From contig NZ_CP166679.1 in NCBI RefSeq assembly GCF_041320605.1, positions 1,550,001 to 1,614,000 on the forward strand: 64,000 bases of DNA. The letters are read 5' to 3'. Numbering within the stretch: the stretch's first letter is position 1; each line of letters begins with the position of its first letter. The notes below the pieces were generated by a model, which ran no database searches, was not told where the DNA came from, and saw only the letters and a program-made list of their open reading frames with translations. This DNA comes from Arenibacter antarcticus. Its GTDB lineage: Bacteria; Bacteroidota; Bacteroidia; Flavobacteriales; Flavobacteriaceae. Of the stretch, positions 1-64,000 are shown in pieces. A program made the position numbers and the translations under genes.

Positions 1-3000
1 ACCCGCAATAGCAGTTACATAGGTATATTGATTTTTGGCGGCACCTGTACCTTCAAAATAATCCCCTCCATTTACACTAAAATAGTATGGCCCTGTACCC
101 GTAGAAGCATCTGCTATAATATCAAAAGCGGCTGTTTGTGTAGTATTATTAACATCACAAGCAAATTCTACCACATTGCTAATAGAAGCAATCAATTGAG
201 CTGGCTCAACTATAGTTATGTTATCCGTAGCCACGCAGTTCCTATTGGAAGTCACGCTTATTACGTAATTCCCTGGATTTAAACCTGAGAAGAATCCATT
301 ATTTTGGGTAATGGCCGCATCTACCCCATTATCTATGGTAAAGGCATAAGGCGGATTGTCATTTACTCCAGCACTTGGAGTAACCAAACTAACCATTATG
401 CTGCCATCGGCTGCTCCAAAACAACTAATATCAATTTTTTGGGTAGTTTGTAAAGTTACTGATGTCGGCTCTTCTAAAGTTATCTGTATTTCCTTAGTAC
501 AATTGGAAGGGTTTCCTAGGGTGTTATCCCTTACACGGACGATGTATGTCCCGAAAGCCACTCCAGTAAACTGGTTCCCAACTGATACTATTCCCGTTGG
601 GGTAATCCCATCCGCTTCAAACAGTTCAACCGTATTACTTCCTGATCCACCAGCAACAGCAAAGTCGATTACCCCGTCGTTAGTGTTACATGAGGGCTGG
701 GTAGTTACTGTAGCGTTAAATTCCAATTCAGGACTAATGGTAATCGATTCAATTTCTCCACATCCATTAGCATCCAACACCTCTATATCATAAGCACCTG
801 AAGTAAGGTTGTTAAAAGTATATGGGAAGGACGCTATATTTTGGAAAGCATTCCCAACAATTCTAACTCGGTATGGAGCTACACCTGTATTAGTAGCATC
901 TAGAGTAACATTTATGGAGAAATTGCCTTCCTCTACACACTCATTTACAATGGACAATGAGATATCTGGTCTAGTATCTTCAGTGATTGTAATATCTAAC
1001 ACTTTAGATATACATCCATTCGCATCTTGGGCATAAACATCCCAGTTGGTACCTGTACTATAATCCAAATGAAGTATTTCGTCCTCTAGAAATGCTCCAG
1101 GGATAGCTGAGCCATCTAATACTACAGCATAGGTATAAGGTCCGGTTCCTCCACTGGCCTGTACTATTACAATTGCATCTTCATTACAGTTATCTGGAGT
1201 ATTACTAACCTCAACTACAATTACTTCTTCTGGGGCATCAATCGTTACGGAGTTTGACACTTCGTTACACAAAGGAATTTGTGTTTCAGTTACTCTAACT
1301 TTATACATTCCGGCTGGTAATGTCTGTGGAATTACATAATTAAATGGATTTGAAGTCGCATTAGAGTTTCCAGTTGCACCTGGTACAGGATTCCCAAGAT
1401 CATCCATTACCTGATACTCAAAAGTACCTATATAGCCTGAAATATTTATTTGCAATTCTCCATCAGAACTATCGCTACAACTGGCATCTGCAATAATAGA
1501 TGCAGTTACTGAAATAAGTTTATATGGCGCTATATTATGCTCTACAATTACGGAACAGTTCGTATTATTATCCAGTACTTCATAGGCATAATTCCCGGGT
1601 GCGGTTAAAACAATATATGTTGGATCCGCAACCACAGTACCACTTGGCAATTCTGTAATGGTATAATCTCCTGAACCATCCGCTGGGACTATTTGGATAA
1701 TTTCCTCACCGTTATTACAGTCTATATTTTGATGTACAGTAATACTAGCAGTTACCTCTTGTTCTAAAGGAATAGCAACAGCTATTGCCGCAGTACAACC
1801 ATTATCATCCTTAACAATCACATTTACATCTGGGGCACCAAAGGCTACATTATAGGTGTTATTGGATTGGAAAGATCCTCCATTAAAGCTATACAAATAT
1901 GGTCCTGTTCCTGTTGGATTTGGATTGTCTACAGTTACCGTACTAAAATTATCATCACAACTATATGGGGATGCAGATGCACTGATCGCCAATTGTGTTG
2001 GTTCATTAACGGTAATAGTTTCGTAATGAGGACAACCTTTATCAGAGATAACAGTAACCGTATAGCTACCTTGGGCCAACCCAGTAAATACATTTGAGTT
2101 TTGGGGGGCATTTCCATCCAGACTGTATTGGTAAGGCGTGTCTACGTTTCCTGCATTCAATGTTACGGTAATAGTTCCATCGCTTCCTCCAAAACAGTTC
2201 ACGTCCGTAGTCGACAAACTAAATGTAGGATTAACTGGTGCATCTATAGTAATAGTCACACTATGCGCACAACCAGTAATATTATCTATGATATCAAAAT
2301 CATAGTTGCCACTGGTCAGCCCTGTAAATATTGGGTTATTGGTCTGTGTAGGACCAGCAGGGGAAGTTTGTGTATAATTGAAATCCCCAGATCCACCATC
2401 CGTAATTATGGTTACCTCCCCACTATTGACAGGATTACATTGCTCTTCAGCAGTTAGTGTTGCTATAGCAGAAAATGGAGGAGAAATAGTAATGGTTTTG
2501 GCTGCTTCCCCACATCCATAGGAATCCACTACTCTTACAGAATGATTTCCTGATGAAAGATTTGATATGATTACTGTTTCCCCTGAATTATTTAGGGTCA
2601 CTGGCACAAAAGTCCCTCCGTTCACACTCATATAATGAGGTGCGATACCGGCAGTAATTAGTTCTACTTCAATTTCAAAAGTCCCATCTGCGGACACACA
2701 AGAATCCACAACACTAATATCTATAGCAGTTTCAGGGTCCTTTTCTAGCGTTACCGTCAGAGGTGGAGCTATACAACCGTTTACGTCTTGTACGTAAATG
2801 TCATAGTCTACAGGATATGCAGCGGCTATAATTTGCAATGTACTAGATTCTGGAAAGGCTGTTGGGGCAGGGTCTCCTGCTAGCACATAGGCAAAGGAGT
2901 ATGATCCAGAACCTCCCGTTGCTTTAACTGTTACAAAAGAACCATCATTACAATTGGCTTTAGTCTTGCTCACGAAACTTAACTGTACCGGAGTGGGCTC

Positions 3001-6000
3001 CAATATTCTAAATTCGTAGACATTGGTACATGATGGGACTGAATTTTCTTCAAAATATAATACATAGTCCCCGGGAGGAATATTGTCTACCTTCACCGAA
3101 GGTGTTGGAGTAGGACCTCCAGCCGGCTGGGGTACATTACCAGAATAAGCAGCACCCAAGGACACATTAGTTAGGGCATTACGTATTTCATAATTAATTA
3201 CTGTTACACTTGAATCAAAGCCCTCTATTTGAAATTCCAAGGAACCATCCGCACCTCCAAAACAACTAGCATTGGTAACGGTTGGAGTAGCAACCACATC
3301 AATACTTGATAGATTTGGAACTTCTACCTCCAAATAACTGGAGCAACCAGTAGCATCGTCAACAGCTTGGAATACATATTTTTGACCTGCGTTTAGACCC
3401 GTATATGTTGCTAAAACAGTACTACCTGATGTCGTAATAGAATTTGGAGCTATAGCAGTACCTAAAATAGTAAATGTATAATTTCCTGATCCATTATTTG
3501 CAGACAATTCAACGGTACCTCCATCTACACAGTCTACAATAACTGGCGCTGAAGTTAGGGTTAGATAAGGGCTGGCTAACACTCTTACTGGGTTCTCATA
3601 ATATTCGCAACCATTCGCGTTTATTATCCTAACATAATAATCTCCAAAGTCCAATCCGTCAAACGTTATAGAAGTATCGGAAGTGGTTACAGGATTAGGT
3701 GTTGGACCTGAAACGGTAACTATATTATTGGATTGATCATATAAGGTATACGTATAATCGGGTATCCCTCCACTTGTTATATCAATGGTAATGCTTCCTG
3801 GTACATCTCCAGTTACTCCACAGGAAACGTTCTTTACAGTAACATCTGCATCAAATACAGGAGGGTCATTCAATATTACGTTATACGATTCCTCACAACC
3901 TTTACTATCCCTAATTATATAAGAGTATGTTATACCAGCTGATAGTCCCGAATAGGTTCTTTGAGCGGTAAATGGACCCCCATAGAAGCTATACACATAG
4001 GGTGAAAGTCCTGTTCCCCCAACCGGAACTATTTCAACAACGCCATCAGAACCTCCATTACAACTAGGATCTATTGTATTGTGGTTTGCCACAGGGGTGG
4101 TAGTTGGATTAATCGTAATAGGATTTGAAAGCACATCACATCCTTTATCGTCATACACCTTAAACATATAATTTCCAGCGGTATTGGAACTAAAGCTAAA
4201 ACTTGCACCTGCTATAGCGGCACCTGGATTAAATGTAGCTCCTCCGTCAGTACTTACCTCATAGCGGTTATATGGAAGATAACCTCCGTTTACCGTCACC
4301 TGAATAACAGCATCTGTAGGAATAGAACAAGTGAGATCTTTAGTAACCACAGCATTTGTGATTATTAATCTTTCCGGAACAATTATTGTTAAAGTTCCAG
4401 TAGAACAACCAAAAACATCTGTTGCTTCAAAATTATAGGTTCTAGGAGCTAAGTTTGAAAAAGTATTACTAGCCTGATAAGTACCACCATTTACTCTATA
4501 CCTATAAGGTCCTTGTCCTCCCGTACTGTTTAAGACAATCTCTGCTCCATTAGGATCAGAACAAACATCTGAACTAGGATCTAAGGCTAGAGTAGGAGTA
4601 CCTATAGCATTAATAGTAATTGGTTTATCCAGTATACATCCGTTGGCATCCATTACTCTAATGGTATAATTTCCTGCTGTAATATTTGTAAAAGTTTTAT
4701 TACTCTGGAAGGGTACTATAACCCCTGTAGCGGCTGCATCCATCAACTGATGTTGATAGGATCCCCACCCGCCGGTAGCGTTTACCAAAATAGTTGCATC
4801 GCTAGAACAAGTTACATCTGTATTAGTAAATGTGAAATCTAAGGCGGTAATTGGTTCAGCGATCAAAGCCGGAGCAGATGCGGTACAATTGGTTACATCA
4901 TCGGTTACAATAACCATATACGTATCTGCCCCTAAATTTGGAACAGAAATCGGAGTAATGATATTTATATTGTTACCTAATTGTTTAACATTACCAGCAC
5001 TATCCTCTACAACATAACTAAATGTAGATACAAAATCGCTCGTCTCAAAAGTAAATTCTCCATCGAGATCTCCTTTACAGGTTACGTTATTTACCAATTG
5101 GTACAATACCTTAACTTTGGGAATCGTATTTACAGTATAGCTTTCTTGTATTGTACAACCCTTGGCATCTGTAACTTCAAAAGTATAGGTACCTGCTGCC
5201 AATCCCGTAAAAGTAGCATTATTGCCATTGTCTGTTGCATGCAAAACAGGCGCTATAATCTTATAGTTAAACGGTCCATTTCCATCCGTTACAGTGACAG
5301 TGACATCACTTAATATAGCCGGACAGGTCATTGCCGATGGGGTAAATGAAAGATCTGTAGGTCTATTTAGTGGATCAATGGTTTGTGTACTTGTCACCGT
5401 ACAATTATTGCTATCCCTAGCTGTAATAGAATAGGTCCCAGCGGTTAAGTCAGAAAAAGTAGTTCCTGGACCAAAAGTAACCCCATCAATACTGTAGGTA
5501 TATGATCCTGTACCCCCTGAGGTACTCGTCACATCAATAGTTGCAGCTCCAGTAGTACAGGTATAATCTTGGGAAACAGCAGTGGATAATGCTAATACTG
5601 CCGGGTCAGTTAAATTCACTGTACCTGTTGTCTCACATCCTTTGGCATCGACAACCGAATAGTTATACGATCCGTCTGTTAACCCAGTATAAACCATTTG
5701 TGTGGAAGGGGCATTCCCATTAAATACTATTTGGTATGGTGCTGTTCCTCCGGTTATATTCAAGTTTACAGAACCGGTAGCCGCAGTAGCACAAAGTGGA
5801 TTGGTAACCACGGGCACAGCTGTTGGAGGGACGTTACTACTTACTATTATTGTATTCGATGTTAGGGTACAACCAGAAGTATCGGAAATTATAAATTCAT
5901 AGGCTCCCGCTGTACTTGTGCTATAAATAAATGGTGATACAGGCACCGCTGTGCTGGCCTGAAAAATTGTACCATCCAAAAACACTTCGTAGGTGTATGC

Positions 6001-9000
6001 CGGATTGCCGTTTGCTATAGAAATGATAATTTCAGCATCTGGACTAATACTACAATCCAAATCTTTATCAAGAGATGCGTTTACGATAAGTTTAGGATTA
6101 ATAGTAATGGTTTCCGTATCTGTACAGTTTTTATTGTCTATAACGCCTACGGTATAGGTCCCAGGAGTCAATCCGCTAAAAATATTGTTGGACTGGTAGG
6201 CGCCACCATTGATTCTAAATTGAAATGGTGCTTGTCCACCTGAGCTAACAGAAGCAGTTATGGTTAAACCTACAGTAGCATCATAACATAAGTTATTAGC
6301 GTTTAATGCAAGCGCTGGAGCTATGGCCGGATTTAATGTAAAGGTCGTGGAAACACGACATCCATTTACATCGGTAACATCAACACTATAAGGTGCAGAA
6401 GTATCCAATAGGTCCTTAAAAACTCCAGTAGTATTGGAAAATACAGCTCCACTTGGGTCTGTAATTTGATAAGTATATCCACCCCATCCTCCGGAAGTAG
6501 AGATATTCACCGTTCCAGGAACCGTACCGCTTACGGAACAGCTTGGATCCGTAACTACCACTGCATCAATCATCAATGAATCTGCAGGCTCGTTCACGGT
6601 AACCGTGACCGTATCGGTACAATTTGTAGTGTCGTCCGTAACAGTAATGGTATAATCACCAGCCACAAGGCCATTAAAATTCAATGGACTCGTAGTAATT
6701 CCGTTATTCGAAGTTATTGGCGTGGGCCCAGTTACGGTATAACTGTAGGTTCCGGAGAAACCGCTAACATTATATTGTATGACACCATCCGATCCTCCTT
6801 GGCAAGAAACATTCTCCACTAAAGATCCTGATACATTTATCTTTTGGACTGGGGTAATGGTAAAGTTCTCCTCATAGCTACAACCTTTAGAATCAGTTAC
6901 TTTAAAGGTATAGGTATCTGGAGCAAGATTATTAAACACTCCAGTGGTATTGGAAGCTGTTGCTCCCGCAGGATCAATGATCTCGTAAGTGATTGTGCCA
7001 CTTCCACCGGTAACCGAAAGATTCACCACTGACGTCTCTGCCGTACAATAAGGTGCCGTGGCATTAAATGTAATATCCGTTGGTGGGTCTAAGGCCGGGA
7101 TATTTACGGGTATGGTCGCAAATGTACATCCACTGGCATCTTTTACAGTAAGGGTATAATTCCCATTGGTAAGTCCGGTAAAAGTATCTCCTGCAACAAA
7201 TGTCACTCCGTCAATACTATAGGTGTATCCTGGTGTTCCCCCAGTAATATTTTGTACTTGGATGCTGCCCGTCTGTAAGCAAGTATACGGTTGCATTAAT
7301 ACAGCCTCAGCTGCAATAGGGTCTGGCGCAACTAAAGTAGCACTGCCATTATAAGTACAACCTTTACTGTCCTGTACTGTATAATTATAGGTTCCTGATG
7401 CAAGTCCGGAGTAGGTCGTCTCATTGCTAAAGCCTGCACCACTAAAGTTGACTTGATAAGGGGCGGTTCCAAAGTTGGGATCTATTAGAATCTCGACACT
7501 GCCATTGGCAGCACTATCACAAGTTGGATTTATAATATCATTAGTGGCAACGGGATTGGTAATGGGATCTATTACAACAGTGGTCTCCGCTGTACAGCCT
7601 TCACTATCCGTAATTAAAAAGGTATAACTGCCGTCTACGTCCGTGGTATAGGTAATGGTATTCCCTACTACAGCAGTACTTAACCCACCATTAACCTGAT
7701 AGCTATAGCTGGTATATCCGCCATTTATGGTAATATCAATCACGGCATCCACAGAAGTGCTACAATCCAATTCCTTGGTCAAAACACTGGAAACGGTCAA
7801 TTGATTCTCTATCACTACCGTATTGGTAGTTACATTACAGCCATGGGCATCCCATACCTCAACGGAATAGGAATTGGGCGAAAGGTTCTTAAATACATTG
7901 CCCTTTTGTGCCGGAGCACCATTTAGGCTATAGGTATAGGGTGCAATTCCTCCAGCTGCACTAGCAGTGAGGCTAACACCTGTTCCTGGAACATAACAAA
8001 GGTCCGTTGTAGCAGCCAAAGTAGCCGTAGGAATATCAGAGGCAACAATATCAAAGGTCTTGGTCTCTACACAGCCACCAGCATCGGTTACGCTGATGGT
8101 ATAGGTGCCAGTTTGGGTAAGACCAGAAAAAACATGGTCTGACTTTGGTCCTAAAATCGTAGTGTTTGGCTGTTCAATTTCATAAGAATATCCTCCCCAT
8201 CCGTCGGTAGCGGTGATCGTCACCGATCCATCCGTTGTACAAGTCAATGGACTCACCGCAAAAGTAAAGTCCATCATCGAATCGGGCTCACTCACAGTAA
8301 CCGTAGCCGTATCGGTACAGTAGGTAGTATCATCCGTAACAGTAAGGGTATAATCACCGGCCAATAAGCCAATAAAGTTCAATGGGCTAGTAGTAATCCC
8401 ATTTTGTGGAGCTATGGCTGTGGGCCCAGTTACGGTATAACTGTAGGTTCCAGAGATACCGCTAACAGTATATCGTATGGCACCATCGTCACTTCCTAGG
8501 CAGGATACGTTTTGAGTTGTTGTCCCAACTACATTTATTTTCGATACAGTATTTACCGTATAGTTTTCGTTATACGAACATCCATTGGTATCGGTAACCC
8601 TAAAAGTATAGGTGTTGGGAGCAAGATCGTTAAATACACCTGTGGAATTGGTGGCAATGGAAACAGCAGGAGCAAGAATTTCATAGGTAAGGGCACCACT
8701 TCCTCCTGTTACCGCTAAACTAAGGTTTGAAGTTTCGGACGGACAGTTTGCCGCTGTACTACTAAATGTAATATCCGTTGGTGGGTCTAAGGCCGGGATA
8801 TTTACGGGTATGGTCGCAAATGTACATCCACTGGCATCTTTTACAGTAAGGGTATAATTCCCATTGGTAAGTCCGGTAAAAGTATCTCCTGCAACAAATG
8901 TCACTCCGTCAATACTATAGGTGTATCCTGGTGTTCCCCCAGTAATATTTTGTACTTGGATGCTGCCCGTCTGTAAGCAAGTATACGGTTGCATTAATAC

Positions 9001-12000
9001 AGCCTCAGCTGCAATAGGGTCTGGCGCAACTAAAGTAGCACTGCCATTATAAGTACAACCTTTACTGTCCTGTACTGTATAATTATAGGTTCCTGATGCA
9101 AGTCCGGAGTAGGTCGTCTCATTGCTAAAGCCTGCACCACTAAAGTTGACTTGATAAGGGGCGGTTCCAAAGTTGGGATCTATTAGAATCTCGACACTGC
9201 CATTGGCAGCACTATCACAAGTTGGATTTATAATATCATTAGTGGCAACGGGATTGGTAATGGGATCTATTACAACAGTGGTCTCCGCTGTACAGCCTTC
9301 ACTATCCGTAATTAAAAAGGTATAACTGCCGTCTACGTCCGTGGTATAGGTAATGGTATTCCCTACTACAGCAGTACTTAACCCACCATTAACCTGATAG
9401 CTATAGCTGGTATATCCGCCATTTATGGTAATATCAATCACGGCATCCACAGAAGTGCTACAATCCAATTCCTTGGTCAAAACACTGGAAACGGTCAATT
9501 GATTCTCTATCACTACCGTATTGGTAGTTACATTACAGCCATGGGCATCCCATACCTCAACGGAATAGGAATTGGGCGAAAGGTTCTTAAATACATTGCC
9601 CTTTTGTGCCGGAGCACCATTTAGGCTATAGGTATAGGGTGCAATTCCTCCAGCTGCACTAGCAGTGAGGCTAACACCTGTTCCTGGAACATAACAAAGG
9701 TCCGTTGTAGCAGCCAAAGTAGCCGTAGGAATATCAGAGGCAACAATATCAAAGGTCTTGGTCTCTACACAGCCACCAGCATCGGTTACGCTGATGGTAT
9801 AGGTACCAGTTTGGGTAAGACCAGAAAAAACATGGTCTGACTTTGGTCCTAAAATCGTAGTGTTTGGCTGTTCAATTTCATAAGAATATCCTCCCCATCC
9901 GTCGGTAGCAGTGATGGTCACGGATCCATCCGTTGTACAAGTCAATGGACTCACCGCAAAAGTAAAGTCCATCGCCGAATCGGGCTCACTCACAGTAACC
10001 GTGGCCGTATCAGTACAGTGGGTAGTATCATCCGTAACAGTAAGGGTATAATCCCCGGCAACCAGACCAGTAAGGTTAATTGTGTTTGCAGACTGTCCCG
10101 TAATTGTAGAAGCGCCGTTAACGGAATAGCTATAAGTACTACTGAAATCGCTTATATCAAAGTCTATGGCACCGTCTGCACCTCCTAAACAAGTCACGTT
10201 GCTTATCAAAGTACCATTAGCCTGCATAGAAATTACAGGCGTTATAGCATAGGTTTCATCATAAGAACAACCTTTACTATCTGTCACCCTAAAAGTATAC
10301 GTATCTGGGGCCAAATTAGTAAAGGTGGCGGTTTTACCAGTGCTGGTTGTTGCGGCTATAGCCGTTGGAGCAATGATCACTATGGTCAAGGGATTAAACC
10401 CGTTTACAGCAGTTACGGTAACATTGGAGGTTTGTATGGGGCAGTTTGGTGCCGTAGACGAAAAAGTTAAATCTGTAGGCTCGTCTAATGGTGCCAAAAC
10501 TATAGTATTGGTATTAAAGGTACATAGGGTAGCATCCCTAATGGTAATTGTGTAATTCCCGTTCGTAAGGTCGGAAAATGTTTCCGATCCAGGTCCCGAC
10601 ACAAAATTCACCCCATCTATGCTATAGGAATACGGTGCAGTTCCGCCGTTAACATTTTGGACTTCAATAATACCATTTTGGAGACAGGTATAATCTTGCA
10701 CTAAAACAGCATCACCAGAAATTCCGTCTGCAGGTCCTCCAATGGTGAAGTTTTCTATAAAATCGCAACTAGCACCTCCTTTAGATTGCTCAAGAGTTAC
10801 TGTATAATTGCCCTGGGGCAAACTGGTAAAGGTACCAGAGTTGTTTATGATAGTACTACCATCAGGGTAGGTTATGGTATAGGTAACCTTATATCCGCCT
10901 GTTGGCATCATGTTGTAAGTAATTGACCCATCTTCCGCTCCAAAGCAGGTTTCATCGGATACCGAAGTAGTGTATTCCACTGCTGGGACCAATTTAATGT
11001 TAACAATATTGGAAAATACGTAACAGTTGTTCCGGTCTACCACCACAAAAGTATAATCACCTGGATCAAGAATGTCAAAAATCACACTGGTTTGAAATTT
11101 ACTCGGTGGTATTGAGGTTATATTTGGATAGGAGGTAACCGTATTTCCGCCTTCATCCACATAGGACCAAATTGCATAGGTATGAGGTGTTCTGCCACCA
11201 TTGGAATCCATTAATATATTGCCTTCCTTACACGTAATATGTTGGGATACCCGCGCAGTTAGGGTTAAGCCGGCCTCACTAAGTATTGTAACTTTTTCTT
11301 CCTTGTAACAACCATCATCGGTGCGAACGCGGATTATGTAATTGCCTGCATTTAAATTTTGAAAAGTAAAATTATTGTCCGGTTGGGCAGTCTCATTATC
11401 CAAGAGGGTACCGTTGCCTCCGTTACTACCATCATCCAATCGAATTTCATATTCATAATTTCCCTCAACATTTAATGCCTGTATACTTATGCTCCCCAGT
11501 GTGCTACATGTGGTTGGTGTTACGTTGGTAGTGACCTGAAAATCCCGATTTCTAATTCCGATATCTGGAGTCGTGAATTCACAGGAACCATCAATAGGTT
11601 CTCCTGTATTGGCATCCAATTGCATCATACCCACTCGGTAGGCACCATTAGTGTTTATGTCGAAACTTGGACCGTTATTAGCACTATAAGGCACCACTAT
11701 GGTGTTATTAGCTATATCATATAATTGATATCCATATCCTAAACCTAAGTTGGTAATAGTAATATTTCCTGGGGTAGTACATATAATATCATTGGAGCTG
11801 TATTGTATATCTAGGTTATTTTGAAATACATTAAAGTAGAAGCGACTAAAACATCCTCCTTGATAATTGACCACTAGACGGTATTTACCTTCTTGATTTG
11901 CTGTAAAACTCGGACCTACAGAAACTTGGTTCCAGGTACAGGTAGCATTCTTATTACCACAATCATCTCCTGAAGACGTACAACTGCCTTCTACCAATTT

Positions 12001-14115
12001 TTCCCAAACCATACTCTGGGCATCGGCTATGTTAACTTCAATTAATTGTGTATCATTTACCCCACAAAGAAAAATCTTAGGCAAGGGACTTCCGTCTACA
12101 GAACAACTAACAATTTCGCCCTGCACATCGTTGGTAGGATCGGCATCGTTATTACTATTGTTAAAGAAGTCCACAATAGGGTTGGTTTGGGTGGTCCCAA
12201 AACGTTCTACAATCAAAATTTCCTTAAAGCCCTTACAGGGATCGGCAACAATTTTATCTACGATATAGGTGCCTGGATTCCGAACAACAAAGGTACTGGG
12301 GTCATTATCCGAATCTCCATCAGTTATAAGCGTATCTGCGGCATCCAACTCCCCATTGCCATTTTCATCTTTATACCATTTATATTCATCAAAACCATTT
12401 CCGGCATTAAGTACTACTTGTTCACCACAAAGCTGAACTGTCCGTCTAAAATTACATTCATCTAAATTATCCAATAAAAAATTGGTAGCACCAGGAGTAG
12501 AAAATCCACATCCGTCAAATTCAAAAACAGAGGGGTCATCGGTTATTACATTACTGTTAAGTACTCCTTGATAAGTAGAGTAGGCCAAGTTTTGAATAAT
12601 ATCTGAACAGGCGTTTATAAAATCGAAACAGTTTTCCGCTACCTTAACCCGCATACGAATAGTGTTTGGTGAGCGTCCTTTTATTACCATTGAATTTGGA
12701 ATGCTAAACACTACGGTCCTAGTAGGTTCGTCATACGTATAGGTAACCCCAACTGGTAAAATTAAGTTGGTTTCGTCCAGGGTCACATTTATAGGCAGTA
12801 CGTCCTTAATTGTATAATTCGCTGCATTATCGTTCCCAACATTTTGAAACTCCAATACATAATCCAAGGTTTGACCAAGATATACCCCTTGCCCGGTTAT
12901 ATCATTTCCGGCAATATCTTCAACTGTTTTCTTTAAATTAATAATAGGTTCAATAATTTCTACATCAAATGAGGTAAAGAAAATATCATACTTGTCTTGG
13001 GAAGAACTTGCCCGTAATACAGCTCCAGTTTCATTGTTGGGAATGACTCCGTTAAGGGGGTTATTGATATTGATTAAATCTACATCCCAACCCAGTGTAT
13101 TAATAGAGTTTGGATTTCTGTCAGTAACAATTGCGTCTGCTATGGTTATGTTACTATTAAAAAAATTATTAGCTGGGTTTACTGTATTTCCCAAAGGCGT
13201 AAAGACCGCGTTGCTGTTTGCTTTAATGGAAAGTCCGTCTCCCGAAATTCTATTATCACCCTCAAGAGCTGCTACACCAAGTTGGGCAATAACGGGAAAG
13301 CCAATTGGTAGGGTAGTAAAGCCGTTAAAAGGAATATCTACGGTCTGTCCAGATTTTATTCCGGCATACCCATCAAAAGTGGTAATGAATTTTCCAGGTA
13401 AATTTGGATTTTCAAAAACCACTACCATTTTCCAACCTCCAGAAACACCTCCAGAGATATCGTCTCCAGAGCTTGCCCTAATATTGGCCGCAAAATACTC
13501 TCCATTGGGATCAGCCATCCCGGCTACAATGGAGGTAACGTCCTTATAGCAGGCATAAGGACTATAATATCCAAAATCGGCATCCCCTTCCCCATCAAAC
13601 AATATTTCATCTGCCGTTAAATCTTGATAGGTCCCACCTGGAATCTTAAATTTAACTTGGTCAAAACCACTTCTGTCGTTTTCCTTAAAAACCGCAGACC
13701 AGTAAAGACCTGCATACCGTACTTTGGCACAACTAATTTCGGGTACCGTAAGAATTGCGCTACTACTGCTAAAGGTAGATGCATCCCCATCAATATCGAT
13801 GTAATGCATATCCAGATTGTCATTATTCTCTGAGGAGCTCCCTGTCTCGTTATAGGGCTCATTGGGAGAAACAGGAGAAGAAACCCAAACATTCTCCCAT
13901 TTATCACATTTCTCTTTTTTCCATTTAACACATTGTCTTTCCCAATATCCATCTGTTTTTCTATTGACAATATTATTGGCGATAAAGGTGATATCTCCTC
14001 TAATCTCATCTGCATACCGAACCTCAAAGTCGTTTTTTACCTGTGAAAACGCACTAAAGGCGCCCAATAATAAAAAACAAGTTAAGAACAGAGACTTGAA
14101 GGATATTGGCTTCAT
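1..14115 (-). CDS. Giant SprB-like T9SS surface adhesin (3' end outside window)
   Basis: The minus-strand frame is open from ATG at 14115 to the window edge: 4,705 codons with no stop in the lines I checked. Residues 1-24 are a signal peptide ([20 protein letters not shown], then SAFSQ). Residues to about 385 form a non-repetitive head. About 385-540 looks like a DUF11-type domain (starting [20 protein letters not shown]). Cys-containing Ig-like segments follow, and from about residue 850 a tandem array of roughly 45 SprB-type repeats of about 80 residues (PF13573-like: Y.Y.I..G, then L..GNY.I.V.D..GC). Family knowledge: such proteins are exported by T9SS and act as mobile or fixed cell-surface adhesins, in some species for gliding. 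The C-terminal sorting domain would lie outside the window. The upstream neighbours, a PorP/SprF protein and a type B sorted protein, agree with this. The gene is 418 bp downstream of porP, so co-transcription is uncertain. Confidence 0.9.
7065..8211 (-). repeat. Copy A of a 1.15-kb intragenic duplication (period 1,698 bp)
   Basis: This stretch of the giant adhesin matches 8763-9909 base for base by eye, apart from one difference (8107 G against 9805 A on the plus strand). That difference is synonymous (GGC/GGT, Gly). The offset is 1,698 bp, or 566 codons, so the frame is kept. The flanks (8212 onward against 9910 onward) are still similar but clearly diverged. Confidence 0.93.
8763..9909 (-). 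repeat. Copy B of the 1.15-kb intragenic duplication
   Basis: Second copy, 1,698 bp from copy A. The higher-order unit spans about seven SprB-type repeats of about 242 bp. Weaker copies of the same order can be followed to the left (about 5.36-7.06 kb) and at the start of the next unit on the right (about 10.47 kb), so 1.7 kb is a period of this part of the array. Confidence 0.93.
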
Positions 14116-14533
14116 TTTAAAATCTAGTTTGGTTGTATATGGTAGATCCACTTTGGTTGGCTTATTAGTTCGGGAAATACTAGTGTTTATTGTTTGCAAG
14201 GATGGAAAAACAGATCATTCTTGTACATCACTAATACTCAATAACAAATATTAATCTTAAAAGGGAGCTGATAAAGTTATTGTTGTAGAGGCGTTTAAAA
14301 CTGTTGTGAAAAGCAAATAACGCATGGTGTACTTTTTTCCAAATAGGCCTTATAAAATGAGTGTCCGACAAAATCCATAATTGACCGATAATGAACACCA
14401 CTCGTAAAAGTTTGAAAATGGTCTGGTTAATTAATTTGACTGAGATATTATTACATAATTATAAAAGCCACTCACAAAATATACCTTTCAGTATTGAAGC
14501 TAGAAATAAATGTAACATCTTTTAATGAGTATG
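14116..14533. other. 418-bp gap between porP/sprF and the giant adhesin
   Basis: I see no coding frame, hairpin with T-tract or RNA gene here. The minus strand carries a TAATATTTG at about 14244-14252, one base off the TAnnTTTG -7 consensus, too weak to call a promoter. The length of the gap allows a separate promoter for the giant gene. Confidence 0.5.
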
Positions 14534-16615
14534 CTAAGTAAGCTGGCTAGGAGACACTCTCATGATCCACATCTTATCATTGTAGGTATCGTTTATTTTA
14601 GAGTAATAAGATACCAGCGCATTGTTCCATGAGTCGTGTTTTTTTAGATACACATACCGATAGTTATTTTCTGGGTTTACAAAATAACTAGCACTAAGTC
14701 CTTGGGAGTTTAATAATTTGATAAATCTAATGGCATTGTTAGCATTGGCAAAAACACTTACAATGATATAATAGCCTGTGTCTACCCCTTTAATATTGTA
14801 CACTCGAGCACTGGTATTGTTGGCGGATACATTATCCTTGACGACTACGTTTTTCTGAAGTTTATCTGCGGCATATTGGGTAGAGGTTTCCTTTAGCTTG
14901 TTAATATTGTTTGCATAAGCCTTATCTGTATAACTTCGGTTGTCCACATTCATAATCCACATATCGTCTACATAGGTGCCATTAAGTTTAGATTTATGGG
15001 AGGCAAGGGCTTCCTGCCACGTATCGAACCGCTCCAAGTAAACGTATTTTAATCCATTCTTGGGGTTTTCAAAGTAGTCCGCCCTAACTCCATCTTGGGT
15101 AAGGTTATCTATAAACCGGTCCATGTATTTATTTCCTTTGTACACATTGGCCACCACATAATAACCATCGACAACCCCTTCTAAATCTAGAAACTTTTTA
15201 CTTTTTATATTATTCTGTTTCGCCATCTCTGTAAAGTCGTCCTTTTCAGCAGCTTTACTTGTGGAGGTAAGTCCTGACTTTGTATTTGAAGCAATTTTGT
15301 TTATAGCGTCATTAGCCTGTAAAGCTTCTTTTATCCCGATTGGTTTATCGTTGTTTATGGGGGCTTTGGGTTGTAGCGCCAAAGCTTCCTTATTATTATT
15401 TGGTAAATACATGTCCTTTGCTTTAGCTTCCAGATCTGGACGCTTCCCTTGGGTCTCGCTCCTTACCATTTTCATGACCATATCGAACCTGCGTTCCAAA
15501 TCCCTTTGACGGTTAGATTCTAAGGAATCTTGTCTAAACATCAACTCTGCCAATATCGCATCATTTTCTGCAAGCGCCTTTTTAAGTTTCTCCAATTCCA
15601 CTTCTTGGGCAGTAAGTACCTCATCTGGATCAATTTCATTTTCTACCAGTTCATCATAATCATCTTCCAACATTACCCGGTCTTCTGTTAAAGTTGGGGT
15701 TATGGAATAGGCAAAAGAGATCTCGTGGGTAAGTCCGAAATTGTCGAAATTGTTAGACAGCCCCTTTTCCATGGTATATCCTAAGGAGAGTCTTTGGTTA
15801 ATATTAAATCCAATTCCGGCGGAGGCCCCAAAAAAACTATCGTAACCTGCCTGAAGCCATCCCAACTTGGGCAAGTCCAATATAAGGCTTCCCCCTAGCA
15901 CCACTTCTTCCTGCCCCACCTTTCTAACCCGGGCCAAAGGCATTAACCTACCTTGCTCTAAAACACCACTGCCATTTTCAAACTGATGGGTATATTGTAA
16001 GTGTCCAGAAAAGGTCTTGTCCTGAAATTGGCTTACTGTACTACTGGTCTTAAGATTGTAGTCGAACAGATTTTCGGCAAAAACACCGATATCGAATTTG
16101 TCAAAGGAAATATTGAATCCCGGTTGAAAAGACAATAGATTGGAATCCTGTAGCCCGTTTAACGAGGGGTCATTGGGGTCTAAGGCCATCGCCCGGTTCC
16201 TATCAAAACCGCTATTGTAATATGCCAAGTTTGCCCCGAAGGTAAAGTTGCTCTTCTCGCTTAGTTTTATCCCATAAGCAAAATTTGCCATCACCCCATA
16301 GTTGGTAATCAATCCCTCCGTTTGGGTATAAAGACTTAATCCCAGACCATTGCGATCGTTAACCCTACCGCTGTAACTTAAAAAATAATCCTGATTATTA
16401 TCGTTAAAGGATACCGATTGGTTTCTATGAAGCAAGTTAATATAGGATTTATTCTCCCTTACCGTGGAAAACGTTGGGTTTATTAGGAACCGATTAAATT
16501 TTAGAAGGTTCTGCGAAGGAACATCATAAGATACAAACGGGTTCTCCTCTTGAGCGTTTAGGTTGCTAAATACCAATAGGAAAAGTAATAGCTTTATAAA
16601 GTTTTTCTTGTACAT
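14534..16615 (-). CDS. PorP/SprF-family T9SS membrane protein with C-terminal SPOR-like repeats
   Basis: 693 residues; the usual PorP/SprF length is about 300-350. The signal peptide ends at LNAQ (residues 1-21). Residues about 25-310 are the PorP/SprF beta-barrel region (FNRFLINPTFSTVRENKSYI, later SLGYTMEKGLSNNFDNFGLT). About 320-400 is a charged coiled coil (EVELEKLKKALAENDAILAE). Two repeats of about 82 residues follow, at about 478-560 and 608-690, each with GYY, a central YVYL and a closing MWIM. They resemble SPOR-type domains, which in other proteins bind denuded peptidoglycan. In T9SS, PorP/SprF proteins help bring specific adhesins to the surface. The gene lies 6 bp after the type B sorted protein and before the giant adhesin, so it probably serves these two. 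The SPOR assignment is by pattern only. Confidence 0.85.
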   Translation of the reverse strand: MYKKNFIKLLLFLLVFSNLNAQEENPFVSYDVPSQNLLKFNRFLINPTFSTVRENKSYINLLHRNQSVSFNDNNQDYFLSYSGRVNDRNGLGLSLYTQTEGLITNYGVMANFAYGIKLSEKSNFTFGANLAYYNSGFDRNRAMALDPNDPSLNGLQDSNLLSFQPGFNISFDKFDIGVFAENLFDYNLKTSSTVSQFQDKTFSGHLQYTHQFENGSGVLEQGRLMPLARVRKVGQEEVVLGGSLILDLPKLGWLQAGYDSFFGASAGIGFNINQRLSLGYTMEKGLSNNFDNFGLTHEISFAYSITPTLTEDRVMLEDDYDELVENEIDPDEVLTAQEVELEKLKKALAENDAILAELMFRQDSLESNRQRDLERRFDMVMKMVRSETQGKRPDLEAKAKDMYLPNNNKEALALQPKAPINNDKPIGIKEALQANDAINKIASNTKSGLTSTSKAAEKDDFTEMAKQNNIKSKKFLDLEGVVDGYYVVANVYKGNKYMDRFIDNLTQDGVRADYFENPKNGLKYVYLERFDTWQEALASHKSKLNGTYVDDMWIMNVDNRSYTDKAYANNINKLKETSTQYAADKLQKNVVVKDNVSANNTSARVYNIKGVDTGYYIIVSVFANANNAIRFIKLLNSQGLSASYFVNPENNYRYVYLKKHDSWNNALVSYYSKINDTYNDKMWIMRVSPSQLT

Positions 16616-16621
16616 ATCGCG

Positions 16622-18889
16622 TTAGCGTATAACTGTTATTGTCCCTTTTTTTAATGTCTGTTTTGCATTTTTAATGGTATAATAGAACACCATATTCTGT
16701 TTGGGAAACTTCATGGTAGCCTCTGGCCAATTATTCTTGTATTGAAACTGGTTAAGGACCTCTTCCCCTTTTTGGTTATAGATAATTACATGGATCGCCG
16801 GGTCCTTTGTATACGTATTGGGAAGAACCCACTGGTCGTTAAATCCGTCACCATTGGCAGTGATCACATTGGGTACTCCAAAGGTATCCTGATAAGAAAC
16901 GGTAAAGGTTTTGCTTACTTGGCAATCGTTTATCGTTGCAATAATCGTATACGTACCTTCTAGGCTCAGGGTAACGGAATCTGTATCTCCCAATAACACC
17001 TTGTTTTCATCGAACCATTGGTAGCTATTGGCCCCAGTAACAGAAACCTCCCTACTGCTCCCTTCCGGAAAAAGGATGTCCTCGGTTTGCGGATTCAATA
17101 TGATTAAGGAGTCATCAAAAGGGGTAATAACCAATTGATTCGACTTTAAATCGCAACCATTCTTTTCCACCGTCAGTTGATAGGTTCCGGGTTCGGAAAC
17201 CGTTAAAACCTCAGAAGTATCCAATATTTCCAACCCATCCTTGGACCAACGGAAAGTCGCTCCGCTTAAATCCGTACTGGTACTGATAGTAGCAGTATCA
17301 CCAGTACCACAAATTATGGTAGCATTGCTCGTAATAGCTAGCATTTCATTGGTCAATAACCTTACTGGCAAGGCATTGGAAACAGGATTAAATCCATCCA
17401 AGCTCCCGACTAGGGTATAAATGCCATTTTCACCCGTATTTATTAAGCTGATGTTGTTAGAAGTAGCTCCCCCTACATTGACACCATCCTTGGTCCATTG
17501 GTATGCAAAAGACGCTTTTAGGTCAGTGGTTACATCCAATTTAGAACCATCGGACAATACCGCATTGATCCGCGATATTTCCATAGCGATACTAGTATTA
17601 ATGCAATCGGTATAATCAGTAGCGTAATCAATAGTAAATTCAAAGGCATTGGGATAAACCAGAGTAGTAGTTTCAGAACTTATGGTAGCCATTGGGCAAC
17701 TTCCGCCACTTAAGGAGACTTCTGCATAATACACTCCTACAGAATTGGCGACAAGGGTACGTGCCGTTTCCCCATTTAGGGCAAGGTTGTCTTTGTACCA
17801 TTGATAGCTTACTGGAGTTGAGTCCGATGTTACGCTTAAAGTAGTGGTCTGCCCAGGGAGTAGTACCATATTGGCCGGATTGTCCCTACTCACCGAAAAC
17901 ATTCCTGCTTGGGTAATGGTAACCGGATTAGAAGTTTCTGTACAAATACCATCGCCCTGTATTCTTACGGTATAATCACCTGAAAATTGAGCATCATTGG
18001 TATCTATGGCATACGTATAAGCACCTTGGGTACTTCCCTGAACCATATTTCCGTCTTTAAACCAAGTGTAGAATAGGTCCGGATAGTTCATATTGGCCTC
18101 CAAAGGTGCAACAGTCTCACCGGTACACAATACCGTTTTTACAGGCGGGTTTAAGGCCAGCCCCACGCTAGTGCCGATCTGCACTTCCATAGAAAGGGAT
18201 TGGGTATTGGAAGATCCGGAACAGGTAGTCCCATAATCCAATTCAACTACATAAAAACCCCCTTCGGTAACCTCAATGGAAGGTCCATAACCCGACACCG
18301 TGTAAGGAGAGGTATTCCTATACCAATTATACCGATAGGTTTCTGCGTTGGGGACATTGTATACCTCCAATGTGGTAGAACCTCCACCACAGAGTTTTAC
18401 CTGTTTGGCGGGCGTAGGGGCTGTATCCCCAAGTTCCCTAATATTGATTGTGGTATTAAAATCGATATAATACATTTCAAAAGGAAGTGATGGCGGACTG
18501 GTCTTCGCGGGCTTGGTACTCCTAACTCGGAACCTGTAGGCATCTCCCCTAGTATTTTCCGGTAAGGCAAAGTTAAATTCAAAATCGAAATCCGTATTCT
18601 TGTCTGAAACTCTTGAAAGTTCGGTGGCAGTGGTAAACATGCCATTGGCATCGGACAATTCCAAAATAAATTCATTATCCACAGCAACTGTTGGCAACCA
18701 AGTAAAATTAACGTAATACTCATTAAACCCCGCAGATCCGCAGGCCGCTGTCCATACCGAATTTCCCGATAAATTGGGATTATCGGCAGCAGTAGGTCTA
18801 TTCAAAGTCTGCGCAGAAATACCGGTCGTTCCCAAGGCCATAAGGCTTAGGATCATCAGTAAAAATGCATTTATTAGGTTCGGTTTCAT
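16622..18889 (-). CDS. T9SS type B sorted surface protein with Ig-like domains
   Basis: 755 residues. A signal peptide (MKPNLINAFLLMILSLMALG, cleaved after ISAQ) is followed by several Ig-like beta-sandwich units with Cys pairs and the recurring YxWxKDG pattern (for example YTWFKDGNMV, YQWYKDNLAL, YQWTKDGVNV, FRWSKDGLEI). The last 85 or so residues start FGVPNVITANGDGFNDQW and end KGTITVIR. This is the gliding-motility-associated C-terminal domain (TIGR04131/CHU_C) that marks type B T9SS cargo. It is the first gene of a minus-strand group with porP/sprF 6 bp downstream. No enzyme motif is visible; a structural or adhesive surface role is inferred. Confidence 0.88.
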   Translation of the reverse strand: MKPNLINAFLLMILSLMALGTTGISAQTLNRPTAADNPNLSGNSVWTAACGSAGFNEYYVNFTWLPTVAVDNEFILELSDANGMFTTATELSRVSDKNTDFDFEFNFALPENTRGDAYRFRVRSTKPAKTSPPSLPFEMYYIDFNTTINIRELGDTAPTPAKQVKLCGGGSTTLEVYNVPNAETYRYNWYRNTSPYTVSGYGPSIEVTEGGFYVVELDYGTTCSGSSNTQSLSMEVQIGTSVGLALNPPVKTVLCTGETVAPLEANMNYPDLFYTWFKDGNMVQGSTQGAYTYAIDTNDAQFSGDYTVRIQGDGICTETSNPVTITQAGMFSVSRDNPANMVLLPGQTTTLSVTSDSTPVSYQWYKDNLALNGETARTLVANSVGVYYAEVSLSGGSCPMATISSETTTLVYPNAFEFTIDYATDYTDCINTSIAMEISRINAVLSDGSKLDVTTDLKASFAYQWTKDGVNVGGATSNNISLINTGENGIYTLVGSLDGFNPVSNALPVRLLTNEMLAITSNATIICGTGDTATISTSTDLSGATFRWSKDGLEILDTSEVLTVSEPGTYQLTVEKNGCDLKSNQLVITPFDDSLIILNPQTEDILFPEGSSREVSVTGANSYQWFDENKVLLGDTDSVTLSLEGTYTIIATINDCQVSKTFTVSYQDTFGVPNVITANGDGFNDQWVLPNTYTKDPAIHVIIYNQKGEEVLNQFQYKNNWPEATMKFPKQNMVFYYTIKNAKQTLKKGTITVIR

Positions 18890-19154
18890 ATCTTTTAGCA
18901 GTTTGGGATACTACTGGCATTATCAATTGTCGTCTATTTGGCTTCTAATTGGAGCTCTAAATTGCTGATACACAATAGATAACTCACCATGGCATAACCC
19001 TAAAATCTTCATTATCATATAAAGGGGGGTAACAAATATGTTGTTTTATTAAGGTCTGGGGAATTTAAAGTTGTAAGGTTTAATAAAAGTGTTGTGAAAC
19101 CCACTTTCTTGTATGCTTGCTGCTTTTTATATGCAGCTTTTAGCGCAATTTCGC

Positions 19155-19162
19155 TACATTTG
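19155..19162 (+). promoter_or_regulatory. Promoter -7 element of glnS
   Basis: TACATTTG matches the Bacteroidota -7 consensus TAnnTTTG and lies 18 bp before the glnS ATG, predicting a 5' leader of only about 12 nt. No clear -33 TTG at the usual spacing. Confidence 0.5.
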
Positions 19163-19180
19163 CACCTCAATATTTAGAAA

Positions 19181-20866
19181 ATGAGTAACACATCCCGTTC
19201 GTTGAATTTTATAGAGCATATTATAGAGGAAGATTTAACCAAAGGCTTCCCAAAGGATAAGCTTAAATTTAGGTTTCCACCTGAGCCAAATGGATATTTA
19301 CACATAGGACATGCAAGTTCCATATGTCTAAACTTCGGTTTAGGCCTTCGCTATGAAGCCCCTGTTAATTTAAGGTTTGATGACACCAATCCCGCCAAGG
19401 AAGAACAGGAGTATGTGGATGCGATAAAGCGTGACGTGGAATGGTTGGGATACCAATGGGATACCGAATGTTATGCTTCGGATTATTTTCAACAATTATA
19501 CGATTGGGCCATCGTTATGATCAAACAAGGGGCGGCCTATGTAGATAGTCAGTCTTCAGAGGATGTTGCCATCCAAAAAGGCACACCAACGGAAGCAGGT
19601 AAGGAGAGTCCCTTTAGAAATAGGTCCATTGAAGAAAATTTACTGCTTTTCCAAAGCATGAAAGATGGCAAATTTAAGGAGGGTGAACACGTTCTTAGAG
19701 CGAAAATCGATATGACTTCCCCCAATATGTTGATGCGAGATCCCATTATGTACCGAATTCTGCATAAAGCGCACCATCGAACAAATACCGATTGGTGTAT
19801 TTATCCCATGTATGACTGGACACATGGGGAAAGCGACTATATTGAACAAGTTTCCCATTCGTTCTGTACGTTGGAATTTGCTATGCACCGGGAACTCTAC
19901 GATTGGTTTTTGGACCAAGTGGTAGAGGAGAAGTTAGTACGTCCTAAACAACGGGAATTCGCAAGACGAAATTTCAGTCACACTGTTGTGAGCAAACGTA
20001 AATTATTACAATTGGTTGAAAAGGGTGTAGTAACTGGATGGGACGATCCACGTATGCCTACTATTTCCGGACTTAGAAGAAGAGGATACACTCCAGAATC
20101 CATAAAAGCTTTTGCAGACACCATTGGCATTGCTAAAAGGGATAATGTGGTAGATGTTTCTTTATTGGAATTTCATGTAAGGGAGCACCTGAACAAAATT
20201 GCACCAAGAGTAATGGGCGTGTTAAACCCACTTAAATTGGTGATTACCAATTATCCCGATGGGGAAGAAGAATGGTTAGATGCCGAAAATAACCAGGAAG
20301 ATGAGTCTGCTGGTTATAGAAAGGTTCCTTTTTCTAAGGAATTGTTTATTGAGCAGGAAGATTTTAAGGAAGAAGCTAACAGGAAATTTTTTCGACTTAA
20401 ATTGGGCGGGGAGGTACGTTTAAAAAATGGATATATCATAAAAGCGGAATCCTGTACCAAAGATAGCGATGGAAATATAATTGAGGTACAATGCACCTAC
20501 GACCCTAAGAGTAAAAGTGGGAGCGGGACTGAGGAAAGTCTAAGGAAGGTAAAAGGAACCCTGCATTGGGTCTCTGCCAAACACGCCGTTGAGGTTGAAG
20601 TTAGATTGTATGACCGACTCTTTACTGAGGAAACACCGGATTCACATAAAGAGAAGGACTTTATGGAATTTATAAACTCAGATTCCCTTACTGTAATAAC
20701 AGCCTTTGTAGAACCCAGTTTAGAAAATGCACAGATAGGCGAACAATTCCAGTTTCAACGCATGGGCTATTTTAATGTGGATAAAGACAGTACCCCGGAA
20801 AAATTAATTTTTAATAGAACAGTAGGTTTACGGGATACTTGGGCAAAAGTTCAGGTTAAAAATTAA
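19181..20866 (+). CDS. glnS: Glutamine--tRNA ligase
   Basis: 561 residues, the normal size for the form without a YqeY extension. It charges tRNA-Gln with glutamine in the cytoplasm. The class I signatures are visible: PPEPNGYLHIGHASSICLNF (HIGH) at about 31-50 and VVSKRKL (KMSKS-type) at about 269. The GWDDPRMPT segment and GlnRS-type C-terminal anticodon-binding beta-barrels follow. Start is the ATG at 19181, placed just after a TACATTTG promoter element. With gltX nearby it implies direct Gln-tRNA formation. A strong hairpin terminator follows, so the gene appears to be a single unit. Confidence 0.97.
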   Translation: MSNTSRSLNFIEHIIEEDLTKGFPKDKLKFRFPPEPNGYLHIGHASSICLNFGLGLRYEAPVNLRFDDTNPAKEEQEYVDAIKRDVEWLGYQWDTECYASDYFQQLYDWAIVMIKQGAAYVDSQSSEDVAIQKGTPTEAGKESPFRNRSIEENLLLFQSMKDGKFKEGEHVLRAKIDMTSPNMLMRDPIMYRILHKAHHRTNTDWCIYPMYDWTHGESDYIEQVSHSFCTLEFAMHRELYDWFLDQVVEEKLVRPKQREFARRNFSHTVVSKRKLLQLVEKGVVTGWDDPRMPTISGLRRRGYTPESIKAFADTIGIAKRDNVVDVSLLEFHVREHLNKIAPRVMGVLNPLKLVITNYPDGEEEWLDAENNQEDESAGYRKVPFSKELFIEQEDFKEEANRKFFRLKLGGEVRLKNGYIIKAESCTKDSDGNIIEVQCTYDPKSKSGSGTEESLRKVKGTLHWVSAKHAVEVEVRLYDRLFTEETPDSHKEKDFMEFINSDSLTVITAFVEPSLENAQIGEQFQFQRMGYFNVDKDSTPEKLIFNRTVGLRDTWAKVQVKN

Positions 20867-21246
20867 AATAAGAACCCTTTATCGAAAACAACATAACGAT
20901 AGGTATTTACTATTGAAAACAAAGACCACAGCTTACATTTGCTGTGGTTTTTTTATGGGGCCAACTAAATAGCTTTACGCTTTGTTTTTAAGGTCTAAAA
21001 ATGGCTAAAAAGACCATTTAGCACACAATTAGTCGTTCTAACTTGTTTTACGACAAAAATTTGTGCGATTGCATCCTTTCATACGCTACCTTTTTCTTAA
21101 CTTTAACCTATTGATAGTATACCATCAACACGCTTAAAAATTAGGCAATTAAACTTGGAACCTTGGCCAAACTTATTTTGGACTTTGTTCTTTTTTAACC
21201 TTAACTATTTTGAAAATAAATTAGTAACAATTTAAATAAATCAATT
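20867..21246. other. 380-bp gap: glnS terminator and ytxH leader
   Basis: Holds the glnS terminator (20925-20954) and then about 290 bp of AT-rich sequence before the ytxH-like gene. T-rich stretches near 21170-21230 are promoter-like, but none matches TAnnTTTG exactly. No small gene is visible. Confidence 0.5.
20925..20954 (+). terminator. Intrinsic terminator of glnS
   Basis: Perfect 8-bp stem ACCACAGC/GCTGTGGT with an 8-nt loop, followed by a run of T, 59 bp after the glnS stop. Confidence 0.88.
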
Positions 21247-21576
21247 ATGACAAACGACAATGGAAATACATTATTGGCATTGCTAACTGGAGCAGCCATA
21301 GGTGCGGGAATAGGAATACTCTATGCCCCGGACAAAGGAGTAAAGACCAGAAAGAGAATTAAAAAGAAAGCAATTCAGACAAGCGATGACCTTACTAGCA
21401 GAATATCGCATGCCACAGAGGAGCTAACCAAAACAGCAGAAGCTAAAAAGGTAGATTTTGAGCATAAATTAGAAGAAACATTATCCAATATGAGTTATAA
21501 GGCAGATGATATCATCTCAGCTTTGGAAAAAAAGTTGTCTGATTTAAAAAATAAAAATGCCCAACTCCAAAAATAA
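21247..21576 (+). CDS. YtxH domain protein
   Basis: 109 residues. The N-terminus (LLALLTGAAIGAGIGILYAP, residues about 9-28) is the glycine-rich membrane segment of YtxH (PF12732), followed by the typical DKGVKTRKRIKKKA basic patch and a long charged helix. YtxH proteins are small, stress-linked membrane proteins of unclear biochemistry. It heads a three-gene set (12-bp and 4-bp gaps) with a holin-like membrane protein and a small basic protein, a set seen in many Flavobacteriaceae. Confidence 0.85.
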   Translation: MTNDNGNTLLALLTGAAIGAGIGILYAPDKGVKTRKRIKKKAIQTSDDLTSRISHATEELTKTAEAKKVDFEHKLEETLSNMSYKADDIISALEKKLSDLKNKNAQLQK

Positions 21577-21587
21577 AAATACACTAG

Positions 21588-21932
21588 ATGGCCTTGGAGG
21601 ATTTAAAGGATAACCTATCGGAAGTTGACCGGAATGTACGCGCATATTTAGAAAATTCCGAAGAGTATTACAAACTCAAAGGGTTTAAGATGGCAATGCG
21701 AAGCATTAGCTCATTGGTAAAACTATTGTTATTAGGAAGCATTGCCCTGTTGGCACTTTTTATGCTATCCTTTGCCTTCGCCTATGGTATTGGACAATGG
21801 TTGAACAATATTTTTCTAGGTTTTTTAGCTGTCGGAGGCACTTATATTCTATTAGGAATAGCATGTTACCTCTTTAGAAATAAGTTGGACAAACCTTTAA
21901 TTAAGAAGTTTTCAGATTATTATTTTGATTAA
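21588..21932 (+). CDS. Phage_holin_3_6-type membrane protein
   Basis: 114 residues with an amphipathic N-terminus and two membrane helices: about 44-65 (LLLLGSIALLALFMLSFAFA) and about 75-94 (IFLGFLAVGGTYILLGIACY). The pattern fits the holin superfamily family PF07332, which despite its name is common in chromosomal envelope-stress operons. No phage genes surround it, so a lysis role is unlikely. It is 12 bp after ytxH and 4 bp before the next gene, consistent with one transcript. Confidence 0.8.
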   Translation: MALEDLKDNLSEVDRNVRAYLENSEEYYKLKGFKMAMRSISSLVKLLLLGSIALLALFMLSFAFAYGIGQWLNNIFLGFLAVGGTYILLGIACYLFRNKLDKPLIKKFSDYYFD

Positions 21933-21935
21933 ATT

Positions 21936-22151
21936 ATGAATAAACCCGTATTTACCTCTTTTGAGGAGATAGATCATAAGTTAAAGATATTACGACTTCA
22001 GCGAGAAATTGAAATGGAGCAGATAAAGTTACATCTAAATGGTGCAAAGAACAACCTACTACCAACAGCGCTAGTCGGAGGAGTAGGGAGGTGGTCCAAA
22101 AGATTACTAATTACCTTCATTTCCAGAAAAATTTTAAGAAAGTTTAGCTAG
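21936..22151 (+). CDS. Small conserved protein of the YtxH/holin cluster
   Basis: 71 residues, predicted soluble with a charged first helix (FTSFEEIDHKLKILRLQREI) and a basic C-terminal tail (SKRLLITFISRKILRKFS) that could lie on a membrane. It resembles the small flavobacterial proteins I believe are grouped as DUF6327, but I am not sure of the number. It directly follows the holin-like gene and ends before the shared terminator. Function unknown. Confidence 0.7.
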   Translation: MNKPVFTSFEEIDHKLKILRLQREIEMEQIKLHLNGAKNNLLPTALVGGVGRWSKRLLITFISRKILRKFS

Positions 22152-22170
22152 TTAGCACACATTAACTCTA

Positions 22171-22222
22171 ATAAAAAAAAAACCCTTTTACTAATGGTTA
22201 AAACCAAGAAGTAAAAGGGTTT
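22171..22222 (-). terminator. Terminator shared by convergent genes
   Basis: Perfect 12-bp stem (22180-22191 pairs with 22211-22222) with a 19-nt loop. On the minus strand it is followed by a run of about ten T, so it is strong for the SPFH gene and weaker for the ytxH cluster on the plus strand. Confidence 0.85.
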
Positions 22223-22252
22223 ATACGTATTTAAGTAAAGTTTTTATTTACT

Positions 22253-23179
22253 TTATTCCTTTTTGGTGATTTGTGTTTTTTTCATAGATTCCCCAATCAT
22301 ATTACTAGCAGTAAAGGAAGCCACCATATTGTTCAACATATCACTTCCCGCCTGCGGGGAGTTAGGTAGCAGTATTAAATTGCTATTGGTTGCCTCCCCA
22401 ATAGATTGTAAGGTATCATAATGTTGGGTAACCACAATAAGGGCAGATGCTTCTTGGGAGTTAATACCCACCTTGTTCAATACTTCTACAGACTCTTCTA
22501 ATCCGCGTGCTATTTCCCTTCGTTGATCTGCTATACCCTGACCTTGTAATCGTTTGCTTTCTGCCTCGGCCTTTGCTTTTTCTACAATTAAGATCCGCGC
22601 TGCATCCCCTTCAAACTGTGCCGCAATTTTTTCTCTTTCGGAAGCGTTAATTCGGTTCATAGCCTCCTTTACCTGGCCATCCGGATCAATGTCTGTTACT
22701 AGGGTCTTAATAATATCGTACCCATAATCCAACATCGCATCTTGCAGTTCTGTCTTAACTGCTATTGCGATATCATCTTTCTTAACAAAAACATCATCCA
22801 ATTTCATTTTTGGAACTTCGGCACGTACCACGTCGAATACGTAAGAAGTAATTTGATCATGGGGATATTCCAATTGATAAAATGCTTCGTATACCTTGTT
22901 TTTCAGTACCACATACTGAACTGAAATTTTAAGTTTTACAAAAACATCGTCCAAGGTCTTTGTCTCTACAATGACATCAAGCTGTTGAATTTTAAGTCCA
23001 ACCCGTGCGACAATTTTATCCACTAAAGGAATTTTAATCTGAAGCCCTGAAGTCCTAACACTGTTAAACTTTCCAAATCGCTCTACTATTGCTGCGGTTT
23101 GTTGTTTTACCGTAAAAAAAGATGAAAAAAGAATCACGATGCCGATAAATAGAATCGGAATTAATAAAAATGAACCCAT
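22253..23179 (-). CDS. SPFH/Band 7 membrane protein (QmcA/stomatin-like)
   Basis: 308 residues. One N-terminal membrane helix (MGSFLLIPILFIGIVILFSS) is followed by the Band 7 core from about residue 24 (VKQQTAAIVERFGKFNSVRT ... IKIPLVDKI). A long Glu/Ala-rich helix follows (about 180-250: NASEREKIAAQFEGDAARIL, EKAKAEAESKRLQGQG), typical of stomatin-type oligomers. These proteins form ring assemblies in the membrane and often hold proteases, as in QmcA/HflK. No NfeD partner adjoins. It is 121 bp downstream of gltX on the same strand and ends at the terminator at 22171-22222. Confidence 0.92.
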   Translation of the reverse strand: MGSFLLIPILFIGIVILFSSFFTVKQQTAAIVERFGKFNSVRTSGLQIKIPLVDKIVARVGLKIQQLDVIVETKTLDDVFVKLKISVQYVVLKNKVYEAFYQLEYPHDQITSYVFDVVRAEVPKMKLDDVFVKKDDIAIAVKTELQDAMLDYGYDIIKTLVTDIDPDGQVKEAMNRINASEREKIAAQFEGDAARILIVEKAKAEAESKRLQGQGIADQRREIARGLEESVEVLNKVGINSQEASALIVVTQHYDTLQSIGEATNSNLILLPNSPQAGSDMLNNMVASFTASNMIGESMKKTQITKKE

Positions 23180-23300
23180 AATATTTAATTTTAGTTAGTG
23201 AAAGTAACCTATATTTATTTCATAGGTCGATTTTTTATATAATGTGTTACACCTTATACCTACAATACCACGATTATATCCACATTTACTACCATTCCAT

Positions 23301-24815
23301 TTATTTTAAGCTTGAAATGGCCTTATTTATTCGATCGATACTCTCCTGTTGTCCTATTAATGCCAAAATATCAAACATATGGGGCCCTTTCATATCCCCA
23401 ACGGTAATAAGTCGCAGTGGGGGCATAACCTTGCCAAAGGACAAACCTTGTTCTCCGATCCATTCTTTTACTTTGGCCTCCAAATTTTCGGAAGAAAAAT
23501 CTGATATAGATCCCAGCATGGCAACCAATTGTTCCATAATTGCAGCGGAATCTTCCTTCCATTGTTTCTTGACCGCTTTTTCATTATAGGATTCGGGAGC
23601 CACAAAGAAATAATCTCCCAATTCCCAAAAATCCTGAATAAAGGTAGCGCGTTCTTTTATAAGGACTACCACCTGTTTCACATAAGAAATATTCAACCGT
23701 TCTTCAGCTATTTGGAACTCGGAACTTCGCAGTATTTCACTAAAACCTTCGGCCAATTCCAAAGCGTCCCTATCTTGCATATACTGTTGATTATACCATT
23801 TGGTCTTATCTGGGTCAAATCGCGCTCCAGAACTGTTTACCCTATCCAAATCGAACGAGGCAATCAATTCCTCCATAGAAAATAATTCCTGCTCAGTACC
23901 TGGATTCCAGCCCAATAGCGCCAAGAAATTGACCACAGATTCAGGGAAATAGCCAGACTCCCTATATCCAATAGATTCCTTCCAAGTTAAGGGGAAAACT
24001 GGAAACCCCAACTTTTCACCATCACGTTTGCTCAATTTTCCCTTACCAACCGGTTTCATGATCAAAGGCAAATGTGCAAATTGCGGCACATCCCAACCAA
24101 AAGCGTTATATAATTGTTGATGAAGGGCCATTGAAGGCAGCCATTCCTCCCCACGGATAACATGGGTTATTTCCATTAAGTGATCATCGACAATATTAGC
24201 CAAATGATAGGTAGGCATCCCGTCGCTTTTAAACAACACCTTATCATCTAAGATATTAGAATCGATCTCAATTTTGCCCCGCACCAAATCGCTTAAATGG
24301 ACGGCAGTATCGGTAGGTGTTTTAAAACGTATGACGTATTCCTCTCCAGCCGCAATTCTTTGATCTGTTGCCTCCTTGCTTAAGGATAGGGAATTAGACA
24401 ATTTTAACCTGTTATGATGATTGTATATAAAGGTTTTCCCTTTTTCTTCATGATCCTTCCTATGTGCATCCAACTCCTCACTGGTGTCAAACGCGTAATA
24501 GGCAGAACCATTTCCCAAAAGGATATCCGCATATTTCCGGTAAAGTTCCTTTCGATCGCTTTGTCTATAGGGACCATAAGCACCTTCTTTGCCGGGCCCC
24601 TCATCAAAGGGTATATTACACCAGTTTAAAGCATCTATAATATATTTTTCAGCGCCTTCCACATAGCGTTTCTGATCGGTATCTTCTATTCTCAATATAA
24701 AATCACCATTATGCTTTTTAGCAAATAGGTAATTAAATAATGCGGTACGTACCCCACCAATATGTAGCGGGCCAGTTGGACTTGGCGCAAAACGAACGCG
24801 TACTTTCTTAGTCAT
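23301..24815 (-). CDS. gltX: Glutamate--tRNA ligase
   Basis: 504 residues from the ATG at 24815. An in-frame start seven codons upstream is less likely, because a TATCTTTG promoter element (24834-24841) covers it and the family begins just before VRVRFAPSPTGPLHIGG. HIGH motif at about residue 14 and KLSKRDG (KMSKS) at about 256, then the helical anticodon-binding domain. It makes Glu-tRNA-Glu in the cytoplasm. No Gat amidotransferase genes are visible, and glnS is nearby. C-terminus SIDRINKAISSLK is normal. Confidence 0.97.
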   Translation of the reverse strand: MTKKVRVRFAPSPTGPLHIGGVRTALFNYLFAKKHNGDFILRIEDTDQKRYVEGAEKYIIDALNWCNIPFDEGPGKEGAYGPYRQSDRKELYRKYADILLGNGSAYYAFDTSEELDAHRKDHEEKGKTFIYNHHNRLKLSNSLSLSKEATDQRIAAGEEYVIRFKTPTDTAVHLSDLVRGKIEIDSNILDDKVLFKSDGMPTYHLANIVDDHLMEITHVIRGEEWLPSMALHQQLYNAFGWDVPQFAHLPLIMKPVGKGKLSKRDGEKLGFPVFPLTWKESIGYRESGYFPESVVNFLALLGWNPGTEQELFSMEELIASFDLDRVNSSGARFDPDKTKWYNQQYMQDRDALELAEGFSEILRSSEFQIAEERLNISYVKQVVVLIKERATFIQDFWELGDYFFVAPESYNEKAVKKQWKEDSAAIMEQLVAMLGSISDFSSENLEAKVKEWIGEQGLSFGKVMPPLRLITVGDMKGPHMFDILALIGQQESIDRINKAISSLK

Positions 24816-24833
24816 TGTATAATAATTTAATTG

Positions 24834-24841
24834 CAAAGATA
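24834..24841 (-). promoter_or_regulatory. Promoter -7 element of gltX
   Basis: The minus strand reads TATCTTTG (consensus TAnnTTTG), 18 bp before the ATG at 24815, the same spacing as for glnS. It predicts transcription starting near 24827 and so excludes the upstream ATG at 24836. Confidence 0.55.
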
Positions 24842-24933
24842 CACAATGTAGGATATTCTAAGCCTCCGTTTTAGCACCTACACAAGGGGCTAGGGGCCTT
24901 TTTTTCGTATCTTGGTATTAAAAATCGCGCATA

Positions 24934-27900
24934 TTGGACAATTACCAGAACATATTGAACAAGCTGAATACCTTTACTGCAAAGTTCTATACGAAAATGT
25001 TGCTAAAAGGGGTATTGCTGTTTTTGGCCATAGGCCTCCTTTTCTTCCTTTTGATATTGGGAATAGAATATTTTCTCTGGTTAAATTCTACCGGAAGACT
25101 ACTATTATTTCTAATCATTATCTCCACAGAAATCTTTTTGCTGATTAAATTTATAATAATTCCGCTACTATTTCTATTCCGATTAAAACGCGGACTAACC
25201 TACAAACAAGCATCACTACTAATAGGAAAACACTTTAAGGAAGTAGACGATAAGCTCTACAATTTACTAGATCTGACAGAAAGCAACAATAAGTCCGACT
25301 TACTAATAGCTAGTATAGAACAACGTTCAAATAATCTTACAGTAATTCCCTTTGTTAAGGCCATTGACCTACGGGAGAACTATAAATACCTAAAGTTTCT
25401 ATTGATCCCCATATTCCTATTAGGGTTAATATGGTTGTTTGGGGATATGGTATCTTTTATGGGATCCTACAAAAGGGTGGTAAATTACGATTTGGCCTAT
25501 GAGCCCCCGGCACCCTTTAAGTTCAACATCCTTACCAAAGACCTAAATGTCCTGGACAGTGAACCCTTTACCATCCAGGTCACCACAGAAGGCAAAATAA
25601 GACCGGAGGGTATATTTATGGTGAAAGAAGACAAGGAATTTATGTTGCAGCACACCGATGGAATTTATAGCTATGTATTTACGCCTCCAATAAAAAATAT
25701 AGCATTCCATTTCTCCGCCAACGGCATTAAATCCAAGAGTCTTATTCTAAATGTACTAAATACCCCAAGAATACAAGGTTTTGATATGGTCCTGAATTTT
25801 CCCGCCTACACCAAAAAAGCCCAGGAAACTCTACTGAGTACGGGTAATGTCACTCTACCAGAGGGGACTAAAATTGAATGGAAAATTAGGGCTATCCACA
25901 CCGAGGAGGTCATCTTAACCACTACGGATACCCTATTGAAATTTAAAAAAGACCAGAACAACTTCAATTTAAACCAAAAAGTATATTCTAATACCGAATA
26001 TAAAATTTCTACTTCCAACGCTGTGGTTCATGACTATGAAAATTTGGTGTATTCGCTTTCCGTGATCAAGGACGGATATCCAACCATACGTGTACAACAG
26101 CAGTTAGATTCCTTAGACCCGAATGTTTCTTACTACAAGGGAGAGGCCACCGACGATTATGAATTAAGCAAAATTAGATTGGTATATTATCCTTCGGAGA
26201 ATGAAACCTCACTTCAAAAAATGGAACTCTCTCAACCCAGGCAAAATTTTAATTCCTTTTATTACACTTTCCCTTCAGGTCTCAACCTACAACAGGGAAA
26301 GGAGTATAGTTTTTATTTCGAAGCTGTGGATAATGATGCCATAAATGGACCAAAATCGACCAAAAGTCAAGTTTTTACCACCAAATTCTTAGACGACAGT
26401 GAGCTCTTGGATCTAAATATACAGGCTAAAAAGGCAATCCTATCCAATATGGATAAAAACCTAGACAAGATTAAACAACAGCAAAAATCTTTAGAACAAC
26501 TCAACAGGGAGCAAAAGGAGAAAGAGCGATTGAGTTTCAATGATCAAAATAAAATTAAGGATTATTTAAAAAAACAGGAACAACAGGAAAACCTGATGAA
26601 GCGATTCCGAAATGAACTTAAGGATAATTTAAAACAGACCGAGAAGGATGACAAACTGAATAAAATGCTCCAGGAGCGAATAGAACGGCAGGATATTGAA
26701 GCCAGAAAGAACGAAAAGCTTCTGGAGGAACTAAAGCAATTAACCGATAAAATCAGCAAAGAAGATCTAAGCAAACGCTTAGAAGAATTTGGGAATAAAC
26801 AAAAAAACAGCCAGCGAAATCTGGAACAGTTATTAGAATTGACCAAACGGTATTATGTAGAGGAGAAGATAAACCAATTGGGCAATAACTTAAGAGAGCT
26901 GGCTATAGCACAGGATACATTGGCCGGAAAGGACACAAAAACCGATAATTCTCCTGAGCAACAACAAGAACTCAATAAGAAATTTGAAGGTATCTCAGAA
27001 GAATTGGAAGAGATCCAAAAAGACAACGAGAGTCTTAAAAAACCCATATCCTTAAAAATCGACAAAACAAAACAAGCATCGATTAAGAAAGACCAAGAAG
27101 ATGCCTTAGAGGAACTGAAGGATCGCCAAGAAGAGAAGGACACTGAAAACGATAGTGAAACGAAGCCTTCTAGCAAAGCAAGATCAAAACAAAAATCAGC
27201 CGCCCAAAAGATGAAAGAAATGGGAGAGCAATTACAAAAATCCGCGGCCAGTTCTGGGGAATCCTCCATGACCGAAGATGCGGAAGTACTACGTCAGGTA
27301 TTGGACAATCTTATTACATTTTCTTTCGCGCAGGAGCAACTGTACAACGGTTTAAAAAAGGTGGACCTAACCTCCAATCTTTTTAGCGGAACAGTAAAAA
27401 AACAACAGGAACTAAGGGAGTTATTTACCCACGTAGACGACAGTTTATTTGCACTATCACTAAGGCAGGCCGACATATCAGAAATGGTAAACGAGCAGAT
27501 CATTGAAGTGTACTACAATGTAGATAAGGCTTTAGAAAATTTGGCAGAAAGTCAATTTTACCAAGGAGCTTCCTATCAAAAATATGTATTAAACGCAACC
27601 AACGTATTAACTGATCTCCTAGCTAATATTTTGGAAAACATGCAACAACAGATGCAGTCCAGCTCTAGAAAGGGAAAAGGTTCCGATTTTCAATTACCAG
27701 ATATTATCCTAGGACAAAAACAGCTACAAGAAAAAATGGAGGAGATGGGACAGGGGCCTCCAAAGGAGGGTAAAGATGGTAGAGATGGAAAAGCTGGTAA
27801 GGATGGGAAAAACAAACCTGGAGAAAATGGAGCACCTAAAGATGGTGATAATGGTCAATCGCAAGGAGAAGGGAAGAGCAACAACAACAACAACAATGGC

Positions 27901-28362
27901 AAGGACGGTAAAGAAAATAGCACGGGAAGCGGTCCAAATGAAGCTGAATTACAGGAAATATATGAGATTTACAAGGAGCAACAAAACCTTCGCGAGCAAC
28001 TGGAAAAGCAACTAAAATCACTCATCAATAACGATGATCGAAAATTAGGGGAGAAGCTGGCAAAACAAATGGAAGAATTCCAGAACCAATTATTGGAAAA
28101 TGGCATTACCCAAGAGACCTTAAGTCAAATGAACAACTTAAATTATCAATTAATGAAGTTGGAAAACGCAAACATGGAGCAGGGGGAAAAAGAAGAGAGG
28201 GAGAGTAAGACTGCAAGTGATAAATTCCAAAATCCATTATTGAGCACACCAGAAGTATTTAAGAAAACCGAAAACGATGTTGAGATTTTAAATCGACAAG
28301 CACTACCTTTGCGCCAAAGTTATAAAAACAAGGTTAAGGATTATTTTAGAAGCGATGATTGA
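24934..28362 (+). CDS. DUF4175 family membrane-anchored coiled-coil protein
   Basis: 1,142 residues starting at a TTG. This start keeps the N-terminus usual for the family (MDNYQNILNKLNTF) and two membrane helices (about 24-47 and 53-80); the first ATG lies 21 codons in. A third hydrophobic segment is at about 150-170. After a beta-rich periplasmic-type part (about 180-490) come about 600 residues of Gln/Glu/Lys-rich coiled coil. A short collagen-like Gly-X-Y stretch (GKDGRDGKAGKDGK, about 948-961) and an Asn run are embedded in it. Bacteroidota have such a gene near ybeY/mnmG; its role is unknown, possibly in the envelope. It overlaps ybeY by 8 bp, so the two are probably translationally coupled. 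A TATCTTGG at 24908-24915 could be its -7 element. Confidence 0.9.
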   Translation: MDNYQNILNKLNTFTAKFYTKMLLKGVLLFLAIGLLFFLLILGIEYFLWLNSTGRLLLFLIIISTEIFLLIKFIIIPLLFLFRLKRGLTYKQASLLIGKHFKEVDDKLYNLLDLTESNNKSDLLIASIEQRSNNLTVIPFVKAIDLRENYKYLKFLLIPIFLLGLIWLFGDMVSFMGSYKRVVNYDLAYEPPAPFKFNILTKDLNVLDSEPFTIQVTTEGKIRPEGIFMVKEDKEFMLQHTDGIYSYVFTPPIKNIAFHFSANGIKSKSLILNVLNTPRIQGFDMVLNFPAYTKKAQETLLSTGNVTLPEGTKIEWKIRAIHTEEVILTTTDTLLKFKKDQNNFNLNQKVYSNTEYKISTSNAVVHDYENLVYSLSVIKDGYPTIRVQQQLDSLDPNVSYYKGEATDDYELSKIRLVYYPSENETSLQKMELSQPRQNFNSFYYTFPSGLNLQQGKEYSFYFEAVDNDAINGPKSTKSQVFTTKFLDDSELLDLNIQAKKAILSNMDKNLDKIKQQQKSLEQLNREQKEKERLSFNDQNKIKDYLKKQEQQENLMKRFRNELKDNLKQTEKDDKLNKMLQERIERQDIEARKNEKLLEELKQLTDKISKEDLSKRLEEFGNKQKNSQRNLEQLLELTKRYYVEEKINQLGNNLRELAIAQDTLAGKDTKTDNSPEQQQELNKKFEGISEELEEIQKDNESLKKPISLKIDKTKQASIKKDQEDALEELKDRQEEKDTENDSETKPSSKARSKQKSAAQKMKEMGEQLQKSAASSGESSMTEDAEVLRQVLDNLITFSFAQEQLYNGLKKVDLTSNLFSGTVKKQQELRELFTHVDDSLFALSLRQADISEMVNEQIIEVYYNVDKALENLAESQFYQGASYQKYVLNATNVLTDLLANILENMQQQMQSSSRKGKGSDFQLPDIILGQKQLQEKMEEMGQGPPKEGKDGRDGKAGKDGKNKPGENGAPKDGDNGQSQGEGKSNNNNNNGKDGKENSTGSGPNEAELQEIYEIYKEQQNLREQLEKQLKSLINNDDRKLGEKLAKQMEEFQNQLLENGITQETLSQMNNLNYQLMKLENANMEQGEKEERESKTASDKFQNPLLSTPEVFKKTENDVEILNRQALPLRQSYKNKVKDYFRSDD

Positions 28363-28777
28363 TTACCATTATTTAACGGACTTTGAGATAAAAGAAGAGG
28401 CCGAGTATACCGATTGGATACATAGGATAATAACTTCCGAAAATGGCCTACAAAGGCAACTGGATTTTATTTTTTGCAGCGACGAATATCTTCTGAAAAT
28501 CAATCAAGATTATTTGCAGCATGATACGTTTACGGACATCATTACATTTCCCTATGGTGATGACCAAGGCATTATTGCTGGCGACATTTTTATTTCAGTA
28601 GACAGGGTAAAGGAAAACGCACAAACCTTTGAGGTGAATTTTGACTCTGAAATGCGTCGCGTAATTGCGCATGGCTTGCTACACCTGTTAGGTTTTGGTG
28701 ACAAAAGCGACCAAGAGGCGAAGAAAATGAGGGAGAAAGAAAATGAAAAACTAAAAATGTTCCACGTGGAACACTAG
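28355..28777 (+). CDS. ybeY: Endoribonuclease YbeY (rRNA maturation factor)
   Basis: 140 residues. YbeY is a metal-dependent endoribonuclease in 16S rRNA 3'-end maturation and ribosome quality control. The signature reads HGLLHLLGFGDKSDQE (about 109-124). The first two His zinc ligands are present; the third His of the canonical H-x3-H-x5-H is Asp here, a variant I believe is usual in Bacteroidota. The DTFTDIITFPY segment is typical. It overlaps the end of the DUF4175 gene by 8 bp and lies 6 bp before mnmG. Its last codons (MFHVEH) are written by a parS-like palindrome. Confidence 0.94.
   Translation: MIDYHYLTDFEIKEEAEYTDWIHRIITSENGLQRQLDFIFCSDEYLLKINQDYLQHDTFTDIITFPYGDDQGIIAGDIFISVDRVKENAQTFEVNFDSEMRRVIAHGLLHLLGFGDKSDQEAKKMREKENEKLKMFHVEH
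28758..28773. promoter_or_regulatory. parS-like centromere site 1, inside the ybeY 3' end
   Basis: TGTTCCACGTGGAACA is a perfect 16-bp palindrome and a close match to the widely conserved ParB-binding parS sequence (TGTTTCACGTGAAACA type). It is within coding sequence, ends 4 bp before the end of ybeY and lies 10 bp before the mnmG ATG. parAB genes are not in the window. Confidence 0.8.
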
Positions 28778-28783
28778 AAAATT

Positions 28784-30652
28784 ATGTTTGACAAAGAATA
28801 CGATGTTATAGTAGTAGGAGCTGGACACGCAGGGGCAGAAGCTGCCGCGGCGGCTGCCAATCTGGGATCAAAGACTCTTCTGATTACCATGAACCTCCAA
28901 ACCATAGGACAGATGTCTTGCAACCCCGCAATGGGCGGAATAGCAAAAGGACAGATTGTTAGGGAAATTGATGCCCTTGGTGGATACAGCGGAATAATCA
29001 CCGATAAAAGTGCTATTCAATTTAAGATGCTCAACAAAAGTAAGGGACCTGCCATGTGGAGTCCTAGAGCGCAAAGTGATAGGATGCGGTTTGCAGAGGA
29101 GTGGCGCATAGCGCTAGAGAATACTCCCAATGTAGATTTTTATCAGGAAATGGTTTCAGGATTATTAGTCGAAGGCACTAAAATAGTGGGTGTAAAAACT
29201 TCTTTGGGTTTGGAAATAAAATCCAAATCCGTAGTACTAACCAACGGAACATTCCTTAACGGTTTAATCCATATTGGAAACAAACAATTTGGAGGGGGAA
29301 GAGCAGGGGAAAAGGCATCAACCGGAATTACCGAACAACTGCTTTCCTTTGGATTTGATAGTGGACGAATGAAAACCGGAACCCCTCCAAGGGTAGATGG
29401 TAGGTCCTTAGATTACTCCGCGATGATCCCACAGCCTGGAGATATAAATCCCGATAAATTCTCCTATTTAGACACCAAAGCACTCACCACACAACGAGAC
29501 TGTCATATGTCGCACACCAGTGCTCTGGTGCATGATTTATTACGCGAAGGGTTTGACCGGTCGCCAATGTTCAATGGCAGAATTAAAAGTTTAGGGCCAC
29601 GATACTGCCCCTCCATAGAAGACAAAATAAATAGATTTGCGGATAAGGACAGCCACCAACTATTCGTAGAGCCTGAAGGATGGAATACTGTAGAAGTTTA
29701 CGTAAACGGTTTCTCAACCTCCTTACCAGAAGACATACAATTTAAAGCTCTACGTTCTGTAAAAGGATTTGAAAAGGTAAAGTTTTTTAGACCTGGATAC
29801 GCTATTGAATACGATTATTTTCCACCCACACAATTAAAACACACGCTTGAAACAAAACTAATAGACAACCTATATTTCGCAGGACAAATAAATGGGACCA
29901 CCGGTTACGAAGAAGCAGCGTCCCAAGGATTAATGGCTGGAATAAATGCACACTTAAAAATAAATGAAAAAGATCCATTTATACTACAAAGAGATGAGGC
30001 TTATATTGGAGTTTTAGTAGATGATTTAATCACAAAAGGAACAGAAGAACCTTATAGGATGTTTACCTCTAGAGCAGAATATAGAACGCTTTTACGACAA
30101 GATAATGCAGATTTAAGACTCACTCCAATGAGCTATAAAATTGGCCTAGCCTCAAAAGAAAGATTGGTGCGAATGGAGCAAAAAGAACGGGAGTCTGATT
30201 CATTTGTACAGTTTTTTAGGGAAACCAGTTTTGTTCCCGATGACATAAATCCTATCCTAGACCAATTGGATTCCTCCCTGGTAAAACAACCAGACAAAAT
30301 GTTTAAGGTATTCTCAAGGCCTAAAGTAACTATGGATCACATGAAGGAATTAGAACCTGTATCCAACTATATCAATGAAAACAAATTGGGTAGGGAAGTG
30401 TTAGAACAAACCGAAATTCAGGTTAAATATGCCGGTTATATTGCTAAAGAAAAAAACAACGCAGACAAACTTCAACGTTTAGAAAATATAAAAATTCCGG
30501 ATAATTTTGACTACAGTAAACTAAAATCTTTATCCTTTGAAGCAAGAGAAAAACTAAAATCCATTAAACCCGTAAGCATCTCACAGGCATCAAGAATAAG
30601 CGGAGTATCTCCTAGTGACATCAGCGTGCTTCTTGTGTATATGGGTAGGTAA
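28784..30652 (+). CDS. mnmG: tRNA uridine-5-carboxymethylaminomethyl modification enzyme MnmG (GidA)
   Basis: 622 residues, normal length. With MnmE it installs the cmnm5/nm5 group on wobble U34 of tRNAs, using FAD, NADH and methylenetetrahydrofolate. FAD dinucleotide-binding motif YDVIVVGAGHAGAEAA at 6-21; family signatures GQMSCNPAMGGIAKGQIVRE (about 47-66) and MKTGTPPRVDG (about 198-208); C-terminal helical MnmE/tRNA-binding domain ends ISGVSPSDISVLLVYMGR. Classic origin-proximal gene (gidA). It is preceded by one parS-like site and followed by another in a palindrome that can also act as a terminator. Confidence 0.98.
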   Translation: MFDKEYDVIVVGAGHAGAEAAAAAANLGSKTLLITMNLQTIGQMSCNPAMGGIAKGQIVREIDALGGYSGIITDKSAIQFKMLNKSKGPAMWSPRAQSDRMRFAEEWRIALENTPNVDFYQEMVSGLLVEGTKIVGVKTSLGLEIKSKSVVLTNGTFLNGLIHIGNKQFGGGRAGEKASTGITEQLLSFGFDSGRMKTGTPPRVDGRSLDYSAMIPQPGDINPDKFSYLDTKALTTQRDCHMSHTSALVHDLLREGFDRSPMFNGRIKSLGPRYCPSIEDKINRFADKDSHQLFVEPEGWNTVEVYVNGFSTSLPEDIQFKALRSVKGFEKVKFFRPGYAIEYDYFPPTQLKHTLETKLIDNLYFAGQINGTTGYEEAASQGLMAGINAHLKINEKDPFILQRDEAYIGVLVDDLITKGTEEPYRMFTSRAEYRTLLRQDNADLRLTPMSYKIGLASKERLVRMEQKERESDSFVQFFRETSFVPDDINPILDQLDSSLVKQPDKMFKVFSRPKVTMDHMKELEPVSNYINENKLGREVLEQTEIQVKYAGYIAKEKNNADKLQRLENIKIPDNFDYSKLKSLSFEAREKLKSIKPVSISQASRISGVSPSDISVLLVYMGR

Positions 30653-30708
30653 CATTGAAGAGGGAAGAACAACTCAACAAAGATTACATTATAGTAAACA
30701 TCTCATTT

Positions 30709-30744
30709 AAAAGTCGATTGTTCCACGTGGAACAATCGACTTTT
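30709..30744. terminator. 36-bp perfect palindrome: mnmG terminator candidate containing parS-like site
   Basis: Every base from 30709 to 30726 pairs with 30744 to 30727. The plus strand continues with T at 30745, giving a T-tract from 30741 to 30745 and A residues on the other side. As RNA it would fold into a long hairpin with T-tract, 57 bp after the mnmG stop. The central 16 bp are the parS-like sequence. Confidence 0.7.
30719..30734. promoter_or_regulatory. parS-like centromere site 2
   Basis: A second identical copy of TGTTCCACGTGGAACA, 1,961 bp from the first, so the two bracket mnmG. It sits at the centre of a longer perfect palindrome. Confidence 0.82.
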
Positions 30745-31065
30745 TCAATGATAAAACATTATAAATCAATAATATATACCTTAGTAAAGGCAGGAGTACC
30801 TCATAAGTAGCCTATTAAAGGGGGTCTTATCCTGATATTTTACACTTCTTCCCCAAATCTCAAATTCATGTACCTGAACATGTCAAAATAAAAATAGAAA
30901 AGGCACAATAACACTAATAACATCCACTAAGAAAAAGTATATTGATTGCCCCTAATAACACCAACTTTAATTAGGTATAAACAAAAAGATATTACCATTT
31001 AAAAAGAACTTTTTTTGCCTTTCAATTTAAAGTATCTTAGCCCCATAAATATTTTATTTCTAAAA

Positions 31066-31902
31066 ATGAAATCCAAGGAATTCTATCTAGAGTGTAAAGA
31101 CCATTCCGTAAGTGGAGAAACCTTTAGGCTGACATACGACCACAACAAGGATATGTTGGTTACCGAAACACGACCAGAAAACCTGGAAGAATATTACAAA
31201 AGTGAGGCATATATTTCTCATACTGATTCTAACAAAACAGTAATTGAAAAATTATATCAGGCAGTAAAAATAGTTAACCTTAAAAGCAAGACTCAACTAA
31301 TAAACAAATATTCCAATGACGAAAAATGTCTCTTGGATGTTGGTGCGGGAACAGGAGATTTTTTAATCGCAGCACAAAAAAAAGGATGGAAAACAATAGG
31401 AGTAGAGCCCAACCATAAAGCAAGGGAAAAGGCAAAAGAAAAAGGAGTGGAAGTAGTAGCGCATCTCGAAACAGTGGCAAAAAAGAAATTTAATACAATT
31501 ACCTTATGGCATGTTTTAGAACACCTTCCTGACCTAGAGGAACAAATAAAAGTATTAACAGGCCTCCTCTCGGAAAATGGTACCCTTATAATAGCAGTAC
31601 CCAATTACAAATCATATGACGCTATTCACTACAAACAATATTGGGCGGCATTTGATGTACCTCGACACCTTTGGCACTTTTCAAAACAAAGTATCGAAGT
31701 ACTTTTTGGAGAACATGGCTTTAAGATCATAAAAACCAAACCCATGCTTTATGATGCATTTTACGTATCTATTTTATCTGAAAAATATAAATCAAAGAAA
31801 CAGCGTTTTATAAAAGCACTTTGGATTGGATTAAAGTCAAATTTCCTAGGATGGCGCTCTAAGGAGTATTCCTCACATATTTATATACTAAAAAAAGAGT
31901 AA
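31066..31902 (+). CDS. Class I SAM-dependent methyltransferase
   Basis: 278 residues from the ATG at 31066. A TTG 51 bp upstream is open but overlaps the likely promoter. SAM-binding motif I is LLDVGAGTGDFL (about 87-98), followed by TIGVEPNHKAREKA (motif II). TLWHVLEHLPDLEEQIK fits motif IV, and FDVPRHLWHFSKQSIEVLF matches the Methyltransf_23 group that acts on small molecules, lipids or sugars. Substrate not deducible. It lacks the Cys pattern of ArsM, so it is probably not the arsenite methyltransferase of the nearby arsenosugar-type cluster. A homologous gene after mnmG is common in Flavobacteriaceae, to my recollection. Confidence 0.85.
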   Translation: MKSKEFYLECKDHSVSGETFRLTYDHNKDMLVTETRPENLEEYYKSEAYISHTDSNKTVIEKLYQAVKIVNLKSKTQLINKYSNDEKCLLDVGAGTGDFLIAAQKKGWKTIGVEPNHKAREKAKEKGVEVVAHLETVAKKKFNTITLWHVLEHLPDLEEQIKVLTGLLSENGTLIIAVPNYKSYDAIHYKQYWAAFDVPRHLWHFSKQSIEVLFGEHGFKIIKTKPMLYDAFYVSILSEKYKSKKQRFIKALWIGLKSNFLGWRSKEYSSHIYILKKE

Positions 31903-32185
31903 AACGAATTTTAAAGCCATCTTAGAATACAACACCGCGTTAATTAACCATTACACCACTTAATCCTATACTCGCTCTTAAAACCGATATAACATAGCTC
32001 TTTTTCATAGTTAAAATCTATTTATATCTATTTTACAATACAAAAAACCAATAATACGTTTTACTATAAAAAAAGAAGAAAGGGACCCAAAACTAAAATC
32101 TTAACAAGAAAACAGGAATACCAACAATTTTTCTCAAATAATAAAAAACCTTTTATACTTTTACTCAAAATTTAAAAAAACAGAA

Positions 32186-32695
32186 ATGAAAAAATTAGTT
32201 TTGGCCTTAGTGTTTTTTGCAGTACTATCTTGCCAACAAGAAAAAATAGGTTTCGTTGACAACGTAAAATTAATGGAAGCCTACAAAGAGAAATCGGATT
32301 TAGAAGCTCGATTCAAAACTCGATCAGATAAGTTCACAAAAAAAAGGGACAGTATATCCCAAGCCTTCCAAATAGAAGCGCAGGCTTTTCAAGCTAAGGC
32401 ACAAAAAATATCACAGGACAAAGCTCAGGAAGAATACGGACAACTACAACAACGAAGTCAATTCATAGGCCAACAATTACAACAAGAAGAACAGGAATTA
32501 CAAGTAAAAGGCCAAACAGAAATGGATAGCTTGGTATCCAAGGTAAAAGAGAAAATAAAAACCTACGGTAAAGCTAACGGATATTCCTTTATCCTTAGTG
32601 GAGGCGATGGAGGAAGCGTTCTTTACGGAACAGAAGCCCATGACGTAACCGATGAAGTCGTTAAAATCCTTAACGAAAATTACAACAAAAAATAG
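32186..32695 (+). CDS. OmpH/Skp-family lipoprotein
   Basis: 169 residues. The N-terminus MKKLVLALVFFAVLSC is a lipoprotein signal with lipobox AVLSC (Cys16). Skp/OmpH then starts at KIGFVDNVKLMEAYKEKSDL and continues as long charged helices rich in Gln and Lys (about 35-120). The conserved end GYSFILSGGDGGSVLYGTEAHDVTDEVV closes the domain. Skp chaperones hold unfolded outer-membrane proteins in the periplasm; a lipid-anchored version is frequent in Bacteroidota. Stands alone, followed by a hairpin terminator. Confidence 0.9.
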   Translation: MKKLVLALVFFAVLSCQQEKIGFVDNVKLMEAYKEKSDLEARFKTRSDKFTKKRDSISQAFQIEAQAFQAKAQKISQDKAQEEYGQLQQRSQFIGQQLQQEEQELQVKGQTEMDSLVSKVKEKIKTYGKANGYSFILSGGDGGSVLYGTEAHDVTDEVVKILNENYNKK

Positions 32696-32714
32696 GGTAC
32701 CCTAACTCCCAAAC

Positions 32715-32748
32715 AAAAAGCCTGGAAATTCAATTTTCAAGGCTTTTT
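32715..32748 (+). terminator. Terminator of the OmpH-like gene
   Basis: AAAAAGCC at 32715-32722 pairs with GGCTTTTT at 32741-32748. Further imperfect pairing inside and the T-run complete an intrinsic terminator 20 bp after the stop. Confidence 0.8.
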
Positions 32749-32894
32749 CTATGCTAGACGTTTTTAGATAGTTCCATATTTGAACATCAAATTTAAAATT
32801 ATTTATCCTGTAATGAACCATGGAGGAAACCGACAAAACCATTAATGGTATTTATTGTATGTTTACCAATTATCAATGAGTGAGGTCCAAATAA

Positions 32895-33587
32895 ATGGAA
32901 AATAAAACTGCTATCTTGGTTTTTGCAAATTCTGCTGCTGAGGAAACTAATCACAAAAGTATTCCAGGAGGTGAAGCATTATTCAACCAATTAACAGACC
33001 ACACTTTAATTACGGTTAAAAAAACGGAATTACCCTATTTCCACTGTACCGAAGATCAGCAAAATGGCAACTGCTTTGGAACACGATTCTACAATGCCGT
33101 TAAGCACATATTTGACCAGGGCTATCAACATGTCATCACTATAGGGAACGATACTCCACACTTAAGCGCATTACATATACGCTCTGCCTATAAACATTTA
33201 TTGGACAAAAAAATAGTCTTGGGACCCTCAACCGATGGTGGCTACTACCTAATGGGGTTTGACAAGTCTATGTTCTCTAAAATAGAAGCAAATAAATTTA
33301 TACAATTACCATGGAAGACCTCAGGGTTACAAAACTCTTTTAATCAACTACTTAAGTCAATAAATAGGATTGCAGTAAGCCTTCAATCCCTAGTGGACCT
33401 AGATTCTATAGCCGACCTAAAAAAAATTATCCACCAGGGGCAACCTATTCCACAAAAGATATATCAGATCCTTATAAGTATCATTACAACACGACCTAAA
33501 ATTATATTGTATACCCCAAAATATCGAGAACATTCGTTTCATACTAATTACTTCAACAAAGGATCGCCTCTTCAGATTCCATTTTAG
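32895..33587 (+). CDS. DUF2064 (TIGR04282-type) glycosyltransferase of an arsenosugar-type cluster
   Basis: 230 residues. A GT-A-like fold is indicated by TAILVFANSA near the N-terminus, VITIGNDTPHL (about 80-90, the metal/nucleotide-sugar region) and GPSTDGGYYLMGF (about 112-124), hallmarks of DUF2064. NCBI families place TIGR04282 proteins with arsenosugar biosynthesis, where they are thought to transfer sugar. It is followed on the same strand by an AhpD-like gene and arsS. The last 30 residues are basic and unlike the core. No sign of decay. Confidence 0.8.
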   Translation: MENKTAILVFANSAAEETNHKSIPGGEALFNQLTDHTLITVKKTELPYFHCTEDQQNGNCFGTRFYNAVKHIFDQGYQHVITIGNDTPHLSALHIRSAYKHLLDKKIVLGPSTDGGYYLMGFDKSMFSKIEANKFIQLPWKTSGLQNSFNQLLKSINRIAVSLQSLVDLDSIADLKKIIHQGQPIPQKIYQILISIITTRPKIILYTPKYREHSFHTNYFNKGSPLQIPF

Positions 33588-33774
33588 CGACAAACTAATA
33601 GTCCAATTCGGGGGTAACTATAAAGCATTATGGGCATTGCTAGCCAATACCACGTATTATATAGATATCCACTACCTAATAGTTCAAATAAATAATACAA
33701 GGGAGTCCATCTATAGTGAGTAACAAACATAGACTAACTCAATTCACATCACAACAACTTAAAATAGTATTACA

Positions 33775-34110
33775 ATGGCAGATTCTTATTACGATCCAGC
33801 AGATTTACGGAAATTTGGAAAGATTAGCGAATGGAGTGAGGAATTAGGAACTAAATTCTTTGATTACTACGGAAAAGTATTTGAAGAGGGCGCGCTTAGT
33901 GCTAGGGAAAAATCATTAATTGCCTTGGCAGTATCCCATGTAGTGAAATGTCCCTATTGCATAGATTCCTATACGAAAGACGGTTTGGAAAAAGGCATCA
34001 CTAAAGAAGAAATGATGGAAGCCGTACATGTAGGAGCGGCAATAGAAGGTGGAGCTACCTTGGTGCATGGAGTTCAAATGATGAACAAATACAATAAATT
34101 GAGTATGTAA
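33775..34110 (+). CDS. AhpD/carboxymuconolactone decarboxylase-like protein, arsenosugar-associated
   Basis: 111 residues. The redox motif CPYCIDSYTKDG (about 62-73) with a downstream EAVHVGAAIEGGATLVHGVQ belongs to the AhpD-like fold. The short form next to arsS corresponds to what databases name an arsenosugar biosynthesis-associated peroxidase-like protein. The CxxC may handle peroxide or arsenic-thiol chemistry; this is inference. It lies 187 bp after the DUF2064 gene and 64 bp before arsS. Confidence 0.85.
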   Translation: MADSYYDPADLRKFGKISEWSEELGTKFFDYYGKVFEEGALSAREKSLIALAVSHVVKCPYCIDSYTKDGLEKGITKEEMMEAVHVGAAIEGGATLVHGVQMMNKYNKLSM

Positions 34111-34174
34111 TATGTAGCTTTTATCAAAAGTGGGTAAACCATGACTAAGTCTTCATAACTCAATACAGTAGCAC

Positions 34175-35245
34175 ATGAACATAGAAAAAATGGCAACAAA
34201 ATCATTAAAAGCAAGACATGATGAGCTTGCGTTAAATAACAAACAACTCGAAATTCTAAATGGAGGACCATTTAAGGAGGGGGAATTACCCTATTTTAAA
34301 GATAAATTGGATGAAATAGGCCAATTTCCATTACGACCCAAAAAACTAGAGATTCTTCAGATCAATGTAGGATACATGTGCAACCAGGTTTGTGAGCATT
34401 GCCATGTGGATGCAGGCCCAGATAGGAAAGAGATCATGACCAAGGAAACCATGAAACTTTGTTTGGAAGTCATAAAAAATACCGGTGCCCACACCTTGGA
34501 CCTAACAGGAGGTGCTCCTGAAATGAACCCAAATTTTAGATGGTTTGTTGAAGAAGCCTCAAAAGCAGGAATAAAAGATTTTATTGTACGTTCCAATTTA
34601 ACGATTATACGTGCTAACAAAAAATACTACGATCTTCCTGAATTTTTCAAGAAACACAAAATTCACGTCATCTCGTCCATGCCACATTACACCCGAGGGA
34701 AAACCGATAAACAACGGGGAGACGGAGTTTTTGATACATCTATACGAGCACTTCAGGATTTAAATGCCATCGGTTATGGTATGCCTAATAGCACCCTTCA
34801 ATTAGATTTGGTCTATAATCCGTCCGGAGCTTTTTTACCTGGAGATCAGGGAGCTATGGAACGCGATTTTAAAAAGGCCTTAAAAGATGATTTTGATATC
34901 CATTTTCATCAACTCTTCGCTATTACAAACTTACCAATTGCTAGGTTCTTGGATTACCTGATAGCATCGGGAAATTATGAAGATTATATGTATTCGCTTG
35001 TAGAAGCCTACAATCCAGCTGCGGTAAAAAACGTAATGTGTACCAATACTATTTCAATAAGTTGGGACGGTTGGTTGTACGATTGTGACTTTAACCAGAT
35101 GTTAGGTTTAAAAGTTAATAGCAGCGTAAAACATATTAAAGATTATAATGAGGACATCCTAAATGATCGTGATATCATTGTTTCACAACATTGTTATGGC
35201 TGTACTGCCGGAGCTGGTAGTAGTTGTCAAGGAAACGTTATTTAA
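34175..35245 (+). CDS. arsS: Arsenosugar biosynthesis radical SAM protein ArsS
   Basis: 356 residues. The radical SAM cluster motif is CNQVCEHCHVDAGPDRKEIM (about 68-87; Cys-x3-Cys-x2-Cys binds the 4Fe-4S centre). LDLTGGAPEMNP follows as the SAM-binding GGE-like segment. The C-terminus HCYGCTAGAGSSCQGNVI is the characteristic ArsS tail (TIGR04167). Family knowledge: ArsS adds a 5'-deoxyadenosyl radical to dimethylarsenite on the way to arsenosugars. Position 34190 (MATKSLKARHDEL) is an alternative start that also has A-rich sequence upstream. Some family members are selenoproteins; here ordinary Cys codons are used. No ArsM is seen in the window. Confidence 0.93.
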   Translation: MNIEKMATKSLKARHDELALNNKQLEILNGGPFKEGELPYFKDKLDEIGQFPLRPKKLEILQINVGYMCNQVCEHCHVDAGPDRKEIMTKETMKLCLEVIKNTGAHTLDLTGGAPEMNPNFRWFVEEASKAGIKDFIVRSNLTIIRANKKYYDLPEFFKKHKIHVISSMPHYTRGKTDKQRGDGVFDTSIRALQDLNAIGYGMPNSTLQLDLVYNPSGAFLPGDQGAMERDFKKALKDDFDIHFHQLFAITNLPIARFLDYLIASGNYEDYMYSLVEAYNPAAVKNVMCTNTISISWDGWLYDCDFNQMLGLKVNSSVKHIKDYNEDILNDRDIIVSQHCYGCTAGAGSSCQGNVI

Positions 35246-35279
35246 AGTTGACCACTTCAATTTTTTAAATTCTATCACA

Positions 35280-35320
35280 AGAGCACTTACAAACCTTGCA
35301 GTTTGAAGTGCTCTTCTTTC
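35280..35320 (+). terminator. Terminator of the arsS cluster
   Basis: AGAGCACTT (35280-35288) pairs with AAGTGCTCT (35306-35314), with an extra inner AAAC/GTTT pair, followed by a short T-rich tail. 35 bp after the arsS stop. Confidence 0.7.
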
Positions 35321-35433
35321 TAAGCTTAAATGATCACCTAAAGGTTTTTCGTCAGATTAAGCATGCCATTTATCCAATAATTTAAATTTTTTATAACATC
35401 GGTAGTTAAGGTAACAGACTAAAAAGGCTAACC

Positions 35434-36048
35434 ATGAAGCATCAAATTAAACGTCTTACCACAATGAACCGAATCCAGAGCACTGGATTGGAACTTTTCT
35501 ATCAGAAAGGATATTACAACACCAGCATAGACGATATATTAAAAAAACTATCCTTATCCAAAGGCGCATTTTACTATCATTTTCAATCCAAGGAAGAATT
35601 CTTTATCAGCATAACACAGACGCTTTTATTTAGAACGGTATACAATCAACTTATAACACCTATTGAAGGCAAGGAAGACCCTTTAAACGCCATAATAGAG
35701 TGTATGGACAAAGATTTGCAAACCGCAGAACAAAATTTTTTAGATTATGGATTTGTGTTAAGTAATTTTATCACCGAGTTTAATGGCAAAAATCCAGAAA
35801 TAATGGCCTTTCTTCAGGATATACTAACGGTCTGGGAGGTAAACTTAGTCACTATTTTACAAAAGGGAAAAACGGATGGCTATATAAGCAGACATACAGA
35901 TAGCGAAGCCCTTGCCAGTTATATTATTTACTCCTATATCGGGATAAGAACTTTAATGGTAGAAGGAAATAGCAAGCAACTGAGGTATAAATATATCCAA
36001 CAGTTGCGCCAATATTTTAAAACTATGGACAGTAGAACTACGGCTTAG
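35434..36048 (+). CDS. TetR/AcrR family transcriptional regulator
   Basis: 204 residues. The N-terminal helix-turn-helix is clear: RIQSTGLELFYQKGYYNTSI ... DILKKLSLSKGAFYYHFQSK (about 13-55), ending in the usual YYHFxSKEEFF. The C-terminal ligand domain has no recognisable subtype. It starts 188 bp after arsS behind a terminator, so it is probably transcribed alone; whether it controls the arsenosugar-type genes cannot be told. Its last 11 bp overlap the 3' end of the convergent GT9 gene. Confidence 0.92.
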   Translation: MKHQIKRLTTMNRIQSTGLELFYQKGYYNTSIDDILKKLSLSKGAFYYHFQSKEEFFISITQTLLFRTVYNQLITPIEGKEDPLNAIIECMDKDLQTAEQNFLDYGFVLSNFITEFNGKNPEIMAFLQDILTVWEVNLVTILQKGKTDGYISRHTDSEALASYIIYSYIGIRTLMVEGNSKQLRYKYIQQLRQYFKTMDSRTTA

Positions 36049-37132
36049 CAGATTGGCTTTCAAGTATCTCCTTTGCTTTGGTTAAAACCGACTCAGGAAG
36101 GATGGTTCTCATAACATCCTCATAACCCGAGGGAAATTTATTTCCGTAAACCGAGGTGGGAATTAGGGGGTAAGAATTCCTATCTGAAAGCAATACATTC
36201 CCGCCCTGATGAAATGGATAAAATCCCGCATAGGGATGGGTAACACCCCACAATGTTAGGCAGGGTACCCCAAACATAGCCGCCAAATGTGCATTCCCAC
36301 TATCCATAGCAATCATCAGCTCTAATTGGGAAATAACGGCTAGTTCTTCACTTAAAGGTATCTTCCCTACAAGATTAACACAATGTTCATACCTCTTTCC
36401 CCATTTATCCAATGCCAAACGCTCCTTTTCCCCGCCACCAAAAAGCAAAATATGATAATTTTCCCTATTATTTAGACCAGCCACAACTTTCTCCATTAAA
36501 TCCAAGGGATACATTTTTCCCTTAAAGGCCGCAAACGGGGCAATTCCTATCCATTTCTTTGTTGGATCTTTAAGCAAATTGTGAGTATCGGATGCAACTT
36601 TTCTTTTAAGTGGTAATGCAACGGACTCCAAGGATATTGGAAAGCCAAGTTTTGCAAAAACATCGGCATAGCGCTGGTGTGTAGTTTTTAGAGGTTCAAA
36701 AACCTTATTGGTCAAAGAGGTCAACGCCCTTTTCTCAGCCCTGCCCTTTTCTATCTGAACAAAAGGAATGGAACCAAGTCCAAAATAAGCCTTTAGAACA
36801 GTGCTACGCATTACATTGTGTACATCTGCTACATCAGTTATATCTAATAGTTTTAATTCGTTATAGAGCTTCCAAAGCCCCCATACGCCTTTATGCCTTC
36901 CCTTCACTTGGGCTTCAAAAACATGTACCCTTGGTAGCCCTTGAAAAATAGGCTTTAGAAATCCTTTGGTAAGTACCGTTACCCTAATATTTGGATATTG
37001 CTCCAGAAGGGCAGCGATAACTGGAACGGTCATAGCAACATCGCCCATGGCGGATAACCGGATCACCAAAATATGAACATGCTGAGAATTATTAGTAATC
37101 CCAGATACTTCCTCTCCCCTAGGTTTTATCAT
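36038..37132 (-). CDS. Glycosyltransferase family 9 (heptosyltransferase-like)
   Basis: 364 residues. N-terminal HILVIRLSAMGDVAMTVPVI (about 20-39) is the GT9 signature of ADP-heptose:LPS heptosyltransferases. The second domain has GIAPFAAFKGKMYPLD (nucleotide-sugar site) and MIAMDSGNAHLAAMFGVPCLTLWG (about 275-298), both typical. It probably adds a heptose-like sugar to the lipooligosaccharide core at the inner membrane; donor and acceptor are unknown. The DUF4254 gene lies 46 bp upstream on the same strand, a common pairing in this family, and the 3' end overlaps tetR by 11 bp. Confidence 0.9.
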   Translation of the reverse strand: MIKPRGEEVSGITNNSQHVHILVIRLSAMGDVAMTVPVIAALLEQYPNIRVTVLTKGFLKPIFQGLPRVHVFEAQVKGRHKGVWGLWKLYNELKLLDITDVADVHNVMRSTVLKAYFGLGSIPFVQIEKGRAEKRALTSLTNKVFEPLKTTHQRYADVFAKLGFPISLESVALPLKRKVASDTHNLLKDPTKKWIGIAPFAAFKGKMYPLDLMEKVVAGLNNRENYHILLFGGGEKERLALDKWGKRYEHCVNLVGKIPLSEELAVISQLELMIAMDSGNAHLAAMFGVPCLTLWGVTHPYAGFYPFHQGGNVLLSDRNSYPLIPTSVYGNKFPSGYEDVMRTILPESVLTKAKEILESQSAKP

Positions 37133-37178
37133 TTAAAAGACAATTAACGATAAGATTCCAATACCACAATTTATAGTC

Positions 37179-37781
37179 CTAACCCCTTTTACGAAGCACC
37201 GGATTTAACTCATCGTCATTATACATTTTCATTTGCTTATAGACTTTCATGTATTTTTTACCAGCTTCAATATCTGTCAACAATTGGTCTATCGCAGTAA
37301 AAAGATCCCTTTTTTGTTCCAAAAGAATATTCAGTTTAACCTGACACTTTTCCTTATGCTCTGTAGAGGCGTCTTCCCTGTCTACCTCTTCTTGCATATG
37401 GTATATTTTGAGCGCCAAAATAGACAATCGGTCTATGGCCCAAGCGGGACTTTCCGTATTAATTGTAGCCCCTTCTTCTTTGGTAATGGATTGATATTTA
37501 TTTAAAAAGAAACTATCTATAAATTCTACCAAATCTGTCCTATCCTGATTACTAGCATCAATTTTTCGTTTGAGTTTGAGGGCGGCGACAGGATCAATAT
37601 TGGGATCTCTTATGATATCCTCATAGTGCCATTGCACTGTGTCTATCCAGTTCTTTCGATACAACAAATGGGCAATATCATCTTTTGGATAGGGATTGGC
37701 AAAACCTTGGTCCACACAGTCCTCTATATGATACTTTTCGATACTTTCATTGAATATTTTAAAGGCAAAATCACTAAACAT
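37179..37781 (-). CDS. DUF4254 domain protein
   Basis: 200 residues, predicted all-helical and soluble. The whole length matches the DUF4254 pattern (for example NWIDTVQWHYEDIIRDPNID, ALKLKRKIDASNQDRTDLVE, WAIDRLSILALKIYHMQEEV). Function unknown. In Flavobacteriia it commonly lies next to a GT9 glycosyltransferase and DUF6427/DUF6341 genes, as here. Spacing to the next gene (46 bp) suggests one transcript with the GT9 gene. Confidence 0.88.
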   Translation of the reverse strand: MFSDFAFKIFNESIEKYHIEDCVDQGFANPYPKDDIAHLLYRKNWIDTVQWHYEDIIRDPNIDPVAALKLKRKIDASNQDRTDLVEFIDSFFLNKYQSITKEEGATINTESPAWAIDRLSILALKIYHMQEEVDREDASTEHKEKCQVKLNILLEQKRDLFTAIDQLLTDIEAGKKYMKVYKQMKMYNDDELNPVLRKRG

Positions 37782-37820
37782 AATATTATCGTTTAACTAC
37801 AAAGATACTTTTAATTTTAG

Positions 37821-38753
37821 TTAAAAAATACGGGTCAACAGAACAATAAATGGGAGCATAATTATAGCTAAGAGTACCAATTCCTTAATCCTATCTCTTT
37901 TTATGCTTTCTACATAGGAAGCCGTAAAAACAACTGCAGGGAAAAAAGTAATCAAAATAGGATGGTTATCCGAAGAGGATTTAAGAAAATAAACAGCTAA
38001 ACCAATAAGAAAAAGGTAAAGCACCAAACGCATACTTACCAACTTTCCTAATCCCACATTCCCTAATTTAATATAGCCTATGAAACCACTGAGAAATACT
38101 ATAAGTATATAAAAAAACAAGTATGATCCAACACCAATATCAGTAAAATAATCGGAACTTATATCTAGTTTAAAATTATAATGATCCAACAGATAATAAG
38201 GATTATTAATCAATGCAAGAGTAGCCATCATAATTATAAACATTGTAAATATGGCTACAAAAGGTACTATCCAGTTGCGAATATTTTTGGGTTGATAAAA
38301 ATAAATGGCCACAAAAACAAGGAGCAGATACATGATGGCCCAGTCGTAAAATAGGCTCGAAACCATAATCCATAGCGTAGCATCAAAAATTTTGAGTTTA
38401 ATATTTTTCAAGGACCTTAAACTCAACAAACGCCGTACGGCCAACAATATAAAAAAACTACAGAAAATAGCATTTGAATCTAACAATACCTCGGGAAAAA
38501 CGACGATCAAGAGGGTGTAAAATAGAATGGATAGGGAATTTGATCCTGTAATTTTATTCCTCCTAGTAATAAAGTTTACTAGGAATATACTGAACATTAA
38601 GCACCCTAAAATAACCAAATGACCCAATAGCTGCTCAAGCACATAAGTTCTTTGGAACATCACTAAATGTACGAACCAGTAAAACCCAAAAAGAAATACA
38701 AGTAGTATTATATAATTAATTGGTTTTGTTTTTCCAAAAATGGTTGAAATCAT
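37821..38753 (-). CDS. DUF6427 family multi-pass membrane protein
   Basis: 310 residues with about eight to nine hydrophobic helices, beginning IFGKTKPINYIILLVFLFGF. It fits the flavobacterial family DUF6427. No catalytic motif is visible. It is the first gene of a minus-strand run with DUF4254 (39-bp gap) and the GT9 gene, and is divergent from the DUF6341 gene across 39 bp. A role in envelope glycan or lipid handling is only a guess from context. Confidence 0.8.
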   Translation of the reverse strand: MISTIFGKTKPINYIILLVFLFGFYWFVHLVMFQRTYVLEQLLGHLVILGCLMFSIFLVNFITRRNKITGSNSLSILFYTLLIVVFPEVLLDSNAIFCSFFILLAVRRLLSLRSLKNIKLKIFDATLWIMVSSLFYDWAIMYLLLVFVAIYFYQPKNIRNWIVPFVAIFTMFIIMMATLALINNPYYLLDHYNFKLDISSDYFTDIGVGSYLFFYILIVFLSGFIGYIKLGNVGLGKLVSMRLVLYLFLIGLAVYFLKSSSDNHPILITFFPAVVFTASYVESIKRDRIKELVLLAIIMLPFIVLLTRIF

Positions 38754-38773
38754 TCTAGGTTTTTATATTTTTG
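38744..38773 (+). promoter_or_regulatory. Promoter of the DUF6341 gene
   Basis: TTG at 38744-38746, 19-bp spacer, then TATTTTTG at 38766-38773: a full match to the Bacteroidota -33/-7 promoter layout, 19 bp before the ATG. The -33 part lies inside the 5' end of the divergent DUF6427 gene. Confidence 0.7.
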
Positions 38774-38792
38774 TACGGTAAATATAATTAAG

Positions 38793-39014
38793 ATGAATAC
38801 AATTTTTTACGGTATCGAGGATTTATTTGTAAATGTGCTGTTAGCACCGTTTGACGCCTTACGAGCAATGGAGAGTTGGTGGGGAGCCAATTCATTGAAT
38901 TGGATTTTTATTTTTATAGGTTTTGTAGCGTTCATATATTGGATGTTGCAACTTAAGAAATTCAACGATAATGGAGAAGAGAACAAGGAGGTAAGTGCAC
39001 ATTCCTACCTCTAA
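38793..39014 (+). CDS. DUF6341 family small membrane protein
   Basis: 73 residues with one central membrane helix (about 35-52, NWIFIFIGFVAFIYWMLQL) and a short charged tail. It begins MNTIFYGIEDLFVNVLLAPF, the pattern of the small family I know as DUF6341, usually beside DUF6427. Divergent from that gene, with its own good promoter, and ended by a bidirectional terminator. Function unknown. Confidence 0.82.
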   Translation: MNTIFYGIEDLFVNVLLAPFDALRAMESWWGANSLNWIFIFIGFVAFIYWMLQLKKFNDNGEENKEVSAHSYL

Positions 39015-39100
39015 AAAGAATATTTAGTAACCACATTCTCAAGGTAAAGGAAAAAATAATCAAATTATTTTCCTTCCAACGGGATATTTTTACACTTTAT

Positions 39101-39136
39101 TTAAAAAAGGGGTTGCATCTGCAACCCCTTTTTTAA
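39101..39136. terminator. Bidirectional terminator between convergent genes
   Basis: A GC-rich 8-9-bp core stem (39109-39117 with 39120-39128) is extended by A6/T6 and TT/AA to 39101-39136. The A and T runs make it work on both strands, for the DUF6341 gene (plus) and the LysE gene (minus), whose stop at 39133 lies within it. Confidence 0.9.
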
Positions 39137-39798
39137 TCCCTAATAAGTTCTATACCCTGTTCTATATTTAATCTATCCTTGGGAAGAAATCCTTTTACAA
39201 TAAGCACCAAACCACAGAGAATCAAAATAAAACCAAGTACTTTCTTCACTAAAAGAATTCTTCCTTTTGTTAATTTCCGACGTAATTGTTTCGCTAATAG
39301 AATTTTAAAAATATCTGTGACAAAATAGGCAGCTATCATGGCCGCGAAGAAAGTCCATATTCTAGTGGGGTCATTATCTAGGCTAGGTCCTACAACAATG
39401 ATAATTCCCAACCAAAAAACCAACACCCCTATATTGATAAAATTCAATAAAAATCCCTTTCCAAATAAACTGAGGTAATCCCCTTTTGTTACTCTAATTT
39501 TTTCTTGCGAATATTTAGATTCTTTCTTTAAAACATTGGTAAGTCCGTACACCAACAATATAACTCCGCCAAATACATACAATCCTGGTTGGTTACTTAA
39601 ATTCTCCAACAATTGAAAACTACTGAAATAGGCCAATGTTATAAAAATAACATCGGCTACAATCACTCCAAAATCAAAACAGAGTGCGGCCCTAAATCCT
39701 TTAATAGCACTAGTTTCCAGTAATACAAAAAAAACAGGACCAATCATAAAGCTTAATAAAAAACCCAATGGTATTGCTGCCTGTACATCTTCAATCAT
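39133..39798 (-). CDS. LysE/RhtB family exporter
   Basis: 221 residues, about six membrane helices. N-terminal IPLGFLLSFMIGPVFFVLLE is the LysE-family hallmark of amino-acid or small-metabolite exporters in the inner membrane. GVIVADVIFITLAYFSS and LLVYGLTNVLKKE follow as expected. The substrate cannot be told. It ends in the bidirectional terminator and is 103 bp downstream of the DUF2807 gene. Confidence 0.9.
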   Translation of the reverse strand: MIEDVQAAIPLGFLLSFMIGPVFFVLLETSAIKGFRAALCFDFGVIVADVIFITLAYFSSFQLLENLSNQPGLYVFGGVILLVYGLTNVLKKESKYSQEKIRVTKGDYLSLFGKGFLLNFINIGVLVFWLGIIIVVGPSLDNDPTRIWTFFAAMIAAYFVTDIFKILLAKQLRRKLTKGRILLVKKVLGFILILCGLVLIVKGFLPKDRLNIEQGIELIRD

Positions 39799-39901
39799 AT
39801 ATATTATTTAACAACCTGGAATTTTTAACCCTGATTATAGGGTTAATTAACTATTCTTCCAGTAGTATTTGGATTGTAATTTCAACATTATTCTTTCCCC
39901 A

Positions 39902-40585
39902 TTACATTCGGGTAATTGTACCCCCAAAAACCGTTTTCTCTTCCATCTTGGCAGGGTTTCCATAAACCAATACTTCCCCACCGGCTTTAACACTGGCCCT
40001 TACGTAATCTGTTGCAAAAATTTCTGCTCTAGATCCTGCATTTACGTTTACGGTACTAAATTTTGTTTTAAAATTCTTCCCTTTATAAATGCCGCCGGTG
40101 TTAATCTGAACATCTTGATTATGGGAATTTCCCGAAGCCGTTATAATACCCCCCATAACACTCTTTACAAGCAATTGTGCCACTTGGGCATTAATAACCA
40201 GTTCTCCGCCTTCTTGGGCTTTAAGCTCCAATACGTCTTGTTTAACTGCTTCTTTAGAAGTAATCCTCGCATCCTCATTAGTATCTATTACCAACAGATT
40301 ATCTGTATAATACAAATCTACAAAAGTTCTATAGCCACTAAAAAGCTTATTTAATTCCATGCGTATTTTAAGAACTCCCCCATTGTTGACAATAGCAACA
40401 TTCGTGGTATTTGCTCCAGTTATTATCGCCTTGTTTACGTTAGATCTTATCAGGTTTATAGATAAACCGTCAAAAGCCTTTACCTCCGTAAAAGTGCCCA
40501 ATTCCTGAACCAACTTTTCATTTTGTGCCGCAACAGGCAGTACCGCGATTAGAAAGATCAGTATCACTACTAATTTTTGTTTCAT
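39902..40585 (-). CDS. DUF2807 (head GIN domain) secreted protein
   Basis: 227 residues. Signal peptide MKQKLVVILIFLIAVLPVAA cleaved before QNE. A right-handed beta-helix-like body follows, with repeating short beta strands (LVINAQVAQLLVKSVMGG, SGNSHNQDVQINTGGIYKGK, NVNAGSRAEIFATDYVRASV, KAGGEVLVYGNPAK), as in DUF2807/PF10988. Probably periplasmic or outer-membrane associated. Function unknown. It is 139 bp downstream of rnr on the same strand. Confidence 0.88.
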   Translation of the reverse strand: MKQKLVVILIFLIAVLPVAAQNEKLVQELGTFTEVKAFDGLSINLIRSNVNKAIITGANTTNVAIVNNGGVLKIRMELNKLFSGYRTFVDLYYTDNLLVIDTNEDARITSKEAVKQDVLELKAQEGGELVINAQVAQLLVKSVMGGIITASGNSHNQDVQINTGGIYKGKNFKTKFSTVNVNAGSRAEIFATDYVRASVKAGGEVLVYGNPAKMEEKTVFGGTITRM

Positions 40586-40724
40586 TTACTAAAAGCTATC
40601 GTTTTTATGGACGGTGTATTTTACACCTAAAAACATTTATCCGAATTTATATTCAAGATAGGATTGTTACCTTATTAAGCAACAATCCATCTAGTTAAAA
40701 CAAATTCCATTCCAAAATTAACCA

Positions 40725-42917
40725 TTAGTCCTTTTTTCCCAATAGAGAAAAATCTAAATGGCGTTTCACAAGATCAGTGCTCTTTACCATTACTACCACT
40801 TCATCCCCTAATTGATAGGTCTTTTTTGTTTTTTCACCAACAATGGCGTACTCCTTGTCATCAAATGTATAATAATCATCCTTTATATCTCTAATTCGGA
40901 CCATTCCTTCACATTTATTCTCTATGATCTCTACATAAAGTCCCCATTCTGTAACCCCAGAGATAACCCCCACAAATTCGCTGTCTTTATGATCCTCCAT
41001 AAATTTGATCTGCATATATTTTATGGAATCCCTTTCCGCATTGGCGGCCAACCCTTCCATATTAGAAGAGTGCTTACATTTTTCCTCGTATGGCTCTGCC
41101 TTTGGTGTAGCTCCGCCATCCAAATAGTGTTGTAATAACCTATGAACCATAATATCTGGATACCTCCTTATCGGGGAAGTAAAATGGGTGTAATAATCAA
41201 AGGCCAGACCATAATGACCTATATTGTCTACGGTATAAATAGCCTTGCTCATACTGCGAATGGCTAAGGTATCTACAAGATTTTGTTCCTTCTTCCCCTT
41301 AACATCCTCTAAAAGCTTATTTAGAGAAGCGCTAATAGATTTTTTATCCTTAAAGTCAAGATTATGCCCAAAACGTGAAATTATCACATTCAAGGCCATT
41401 AATTTATCTTCATCAGGATCTGCATGTACACGGTATACAAAGGTTTTTTCGGGCTTTTGTTTTCCAATAAACCGAGCTACCCTCCTATTGGCCAATAACA
41501 TGAATTCCTCAATCAATTTGTTGGCATCCATGGATTCCTTAAAATAAACGCCTACTGGTTCGCTTTCTTCATTTAGATTAAAACGCACCTCTACTTTATC
41601 AAAGGATAAAGCTCCTTCTTCCATTCGCTGGGACCGCATAATTTTAGCCAATCTGTCCATAGTCAAGGTAGCCTGTACCACTTCTCCATCAACTTGATAA
41701 GCAGCATCCCTAATGGAAATTTCCTCACTTATATTTCCTTCTTGAGTTTCTATAATGTGCTGCGCTTCCTCATAAGCAAATCGTTCGTTAGATTCGGTTA
41801 CCGTACGTCCAAACCATTCGCTCTTAATAACCGCTTTATCATCTATTTCAAAAACAGCGGAAAAGGTATATTTTTCTTCGTTTGGTCTTAGGGAACAAGC
41901 GTTGTTAGACAATACTTCGGGAAGCATTGGGACTACCCTATCTACCAAGTAAACAGAAGTTGCCCTATTATAGGCCTCTTCATCTAAGAGGGTATCTGGT
42001 GTTAAATAATGGGATACATCGGCAATATGGACTCCAATCTCATAATTCCCATTTTCTAATACAGTAAAGGAAAGCGCGTCATCAAAATCCTTGGCATCCT
42101 TAGGATCAATAGTAAAAGTAAGGCTATCTCGCATATCCCTTCGTTTCGCTATTTCCTCTTCTTTAATGGAAGTATCCAAGGTATTGGCGAACATTTCCAC
42201 TTCCACAGGAAACTCGTAAGGAAGTCCGTATTCTGCTAAAATTGAATGAATTTCCGTATTGTGCTCCCCTGGTTTTCCCAATACCTGTACTATCGTACCA
42301 AAGGGGGAGTCGGCATTATCTGGCCACTCTTTTATTTCTACTATTACCTTATCCCCATCTTCTGCAGTAGATAATTTGTTCTTTGGGACGAAGATATCCG
42401 TGTACATTCTATAATCGGTTGGACGTACAAACCCGAAATCCTTTTGCATATCCAAAATACCAACAAAGGAAGTTTTATGTCGGGATACTACCTTAGTAAT
42501 CTCTCCCTCTAATTTTTTTCCTTTTCTTTTTGGAAAGATATATACCTCTACCTCATCTTTATGAAATGCCCTCTTTAATTTATTAAAAGGAACAAAAATA
42601 TCATCATCCATACCTTCTACAACAATATAAGCATTGCCCCGTCCCGTAATATCCACGGTACCAGTATGGTAGGTTTTGGTACTGGGAATGGCCTTATAAT
42701 TCCCTATTCCCTCTTCCAGTATTCTTTTCTTTTCCTTTAGTTGTACCAGCCTCTTAATTAGATTATTTCTATCGTGGGCATCTACTATACCTATCTTTTC
42801 AGCTATTTGTTTATAGTTAAAGGATTTTTGCGGCTCCTTTTCAAGAACAGTGAAAATACCTTTGGTAATTTCGTTATTTCTGTGATTTTTAGTACTCTTT
42901 TTACCTTTTGACATCAA
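40725..42917 (-). CDS. rnr: Ribonuclease R
   Basis: 730 residues. A 3'-5' exoribonuclease that degrades structured RNA. Domain order: winged-helix-like N-terminus (about 15-70), two cold-shock OB folds (about 75-235; GRGNAYIVVEGMDDDIFVPF), the RNB catalytic domain (about 255-585) with FTIDPKDAKDFDDALSF carrying the metal-binding Asp residues, and a C-terminal S1 domain (about 645-725; EFVGVISGVTEWGLYVEIIE). HFTSPIRRYPDIMVHR is also diagnostic. Start at 42917, with a second ATG one codon later. It is divergent from rpiB across the candidate origin region. Confidence 0.97.
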   Translation of the reverse strand: MMSKGKKSTKNHRNNEITKGIFTVLEKEPQKSFNYKQIAEKIGIVDAHDRNNLIKRLVQLKEKKRILEEGIGNYKAIPSTKTYHTGTVDITGRGNAYIVVEGMDDDIFVPFNKLKRAFHKDEVEVYIFPKRKGKKLEGEITKVVSRHKTSFVGILDMQKDFGFVRPTDYRMYTDIFVPKNKLSTAEDGDKVIVEIKEWPDNADSPFGTIVQVLGKPGEHNTEIHSILAEYGLPYEFPVEVEMFANTLDTSIKEEEIAKRRDMRDSLTFTIDPKDAKDFDDALSFTVLENGNYEIGVHIADVSHYLTPDTLLDEEAYNRATSVYLVDRVVPMLPEVLSNNACSLRPNEEKYTFSAVFEIDDKAVIKSEWFGRTVTESNERFAYEEAQHIIETQEGNISEEISIRDAAYQVDGEVVQATLTMDRLAKIMRSQRMEEGALSFDKVEVRFNLNEESEPVGVYFKESMDANKLIEEFMLLANRRVARFIGKQKPEKTFVYRVHADPDEDKLMALNVIISRFGHNLDFKDKKSISASLNKLLEDVKGKKEQNLVDTLAIRSMSKAIYTVDNIGHYGLAFDYYTHFTSPIRRYPDIMVHRLLQHYLDGGATPKAEPYEEKCKHSSNMEGLAANAERDSIKYMQIKFMEDHKDSEFVGVISGVTEWGLYVEIIENKCEGMVRIRDIKDDYYTFDDKEYAIVGEKTKKTYQLGDEVVVMVKSTDLVKRHLDFSLLGKKD

Positions 42918-43568
42918 TACTTTTAATTTTTGGAAAATTACGAATTAATATTCATTGTCCTTCCATTCCATTTTTTAAGTTTTTTTTCAGTTGATAATTG
43001 TTCTTATCAACATTTATATAATATATATATTTCTTTTTTCTTAAATTTAAAAATAAATGGTGTTTATGATAGTGTGTTGATAAGGGGGATAAAATTATCA
43101 AGATATCCTTGCTCTGAGTAGATTTAGAAGTTTGTCGACATCTTATTGACTATTGATAGCTATAGCAATCAAGGTATTGATGTAGTTATCAATACTTGTT
43201 GATAACCTATGTAAACATAAAATTATTGATAAGTAAAGTTTAAAATAGTGTTAACTACTTCATTTTTATCTTTGATATCTTTTTAAGAGATTTAAGAAGT
43301 AAATTATTTATTTCCCTTATTCTTTTGTAAGGCACTTTTTTAATGAATATAAAAAATTTAGTAGTTACTTTTTATCGGCTGTTTATCAACAAAAGGTGAA
43401 TTTTATTAAACCACTAAATAACAATACAGTTACGTTATTTCTAATTAATTGTTGTTAACAACCTAGTTTCTGTGGTGAAACCATTGGTATTTGTACATTT
43501 GTATTCCTTACTATATGTAATATTAGAGGTTTTAAATATTCTATTAATTTTAAACTGGCTTTATAAGG
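42918..43568. other. Candidate replication origin (oriC) region
   Basis: 651 bp without a gene between divergent rnr and rpiB, very AT-rich. Four exact copies of the 9-mer TTATCAACA (one base from the DnaA box TTATCCACA) lie at 43004-43012 (+), 43075-43083 (-), 43197-43205 (-) and 43383-43391 (+). One-mismatch copies lie at 42989-42997, 43186-43194 and 43224-43232. A stretch of almost pure A/T at 43011-43060, including a TATATA run, could be the unwinding element. A palindrome GTTGTTAACAAC is at 43451-43462. I rate it a candidate only; see findings. Confidence 0.5.
43494..43501 (+). promoter_or_regulatory. Promoter -7 element of rpiB
   Basis: TACATTTG matches TAnnTTTG, 67 bp before the rpiB ATG. 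No convincing -33 TTG at the right distance. Confidence 0.4.
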
Positions 43569-44000
43569 ATGAAAATAGCAATAGGTAATGATCATGCTGG
43601 AACTGAATATAAACTTGCCATTATTGGATTGTTAAAATCTATGGATTTAGAAGTCAGTAATTACGGTACCAATGGTTCAGATAGTGTAGATTACGCAGAT
43701 TTTGTACATCCAGTGGCCAAAGACGTAGAAAGTGGTGATGCTGATCTTGGTATTTTAATCTGCGGTAGTGGTAATGGGGTATCTATGACTGCCAACAAGC
43801 ATCAGAAAATTAGGGCCGCTCTTTGTTGGAATACGGAAATTGTGAAATTAGCGAGGGAACACAATGATGCCAATATTTTAAGTTTACCAGCCCGTTTTAT
43901 TTCATTGCCTCAAGCTTTGGATATGGTGAAAACGTTTATAAATACTTCCTTTGAAGGTGGGCGCCATGAAAGACGAATAGAAAAAATACCCTGTTTATAA
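43569..44000 (+). CDS. rpiB: Ribose-5-phosphate isomerase B
   Basis: 143 residues, normal length. Interconverts ribose 5-phosphate and ribulose 5-phosphate in the pentose phosphate pathway. MKIAIGNDHAGTEYKL (1-16), the SVDYADFVHPVA block and the active-site loop GILICGSGNGVSMTANK (about 59-75, catalytic Cys) are typical of the RpiB/LacAB family, as is FEGGRHERRIEKI at the end. It is divergent from rnr with its own TAnnTTTG element, and 119 bp upstream of the GNAT gene. Confidence 0.95.
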   Translation: MKIAIGNDHAGTEYKLAIIGLLKSMDLEVSNYGTNGSDSVDYADFVHPVAKDVESGDADLGILICGSGNGVSMTANKHQKIRAALCWNTEIVKLAREHNDANILSLPARFISLPQALDMVKTFINTSFEGGRHERRIEKIPCL

Positions 44001-44119
44001 CAAATAATTTTTGATTCCTTATAATCAGTACCTATACTTGGTCACTAAAAATAATGCTAATCTCCATTTTTGGTTATTAATTTTGAGCATTGAATCACTT
44101 GTTTTATAACATGCCCCTA

Positions 44120-44560
44120 ATGATTATAGAAATAAAGACTTTTAAGGAGCTAAGCACAGAGGAACTATATACAATGTTACAATTACGTTCCGAAGTTTTT
44201 GTGGTAGAACAAAATTGTGTTTATCAGGATTTGGATGGAAAGGATAGAATAGCGATCCATGTGTTGGGATCTAAGAACGGCCAGTTAGTGGCCTATACCC
44301 GTATTTTTGGACCAGGAGATTATTTTAAGGAAGCCAGTATTGGTAGGGTATTAGCAAAGAAAGAGGAACGAATGTATGGCTACGGACGCGATATAATGGA
44401 GGCTTCCCTACAAATTGTTCAGGAGCATTTTGGCACTATTCCCGTACGGATTTCAGCCCAAAAATATTTATTAAAATTTTATAATTCCCTAGGATTTGTA
44501 CAGACGGGTAAGGAATATTTGGAAGATGGTATTCCCCATATTGCTATGGTCATAAAATGA
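44120..44560 (+). CDS. GNAT acetyltransferase, ElaA family
   Basis: 146 residues from the ATG at 44120 (MIIEIKTFKELSTEELY). In-frame ATGs at 44090 and 44111 give a short, less family-like extension. ElaA pattern: LQLRSEVFVVEQNCVYQDLD (about 17-36), then the acetyl-CoA loop SIGRVLAKKEERMYGYGRD (Q/R-x-x-G-x-G/A variant) and ISAQKYLLKFYNSLGF near the end. Substrate unknown. Probably co-transcribed with rpiB and ended by a strong hairpin. Confidence 0.88.
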   Translation: MIIEIKTFKELSTEELYTMLQLRSEVFVVEQNCVYQDLDGKDRIAIHVLGSKNGQLVAYTRIFGPGDYFKEASIGRVLAKKEERMYGYGRDIMEASLQIVQEHFGTIPVRISAQKYLLKFYNSLGFVQTGKEYLEDGIPHIAMVIK

Positions 44561-44588
44561 GGGTTGTGGACAAGTATGGCTGTAAAAT

Positions 44589-44616
44589 AAAAAACACCGT
44601 TCAAACGGTGTTTTTT
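44589..44616. terminator. Bidirectional terminator
   Basis: AAAAAACACCGTT (44589-44601) pairs with AACGGTGTTTTTT (44604-44616) around a very short loop. It serves the GNAT gene (plus) and the convergent gene ending at 44641 (minus). Confidence 0.9.
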
Positions 44617-44640
44617 AATTAAGTGTTGTTGTGGATAAAC

Positions 44641-45015
44641 TCAAATCTTGATTGGAGTTTTATCGCTAAGATTAATATCTTCCAACATGCTGTCCGTAAA
44701 TTTATAATGTCCTTTCGTGGTAATTATTTTAAATCGGTTAGAGTTCATTCGGCTCAAAGTATCCAAAAAAAGCCATTTGGATTTAAGTAATAAGGGTCGA
44801 TCCGATTTTAAACTAATTTCAAAATAATATTTTTTCCCGTTTTTTAAGGCCACTATATTGGGGGTAATTTTTATATCACTACCTTTTTTTAGGTAGGATT
44901 TAGGACAATCATAACCTTCAATATCCGCTTTTATTTTTTCAAAACCATGTGCCTCCAAATGGGAAATGGACTTTTTAATGAAGGCCTCATTTTCGGAATT
45001 TTCTATTTTTATCAT
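44641..45015 (-). CDS. Conserved hypothetical protein
   Basis: 124 residues from the ATG at 45015 (MIKIENSENEAFIKKSISHL); a start ten codons upstream is possible. Soluble, basic, mixed alpha/beta. The centre (SDIKITPNIVALKNGKKYYFEISLKS) has the shape of a PD-(D/E)xK nuclease-like core (strand, P-N, strand, E-x-S), but the catalytic set is incomplete, so I do not call a nuclease. Convergent with the GNAT gene. Confidence 0.6.
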   Translation of the reverse strand: MIKIENSENEAFIKKSISHLEAHGFEKIKADIEGYDCPKSYLKKGSDIKITPNIVALKNGKKYYFEISLKSDRPLLLKSKWLFLDTLSRMNSNRFKIITTKGHYKFTDSMLEDINLSDKTPIKI

Positions 45016-45100
45016 AATCGTAAAGTAATGAAAAATTAGGTACAATACAATAGAAATACCTTGATATTAAGTGTTTTAGTAGATTTTTAACATAAAATGT

Positions 45101-45115
45101 TTTTCTATACTAAAT
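45101..45115 (+). repeat. 15-bp direct repeat, copy 1
   Basis: TTTTCTATACTAAAT; an identical copy lies exactly 100 bp to the right. Confidence 0.85.
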
Positions 45116-45200
45116 TTTGATCCCAATTCTTAAAATATAATAGTGGTGTATTTTTTATCATAATGTTAGACACTTTTCCACTACCCGCACAATTAGCGCG

Positions 45201-45215
45201 TTTTCTATACTAAAT
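45201..45215 (+). repeat. 15-bp direct repeat, copy 2
   Basis: Identical to 45101-45115; the flanking bases differ. Confidence 0.85.
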
Positions 45216-45397
45216 ACCCGTTTGGGATGGCTTATAAATAGGCATTTCAGATTTGTATTTTCTTTTACTGGATAAAATTTTATAATTTTCGAAATTAAAA
45301 TAATAGTAGGTAAAATAATGTGGATCGGCTTACGGGCAATTCGGTGTTTAATATGTTATTATATAATGTGAAGAAAGCCTTCTTTAAAATAGAGTTT

Positions 45398-46594
45398 ATG
45401 CAGCAGTGTTGTAAAGTATTTTTATTGTTATCTTTTATAGTTTTGGCAACTTCTTGTCATAGTGGTCACAAGAAGGATATGGAGGTTATAAATTCACTTG
45501 TTGATGAAACAAAACAAGAATTTGCTCCGGATAAACGGGTAGCCTTATTCAACTTGGAATTGAACTCTCAAGGATCTGAAATGGTAATAAAGGGAGAGAG
45601 CAACCTTCCCGATGCCATTAAGGCCCTTAAGGAAAAGCTAAATCAAAAACATATTATCTATACCGATAGCATAGAGCTTTTACCATCTACCCAATTAGCG
45701 GGACGTACTTATGGACTTATACAGATATCCGTTGCAAACTTACGAGGGAAACCAGCCCATTCTTCAGAATTGGTAACCCAAGCAACTTTAGGTACACCTG
45801 TAGAAATCCTTAAGGCTGTGGATAGTTGGTATTTAATACAGACTCCCGATCGCTATCTTTCTTGGGTAGACGGAGGTGGAATTACCCGAATGTCCAAGGA
45901 GGAATTCTTGAAATGGAAAGCTACAAGGAAAGTTATTTTCACCAAAACAATGGGGCAGTCCTTTTCCCAACCTGATGAAAATTCTCAAGTGGTTTCCGAT
46001 ATGGTAGCCGGTGGGGTGATAGAATTTTTAAGTGAAGAAAATAATTTTTTTAAGATCCGATATCCCGATGGTAGAATGGCCTTTATCAATAAAAATGATG
46101 CTCAGGATTACGATGTCTGGTTGGCTGGCCTAGATCCCTCTCAAGAATCCTTGGTGAGTACCTCAAAAAAATTAATGGGCGTGCCCTATTTATGGGGAGG
46201 AACTTCTACCAAAGGGGTAGATTGTAGTGGATTTACCAAAACCGTTTATTTTCTGAATGGGATGGTGCTTCCCAGAGATGCCTCCCAGCAAATACATACG
46301 GGAAAGGCTGTTGATAAAGACAGGGACTTTGATAAGCTGTTGCCAGGGGATCTCCTGTTTTTTGGAAAACCACCGACGGATTCTACTAAAGAACGGGTAA
46401 TACATGTTGGAATGTGGATTGGAAATAATGAATTTATTCATTCTTCGGGAAGGGTTCTTATAAGCAGTGTAGATTCATCCGCTGATAATTTTGATGAATA
46501 TAACCTCAATAGGTACTTACGCTCCAATAGGTACCTAAAGGAACCAATGGATGGTTTAATAGAATTGGCAAAAACTCCTGTTTTTAAAGATTAG
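45398..46594 (+). CDS. NlpC/P60 (C40) cell-wall endopeptidase lipoprotein with SH3 domains
   Basis: 398 residues from the ATG at 45398. This start gives a clean lipoprotein signal (MQQCCKVFLLLSFIVLATSC), whereas the open GTG at 45320 would bury it. An N-terminal region is followed by two SH3-like domains (about 105-160, ISVANLRGKPAHSSELVTQA; and about 178-235). The NlpC/P60 domain starts at about 252 (LMGVPYLWGGTSTKGVDCSG) with catalytic Cys in DCSG and His residues in IHVGMW and FIHSSG. Predicted to cleave peptidoglycan stem peptides from a lipid-anchored site. A long perfect inverted repeat follows the gene. Confidence 0.92.
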   Translation: MQQCCKVFLLLSFIVLATSCHSGHKKDMEVINSLVDETKQEFAPDKRVALFNLELNSQGSEMVIKGESNLPDAIKALKEKLNQKHIIYTDSIELLPSTQLAGRTYGLIQISVANLRGKPAHSSELVTQATLGTPVEILKAVDSWYLIQTPDRYLSWVDGGGITRMSKEEFLKWKATRKVIFTKTMGQSFSQPDENSQVVSDMVAGGVIEFLSEENNFFKIRYPDGRMAFINKNDAQDYDVWLAGLDPSQESLVSTSKKLMGVPYLWGGTSTKGVDCSGFTKTVYFLNGMVLPRDASQQIHTGKAVDKDRDFDKLLPGDLLFFGKPPTDSTKERVIHVGMWIGNNEFIHSSGRVLISSVDSSADNFDEYNLNRYLRSNRYLKEPMDGLIELAKTPVFKD

Positions 46595-46604
46595 TTGATA
46601 AGGT

Positions 46605-46654
46605 TTCAGCCCCCTTGCATTTCTATTATTTAATAGAAATGCAAGGGGGCTGAA
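46605..46654. repeat. 24-bp perfect inverted repeat (possible terminator)
   Basis: 46605-46628 pairs with 46631-46654 at every position around a 2-nt TT loop, with seven consecutive G:C pairs in the middle (46609-46614 region). It lies 10 bp after the NlpC/P60 stop and before the convergent oxidoreductase gene. There is no real T-tract on either strand, so termination is likely but not typical. Confidence 0.8.
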
Positions 46655-46727
46655 TTATGTTTAAAAACCACTGTTTTAGTAGTTGTGGACTATGGAAACG
46701 ATCAAAATAAAAGTATGCTCCCTATTT

Positions 46728-47789
46728 TTATAAAATTATGGTTTTCCCCGTTCGCACAGATTCGTCCGCAGCCAATACAATTTTTAAACTGTTCACTGCA
46801 TCGTTTAAATGATCCGTTAGGTCTAGGTCTTCCTCAATGGCTTTTAAGAGATACTCCTGTTCTAGGAGACATAAGCCATCATGATCGGGTTCGTCTTCGG
46901 TTGGGATTTGCTGGTCTTTTTTTACAAATTTCCCTTCCGCGTTTAATTCGCTATGATGGATTATAAGGCTACCGGTTTTTGAATGCCCCTCTACGTCCTG
47001 AGATTCCCCTTTATTTTCGTCTACAATAGATACTGCCCCTTTGGGTCCTATAACATCTTTTATAAAGACTGCTGTTTCGCTCATCATAGGTCCCCATCCT
47101 GCTTCGTACCAACCAACGGAACCATCTTCGAACCTCACCTGTAACTGACCATAATTATACATTTTGGCATCTATTTCTTGGGTTAAACGGGCTCCAATGG
47201 CACTTACGCTAATGGGTTTGGACTGGGTCATTAGACACATAATATCTACGTAATGTACCCCGCAGTCTACAATGGGAGACATGGAGTTCATCAGTTGCTT
47301 ATGGGTATACCAATGGTCGCCAGAACTTTGTTGGTTTAAGTTCATTCTCATGACCAGTGGTTTTCCTAAACCTCGGGCCATTTCTACAAACTTGGTCCAT
47401 GAAGGATGTACCCTAAGTATATATCCTACAACCATTTTTCTATTTTTTTCCTTGGCCAGGGCAACCAGTTCCCGTGCTTCCTCTACGGTTAACGCCAATG
47501 GTTTTTCCACAAAGACATGGGCCCCAGCCTCTAGGCTTTTTTTTGCGTATTGGGCATGGGTATCGGGATAGGTATTTATAGAGACCACATCTGGTTTAGT
47601 TTCCTTCAAGGCAGTTTCAAAATCTGAAAATGTAGGCAATCCCCCCAATTCCTTGGATAGTCGCTCCCTACTTTCAGGATTTCTACTCACCAATCCCACT
47701 ATTTCAAATTCAGATAGTTTATGATAGGCCCTGGCATGGGAAATCCCCATATTACCACAACCTACCACCAATGTTTTTAAGGTTTTCAT
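46728..47789 (-). CDS. Gfo/Idh/MocA family oxidoreductase
   Basis: 353 residues. N-terminal Rossmann fold TLVVGCGNMGISHARAYHKL (about 6-25, NAD(P) binding), then the family signature HVFVEKPLALTVEEAREL (about 91-108, EKP with catalytic Lys). VDCGVHYVDIMCLMTQSKP (about 174-192) holds the D-x-x-x-H active-site set. Such enzymes oxidise or reduce sugars and sugar derivatives; the substrate is unknown. The next plus-strand gene (DUF5009) is divergent, and in marine flavobacteria both types can act in glycan use. Confidence 0.93.
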   Translation of the reverse strand: MKTLKTLVVGCGNMGISHARAYHKLSEFEIVGLVSRNPESRERLSKELGGLPTFSDFETALKETKPDVVSINTYPDTHAQYAKKSLEAGAHVFVEKPLALTVEEARELVALAKEKNRKMVVGYILRVHPSWTKFVEMARGLGKPLVMRMNLNQQSSGDHWYTHKQLMNSMSPIVDCGVHYVDIMCLMTQSKPISVSAIGARLTQEIDAKMYNYGQLQVRFEDGSVGWYEAGWGPMMSETAVFIKDVIGPKGAVSIVDENKGESQDVEGHSKTGSLIIHHSELNAEGKFVKKDQQIPTEDEPDHDGLCLLEQEYLLKAIEEDLDLTDHLNDAVNSLKIVLAADESVRTGKTIIL

Positions 47790-48116
47790 TTTTTTAGCTT
47801 TTCTGTATTATAATTAATTGTTGTATTAAAATTATGTTTCTATTTTCACATTACTACATTAATCCATTTTTAAATTCAATCCTTTTAAAATGGACTCCAT
47901 TCTCCTGCAAATTAAGAAAAGTAAGCTTAATTGAGCAAGATTCGCCAAGTTGAGGATAAAGTTTGGGCAGAACCCATTTTCTACCTAACATATAATCACT
48001 ACATTGTTACTACTTTCTGTCTGAATGGGCGGACAGAGGAAGTGATTCCAACCAAACCTAAGTTTTACGATTTTCAAGATGAGGATAGTATTAAAAATTA
48101 ATTTTATCGTTTTTAA
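47790..48116. other. 327-bp gap between divergent genes
   Basis: AT-rich near both ends with a somewhat more GC-rich middle. I find no open frame worth calling, no hairpin and no exact TAnnTTTG element. Presumably it holds the two divergent promoters. Confidence 0.4.
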
Positions 48117-49223
48117 ATGAACAGAATCAACCTCCCTAGTACCCAACGATTGTTTTCTTTAGATGTATTTCGTGGACTGACCATGTTTTTGTTGATTGCC
48201 GAAGCTGCGGGATTTCATGGGAGTTTTGGGGATCTGACCTCAGGAAACAAATTTTGGGACCCTCTGGCACAGCAGTTGCATCACCACCCTTGGAACGGGT
48301 TGCGTTTTTGGGACCTTATCCAGCCTTATTTTATGTTTATAGTTGGAGTTGCAATGCCTTTTTCGTTAAGAAAGCGGTTGGCTACTCAAACCAAGAAAGA
48401 AGTAACTACGCATATTGTAAAACGATGTCTGTTGTTGTTTGCCTTTGGGGTGTTGTTGCACTGTGTCTACAGTCAGGCTCTAGTCTGGGAATTATGGAAC
48501 GTACTGGTACAATTGGCGTTCACCATTGCGATAGCCTACATGATTATGTCCTTACCACACAGGACTCAAATTTTTATATGTTTTGGAATTTTATTGCTTA
48601 CCGAAATCTTGTACCGGGCGTACAACCCTCAAGATCCTTTTGAAAAAGGAACCAATTTTGGGTCTTGGACAGATATGTTAGTGATGGGTAAATTAAATGG
48701 TGGAGGTTGGGTAACCATTAATTTTCTACCTACGTCGGTACATACTATTATGGGCGTTCTTTGTGGACAATTATTGCTTTCTGCTAGGTCTATCAAGGAG
48801 AAATTAAATCCACTTTTACTTTGGGGCGGTATTTTATTGGTTGTGGGTTATGGTCTAGATCTCACGGGAATAACCCCTATTATAAAACGGATCGCTACTA
48901 CCTCATTTGCGTTGGTCTCGGGAGGTTGGGCCCTACTTACCTTGGCCTTATTTTATTGGTGGATAGATATTTTGGGACATAAGAACAAATGGCTCCGTAT
49001 TTTTTCTGTGGTTGGAACCAATTCCATTTTCATCTATTTGTTTGCGGAAACCGTGGGAACACAGTGGTTTAGGGGTTTTGGACTAATTTTTTCCAAAGGG
49101 ATATTAGCTCCTATGGGGATTAATGACGGTATAATCCTAGTTATCAATTCCCTTTTGGTACTATTTATCTTTTGGTATATTACCTATTTTCTAGATAAAA
49201 AGAAGGTGTATTTTAAGGTATAA
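48117..49223 (+). CDS. DUF5009/HGSNAT-like membrane acyltransferase
   Basis: 368 residues with about ten membrane helices. N-terminus RLFSLDVFRGLTMFLLIAEA is the conserved start of the heparan-alpha-glucosaminide acetyltransferase-like family. LRFWDLIQPYFMFIVGVAMPFSLRKR (about 62-87) and FLPTSVHTIMGVLCGQLLLS (about 204-223, with the conserved His) follow. NagX-type proteins of this group acetylate amino sugars at the inner membrane; the activity here is inferred from family only. Stands alone, divergent from the Gfo/Idh/MocA gene. Confidence 0.9.
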   Translation: MNRINLPSTQRLFSLDVFRGLTMFLLIAEAAGFHGSFGDLTSGNKFWDPLAQQLHHHPWNGLRFWDLIQPYFMFIVGVAMPFSLRKRLATQTKKEVTTHIVKRCLLLFAFGVLLHCVYSQALVWELWNVLVQLAFTIAIAYMIMSLPHRTQIFICFGILLLTEILYRAYNPQDPFEKGTNFGSWTDMLVMGKLNGGGWVTINFLPTSVHTIMGVLCGQLLLSARSIKEKLNPLLLWGGILLVVGYGLDLTGITPIIKRIATTSFALVSGGWALLTLALFYWWIDILGHKNKWLRIFSVVGTNSIFIYLFAETVGTQWFRGFGLIFSKGILAPMGINDGIILVINSLLVLFIFWYITYFLDKKKVYFKV

Positions 49224-49255
49224 GGAAGACTATATTTAATGGTAAGTAGCTCTAT

Positions 49256-50890
49256 CTATCTTAAGATTTCCCTGTATTTTGAATTGTCATTTAGCAATGC
49301 TGTTGCGGCTAGGATGGCTTCATCGTTATTGACATGAAATTCGTATAATCCGTTTCTGTAAAAGTATCTTTTTAGGATCTCATCCTCTAAATTCTTTTTA
49401 ATTTCCGCGTTATACTTATCCAAAGCAGCGGTCTTACCCTTATGCATGGCTGCTAAAAGTGATTTGTAATTATCGGTCACTTCCGAACCAAAAAGGGTGC
49501 TCTCCTCAGTTGCCATGGCTTCTTTTAAAGCCTTTTCTGCTTTGGTTTCAAAATCAAAACTACTGTTGGCAACATAGGTCTTAAAATTTTGATAGTCACT
49601 TTCCCCAAAACTGAGATCAGCTACAGTATTCAAACTGTTTTTAAAATAATAATCAGTAGCAAAATCAAAGATTAAGTTGTTTTCCATAAGGGCTTGGGTA
49701 AGTGCATTGGTTTTGGAAGTGGTAATTTCTATATCGGGTAAAACACCTCCTCCATCCTGAACCTTACGTCCGTTTTTGGTGGTAAAATCCCTAAATTGTG
49801 TATTTTTTATCGCATTTCCGGCTTCATCTCTGTTCCAATAGTCCAAGGATTGGATACACCTTCCCGAGGCAGTATAATATCTGGAGATAGTGACTTTTAA
49901 TTGGGTACCATAAGTAAGCTTTAATGGGCGTTGTACCAATCCTTTTCCAAAACTTCTGGCACCTACAATGACCGCCCTATCCAAATCCTGTAAACTTCCC
50001 GAAACTATTTCACTGGCAGAGGCACTCCTCCCATTTACCAAGACAACCAACGGTATTTCTATATCTACTGGCTGTTTGGTGGTCTTGTATTCCCTATTAA
50101 ACTTTTTTACCTTGGATTTGGTGGTTACCACAAGTTCTCCTTTGGGAATAAATAGATTGGTAACATTGATGGCTTCGGTCAATAATCCACCAGGATTATC
50201 CCTTAAATCTAATATAATCTTGCTGGCTCCATTATTTTTTAGATCCAATAACGCGGCCTTGGTTTGTTCCGTTGCTTTTTGATTGAATTTTGATAAAACA
50301 ATATAACCAGTATTGTCATTGATCAGCTTATAAAATGGTACGGCATCGACTTCTATGGCCTCCCTATTTATGATTGCAGACTTGGTTTCCCCCTGCCTTA
50401 TGAAGGTGACCTCTACACTGGTATTATTAGCTCCTTTGAGAAGTTCGTCCGCATCTTCCTTGATATTGGCAATGGTAATATCTCCTATCTTAATTATTTC
50501 ATCTCCTGCCTTTAGGCCTGCCTTATCCGCTGGATAATTCTGATAAGGTTCCACAATTAGTATTTTATCCTTATAGTTGCGTACCAAGGCCCCTATTCCA
50601 GAATACGCTCCTTTATTGTTAATTTTAAAGGTCTCTACATCTTGTTCATTAAGGAATTTAGTATAGGGATCCAATTCTTCCAGCATGTTCTTTATGGCGA
50701 TATCCATGAGTTCTGCCGGATTGGTTTCATCCACATAATTCATGTTCAGCTCCTTGAAGAGGGTGGTGAAAATCTCTATTTGTTTGGCAATTTCAAAAAA
50801 ATCGCCCTTGAAGCTACTTCCAGCAATTAAAAAAGCAACGGCAATAACTGGAATAAGTACTCGCTTTAATAATATCCTTTTCATCTTCAT
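49256..50890 (-). CDS. S41 family C-terminal processing peptidase
   Basis: 544 residues. An N-terminal signal or anchor (ILLKRVLIPVIAVAFLIAGS) is followed by a PDZ domain at about 90-165 (GAYSGIGALVRNYKDKILIV, GLKAGDEIIKIGDI). The S41 catalytic core has LDLRDNPGGLLTEAINV (about 236-252), the nucleophile in VNGRSASASEIVSG (about 295-308) and the general base Lys in RSFGKGLVQ. A long helical C-terminal part of about 150 residues is usual in Bacteroidota. It acts in the periplasm on protein C-termini. It starts 5 bp after rnpA, so the two are probably co-transcribed. Confidence 0.95.
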   Translation of the reverse strand: MKMKRILLKRVLIPVIAVAFLIAGSSFKGDFFEIAKQIEIFTTLFKELNMNYVDETNPAELMDIAIKNMLEELDPYTKFLNEQDVETFKINNKGAYSGIGALVRNYKDKILIVEPYQNYPADKAGLKAGDEIIKIGDITIANIKEDADELLKGANNTSVEVTFIRQGETKSAIINREAIEVDAVPFYKLINDNTGYIVLSKFNQKATEQTKAALLDLKNNGASKIILDLRDNPGGLLTEAINVTNLFIPKGELVVTTKSKVKKFNREYKTTKQPVDIEIPLVVLVNGRSASASEIVSGSLQDLDRAVIVGARSFGKGLVQRPLKLTYGTQLKVTISRYYTASGRCIQSLDYWNRDEAGNAIKNTQFRDFTTKNGRKVQDGGGVLPDIEITTSKTNALTQALMENNLIFDFATDYYFKNSLNTVADLSFGESDYQNFKTYVANSSFDFETKAEKALKEAMATEESTLFGSEVTDNYKSLLAAMHKGKTAALDKYNAEIKKNLEDEILKRYFYRNGLYEFHVNNDEAILAATALLNDNSKYREILR

Positions 50891-50895
50891 TTTTT

Positions 50896-51288
50896 TTATT
50901 TTATCCCTTTTGCGTTTTCAGCCTTAAATTTATTTAATAATCGGATCATTGTATCCGTTATTTTGGTCTGTACGGGCATCTCCTTACCAAGATATAAAAA
51001 CATAAACGCAAAGTTGCTTTCCATGTTGTTACAAATTAGGTGTTTGTTAAGCCTATACCCTTCCCGCATCAATCTTTTTATACGATTTCTTTTTACGGCA
51101 CTTTTAAAATTTCTTTTAGATGCGGTTACCCCTGCCTTAATTTTGGCATCGTCCTCTAGTGTGGTCTTTAGGTAAATGAGCCTTATTGGATATTGGGTAA
51201 CGGTCATTCCCTCAGCAAATAACTTCTCAATTAATTTTTTGCTCTTCAGTTTTTCTTTTTTTGGGAAAGTAAATTTTTGCGGCTCCAT
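50896..51288 (-). CDS. rnpA: Ribonuclease P protein component
   Basis: 130 residues from the ATG at 51288 (MEPQKFTFPKKEKLKSKKLI). An in-frame ATG at 51333 would add 15 residues foreign to the family. RnpA is the protein subunit of RNase P, which matures tRNA 5' ends. The signature is KAGVTASKRNFKSAVKRNRIKRLMREGYR (about 67-95, the RNR motif). rpmH is not next to it; instead the S41 protease follows at 5 bp, an arrangement seen in flavobacteria. rnpA is often near the origin. Confidence 0.95.
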   Translation of the reverse strand: MEPQKFTFPKKEKLKSKKLIEKLFAEGMTVTQYPIRLIYLKTTLEDDAKIKAGVTASKRNFKSAVKRNRIKRLMREGYRLNKHLICNNMESNFAFMFLYLGKEMPVQTKITDTMIRLLNKFKAENAKGIK

Positions 51289-51439
51289 AATTATTTTGTC
51301 TCTGATGGGAACGGGGTGTATAGGTTGGGTCATATAATCATTTCCATGCTGATCCGGAATGGTTTGTCATTAGAAAAAGGCACTATTAATGGATTGCAAT
51401 TTACCGTATATTGGGTGAAGTGTCATTGTTGATATTAAA

Positions 51440-51505
51440 AATAAAATAGGGATAAGGAATTTTTCGCCAAGTTATATGGTAAAATCCCTGTATCCCTATA
51501 TCAAT
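51440..51505 (-). terminator. Terminator of the M1 peptidase gene
   Basis: On the minus strand ATAGGGATA (51499-51491) pairs with TATCCCTAT (51454-51446), with further imperfect pairing inside, followed by a T-rich tail toward 51440. It lies 21 bp after the M1 stop. Confidence 0.6.
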
Positions 51506-51519
51506 TATTTTGGTAATCC

Positions 51520-53397
51520 TTATTCTGAGGTTTGATTCGCCTGCCAGAAATTATTTTCCAAATTCACGTCCGCCATCAATTGTGATGGGTCCAATACAAT
51601 AGCTTTGATGCTATTTAAAGGTTTGTTAATCTCAAAATCATAGTTGGCGTACGCCCACGGCCAATCTGGCAATACGGTTCTCTTAAGGCTTGGATATGGA
51701 TTATCCTTTTCACCGTACATCATCCGTAAAGGGGCGTAATAGGTTTCTTGGGTACCGTCATTGTAGATAACCAATATATCTAGGGGCATAGGCATGGAAG
51801 CAATGCGCTCCATACTTACCTTTGTTTTTTCTCCCACTGCTACCACTTCTTTTATGCCGTAGTCTATAGTATTGGTAGTCTGAGTCCAATCGGTAAGGTA
51901 CCAATTGAGCTCCATATTAGCTACTTTTTCTGCCGTTCTAATAAAATCGTTTGGGGTAGGATGGGTAAATTTAAAATCCGCATAATACTTGCGAAGGGTT
52001 TCCATAAGCTTATCCTGCCCAATTACATACCCCAATTGGGAGAGGAAGATGGCCCCTTTGCTATAGGCTGCGATGCCATAGGAAAAATTAAGATCGTAAC
52101 GATCTGCATGGGTGGTCTGTGGTAATTCCTTACCAGATTCAACCAGTTTGTAATACCCATTGTAGGATCCCTCAAAAGGATTCACCTTTTCCTGATCCAT
52201 TATTTGGTTCATGCACAAACTGGAAATAAAAGAGGTAAAGCCTTCGTCCATCCATTCGTGTTTGGTTTCGTTGGTAGCCAGTACCTGTTGAAACCAGGAA
52301 TGGGCCAACTCATGGACCATTACCCCTACTAGGCTTCCCAACTTTCTGCCTCCGGTAATGAGTGTTCCCATAGCATATTCCATACCTCCGTCCCCGCCTT
52401 GAATTACGGAGTATTGGTCATAAGGATATTCCCCTAGGTTATTATTAAAGAACTCCATTGCTTCCATTGTTTTTGGTTGCAATTTTTTCCAGTTCTCTAG
52501 TATCTCCTTATCGTTTTTATATAGAAAATGTAAGGTTGGACCGTTCTCCATCTGTACCGTATCATGTATATAATCTGGATCGGCTGCCCACATAAAATCG
52601 TGTACCTGTGGGGCCTTAAAATGCCAGGTAAGCGTTTTACCTTTTACCTTTTTCACTTTAGATCCCGGTGTTTCATAACCATGACCAACTTCTTGCGAAT
52701 TTTGCAGGTAGCCAGTGCCTCCAAGGGTGTACTTTTTATCCAAGGTTATCTTTACATCATAGTCGCCCCATACCCCATGAAATTCACGGGCAATATAGGG
52801 ATCGGCATGCCAGCCCTCAAAATCGAATTCCGCCATTTTTGGATACCATTGGCTCATGGATAAGGCCACCCCTTCTTCACTATTTCTGCCACTACGTCTA
52901 ATTTGTAAGGGTACCTGCCCTTTAAAAGACATATCAAAAGTAACCTTGCCACCTGCAGGAATAGGTTTGTTGAGCTGAACCACTAAAATGGTCCCCTCTT
53001 CCTTATAGGTAAGCGGTTGCCCATCCTGACTGAGGGAGGATATACGTAAATACCCAATTTCCTCTGGAGTCAAGGTAGAAATTCTACTTTTCCCTTCATG
53101 CATCATCCTTCCATCTGGATCAGGGATACTTTGTAGGCGCATATCCATTTCACTTCCCGGTTGAAAGGCGTTAAAATAGAGATGGTAAAATACTCGTGAC
53201 AATTCGTCTGGTGAGTTGTTGGTATACACCAATTTTTGTGTCCCGGAAAATTGGTAATTCTTTACATCCATGGTAACGTCCATGGTGTAATCTACATGTT
53301 GTTGCCAATAGGTAGTATTGCTTTGGGCCTCTAAGGTAGAGGTCAACCCGATAAGGGCAACGATTAACCCTACTAAAAGTCCTTTATAGTGTTTCAT
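51520..53397 (-). CDS. M1 family metallopeptidase
   Basis: 625 residues. A signal peptide (residues 1-24, GLLVGLIVALIGLTSTLEAQ) predicts export to the periplasm. The zinc site is VHELAHSWFQ (His362, Glu363, His366) with the third ligand Glu385 in WMDEGFTSF, the exact HExxH-x18-E spacing. The exopeptidase motif GxMEN appears as GGMEYAM (337-343), a relaxed version common in bacterial relatives. Predicted aminopeptidase; the substrate is unknown. It starts 2 bp after the S8 peptidase gene, so the two form a secreted-protease pair. Confidence 0.94.
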   Translation of the reverse strand: MKHYKGLLVGLIVALIGLTSTLEAQSNTTYWQQHVDYTMDVTMDVKNYQFSGTQKLVYTNNSPDELSRVFYHLYFNAFQPGSEMDMRLQSIPDPDGRMMHEGKSRISTLTPEEIGYLRISSLSQDGQPLTYKEEGTILVVQLNKPIPAGGKVTFDMSFKGQVPLQIRRSGRNSEEGVALSMSQWYPKMAEFDFEGWHADPYIAREFHGVWGDYDVKITLDKKYTLGGTGYLQNSQEVGHGYETPGSKVKKVKGKTLTWHFKAPQVHDFMWAADPDYIHDTVQMENGPTLHFLYKNDKEILENWKKLQPKTMEAMEFFNNNLGEYPYDQYSVIQGGDGGMEYAMGTLITGGRKLGSLVGVMVHELAHSWFQQVLATNETKHEWMDEGFTSFISSLCMNQIMDQEKVNPFEGSYNGYYKLVESGKELPQTTHADRYDLNFSYGIAAYSKGAIFLSQLGYVIGQDKLMETLRKYYADFKFTHPTPNDFIRTAEKVANMELNWYLTDWTQTTNTIDYGIKEVVAVGEKTKVSMERIASMPMPLDILVIYNDGTQETYYAPLRMMYGEKDNPYPSLKRTVLPDWPWAYANYDFEINKPLNSIKAIVLDPSQLMADVNLENNFWQANQTSE

Positions 53398-53399
53398 TT

Positions 53400-55034
53400 T
53401 TATTGTAATTTAAGCTTGCCTTTAGATACGGCCTCGGCCATAATTAGGGCGTTATATGCATTTACCATTTTTCCGGATTTAGAGATTTCTTTAAAACTCT
53501 TTGGCGTATCAGAATCACCTCCTACTATCACTTTAGCTTTAGTGGTAAGTCCAGACTGCATAATTATTTTCTTTACCTGTGATGCGGTTAAATCAGGATA
53601 GTACGACATAATTAGCGCCGCAACTCCAGCAACAGCAGGAGCTGCCATGGAAGTTCCACCTTGAAAATCGTACTTGTTCCCAGGCATTGTAGAATAAATT
53701 GCATTTCCTGGTGCAAAAACGTCTACGTTTATGGCTCCGTAATTGGAAAAGGATGCTATCATTTCCGATCCGTACTTGCTGTTCAAAGCACCAACGGTAA
53801 TAACATTATCGGCCATTTCAGGACCGTTATTAATTTGATCGTTAGGAAAATTAGGATTTTTTGGATTATCTAGATCTTCGCTGGAATTCCCTGCGGCATG
53901 CACAAAAAGAACATCATTTTCCGCAGCGTATTTAATGGCGTCATACACCCATTCCGCATTTGGAGAAAATGACTTACCAAAACTACCGTTGATGATTTTT
54001 GCACCATTGTCTACTGCATATCTAATACCTAAGGCAATATCCTTATCGTATTCATCGCCATTGGGTACGGCACGGATGCTCATAATTGCCACGTTGTTTG
54101 CCACTCCGTTGGCACCTTTTCCGTTATTTCTTTCCGCAGCAATAATACCGGCAACATGGGTACCATGACTTTCATCTTCCTGTCTGCTTTGTGGATTTCC
54201 ATCACCGTATTTGGTGTCGGTAATGTCATAGGGGTCATCCCCTACAATGGTTCGGCCGTTAAAATCTAGATTTAAATTATAATTGAGTTGGTCAGAGAAA
54301 TACGTAATACCACTATTCAATTCCTCCAATACTTCTGAAATAGAATCTTTAATACTCAACATTTGAGTTAAAATCCCAACATTCCCGAGCATGGCCTCGT
54401 TTTCAGTTTTTATAGCTGCAAGGTCCTCTTTGGAGTAGTTGTCTTTACCTAAAAGTGTTTTTACTTCCGAATCCGCATTTTTCACAGCTTGATATATTTG
54501 CTCATACCGCTGCTTGTTTTGAAGCGCTTTTTGGTAATCTTTATCCAGTTTAGACTTGGCTTCTGCCTGAAGTGCCGCATCTCCTAGTTTAAGGGAAACG
54601 ATTCTGGTCATTTCCAATTGCTCGTTATAGGAATCTCCCAAAAAATTATACCCATGGACATCATCTACATAACCATTGTTGTCATCGTCCTTGTTGTTTC
54701 CAGGAATCTCTCCCTCGTTCACCCACAATACATTTACCAGATCCTCATGGGTAAGGTCCATTCCTGCATCTAATACGGCTACAATGACTCTTTCCCCTTT
54801 TTTGTTTTGAAGTATATCAGAATAGGCCTTGTCTACACTCATTCCAGGGATGGTATCCGTAAGCAGGTCTAAATGACCCCAGTTTTTTTTCTCAACCTCA
54901 GCTAGTTCTGAAGTTTTTAGAGGGAGTGTATCTATATTTTCAATTGGGGTTGAAACAAGGGCGGTTCCACCGCAACCAAAAAGAAGAAAGGAGGCCGAAA
55001 GAGCCAACATTGTTTTGTTTAATGTCATTGTCAT
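53400..55034 (-). CDS. S8 family serine peptidase (subtilase) lipoprotein
   Basis: 544 residues. Lipoprotein signal with lipobox LLFGC (Cys21). The catalytic triad is Asp89 in VIVAVLDAGMDLTHEDL, His290 in DESHGTHVAGI and Ser462 in GGTSMAAPAVAG, with Asn383 (HAAGNSS) for the oxyanion. The Asp-His distance is about 200 residues, against 30-40 in compact subtilases. The insert (about 130-260) is helical and charged (LGDAALQAEAKSKLDKDYQK). This long form is known in Bacteroidota. Probably anchored in the outer or inner membrane facing the periplasm or outside. Immediately upstream of the M1 peptidase. Confidence 0.94.
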   Translation of the reverse strand: MTMTLNKTMLALSASFLLFGCGGTALVSTPIENIDTLPLKTSELAEVEKKNWGHLDLLTDTIPGMSVDKAYSDILQNKKGERVIVAVLDAGMDLTHEDLVNVLWVNEGEIPGNNKDDDNNGYVDDVHGYNFLGDSYNEQLEMTRIVSLKLGDAALQAEAKSKLDKDYQKALQNKQRYEQIYQAVKNADSEVKTLLGKDNYSKEDLAAIKTENEAMLGNVGILTQMLSIKDSISEVLEELNSGITYFSDQLNYNLNLDFNGRTIVGDDPYDITDTKYGDGNPQSRQEDESHGTHVAGIIAAERNNGKGANGVANNVAIMSIRAVPNGDEYDKDIALGIRYAVDNGAKIINGSFGKSFSPNAEWVYDAIKYAAENDVLFVHAAGNSSEDLDNPKNPNFPNDQINNGPEMADNVITVGALNSKYGSEMIASFSNYGAINVDVFAPGNAIYSTMPGNKYDFQGGTSMAAPAVAGVAALIMSYYPDLTASQVKKIIMQSGLTTKAKVIVGGDSDTPKSFKEISKSGKMVNAYNALIMAEAVSKGKLKLQ

Positions 55035-55053
55035 TTATTGTTTAGTTAAATTA

Positions 55054-55944
55054 TTAGATTTTATTGAATGATCTGCCAGGGTATTCTGCTTGGAAGGACT
55101 CTATACAACCTCGGTCGGCCATCGTTACAAAACAGGTTTTACCGTCTTTGCCCCCAAATGCGATATTGGAGGGTTTTTTTCCTTTTAGCTGAATCTCCTG
55201 TATTATTTTTCCGACTTTATTTACTACTACAACGGTTCCTTTATCGTATCGGGTAATGTATAGATTTCCCATACTATCGCATCGCATGCCGTCCAGACCA
55301 AAATCGTCAAAAACAATGAATTCTTTCTTTTGGTGCAAGGTTCCGTCGGCTTTAATGTCGTATTCCCATACCTTGCGTTGTAGGGACTCGTTCACATATA
55401 ATTTAAGGCCATCGGGACTGACCTCTATTCCGTTGGTAGTTCCCATATTGTCTTCCAAAAGCCTTATTTTTTTGGAGTGATCTACCATCCAAATCCTTCC
55501 ACTGCCTTCTTCCCAATTGGGATCGCTAAGGTAGATCGTATTATTTGGTGCAATGGCTAGGTCGTTGGGTTGAGTAAGGGTGGAATCTTGGGCCCAGACC
55601 TCAGGTATTTTGGTTCCCTTTTTAATCCTGTACACTTTATGGCCCTTATAATCGGCGATAAACATATTCCCCTCTGTGTCAAAACGTATCCCGTTTCCTA
55701 TACTTCCATCGGGCAATTTTAGGTATATTTTTCCTTTGCCATTTTGGTCTACGATTCCTATGGTACCTTCTTCCTTAAAATTAACGGCAAAAAGATCGCC
55801 ATTAGCGTTTACTGCCGGACCTTCTACTCCTTTGGTGAAAACATGTTCCGCGGTAAAATCACTGCTATATTTTTGTGTGTCGCTACAGTTAGTAAGCACT
55901 AAAAGGCAAGTAATTCCTATAAAAAAACGGACTGGGTAGATCAT
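55054..55944 (-). CDS. SMP-30/gluconolactonase-like lipoprotein
   Basis: 296 residues from the ATG at 55944. This start gives a good lipoprotein signal (MIYPVRFFIGITCLLVLTNC) and avoids the overlap with the upstream gene that the ATG at 55965 would cause. Six-bladed propeller pattern: GPAVNANGDLFAVNFKEEGT, GNMFIADYKGHKVYRI, QPNDLAIAPNNTIYLSDPNW, TNGIEVSPDGLKLYVNESLQ, GLDGMRCDSMGNLYITRYDK. The metal-binding Glu, Asn and Asp residues of the SMP-30 family can be placed on these. Predicted lactonase or sugar-acid hydrolase. One base separates it from the MBL hydrolase stop, so the two are co-transcribed. Confidence 0.9.
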   Translation of the reverse strand: MIYPVRFFIGITCLLVLTNCSDTQKYSSDFTAEHVFTKGVEGPAVNANGDLFAVNFKEEGTIGIVDQNGKGKIYLKLPDGSIGNGIRFDTEGNMFIADYKGHKVYRIKKGTKIPEVWAQDSTLTQPNDLAIAPNNTIYLSDPNWEEGSGRIWMVDHSKKIRLLEDNMGTTNGIEVSPDGLKLYVNESLQRKVWEYDIKADGTLHQKKEFIVFDDFGLDGMRCDSMGNLYITRYDKGTVVVVNKVGKIIQEIQLKGKKPSNIAFGGKDGKTCFVTMADRGCIESFQAEYPGRSFNKI

Positions 55945-55945
55945 A

Positions 55946-56806
55946 TTAGTCAAAAAGATGGTCAAAGGTATGTATTTCTTTTAAACGCACTCCTTTTTCC
56001 GTGGTTTGCAAGGTGCAGATTTGGTTATGGGCATCGTGTTCCATAAACAGATAATAATCATTTTTCACGGCAGTTTCCAAAAATTGTGCTTTCTCGGAAA
56101 GTGTTAACAAGGGGCGGGTATCGTAGCCCATTACATAGGGTAGTGGAATATGGCCAGCAGTAGGGAGCAGATCTGCCACAAATACCAAGGTCTTGTTCTG
56201 ATAGGTAATATGCGGTAACATTTGTTTATCCGTATGCCCATCCACAAACAAAATCCCAAAATCGAGCTCTGATTTTTCGATAAAATTATTCTCGTTCCTA
56301 GTTATAAATCTTAACTGTCCACTTTCTTTCATGGGCAGTAAATTTTCGGTCAGAAAGGAGGCCTTTTCTCGTTCATTGGGTTTGGTGGCCCATTCCCAAT
56401 GTGCTTCATTGGTCCAGAAAATCGCATTTTTAAAGGCAGGTTCATAGCCTGTTCTATCCTTGTTCCATTGCACACTCCCCCCACAATGATCAAAATGTAG
56501 GTGGGTCATAAATACATCGGTAATATCATCTCTATGAAAACCGTACTTCTTTAGGGAACGGTCTAGGGAATGATCGCCCCATTGGTAATAGTAACTAAAG
56601 AATTTTTCCGATTGTTTAGTGCCCATTCCAGTATCGATCAGGATCAATCGATCTCCATTTTCGATCAAGAGGCATCGGGCCGTTAGATCGATCATATTAT
56701 TGGCATCGGCTGGATTGGTCCTGTTCCATATCGATTTGGGTACAACACCGAACATGGCCCCACCGTCCAATTTAAAATTTCCTGCTTCTATGGGGTATAA
56801 TTTCAT
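55946..56806 (-). CDS. MBL-fold metallo-hydrolase
   Basis: 286 residues, no signal peptide. The metal site is FMTHLHFDHCGG (about 109-120, HxHxDH), with VDGHTDKQMLPH (about 187-198) as the next His ligand and FVADLLPTAGH carrying the bridging Asp. RLILIDTGMGTKQSEKFF is typical of the AHL-lactonase-like subgroup. Predicted cytoplasmic hydrolase of a lactone or similar ester; the real substrate is unknown. It is paired with the SMP-30-like lactonase gene, which may point to related substrates. Confidence 0.92.
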   Translation of the reverse strand: MKLYPIEAGNFKLDGGAMFGVVPKSIWNRTNPADANNMIDLTARCLLIENGDRLILIDTGMGTKQSEKFFSYYYQWGDHSLDRSLKKYGFHRDDITDVFMTHLHFDHCGGSVQWNKDRTGYEPAFKNAIFWTNEAHWEWATKPNEREKASFLTENLLPMKESGQLRFITRNENNFIEKSELDFGILFVDGHTDKQMLPHITYQNKTLVFVADLLPTAGHIPLPYVMGYDTRPLLTLSEKAQFLETAVKNDYYLFMEHDAHNQICTLQTTEKGVRLKEIHTFDHLFD

Positions 56807-56918
56807 GGAAAATAGTTAATCCGTGCAAATTAGTAAAAGGAGTAGGCTTATTCTTGAAAACCCTATTTTATTAGTGGTTTTTTAACATTTCTATCGATTT
56901 AGATTGTTGTAAAACCTG

Positions 56919-58700
56919 CTATTCCAGATAAATAACCTTTTCCTTGGCGCTTATGCTATCCTGGTAATGGAAGGGGCGTTTGTGTCCAGATTCATCCATA
57001 ATTAAAACAGGAAGGATATCCTGATTTTTACCGTTTTGTTTTACCCATTCCCTTGTGGTACAATTGCCGTCTACTTGTGCTATTTTCTCTTTAAATTCGT
57101 TGGCAGAGATTTTATAGGCCCAAGGTGTCATATCGGTTTTACTTGCAAACATGGAAGAGGCATTCATGGGATCTAAAAGGTTTAAACCCGCTCCGTTTTC
57201 GCCAGGTGACATTAGAACGATTTTATTGGGGATATAGAATGAATTGTTTGCCAATTGAGTAGCGAGCAAATTGATTTCACTATTTCCCGTTAAGGCTATA
57301 AAGGTCTTTTTGTTAATTGCATTGGCCAAATGAAAAGTTTCCTCTTTTAATCCATTTCCGTGAATTGCAGTTACTCCTTGCTCATTGGCTTCATTAACTA
57401 GGTCTTTGTTAGCATCAATTAAGACTACTTCATTGTGTTCCTGAAGCTGTTTGGCAATATATATTCCCAAGGGGTTTGCCCCTAGTATTAGGTACCCATT
57501 TCTAGCATCCTGCATTACCAATTCCCCTCTTTTTCTCAGCCAATTGGTGGTCCAGGTAAGAAGTAGTGGAACGGTCAAGGTGGTGGAAATGGCCATAAAT
57601 ACTAGAATTGAAAATATTTCTGTGGAGATGATTCCCATTTGAAGGCCTATTCCTGCAATTATAATTTCTACGGCTCCCCTACCGTTCATTCCGGTTCCTA
57701 TAGTAAGTCCTTCTCTCCATCCGTGGCCACTGGGCAAATAAAACAATGCGGTTCCCACAATTTTTCCTACCACGGCTCCCAGAATAATTAAGATCAATAG
57801 CAATAAATCTGTCTGAAAGACCTCCAAGCTAACATGAAAGCCGGCGGTAACAAAGAATATAGGTGCTAGGAATCCAATGGACATGTCATGAAAAACGCCA
57901 GTAACTTCTTTGAATACTTGTCGGGAAAACACTCCGTCTCTAATAAAGAGTCCAGCCATAAATGCACCTAATATACCGTGGAGACCAGCGAGTTCTGCAA
58001 GTTCCGAAAAGCCGAGAACAATGATTACCATTATGGTAAAATGGAAGGTACGGTTTATTGATTTTGCCTTGGATAACAATTTCCCTAAAACGGGGAAAAA
58101 ATAAATTCCGATTAAGGCGGCAAAGGCAAAGAATAAAATTGCTTTTCCAGCCACCCAACTCAATCCAACCGCGTTTACACTACCACTGTCCACAAAACCA
58201 ATGATTCCTGCAAAAATAATCAGGGCCAAGGTGTCAGATATCAGTGCTCCGGCCATGAGCACATAGGCAATTCTGGTATCCAAAAGCTTCAGGTCTACCA
58301 AAATCCGACTCTTTGTGGCAAGGGAGGTTACCCCTACTGCAATAGCTACAAAAAGTGCGGAAATGTTGGTGCCATCAAACCATATGATGGTATAGTAACC
58401 CAATATAAAAGGAACCACAAATCCTCCAATGGCGGCAAGCAATCCTGCCCAAGAGGCTTTTCCTAGATCTTTAAAATTGATCTCCATTCCTATATAGGCC
58501 ATAAGGAAGAGGATACCCACTTCTGCCAACGTATTGAGAGCTTCAGAAGTCTCCAAAACGCCCAATAGTGCAGGCCCCAGTAAGATCCCTATCAACAATT
58601 CGCCAAGTATGGGAGGAAAACCTACACGCTTTGCCAACATACCCCCCACCCAGGCGGCAACTAAAACAAGTAAAAGATTTAAAATTTGCAATTCTGCCAT
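56919..58700 (-). CDS. CPA2-type cation/proton antiporter with RCK domain (KefB-like)
   Basis: 593 residues. About 12 membrane helices (1-385) with the CPA2 patterns GFPPILGELLIGILLGPALL (about 26-45) and GMNGRGAVEIIIAGIGLQMG (about 334-353). A Rossmann-type TrkA-N/RCK domain follows at about 398-510 (NGYLILGANPLGIYIAKQL, VVLIDANKDLVNEANEQGV). Predicted Na+ or K+/H+ exchange at the inner membrane, gated by nucleotide binding. Divergent from a second antiporter at 58932 across 231 bp. Confidence 0.93.
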   Translation of the reverse strand: MAELQILNLLLVLVAAWVGGMLAKRVGFPPILGELLIGILLGPALLGVLETSEALNTLAEVGILFLMAYIGMEINFKDLGKASWAGLLAAIGGFVVPFILGYYTIIWFDGTNISALFVAIAVGVTSLATKSRILVDLKLLDTRIAYVLMAGALISDTLALIIFAGIIGFVDSGSVNAVGLSWVAGKAILFFAFAALIGIYFFPVLGKLLSKAKSINRTFHFTIMVIIVLGFSELAELAGLHGILGAFMAGLFIRDGVFSRQVFKEVTGVFHDMSIGFLAPIFFVTAGFHVSLEVFQTDLLLLILIILGAVVGKIVGTALFYLPSGHGWREGLTIGTGMNGRGAVEIIIAGIGLQMGIISTEIFSILVFMAISTTLTVPLLLTWTTNWLRKRGELVMQDARNGYLILGANPLGIYIAKQLQEHNEVVLIDANKDLVNEANEQGVTAIHGNGLKEETFHLANAINKKTFIALTGNSEINLLATQLANNSFYIPNKIVLMSPGENGAGLNLLDPMNASSMFASKTDMTPWAYKISANEFKEKIAQVDGNCTTREWVKQNGKNQDILPVLIMDESGHKRPFHYQDSISAKEKVIYLE

Positions 58701-58931
58701 AGGATATTGGTTTAAATCTGGAAAACTGAAAAATACCTAAATAATGCTAATTGACAAAGCAACCCATAGAAAATGTTAGGCTGGTTAAATGGAATTTATT
58801 TTAAAATTTAGGCTAGCAATACAGTTATTTTTAAGCTCCTTAAGCGTTTATTTCATATAAATGAGCTAAGTTTTTTTAGATATTGGGCAATTTTTTTGTT
58901 TTATAAAACTTATATTGCCGCAAATATATTT

Positions 58932-60803
58932 ATGGTAGAACTAGCAGGAATAGTCGTTCTTGGGATTATAGCACAATGGGTAGCATGGCGTTTTAAATTA
59001 CCGGCCATTTTGCCCCTAATCCTTATAGGCCTTTTAGTAGGTCCCGTTGCCACCTTGTTTACCGGAACTGGTACAAAATTAATAGAGCCGGTCTGGAATG
59101 GGGAAAATGGTCTATTTCCTGGCGAAAGTCTTTACTATTTCGTTTCCTTAGCCATAAGTATTATTCTTTTTGAAGGAGGATTGACCCTTAAACGTGCAGA
59201 CGTAGCCAATGTAGGACCAGTTATTACAAAATTAATAACGATTGGGTCTTTGGTTACTTTTTTGGGAGCCGGATTTGCGACGCATTTTATTTTTGATCTT
59301 ACATGGCAAATATCCTTTTTGTTCTCTGCTTTGATTATTGTAACGGGCCCTACGGTTATTACCCCGATTTTGAGGAATATACCCCTTAAGAACGATCTTT
59401 CTGCGGTATTGAAATGGGAGGGAATTTTAATAGATCCTTTGGGAGCATTGGCTGCCGTTTTGGTCTACGAGTTCATTAGTGTGGGCGAGGGACAGGGTTA
59501 TACGGTAACCGCTCTTATAGAATTTGGAAAGATTTTGCTTTTTGGACTTACCTTCGGATTTACCTTTGCCCATGGCCTGATCTACATCATAAAAAAGAAT
59601 TTTGTACCACATTATCTTTTAAACGTGGTATCTCTCTCCGTGGTACTTCTTGTTTTTGTAGTATCCGATTCCTTTGCCCACGAATCTGGACTTTTGGCAG
59701 TGGTTATCATGGGAATGGTTATGGGCAATTCCAATTTGCCCAACCTAAAGGAGCTGTTGTATTTTAAAGAATCATTAAGTGTTCTTTTAGTTTCCATTCT
59801 GTTTATCCTGCTTGCGGCTAATATCAATATATCGGATTTTCAGCTGCTTCTTAGATGGGAGACGCTTGCTATTTTTGCCATTGTGGTTTTTGTTTTAAGG
59901 CCTTTAGGGGTGTTTTTAAGTACCATTGGATCTAATCTTAAACTGAATGATAAATTATTTATTAGCTGGGTAGGACCAAGGGGAATAGTTGCGGCAGGTA
60001 TTGCCTCGCTTTTCGGATCCAAACTAATTTCCAGAGGGGAAGCGGGGGCAGAATATATTACGCCCTTGGTATTTATGATTGTTTTGGGGACCGTATTGCT
60101 CAATGCAACGACAGCAAGGCTGTTTGCGAAATTGGTAGGTGTATTTTTAAAGAAATCCGAAGGCATACTGATTATTGGTGCTTCTCAAGTATCCAGATTG
60201 ATCGCCAGTTATTTGAAAGATAATAAGCGGCAAGTAGTGTTGATAGACAATAACCAAAACAATGTAAACAAAGCCATATCAATGGGTCTAGAAGCGTTTT
60301 CGGCCAATATTTATTCGGATTCGCTGACAGATAATCTTGAACTTAATGGTGTGGGATATTTAATGGCACTTACCGGAAACTCGGAAATAAATAATTTCGC
60401 CATTAATACCTATAAAAAGGAATTTGGGGAAAATGGAGCCTTTAGGTTGATTGATTCCGCGGAAATGAATGATCCCAATAATAATCCCAAAGAAGGGTTG
60501 TTTTCTCATACGGATGATTTTATTAGGTTAACGGAAACGGCAAGGAGATATCCAACCATCCATGAAATAGAAGTGAAAGACAAAAAAAACTACAAAGGAT
60601 TAATAGAAATCACCAAAGCAGATAGAGATATTGTTCCCTTGTTCTTTAAAAGTTTGAATGGGGATTTAAAGATTCTTACATCTTTTAGCAGCAATTTGGA
60701 AGATGTAGAAGAAGGAAGTAAACTGGTGTATCTTGGCAAAAAAATGGAGGTAGAACAGGAGGGAGAAAAGGAAATGATAGCTTCGGAGAAGGAAGAAATT
60801 TAA
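58932..60803 (+). CDS. CPA1-type cation/proton antiporter with RCK domain (NhaP-like)
   Basis: 623 residues from the ATG at 58932 (MVELAGIVVLGIIAQWVAWR); a TTG 36 bp upstream is open but unlikely. About 12 membrane helices; FEGGLTLKRADV (about 93-104) and SWVGPRGIVAAGIASLFGSK (about 345-364) are typical CPA1 motifs. A TrkA-N/RCK domain is at about 410-520 (EGILIIGASQVSRLIASYL, VVLIDNNQNNVNKAISMGL), followed by a TrkA-C-like end. Predicted Na+/H+ exchange for pH and salt balance. Divergent partner of the CPA2 gene. Confidence 0.93.
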   Translation: MVELAGIVVLGIIAQWVAWRFKLPAILPLILIGLLVGPVATLFTGTGTKLIEPVWNGENGLFPGESLYYFVSLAISIILFEGGLTLKRADVANVGPVITKLITIGSLVTFLGAGFATHFIFDLTWQISFLFSALIIVTGPTVITPILRNIPLKNDLSAVLKWEGILIDPLGALAAVLVYEFISVGEGQGYTVTALIEFGKILLFGLTFGFTFAHGLIYIIKKNFVPHYLLNVVSLSVVLLVFVVSDSFAHESGLLAVVIMGMVMGNSNLPNLKELLYFKESLSVLLVSILFILLAANINISDFQLLLRWETLAIFAIVVFVLRPLGVFLSTIGSNLKLNDKLFISWVGPRGIVAAGIASLFGSKLISRGEAGAEYITPLVFMIVLGTVLLNATTARLFAKLVGVFLKKSEGILIIGASQVSRLIASYLKDNKRQVVLIDNNQNNVNKAISMGLEAFSANIYSDSLTDNLELNGVGYLMALTGNSEINNFAINTYKKEFGENGAFRLIDSAEMNDPNNNPKEGLFSHTDDFIRLTETARRYPTIHEIEVKDKKNYKGLIEITKADRDIVPLFFKSLNGDLKILTSFSSNLEDVEEGSKLVYLGKKMEVEQEGEKEMIASEKEEI

Positions 60804-60903
60804 ACTTACATTATAGATAAAACGCGCCTATTCCTTGATCGGTAAAAGGGTTTTAAAGGTTCATCTGCGCAGTAAAGGCAAATGCTATTAAGGGCGCTAG
60901 TGG

Positions 60904-61719
60904 CTATTGATATACTTTCACCCAATCTATGATCATTTGTACTGGTAGGTCTTTAGGGGCTACTTCTCCTACCCAGGAACCACCTAATTGCATGTCTAAC
61001 ATAAAGTAGAAGGGTTGGTCAAAAGGCCATTGACTAGGATCTACATCCTCTAATTTAGGATAGGTAAAGGTCTCTTTTCCGTTTAGGGTGAATACCAATT
61101 TATCGGGGAACCATTCCATACCGTATACATTATATTTTTCTGGATCAACAGCTACCGTGGTAAAACGGGGGGGAATGGAATCTTGCTTTAATTCTAGAGT
61201 ATAATAGGAGTGAATAGTCTGATATATCTGTTTTTCAAAACTTAAGCGTTCCATAAGGTCTATTTCCCCATTCCTTGGGTAGGCTCCATATTTTGGTTGG
61301 TCTGCCAACATCCATAGAGCAGGCCATGCCCCTTGGGCACTTTCTAATTTGGCTTTTATTTCTATTTTTCCGTATTGATAAGCGAATTTCCCTTTAGTAG
61401 ATACACCACCGGTTAAATAGGGCACGGTGTCCTTAGATTGATCCGGGTTTATAATACCACGTAGATACAGTTTTCCGTCCTTTATATGGATACAATCTTC
61501 ATTTGGGGACATATAGTTGCCCCAGTCGGCTGTATTTCTTTCTATGACGTTCCATTTGGCTGGATCCAAGAAATTATCTTTATCAAAATTTTCTTCCCAG
61601 ATTAGATTCCAACCACTCGCCTCCAAAGAGACATTTTTGGAACCACCACAACCGATTAGTAAAAATAGACCACATAATAATATGGCATTAAGTTTCCAAG
61701 CTGTGGTAGTTGTAGGCAT
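60904..61719 (-). CDS. Glycoside hydrolase family 16 lipoprotein
   Basis: 271 residues. Lipoprotein signal with lipobox LIGC (Cys24), then a GH16 jelly roll from about residue 36. The catalytic motif is GEIDLMERL (Glu152 nucleophile, Asp154, Glu157 acid/base; E-x-D-x-x-E). WPALWMLADQP and the end MIIDWVKVYQ are family-typical. GH16 enzymes cut beta-1,3/1,4-glucans or red-algal galactans; the spacing without a bulge fits the laminarinase side, but substrate is not provable here. The start ATG shares one base with the lepA stop (TAATG), implying translational coupling. Confidence 0.93.
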   Translation of the reverse strand: MPTTTTAWKLNAILLCGLFLLIGCGGSKNVSLEASGWNLIWEENFDKDNFLDPAKWNVIERNTADWGNYMSPNEDCIHIKDGKLYLRGIINPDQSKDTVPYLTGGVSTKGKFAYQYGKIEIKAKLESAQGAWPALWMLADQPKYGAYPRNGEIDLMERLSFEKQIYQTIHSYYTLELKQDSIPPRFTTVAVDPEKYNVYGMEWFPDKLVFTLNGKETFTYPKLEDVDPSQWPFDQPFYFMLDMQLGGSWVGEVAPKDLPVQMIIDWVKVYQ

Positions 61720-63515
61720 TAGTCGTTCAGTTTTAGTACGGCCATAAATGCTTCTTGTGGAATCTCTACATTACCAACCTGTCTCATTCGTTTCTTACCT
61801 TTTTTCTGTTTTTCCAGCAGTTTTCTTTTTCTGGAAATATCCCCACCATAACATTTGGCAGTAACATCTTTTCTTAAGGCCTTAATGGTTTCTCTGGAAA
61901 TAATTTTAGCCCCGATAGCCGCTTGGATAGGAATGTCAAACTGTTGTCTGGGAATTAGCTCCCTAAGTTTTTCACACATTTTTTTACCAATATCAGCGGC
62001 ATTATTGGCGTGGATCAATGCCGATAGGGCATCTACTGGTTGTGCGTTCAGCAAGATGTCTACCCTCACCAATTTGGAAGTCCTCATTCCAATTGGGGTA
62101 TAGTCAAAAGAAGCGTATCCTTTGGAAACCGTTTTTAGCCTATCGTAAAAATCGAACACAATTTCTGCTAATGGCATATCAAAATTCAGCTCAACCCTTT
62201 CGGTAGTTAAATAGGTCTGATTGGTAATTAGTCCCCTTTTATCTATACAAAGGGACATTACGTTGCCCACGAAATCTGCCTTGGTAATTATGGTAGCCTT
62301 AATATAGGGTTCCTCTACATGGTCCAAAGTAGAAGGATCTGGCAAATCTGAGGGATTATTTACGATAATCGGTACTTCGGGGTTTTTCCGTGTAAAGGCG
62401 TGATAACTTACGTTGGGAACCGTTGTAATTACGGTCATATCAAACTCCCGCTCTAATCTTTCTTGAATAATTTCCATATGGAGCATTCCCAAGAACCCAC
62501 AACGGAAACCGAAACCTAGTGCTGCACTACTTTCTGGGATAAAAACCAGAGAGGCATCATTAAGCTGTAATTTCTCCATGGAGGAACGAAGCTCTTCATA
62601 ATCCTCAGTATCTACTGGATAGATACCGGCAAAAACCATGGGTTTTACATCTTCAAACCCTCCAATTGCGTTCTTTGTTGGACTGGCAGCATCGGTTATG
62701 GTATCCCCTACCTTTACTTCCCTTGCGTCCTTTATTCCGGTAATTAGATAGCCTACATCCCCAGTTTTTATAGATTGCTTGGGATGTTGAACCAACTTTA
62801 AGGTCCCCACTTCATCAGCAAAGTAGTCTTTATTGGTGGCTACAAATTTTATTTTTTGGCCTTTTTTAATTTCACCATTGATGACCCTGAAATAAGTTTC
62901 TACTCCCCTAAACGGATTGTAAACGGAATCGAACACTAATGCTTGTAGCGATTCTTCCGGATTTCCTTTTGGTGCGGGAATGCGCTCTATAATAGCTGTT
63001 AGGATTTCTTCTATTCCCAAGCCAGATTTGGCAGATGCGGGGATAATATCCTCACGGGCACAGCCCAAAAGATCTACTATATCATCCTTTACCACTTCTG
63101 GATTGGCACTTGGAAGATCTATTTTGTTTAGGACAGGGATGATTTCTAAATCGTTGCCCAAGGCCAAATATAAATTAGAAATTGTCTGAGCTTGTATACT
63201 CTGTGCTGCATCTACAACTAATAATGCCCCTTCACAGGCGGCGATGGAACGAGATACCTCATAGGAAAAATCTACGTGCCCAGGAGTGTCAATCAGGTTT
63301 AAAATATATTTTTCTCCCTGGTATTCGTAATCCATTTGAATGGCATGGCTTTTAATGGTGATCCCACGTTCCCGTTCAAGATCCATACTATCCAAAAGTT
63401 GGTTTTGTTTTTCGCGCTCCGTCACCGATCCGGTAAAGTCTAGCAATCTATCTGCCAGTGTGCTTTTCCCGTGATCAATATGTGCAATAATGCAAAAGTT
63501 CCTTATGTTTTTCAT
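61719..63515 (-). CDS. lepA: Elongation factor 4 (LepA)
   Basis: 598 residues, normal length. Ribosome-bound GTPase that can back-translocate or aid assembly. G1 is AHIDHGKST (about 11-19), G2/G3 RGITIKSHA and [12 protein letters not shown]4 NKID, G5 SAKSG. The LepA C-terminus is complete ([20 protein letters not shown] ... [20 protein letters not shown]). The GH16 gene is coupled to its stop. The upstream 309 bp separate it from a divergent TonB-receptor-like gene. Confidence 0.98.
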
Positions 63516-63824
63516 CTATGCCAAATTTACATACACTGAATTTGTCTCAGCGTGTCAGTATCCCATTTTCCCTTGGTCTGCTATTAAAGTAGCACCTTAG
63601 ACTGGTAAACATGCGCAAAGATAGGCTTTATCAATGATTTTTAAATTAAAAATCGCACAGTCTCTTAGGAGGTTGTATGAATAATATAAATTTTTTAGAT
63701 ATTTTTATCCACATTAAAATATCGACAGAGACATTGTTGGTTTTTACTACAGGGAATAGAGATTAATCTTGTGGGTTGTTAATAATGTGTTAACTTTAGG
63801 TTTTTAACCTATTAAGCTGTTTTT
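63516..63824. other. 309-bp gap between lepA and the divergent receptor gene
   Basis: AT-rich, no gene seen. It has one consensus DnaA box TTATCCACA at 63705-63713 and a TAACTTTA (63791-63798), one base off the -7 consensus, upstream of the receptor gene. Confidence 0.45.
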
Positions 63825-64000
63825 GTGAATAATTATAAATCTGCTTTTTTCATCTTCCTTCTATTTTGCCTTCCCATTTTTGCACAAGAATTTAAAATTT
63901 CCGGAAAAGTAATTCACACTGACCAATCTGAGGTTTCATTTGCAAATTTACTGTTGTACAAAATTGTAGATACCAGTTTTGTTAAGGGGTCGGTTTCTGA
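63825..64000 (+). CDS. Outer-membrane receptor-like protein with carboxypeptidase-regulatory-like start (partial)
   Basis: The first 58 codons lie in the window; the frame runs off the right edge. Start is GTG at 63825; an in-frame stop at 63813 and the lack of an ATG leave no alternative. Signal peptide about residues 1-19 (NNYKSAFFIFLLFCLPIFAQ). EFKISGKVIHTDQSEVSFAN and LLLYKIVDTSFVKGS are the usual opening of the CarboxypepD_reg-like domain that precedes the beta-barrel in outer membrane beta-barrel/TonB-dependent receptor-like proteins of Bacteroidota. The barrel is outside the window, so the exact subtype is open. Confidence 0.8.
   Translation, partial: MNNYKSAFFIFLLFCLPIFAQEFKISGKVIHTDQSEVSFANLLLYKIVDTSFVKGSVS

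Follow-up and report, generated by a model that had tools for sequence, protein, structure and literature searches.

Gene content of the rnr-rpiB region

The chromosome of Arenibacter antarcticus is a single contig of 4,694,007 bp, and the stretch analysed here (the window, 64,000 bp) spans its positions 1,550,001-1,614,000. Within it, an AT-rich gap (genome 1,592,918-1,593,568) lies between two divergent genes. Coordinates below are those of the window.

40725-42917, - strand: rnr, ribonuclease R, left flank (NCBIfam TIGR02063)
42918-43568, no strand: candidate oriC, 651 bp, 76% AT, between divergent rnr and rpiB
43494-43501, + strand: TACATTTG, -7 element of a candidate rpiB promoter (probable; read from the sequence)
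43569-44000, + strand: rpiB, ribose-5-phosphate isomerase B, right flank (NCBIfam TIGR01120)

The divergent rnr/rpiB pair, named in a preliminary description of this DNA that proposed a replication origin between the two genes, was confirmed by NCBIfam for both genes. If rnr starts at the in-frame ATG at 42914 instead of the TTG at 42917, the gap becomes 42915-43568. The same description called the gap gene-free, and among ORFs of at least 60 aa this stands, the sole one being of 63 aa with a TTG start and no Pfam match. An Rfam search of the whole window at gathering scores gave zero matches. Several imperfect inverted repeats occur in the gap (e.g., 43151-43169 with 43176-43194), for which we claim no role. 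The element TACATTTG upstream of rpiB we take to be the Bacteroidota TANNTTTG-type -7 element, and the 8-mer TACCTTTG is enriched, being present in 42 of 105 relatives' gaps (own gap included). Among the listed matches from named organisms, the closest RpiB proteins are from Arenibacter, at 87-90% identity (own-genome records were possibly omitted). The dnaA gene opens the contig (position ~1) and is 1.6 Mb from the candidate gap.

At the left of the window, a giant - strand reading frame (1-14199, at least 4733 aa) extends beyond the window edge and carries SprB repeats (PF13573) in 12 stretches. Beside it are a PorP/SprF protein (14534-16615) and a CHU_C/Ig-like protein (16622-18889), and the region 1-18889 is probably a giant type IX-secreted adhesin locus.

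Box cluster and AT tract

The gap contains nine copies of a candidate DnaA box, counting those with at most one mismatch to TTATCAACA, and one nearly pure A/T tract.

42989-42997, - strand: DnaA-box-like TTATCAACT, 1 mismatch; position not kept in 12 aligned relatives
43004-43012, + strand: candidate DnaA box TTATCAACA, exact match, beside the AT tract
43013-43058, no strand: candidate DNA unwinding element, 44 of 46 bases A/T (unwinding presumed from AT composition)
43075-43083, - strand: candidate DnaA box TTATCAACA, exact match
43095-43103, + strand: DnaA-box-like TTATCAAGA, 1 mismatch; not kept in 12 aligned relatives
43186-43194, + strand: DnaA-box-like TTATCAATA, 1 mismatch; TTATNAANA in 9 of 12 aligned relatives
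43197-43205, - strand: candidate DnaA box TTATCAACA, exact match
43224-43232, - strand: DnaA-box-like TTATCAATA, 1 mismatch
43383-43391, + strand: candidate DnaA box TTATCAACA, exact match
43450-43458, - strand: DnaA-box-like TTAACAACA, 1 mismatch; same in four Arenibacter

The four exact copies on both strands (43004 +, 43075 -, 43197 - and 43383 +) are those reported earlier, the "at least three" one-mismatch copies proved to be five, and the single further exact copy in the window (46309, - strand) is indeed the only other one. When the 651-bp gap was dinucleotide-shuffled 1000 times, exact TTATCAACA occurred at a mean of 0.018 and a maximum of 1 (observed: 4), which bears out the rough earlier estimate of far below one; with one mismatch allowed, the mean was 0.52 and the maximum 4 (observed: 9). 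The 9-mer is not over-represented genome-wide, with 84 exact matches vs 94 for its backwards control. No second such cluster occurs among the 84, and the number of groups of four exact copies within 391 bp expected genome-wide is ~5e-6. When up to one mismatch was allowed across a contiguous 324 kb, the gap held nine boxes, and the runner-up among 500-bp windows held three. In the same 324 kb, AT content over 50 bp is highest within the gap, in the window starting at 43009, and the tract at 43011-43060, described as almost pure A/T, has 45 A/T bases out of 50. No DnaA-trio motif or array was recognised by eye in this tract.

The consensus of the E. coli box is TTWTNCACA, to which other lineages need not conform, and the main 9-mer TTATCAACA departs from it at position 6. 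The exact E. coli box TTATCCACA does not occur within the gap; four gap sites are within one mismatch of it.

The exact sites differ in how well they are kept. Site 43004 is the best-kept box, with TTATCAACA in 9 of 12 aligned relatives and TTATTAACA in the other three. At 43075 the aligned relatives have CTATAAACA, CTATTAACA, TTATTAACA or weaker forms, and in four Arenibacter the sites at 43197 and 43383 read TTGTCAACA and TTGTTAACA, respectively.

Conservation of the gap in relatives

Eighty loci were collected from named relatives, two of which were excluded because their contigs were too short. In 77 of the 78 evaluable ones, rnr and rpiB are divergent and separated by 498-2459 bp (median 645 bp), and the remaining one has no divergent rnr within 3.5 kb; comparison of related gaps, which the preliminary description had proposed as a check, thus came out in favour of a conserved place. 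Among family genomes, the pair was present in 27 of the 30 best RpiB matches (own included) and in 14 of 20 loci chosen from the remaining RpiB matches. Six of these 20 lacked it: L144 is cut off by a contig end, and L141, L146 and L151 still have an AT-rich gap of 507-580 bp with another divergent gene opposite. L144 belongs to a single-contig record (G025 C1; rpiB at 3532806-3533231) that ends ~1.2 kb upstream of rpiB; the origin may thus already have been placed near this point by whoever set the start of that record.

Outside the family, rnr was found within 2-2.5 kb upstream of rpiB in 0 of 20 loci, and the divergent arrangement is therefore a family-level trait in our sample. In six of these loci (L158, L162, L166, L167, L168 and L170), rpiB diverges from a gene of ~320-330 aa, which in L158 reads by eye like quinolinate synthase. 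The gaps there are AT-rich, 430-620 bp long and have few exact boxes; they may represent an earlier site of the origin, or may simply be promoters. In two further non-family genomes, one of the same order (G118 C2) and one of the same class (G140 C95), rnr and rpiB are close neighbours on the same strand, and the pairing of the two genes may be older than their divergent arrangement.

For k-mer enrichment, 105 non-redundant gaps were used (118 collected, one dropped for length and 12 thinned; own included). The 9-mer ranked first was GTTATCAAC (37 gaps vs 0.55 expected), followed by TTATCAACA (55 gaps vs 2.75 expected). Also enriched were TTATTAACA (65 gaps vs 7.25), the promoter-like TACCTTTGT (31 vs 1.15) and the E. 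coli box TTATCCACA (11 vs 0.6). The number of exact TTATCAACA copies is not conserved, since most of the 77 named gaps have 0-2 and one has 3, and four named Arenibacter have one each. Conservation of the 9-mer, on which the preliminary description had made its proposal depend, hence holds for the enrichment of TTATCAACA in related gaps, but the four exact copies are peculiar to A. antarcticus. Common to the relatives are the gap itself, one putative box position adjoining the AT tract, and a set of related box variants. The term "lineage-specific box" has to be softened, because TTATCAACA was also predicted as a DnaA box in Cyanothece 51142.

Replication strand asymmetry

Raw GC skew in 20-kb windows was noisy around the switch and at the far end of the chromosome, and we therefore used fourfold-degenerate sites of long ORFs with the gene-strand effect removed, sampling 43% of the chromosome. 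The best two-switch model changes from - to + at 1,590-1,595 kb and from + to - at ~3,855 kb, with a fit score of 644 vs at most 68 in 100 ORF shuffles. The bootstrap 95% range of the first switch (1155 ORFs, 400 resamples) is 1,585,104-1,594,010, which contains the gap, so this sampled skew agrees with the proposed location. The range of the second switch is 3.80-4.01 Mb, and the antipode of the gap is at 3.94 Mb. A separate one-break regression over the contiguous 324 kb gave a range of 1,586,607-1,604,868. The three 16S genes that were found all point away from the candidate: those at 24 kb and 335 kb are on the - strand, and the one at 2,274 kb is on the + strand.

These data bear on whether replication starts at dnaA, the usual origin marker (contig position ~1). 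Upstream of dnaA there is one exact TTATCAACA, 315 bp from the end of the contig, and the same 500 bp hold two one-mismatch E. coli-type boxes. Against this, there is no skew switch at dnaA, the skew being negative on both sides of position 1, and two of the three 16S genes would oppose replication from there. A Prevotella paper also describes oriC as commonly far from dnaA in Bacteroidetes. We regard an origin at dnaA as having a negligible chance of being correct.

parS-like sites and the mnmG neighbourhood

The mnmG gene (28784-30652; genome 1,578,784-1,580,652) is bracketed by two parS-like sites.

28758-28773, no strand: parS-like TGTTCCACGTGGAACA just before mnmG, two mismatches to TGTTTCACGTGAAACA
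30719-30734, no strand: parS-like TGTTCCACGTGGAACA just after mnmG, two mismatches to TGTTTCACGTGAAACA

Their presence 12-15 kb from the gap, with mnmG nearby, is as previously described. They have a palindromic core near the candidate origin, and one ParB gene was found in the genome, at 269 kb. The core TTCCACGTGGAA has two exact copies in the genome, both at these positions, and its backwards control has none at the two places. The classical parS core TTTCACGTGAAA has zero exact copies in the genome and 20 one-mismatch matches, which are scattered and fewer than those of its backwards control (40); TTCCACGTGGAA was used instead for this reason. It is present in 12 of 14 single-contig genomes (own included; absent from G025 and G040), and all of its 23 sites are at most 57.4 kb from rpiB, which indicates that this neighbourhood is close to the origin in those genomes as well. 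The two sites are 1961 bp apart in A. antarcticus, and the seven other complete relatives with more than one site likewise show a spacing of 1.90-1.99 kb.

The placement of TTCCACGTGGAA alone does not separate the rnr-rpiB gap from mnmG as the origin. An origin adjoining mnmG (28.4-31 kb), with the rnr-rpiB boxes as a DnaA-titration or regulatory site, would suit the two flanking parS-like sites, and Ori-Finder 2022 put the origins of Mariniflexile litorale and Algorimicrobium at mnmG (in the M. litorale paper, the labels for the predicted origin in the text and in the figure legend conflict). In A. antarcticus, however, TTATCAACA with up to one mismatch has zero copies at 28.3-31 kb, and mnmG is outside both skew ranges, with a worse one-break fit (264.2) than the gap (250.4) or the best position (248.9).

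Box density and skew in individual relatives

Four relatives (G032, G061, G071 and G023) were compared with A. antarcticus one by one. When boxes were scored with a matrix whose training set left out the gap under test but kept relatives' gaps, the rnr-side gap contained the densest 500 bp of each of the five regions (200-324 kb), although margins were small in G071 (46.8 vs 42.5) and G061 (59.6 vs 49.0). This is again at odds with an origin at mnmG.

The skew of the four relatives cleanly picks the gap in none of them. For G061, the range (1,594,524-1,640,690) is between the gap (1,643,202-1,644,127) and mnmG (~1,587,750) and just misses both, and for G071 it is broad (736,628-921,327), with gap and mnmG fitting equally. 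The best break in G023 (~1,014 kb) is ~22 kb beyond the cluster at rnr, and its range is broad as well. In G032, the best break (~1,603 kb) is nearer to mnmG (15 kb) than to the gap (24 kb) in distance, which favours mnmG; yet the bootstrap range includes the gap and excludes mnmG, and the gap fits almost as well (131.3) as the best position (128.6), whereas mnmG fits worse (145.5).

When E. coli-type boxes (TTATCCACA with up to one mismatch) were counted over 200 kb, the densest 500 bp in G032 and G061 was ~3 kb from mnmG, with three copies in each. This would fit an origin there, and may explain the mnmG predictions mentioned above. The peak of such boxes in G071 is not at mnmG, and in A. 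antarcticus (4 copies vs 3) and G023 the densest window is the rnr-side gap. The G032 gap has one E. coli-type box vs eight of the variant type, which suggests why searches with the E. coli box can fail, yet such a search did find the gap of A. antarcticus itself. Taken together, we consider an origin at mnmG very improbable.

G023 is informative because its rpiB is away from rnr, 37 kb from the box cluster. A 200-kb scan of this genome gave one strong cluster (top 500-bp window at 991,409), located directly before rnr (match from 991,989) and including three boxes that are exact TTATCAACA. Moving away from rnr (C1, ~991221-991989), the box cluster comes first and then a short gene that reads by eye like ribosomal protein bS21. 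Since the cluster stays at rnr without rpiB, it follows rnr and not the rpiB promoter. This speaks against the boxes being control elements of the divergent rnr and rpiB promoters, bound by DnaA or another regulator, with the origin elsewhere nearby. Such a role would agree with the promoter-like elements at both ends of the gap, read from the alignment and from k-mer enrichment. But the conserved blocks occupy the middle of the ~600-bp gap (11 aligned loci, by eye), and the cluster is the only one of exact TTATCAACA in the genome and is located at the skew switch. We rate a purely promoter-related role as very improbable, even more so than an origin at mnmG.

DnaA and the box code

The DnaA protein has the box-binding domain IV, which aligns with solved DnaA chains including 1j1v. 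At one position it has alanine where all five aligned chains have threonine; these we take to be E. coli (1j1v, residue 435), B. subtilis, A. aeolicus (two) and M. tuberculosis DnaA. According to a review, E. coli DnaA recognises TnCACA through its helix 434-451, and binding is impaired by the T435M substitution. In A. antarcticus the helix motif RDHATVLHA is encoded at genome positions 1509-1534, inside dnaA. A DNA pattern for this helix matched in 95 of 100 family genomes, with an alanine codon in all 95 (read by eye). Among 198 genomes sampled across the phylum, 19 of 20 family genomes matched, all with alanine, and in the non-family matches read, serine was the rule, threonine occurred in three genomes and alanine in none. 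The pattern gave no match in 29 of 30 non-family genomes of the same order and the same class.

It is conceivable, and we offer it only tentatively, that Flavobacteriaceae use their own origin code, in which DnaA has alanine 435 and the box has changed by drift from TTATCCACA into TTATCAACA/TTATTAACA. Origins in the family would then really be beside rnr, and E. coli-box searches could put them in the wrong place. As a hypothesis, alanine 435 goes with the C6-to-A change in the box. Two observations count against this pairing: TTATCCACA is enriched in the gaps by a similar factor, which points to a preference that has been relaxed and not switched, and Cyanothece likewise has TTATCAACA among its predicted boxes.

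A candidate origin between rnr and rpiB

The box cluster, the AT tract, the skew switch, the 16S orientation, the parS-like placement and the family-wide conservation of the gap are all seen in the sequence. On this basis, the rnr-rpiB gap is very probably a DnaA-type oriC, at a place conserved in the family, far from dnaA and with a variant box. The interpretation first proposed from the window is thereby strengthened, as the sampled skew switch, the related gaps and the parS placement are all favourable in A. antarcticus.

At such an origin, DnaA, encoded 1.6 Mb away, would bind the boxes on both strands, and a DnaA filament could melt the adjoining AT tract (43013-43058), which borders the best-kept box (43004). 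Helicase would be loaded at the melted tract, and two forks would leave, one through rnr and the other through rpiB, and converge at about 3.80-4.01 Mb. At the two parS-like sites 12-15 kb away, bound ParB may hold the new origins for segregation.

If correct, this gives an origin position for a large, ecologically important marine family, and a defined point, upstream of rnr, on which studies of replication, growth rate and segregation can be based. Records in Flavobacteriaceae may open at dnaA, as the DnaA motif is within the first 1.6 kb in 4 of 14 single-contig genomes.

Comparison with known systems

An oriC with DnaA boxes is of a known kind. No paper among the matches listed places an origin between rnr and rpiB, though DoriC may already hold the site for relatives; neither this address nor the box/DnaA pairing was found in the literature searched, among the matches listed. 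The candidate resembles the DnaA-dependent oriC of the E. coli/B. subtilis type in having 9-mers on both strands, an adjacent AT-rich tract, a skew switch, nearby parS-like sites and a DnaA with a box-binding domain. Unlike that type, it is far from dnaA, its box TTATCAACA is off at position 6, and it is flanked by rnr and rpiB.

Several predicted origins in the literature are similar in part. Those of Prevotella intermedia and Elizabethkingia meningoseptica share the location away from dnaA and the presence of DnaA boxes (the latter is 649 bp long, with three boxes and two AT-rich elements), but were based on the E. coli box. The mnmG-adjacent predictions for Mariniflexile litorale and Algorimicrobium share the neighbourhood of mnmG with its parS-like sites, whereas here the box cluster and the skew switch are 12-15 kb from mnmG. 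The oriC of the linear chromosome of Cyanothece 51142 is alike in that TTATCAACA is printed among its predicted DnaA boxes, and DnaA domain IV bound a two-box oligonucleotide containing TTATCAACA, though less strongly than it bound TTTTCCACA; it differs in having three boxes between hypothetical genes and in belonging to a cyanobacterium.
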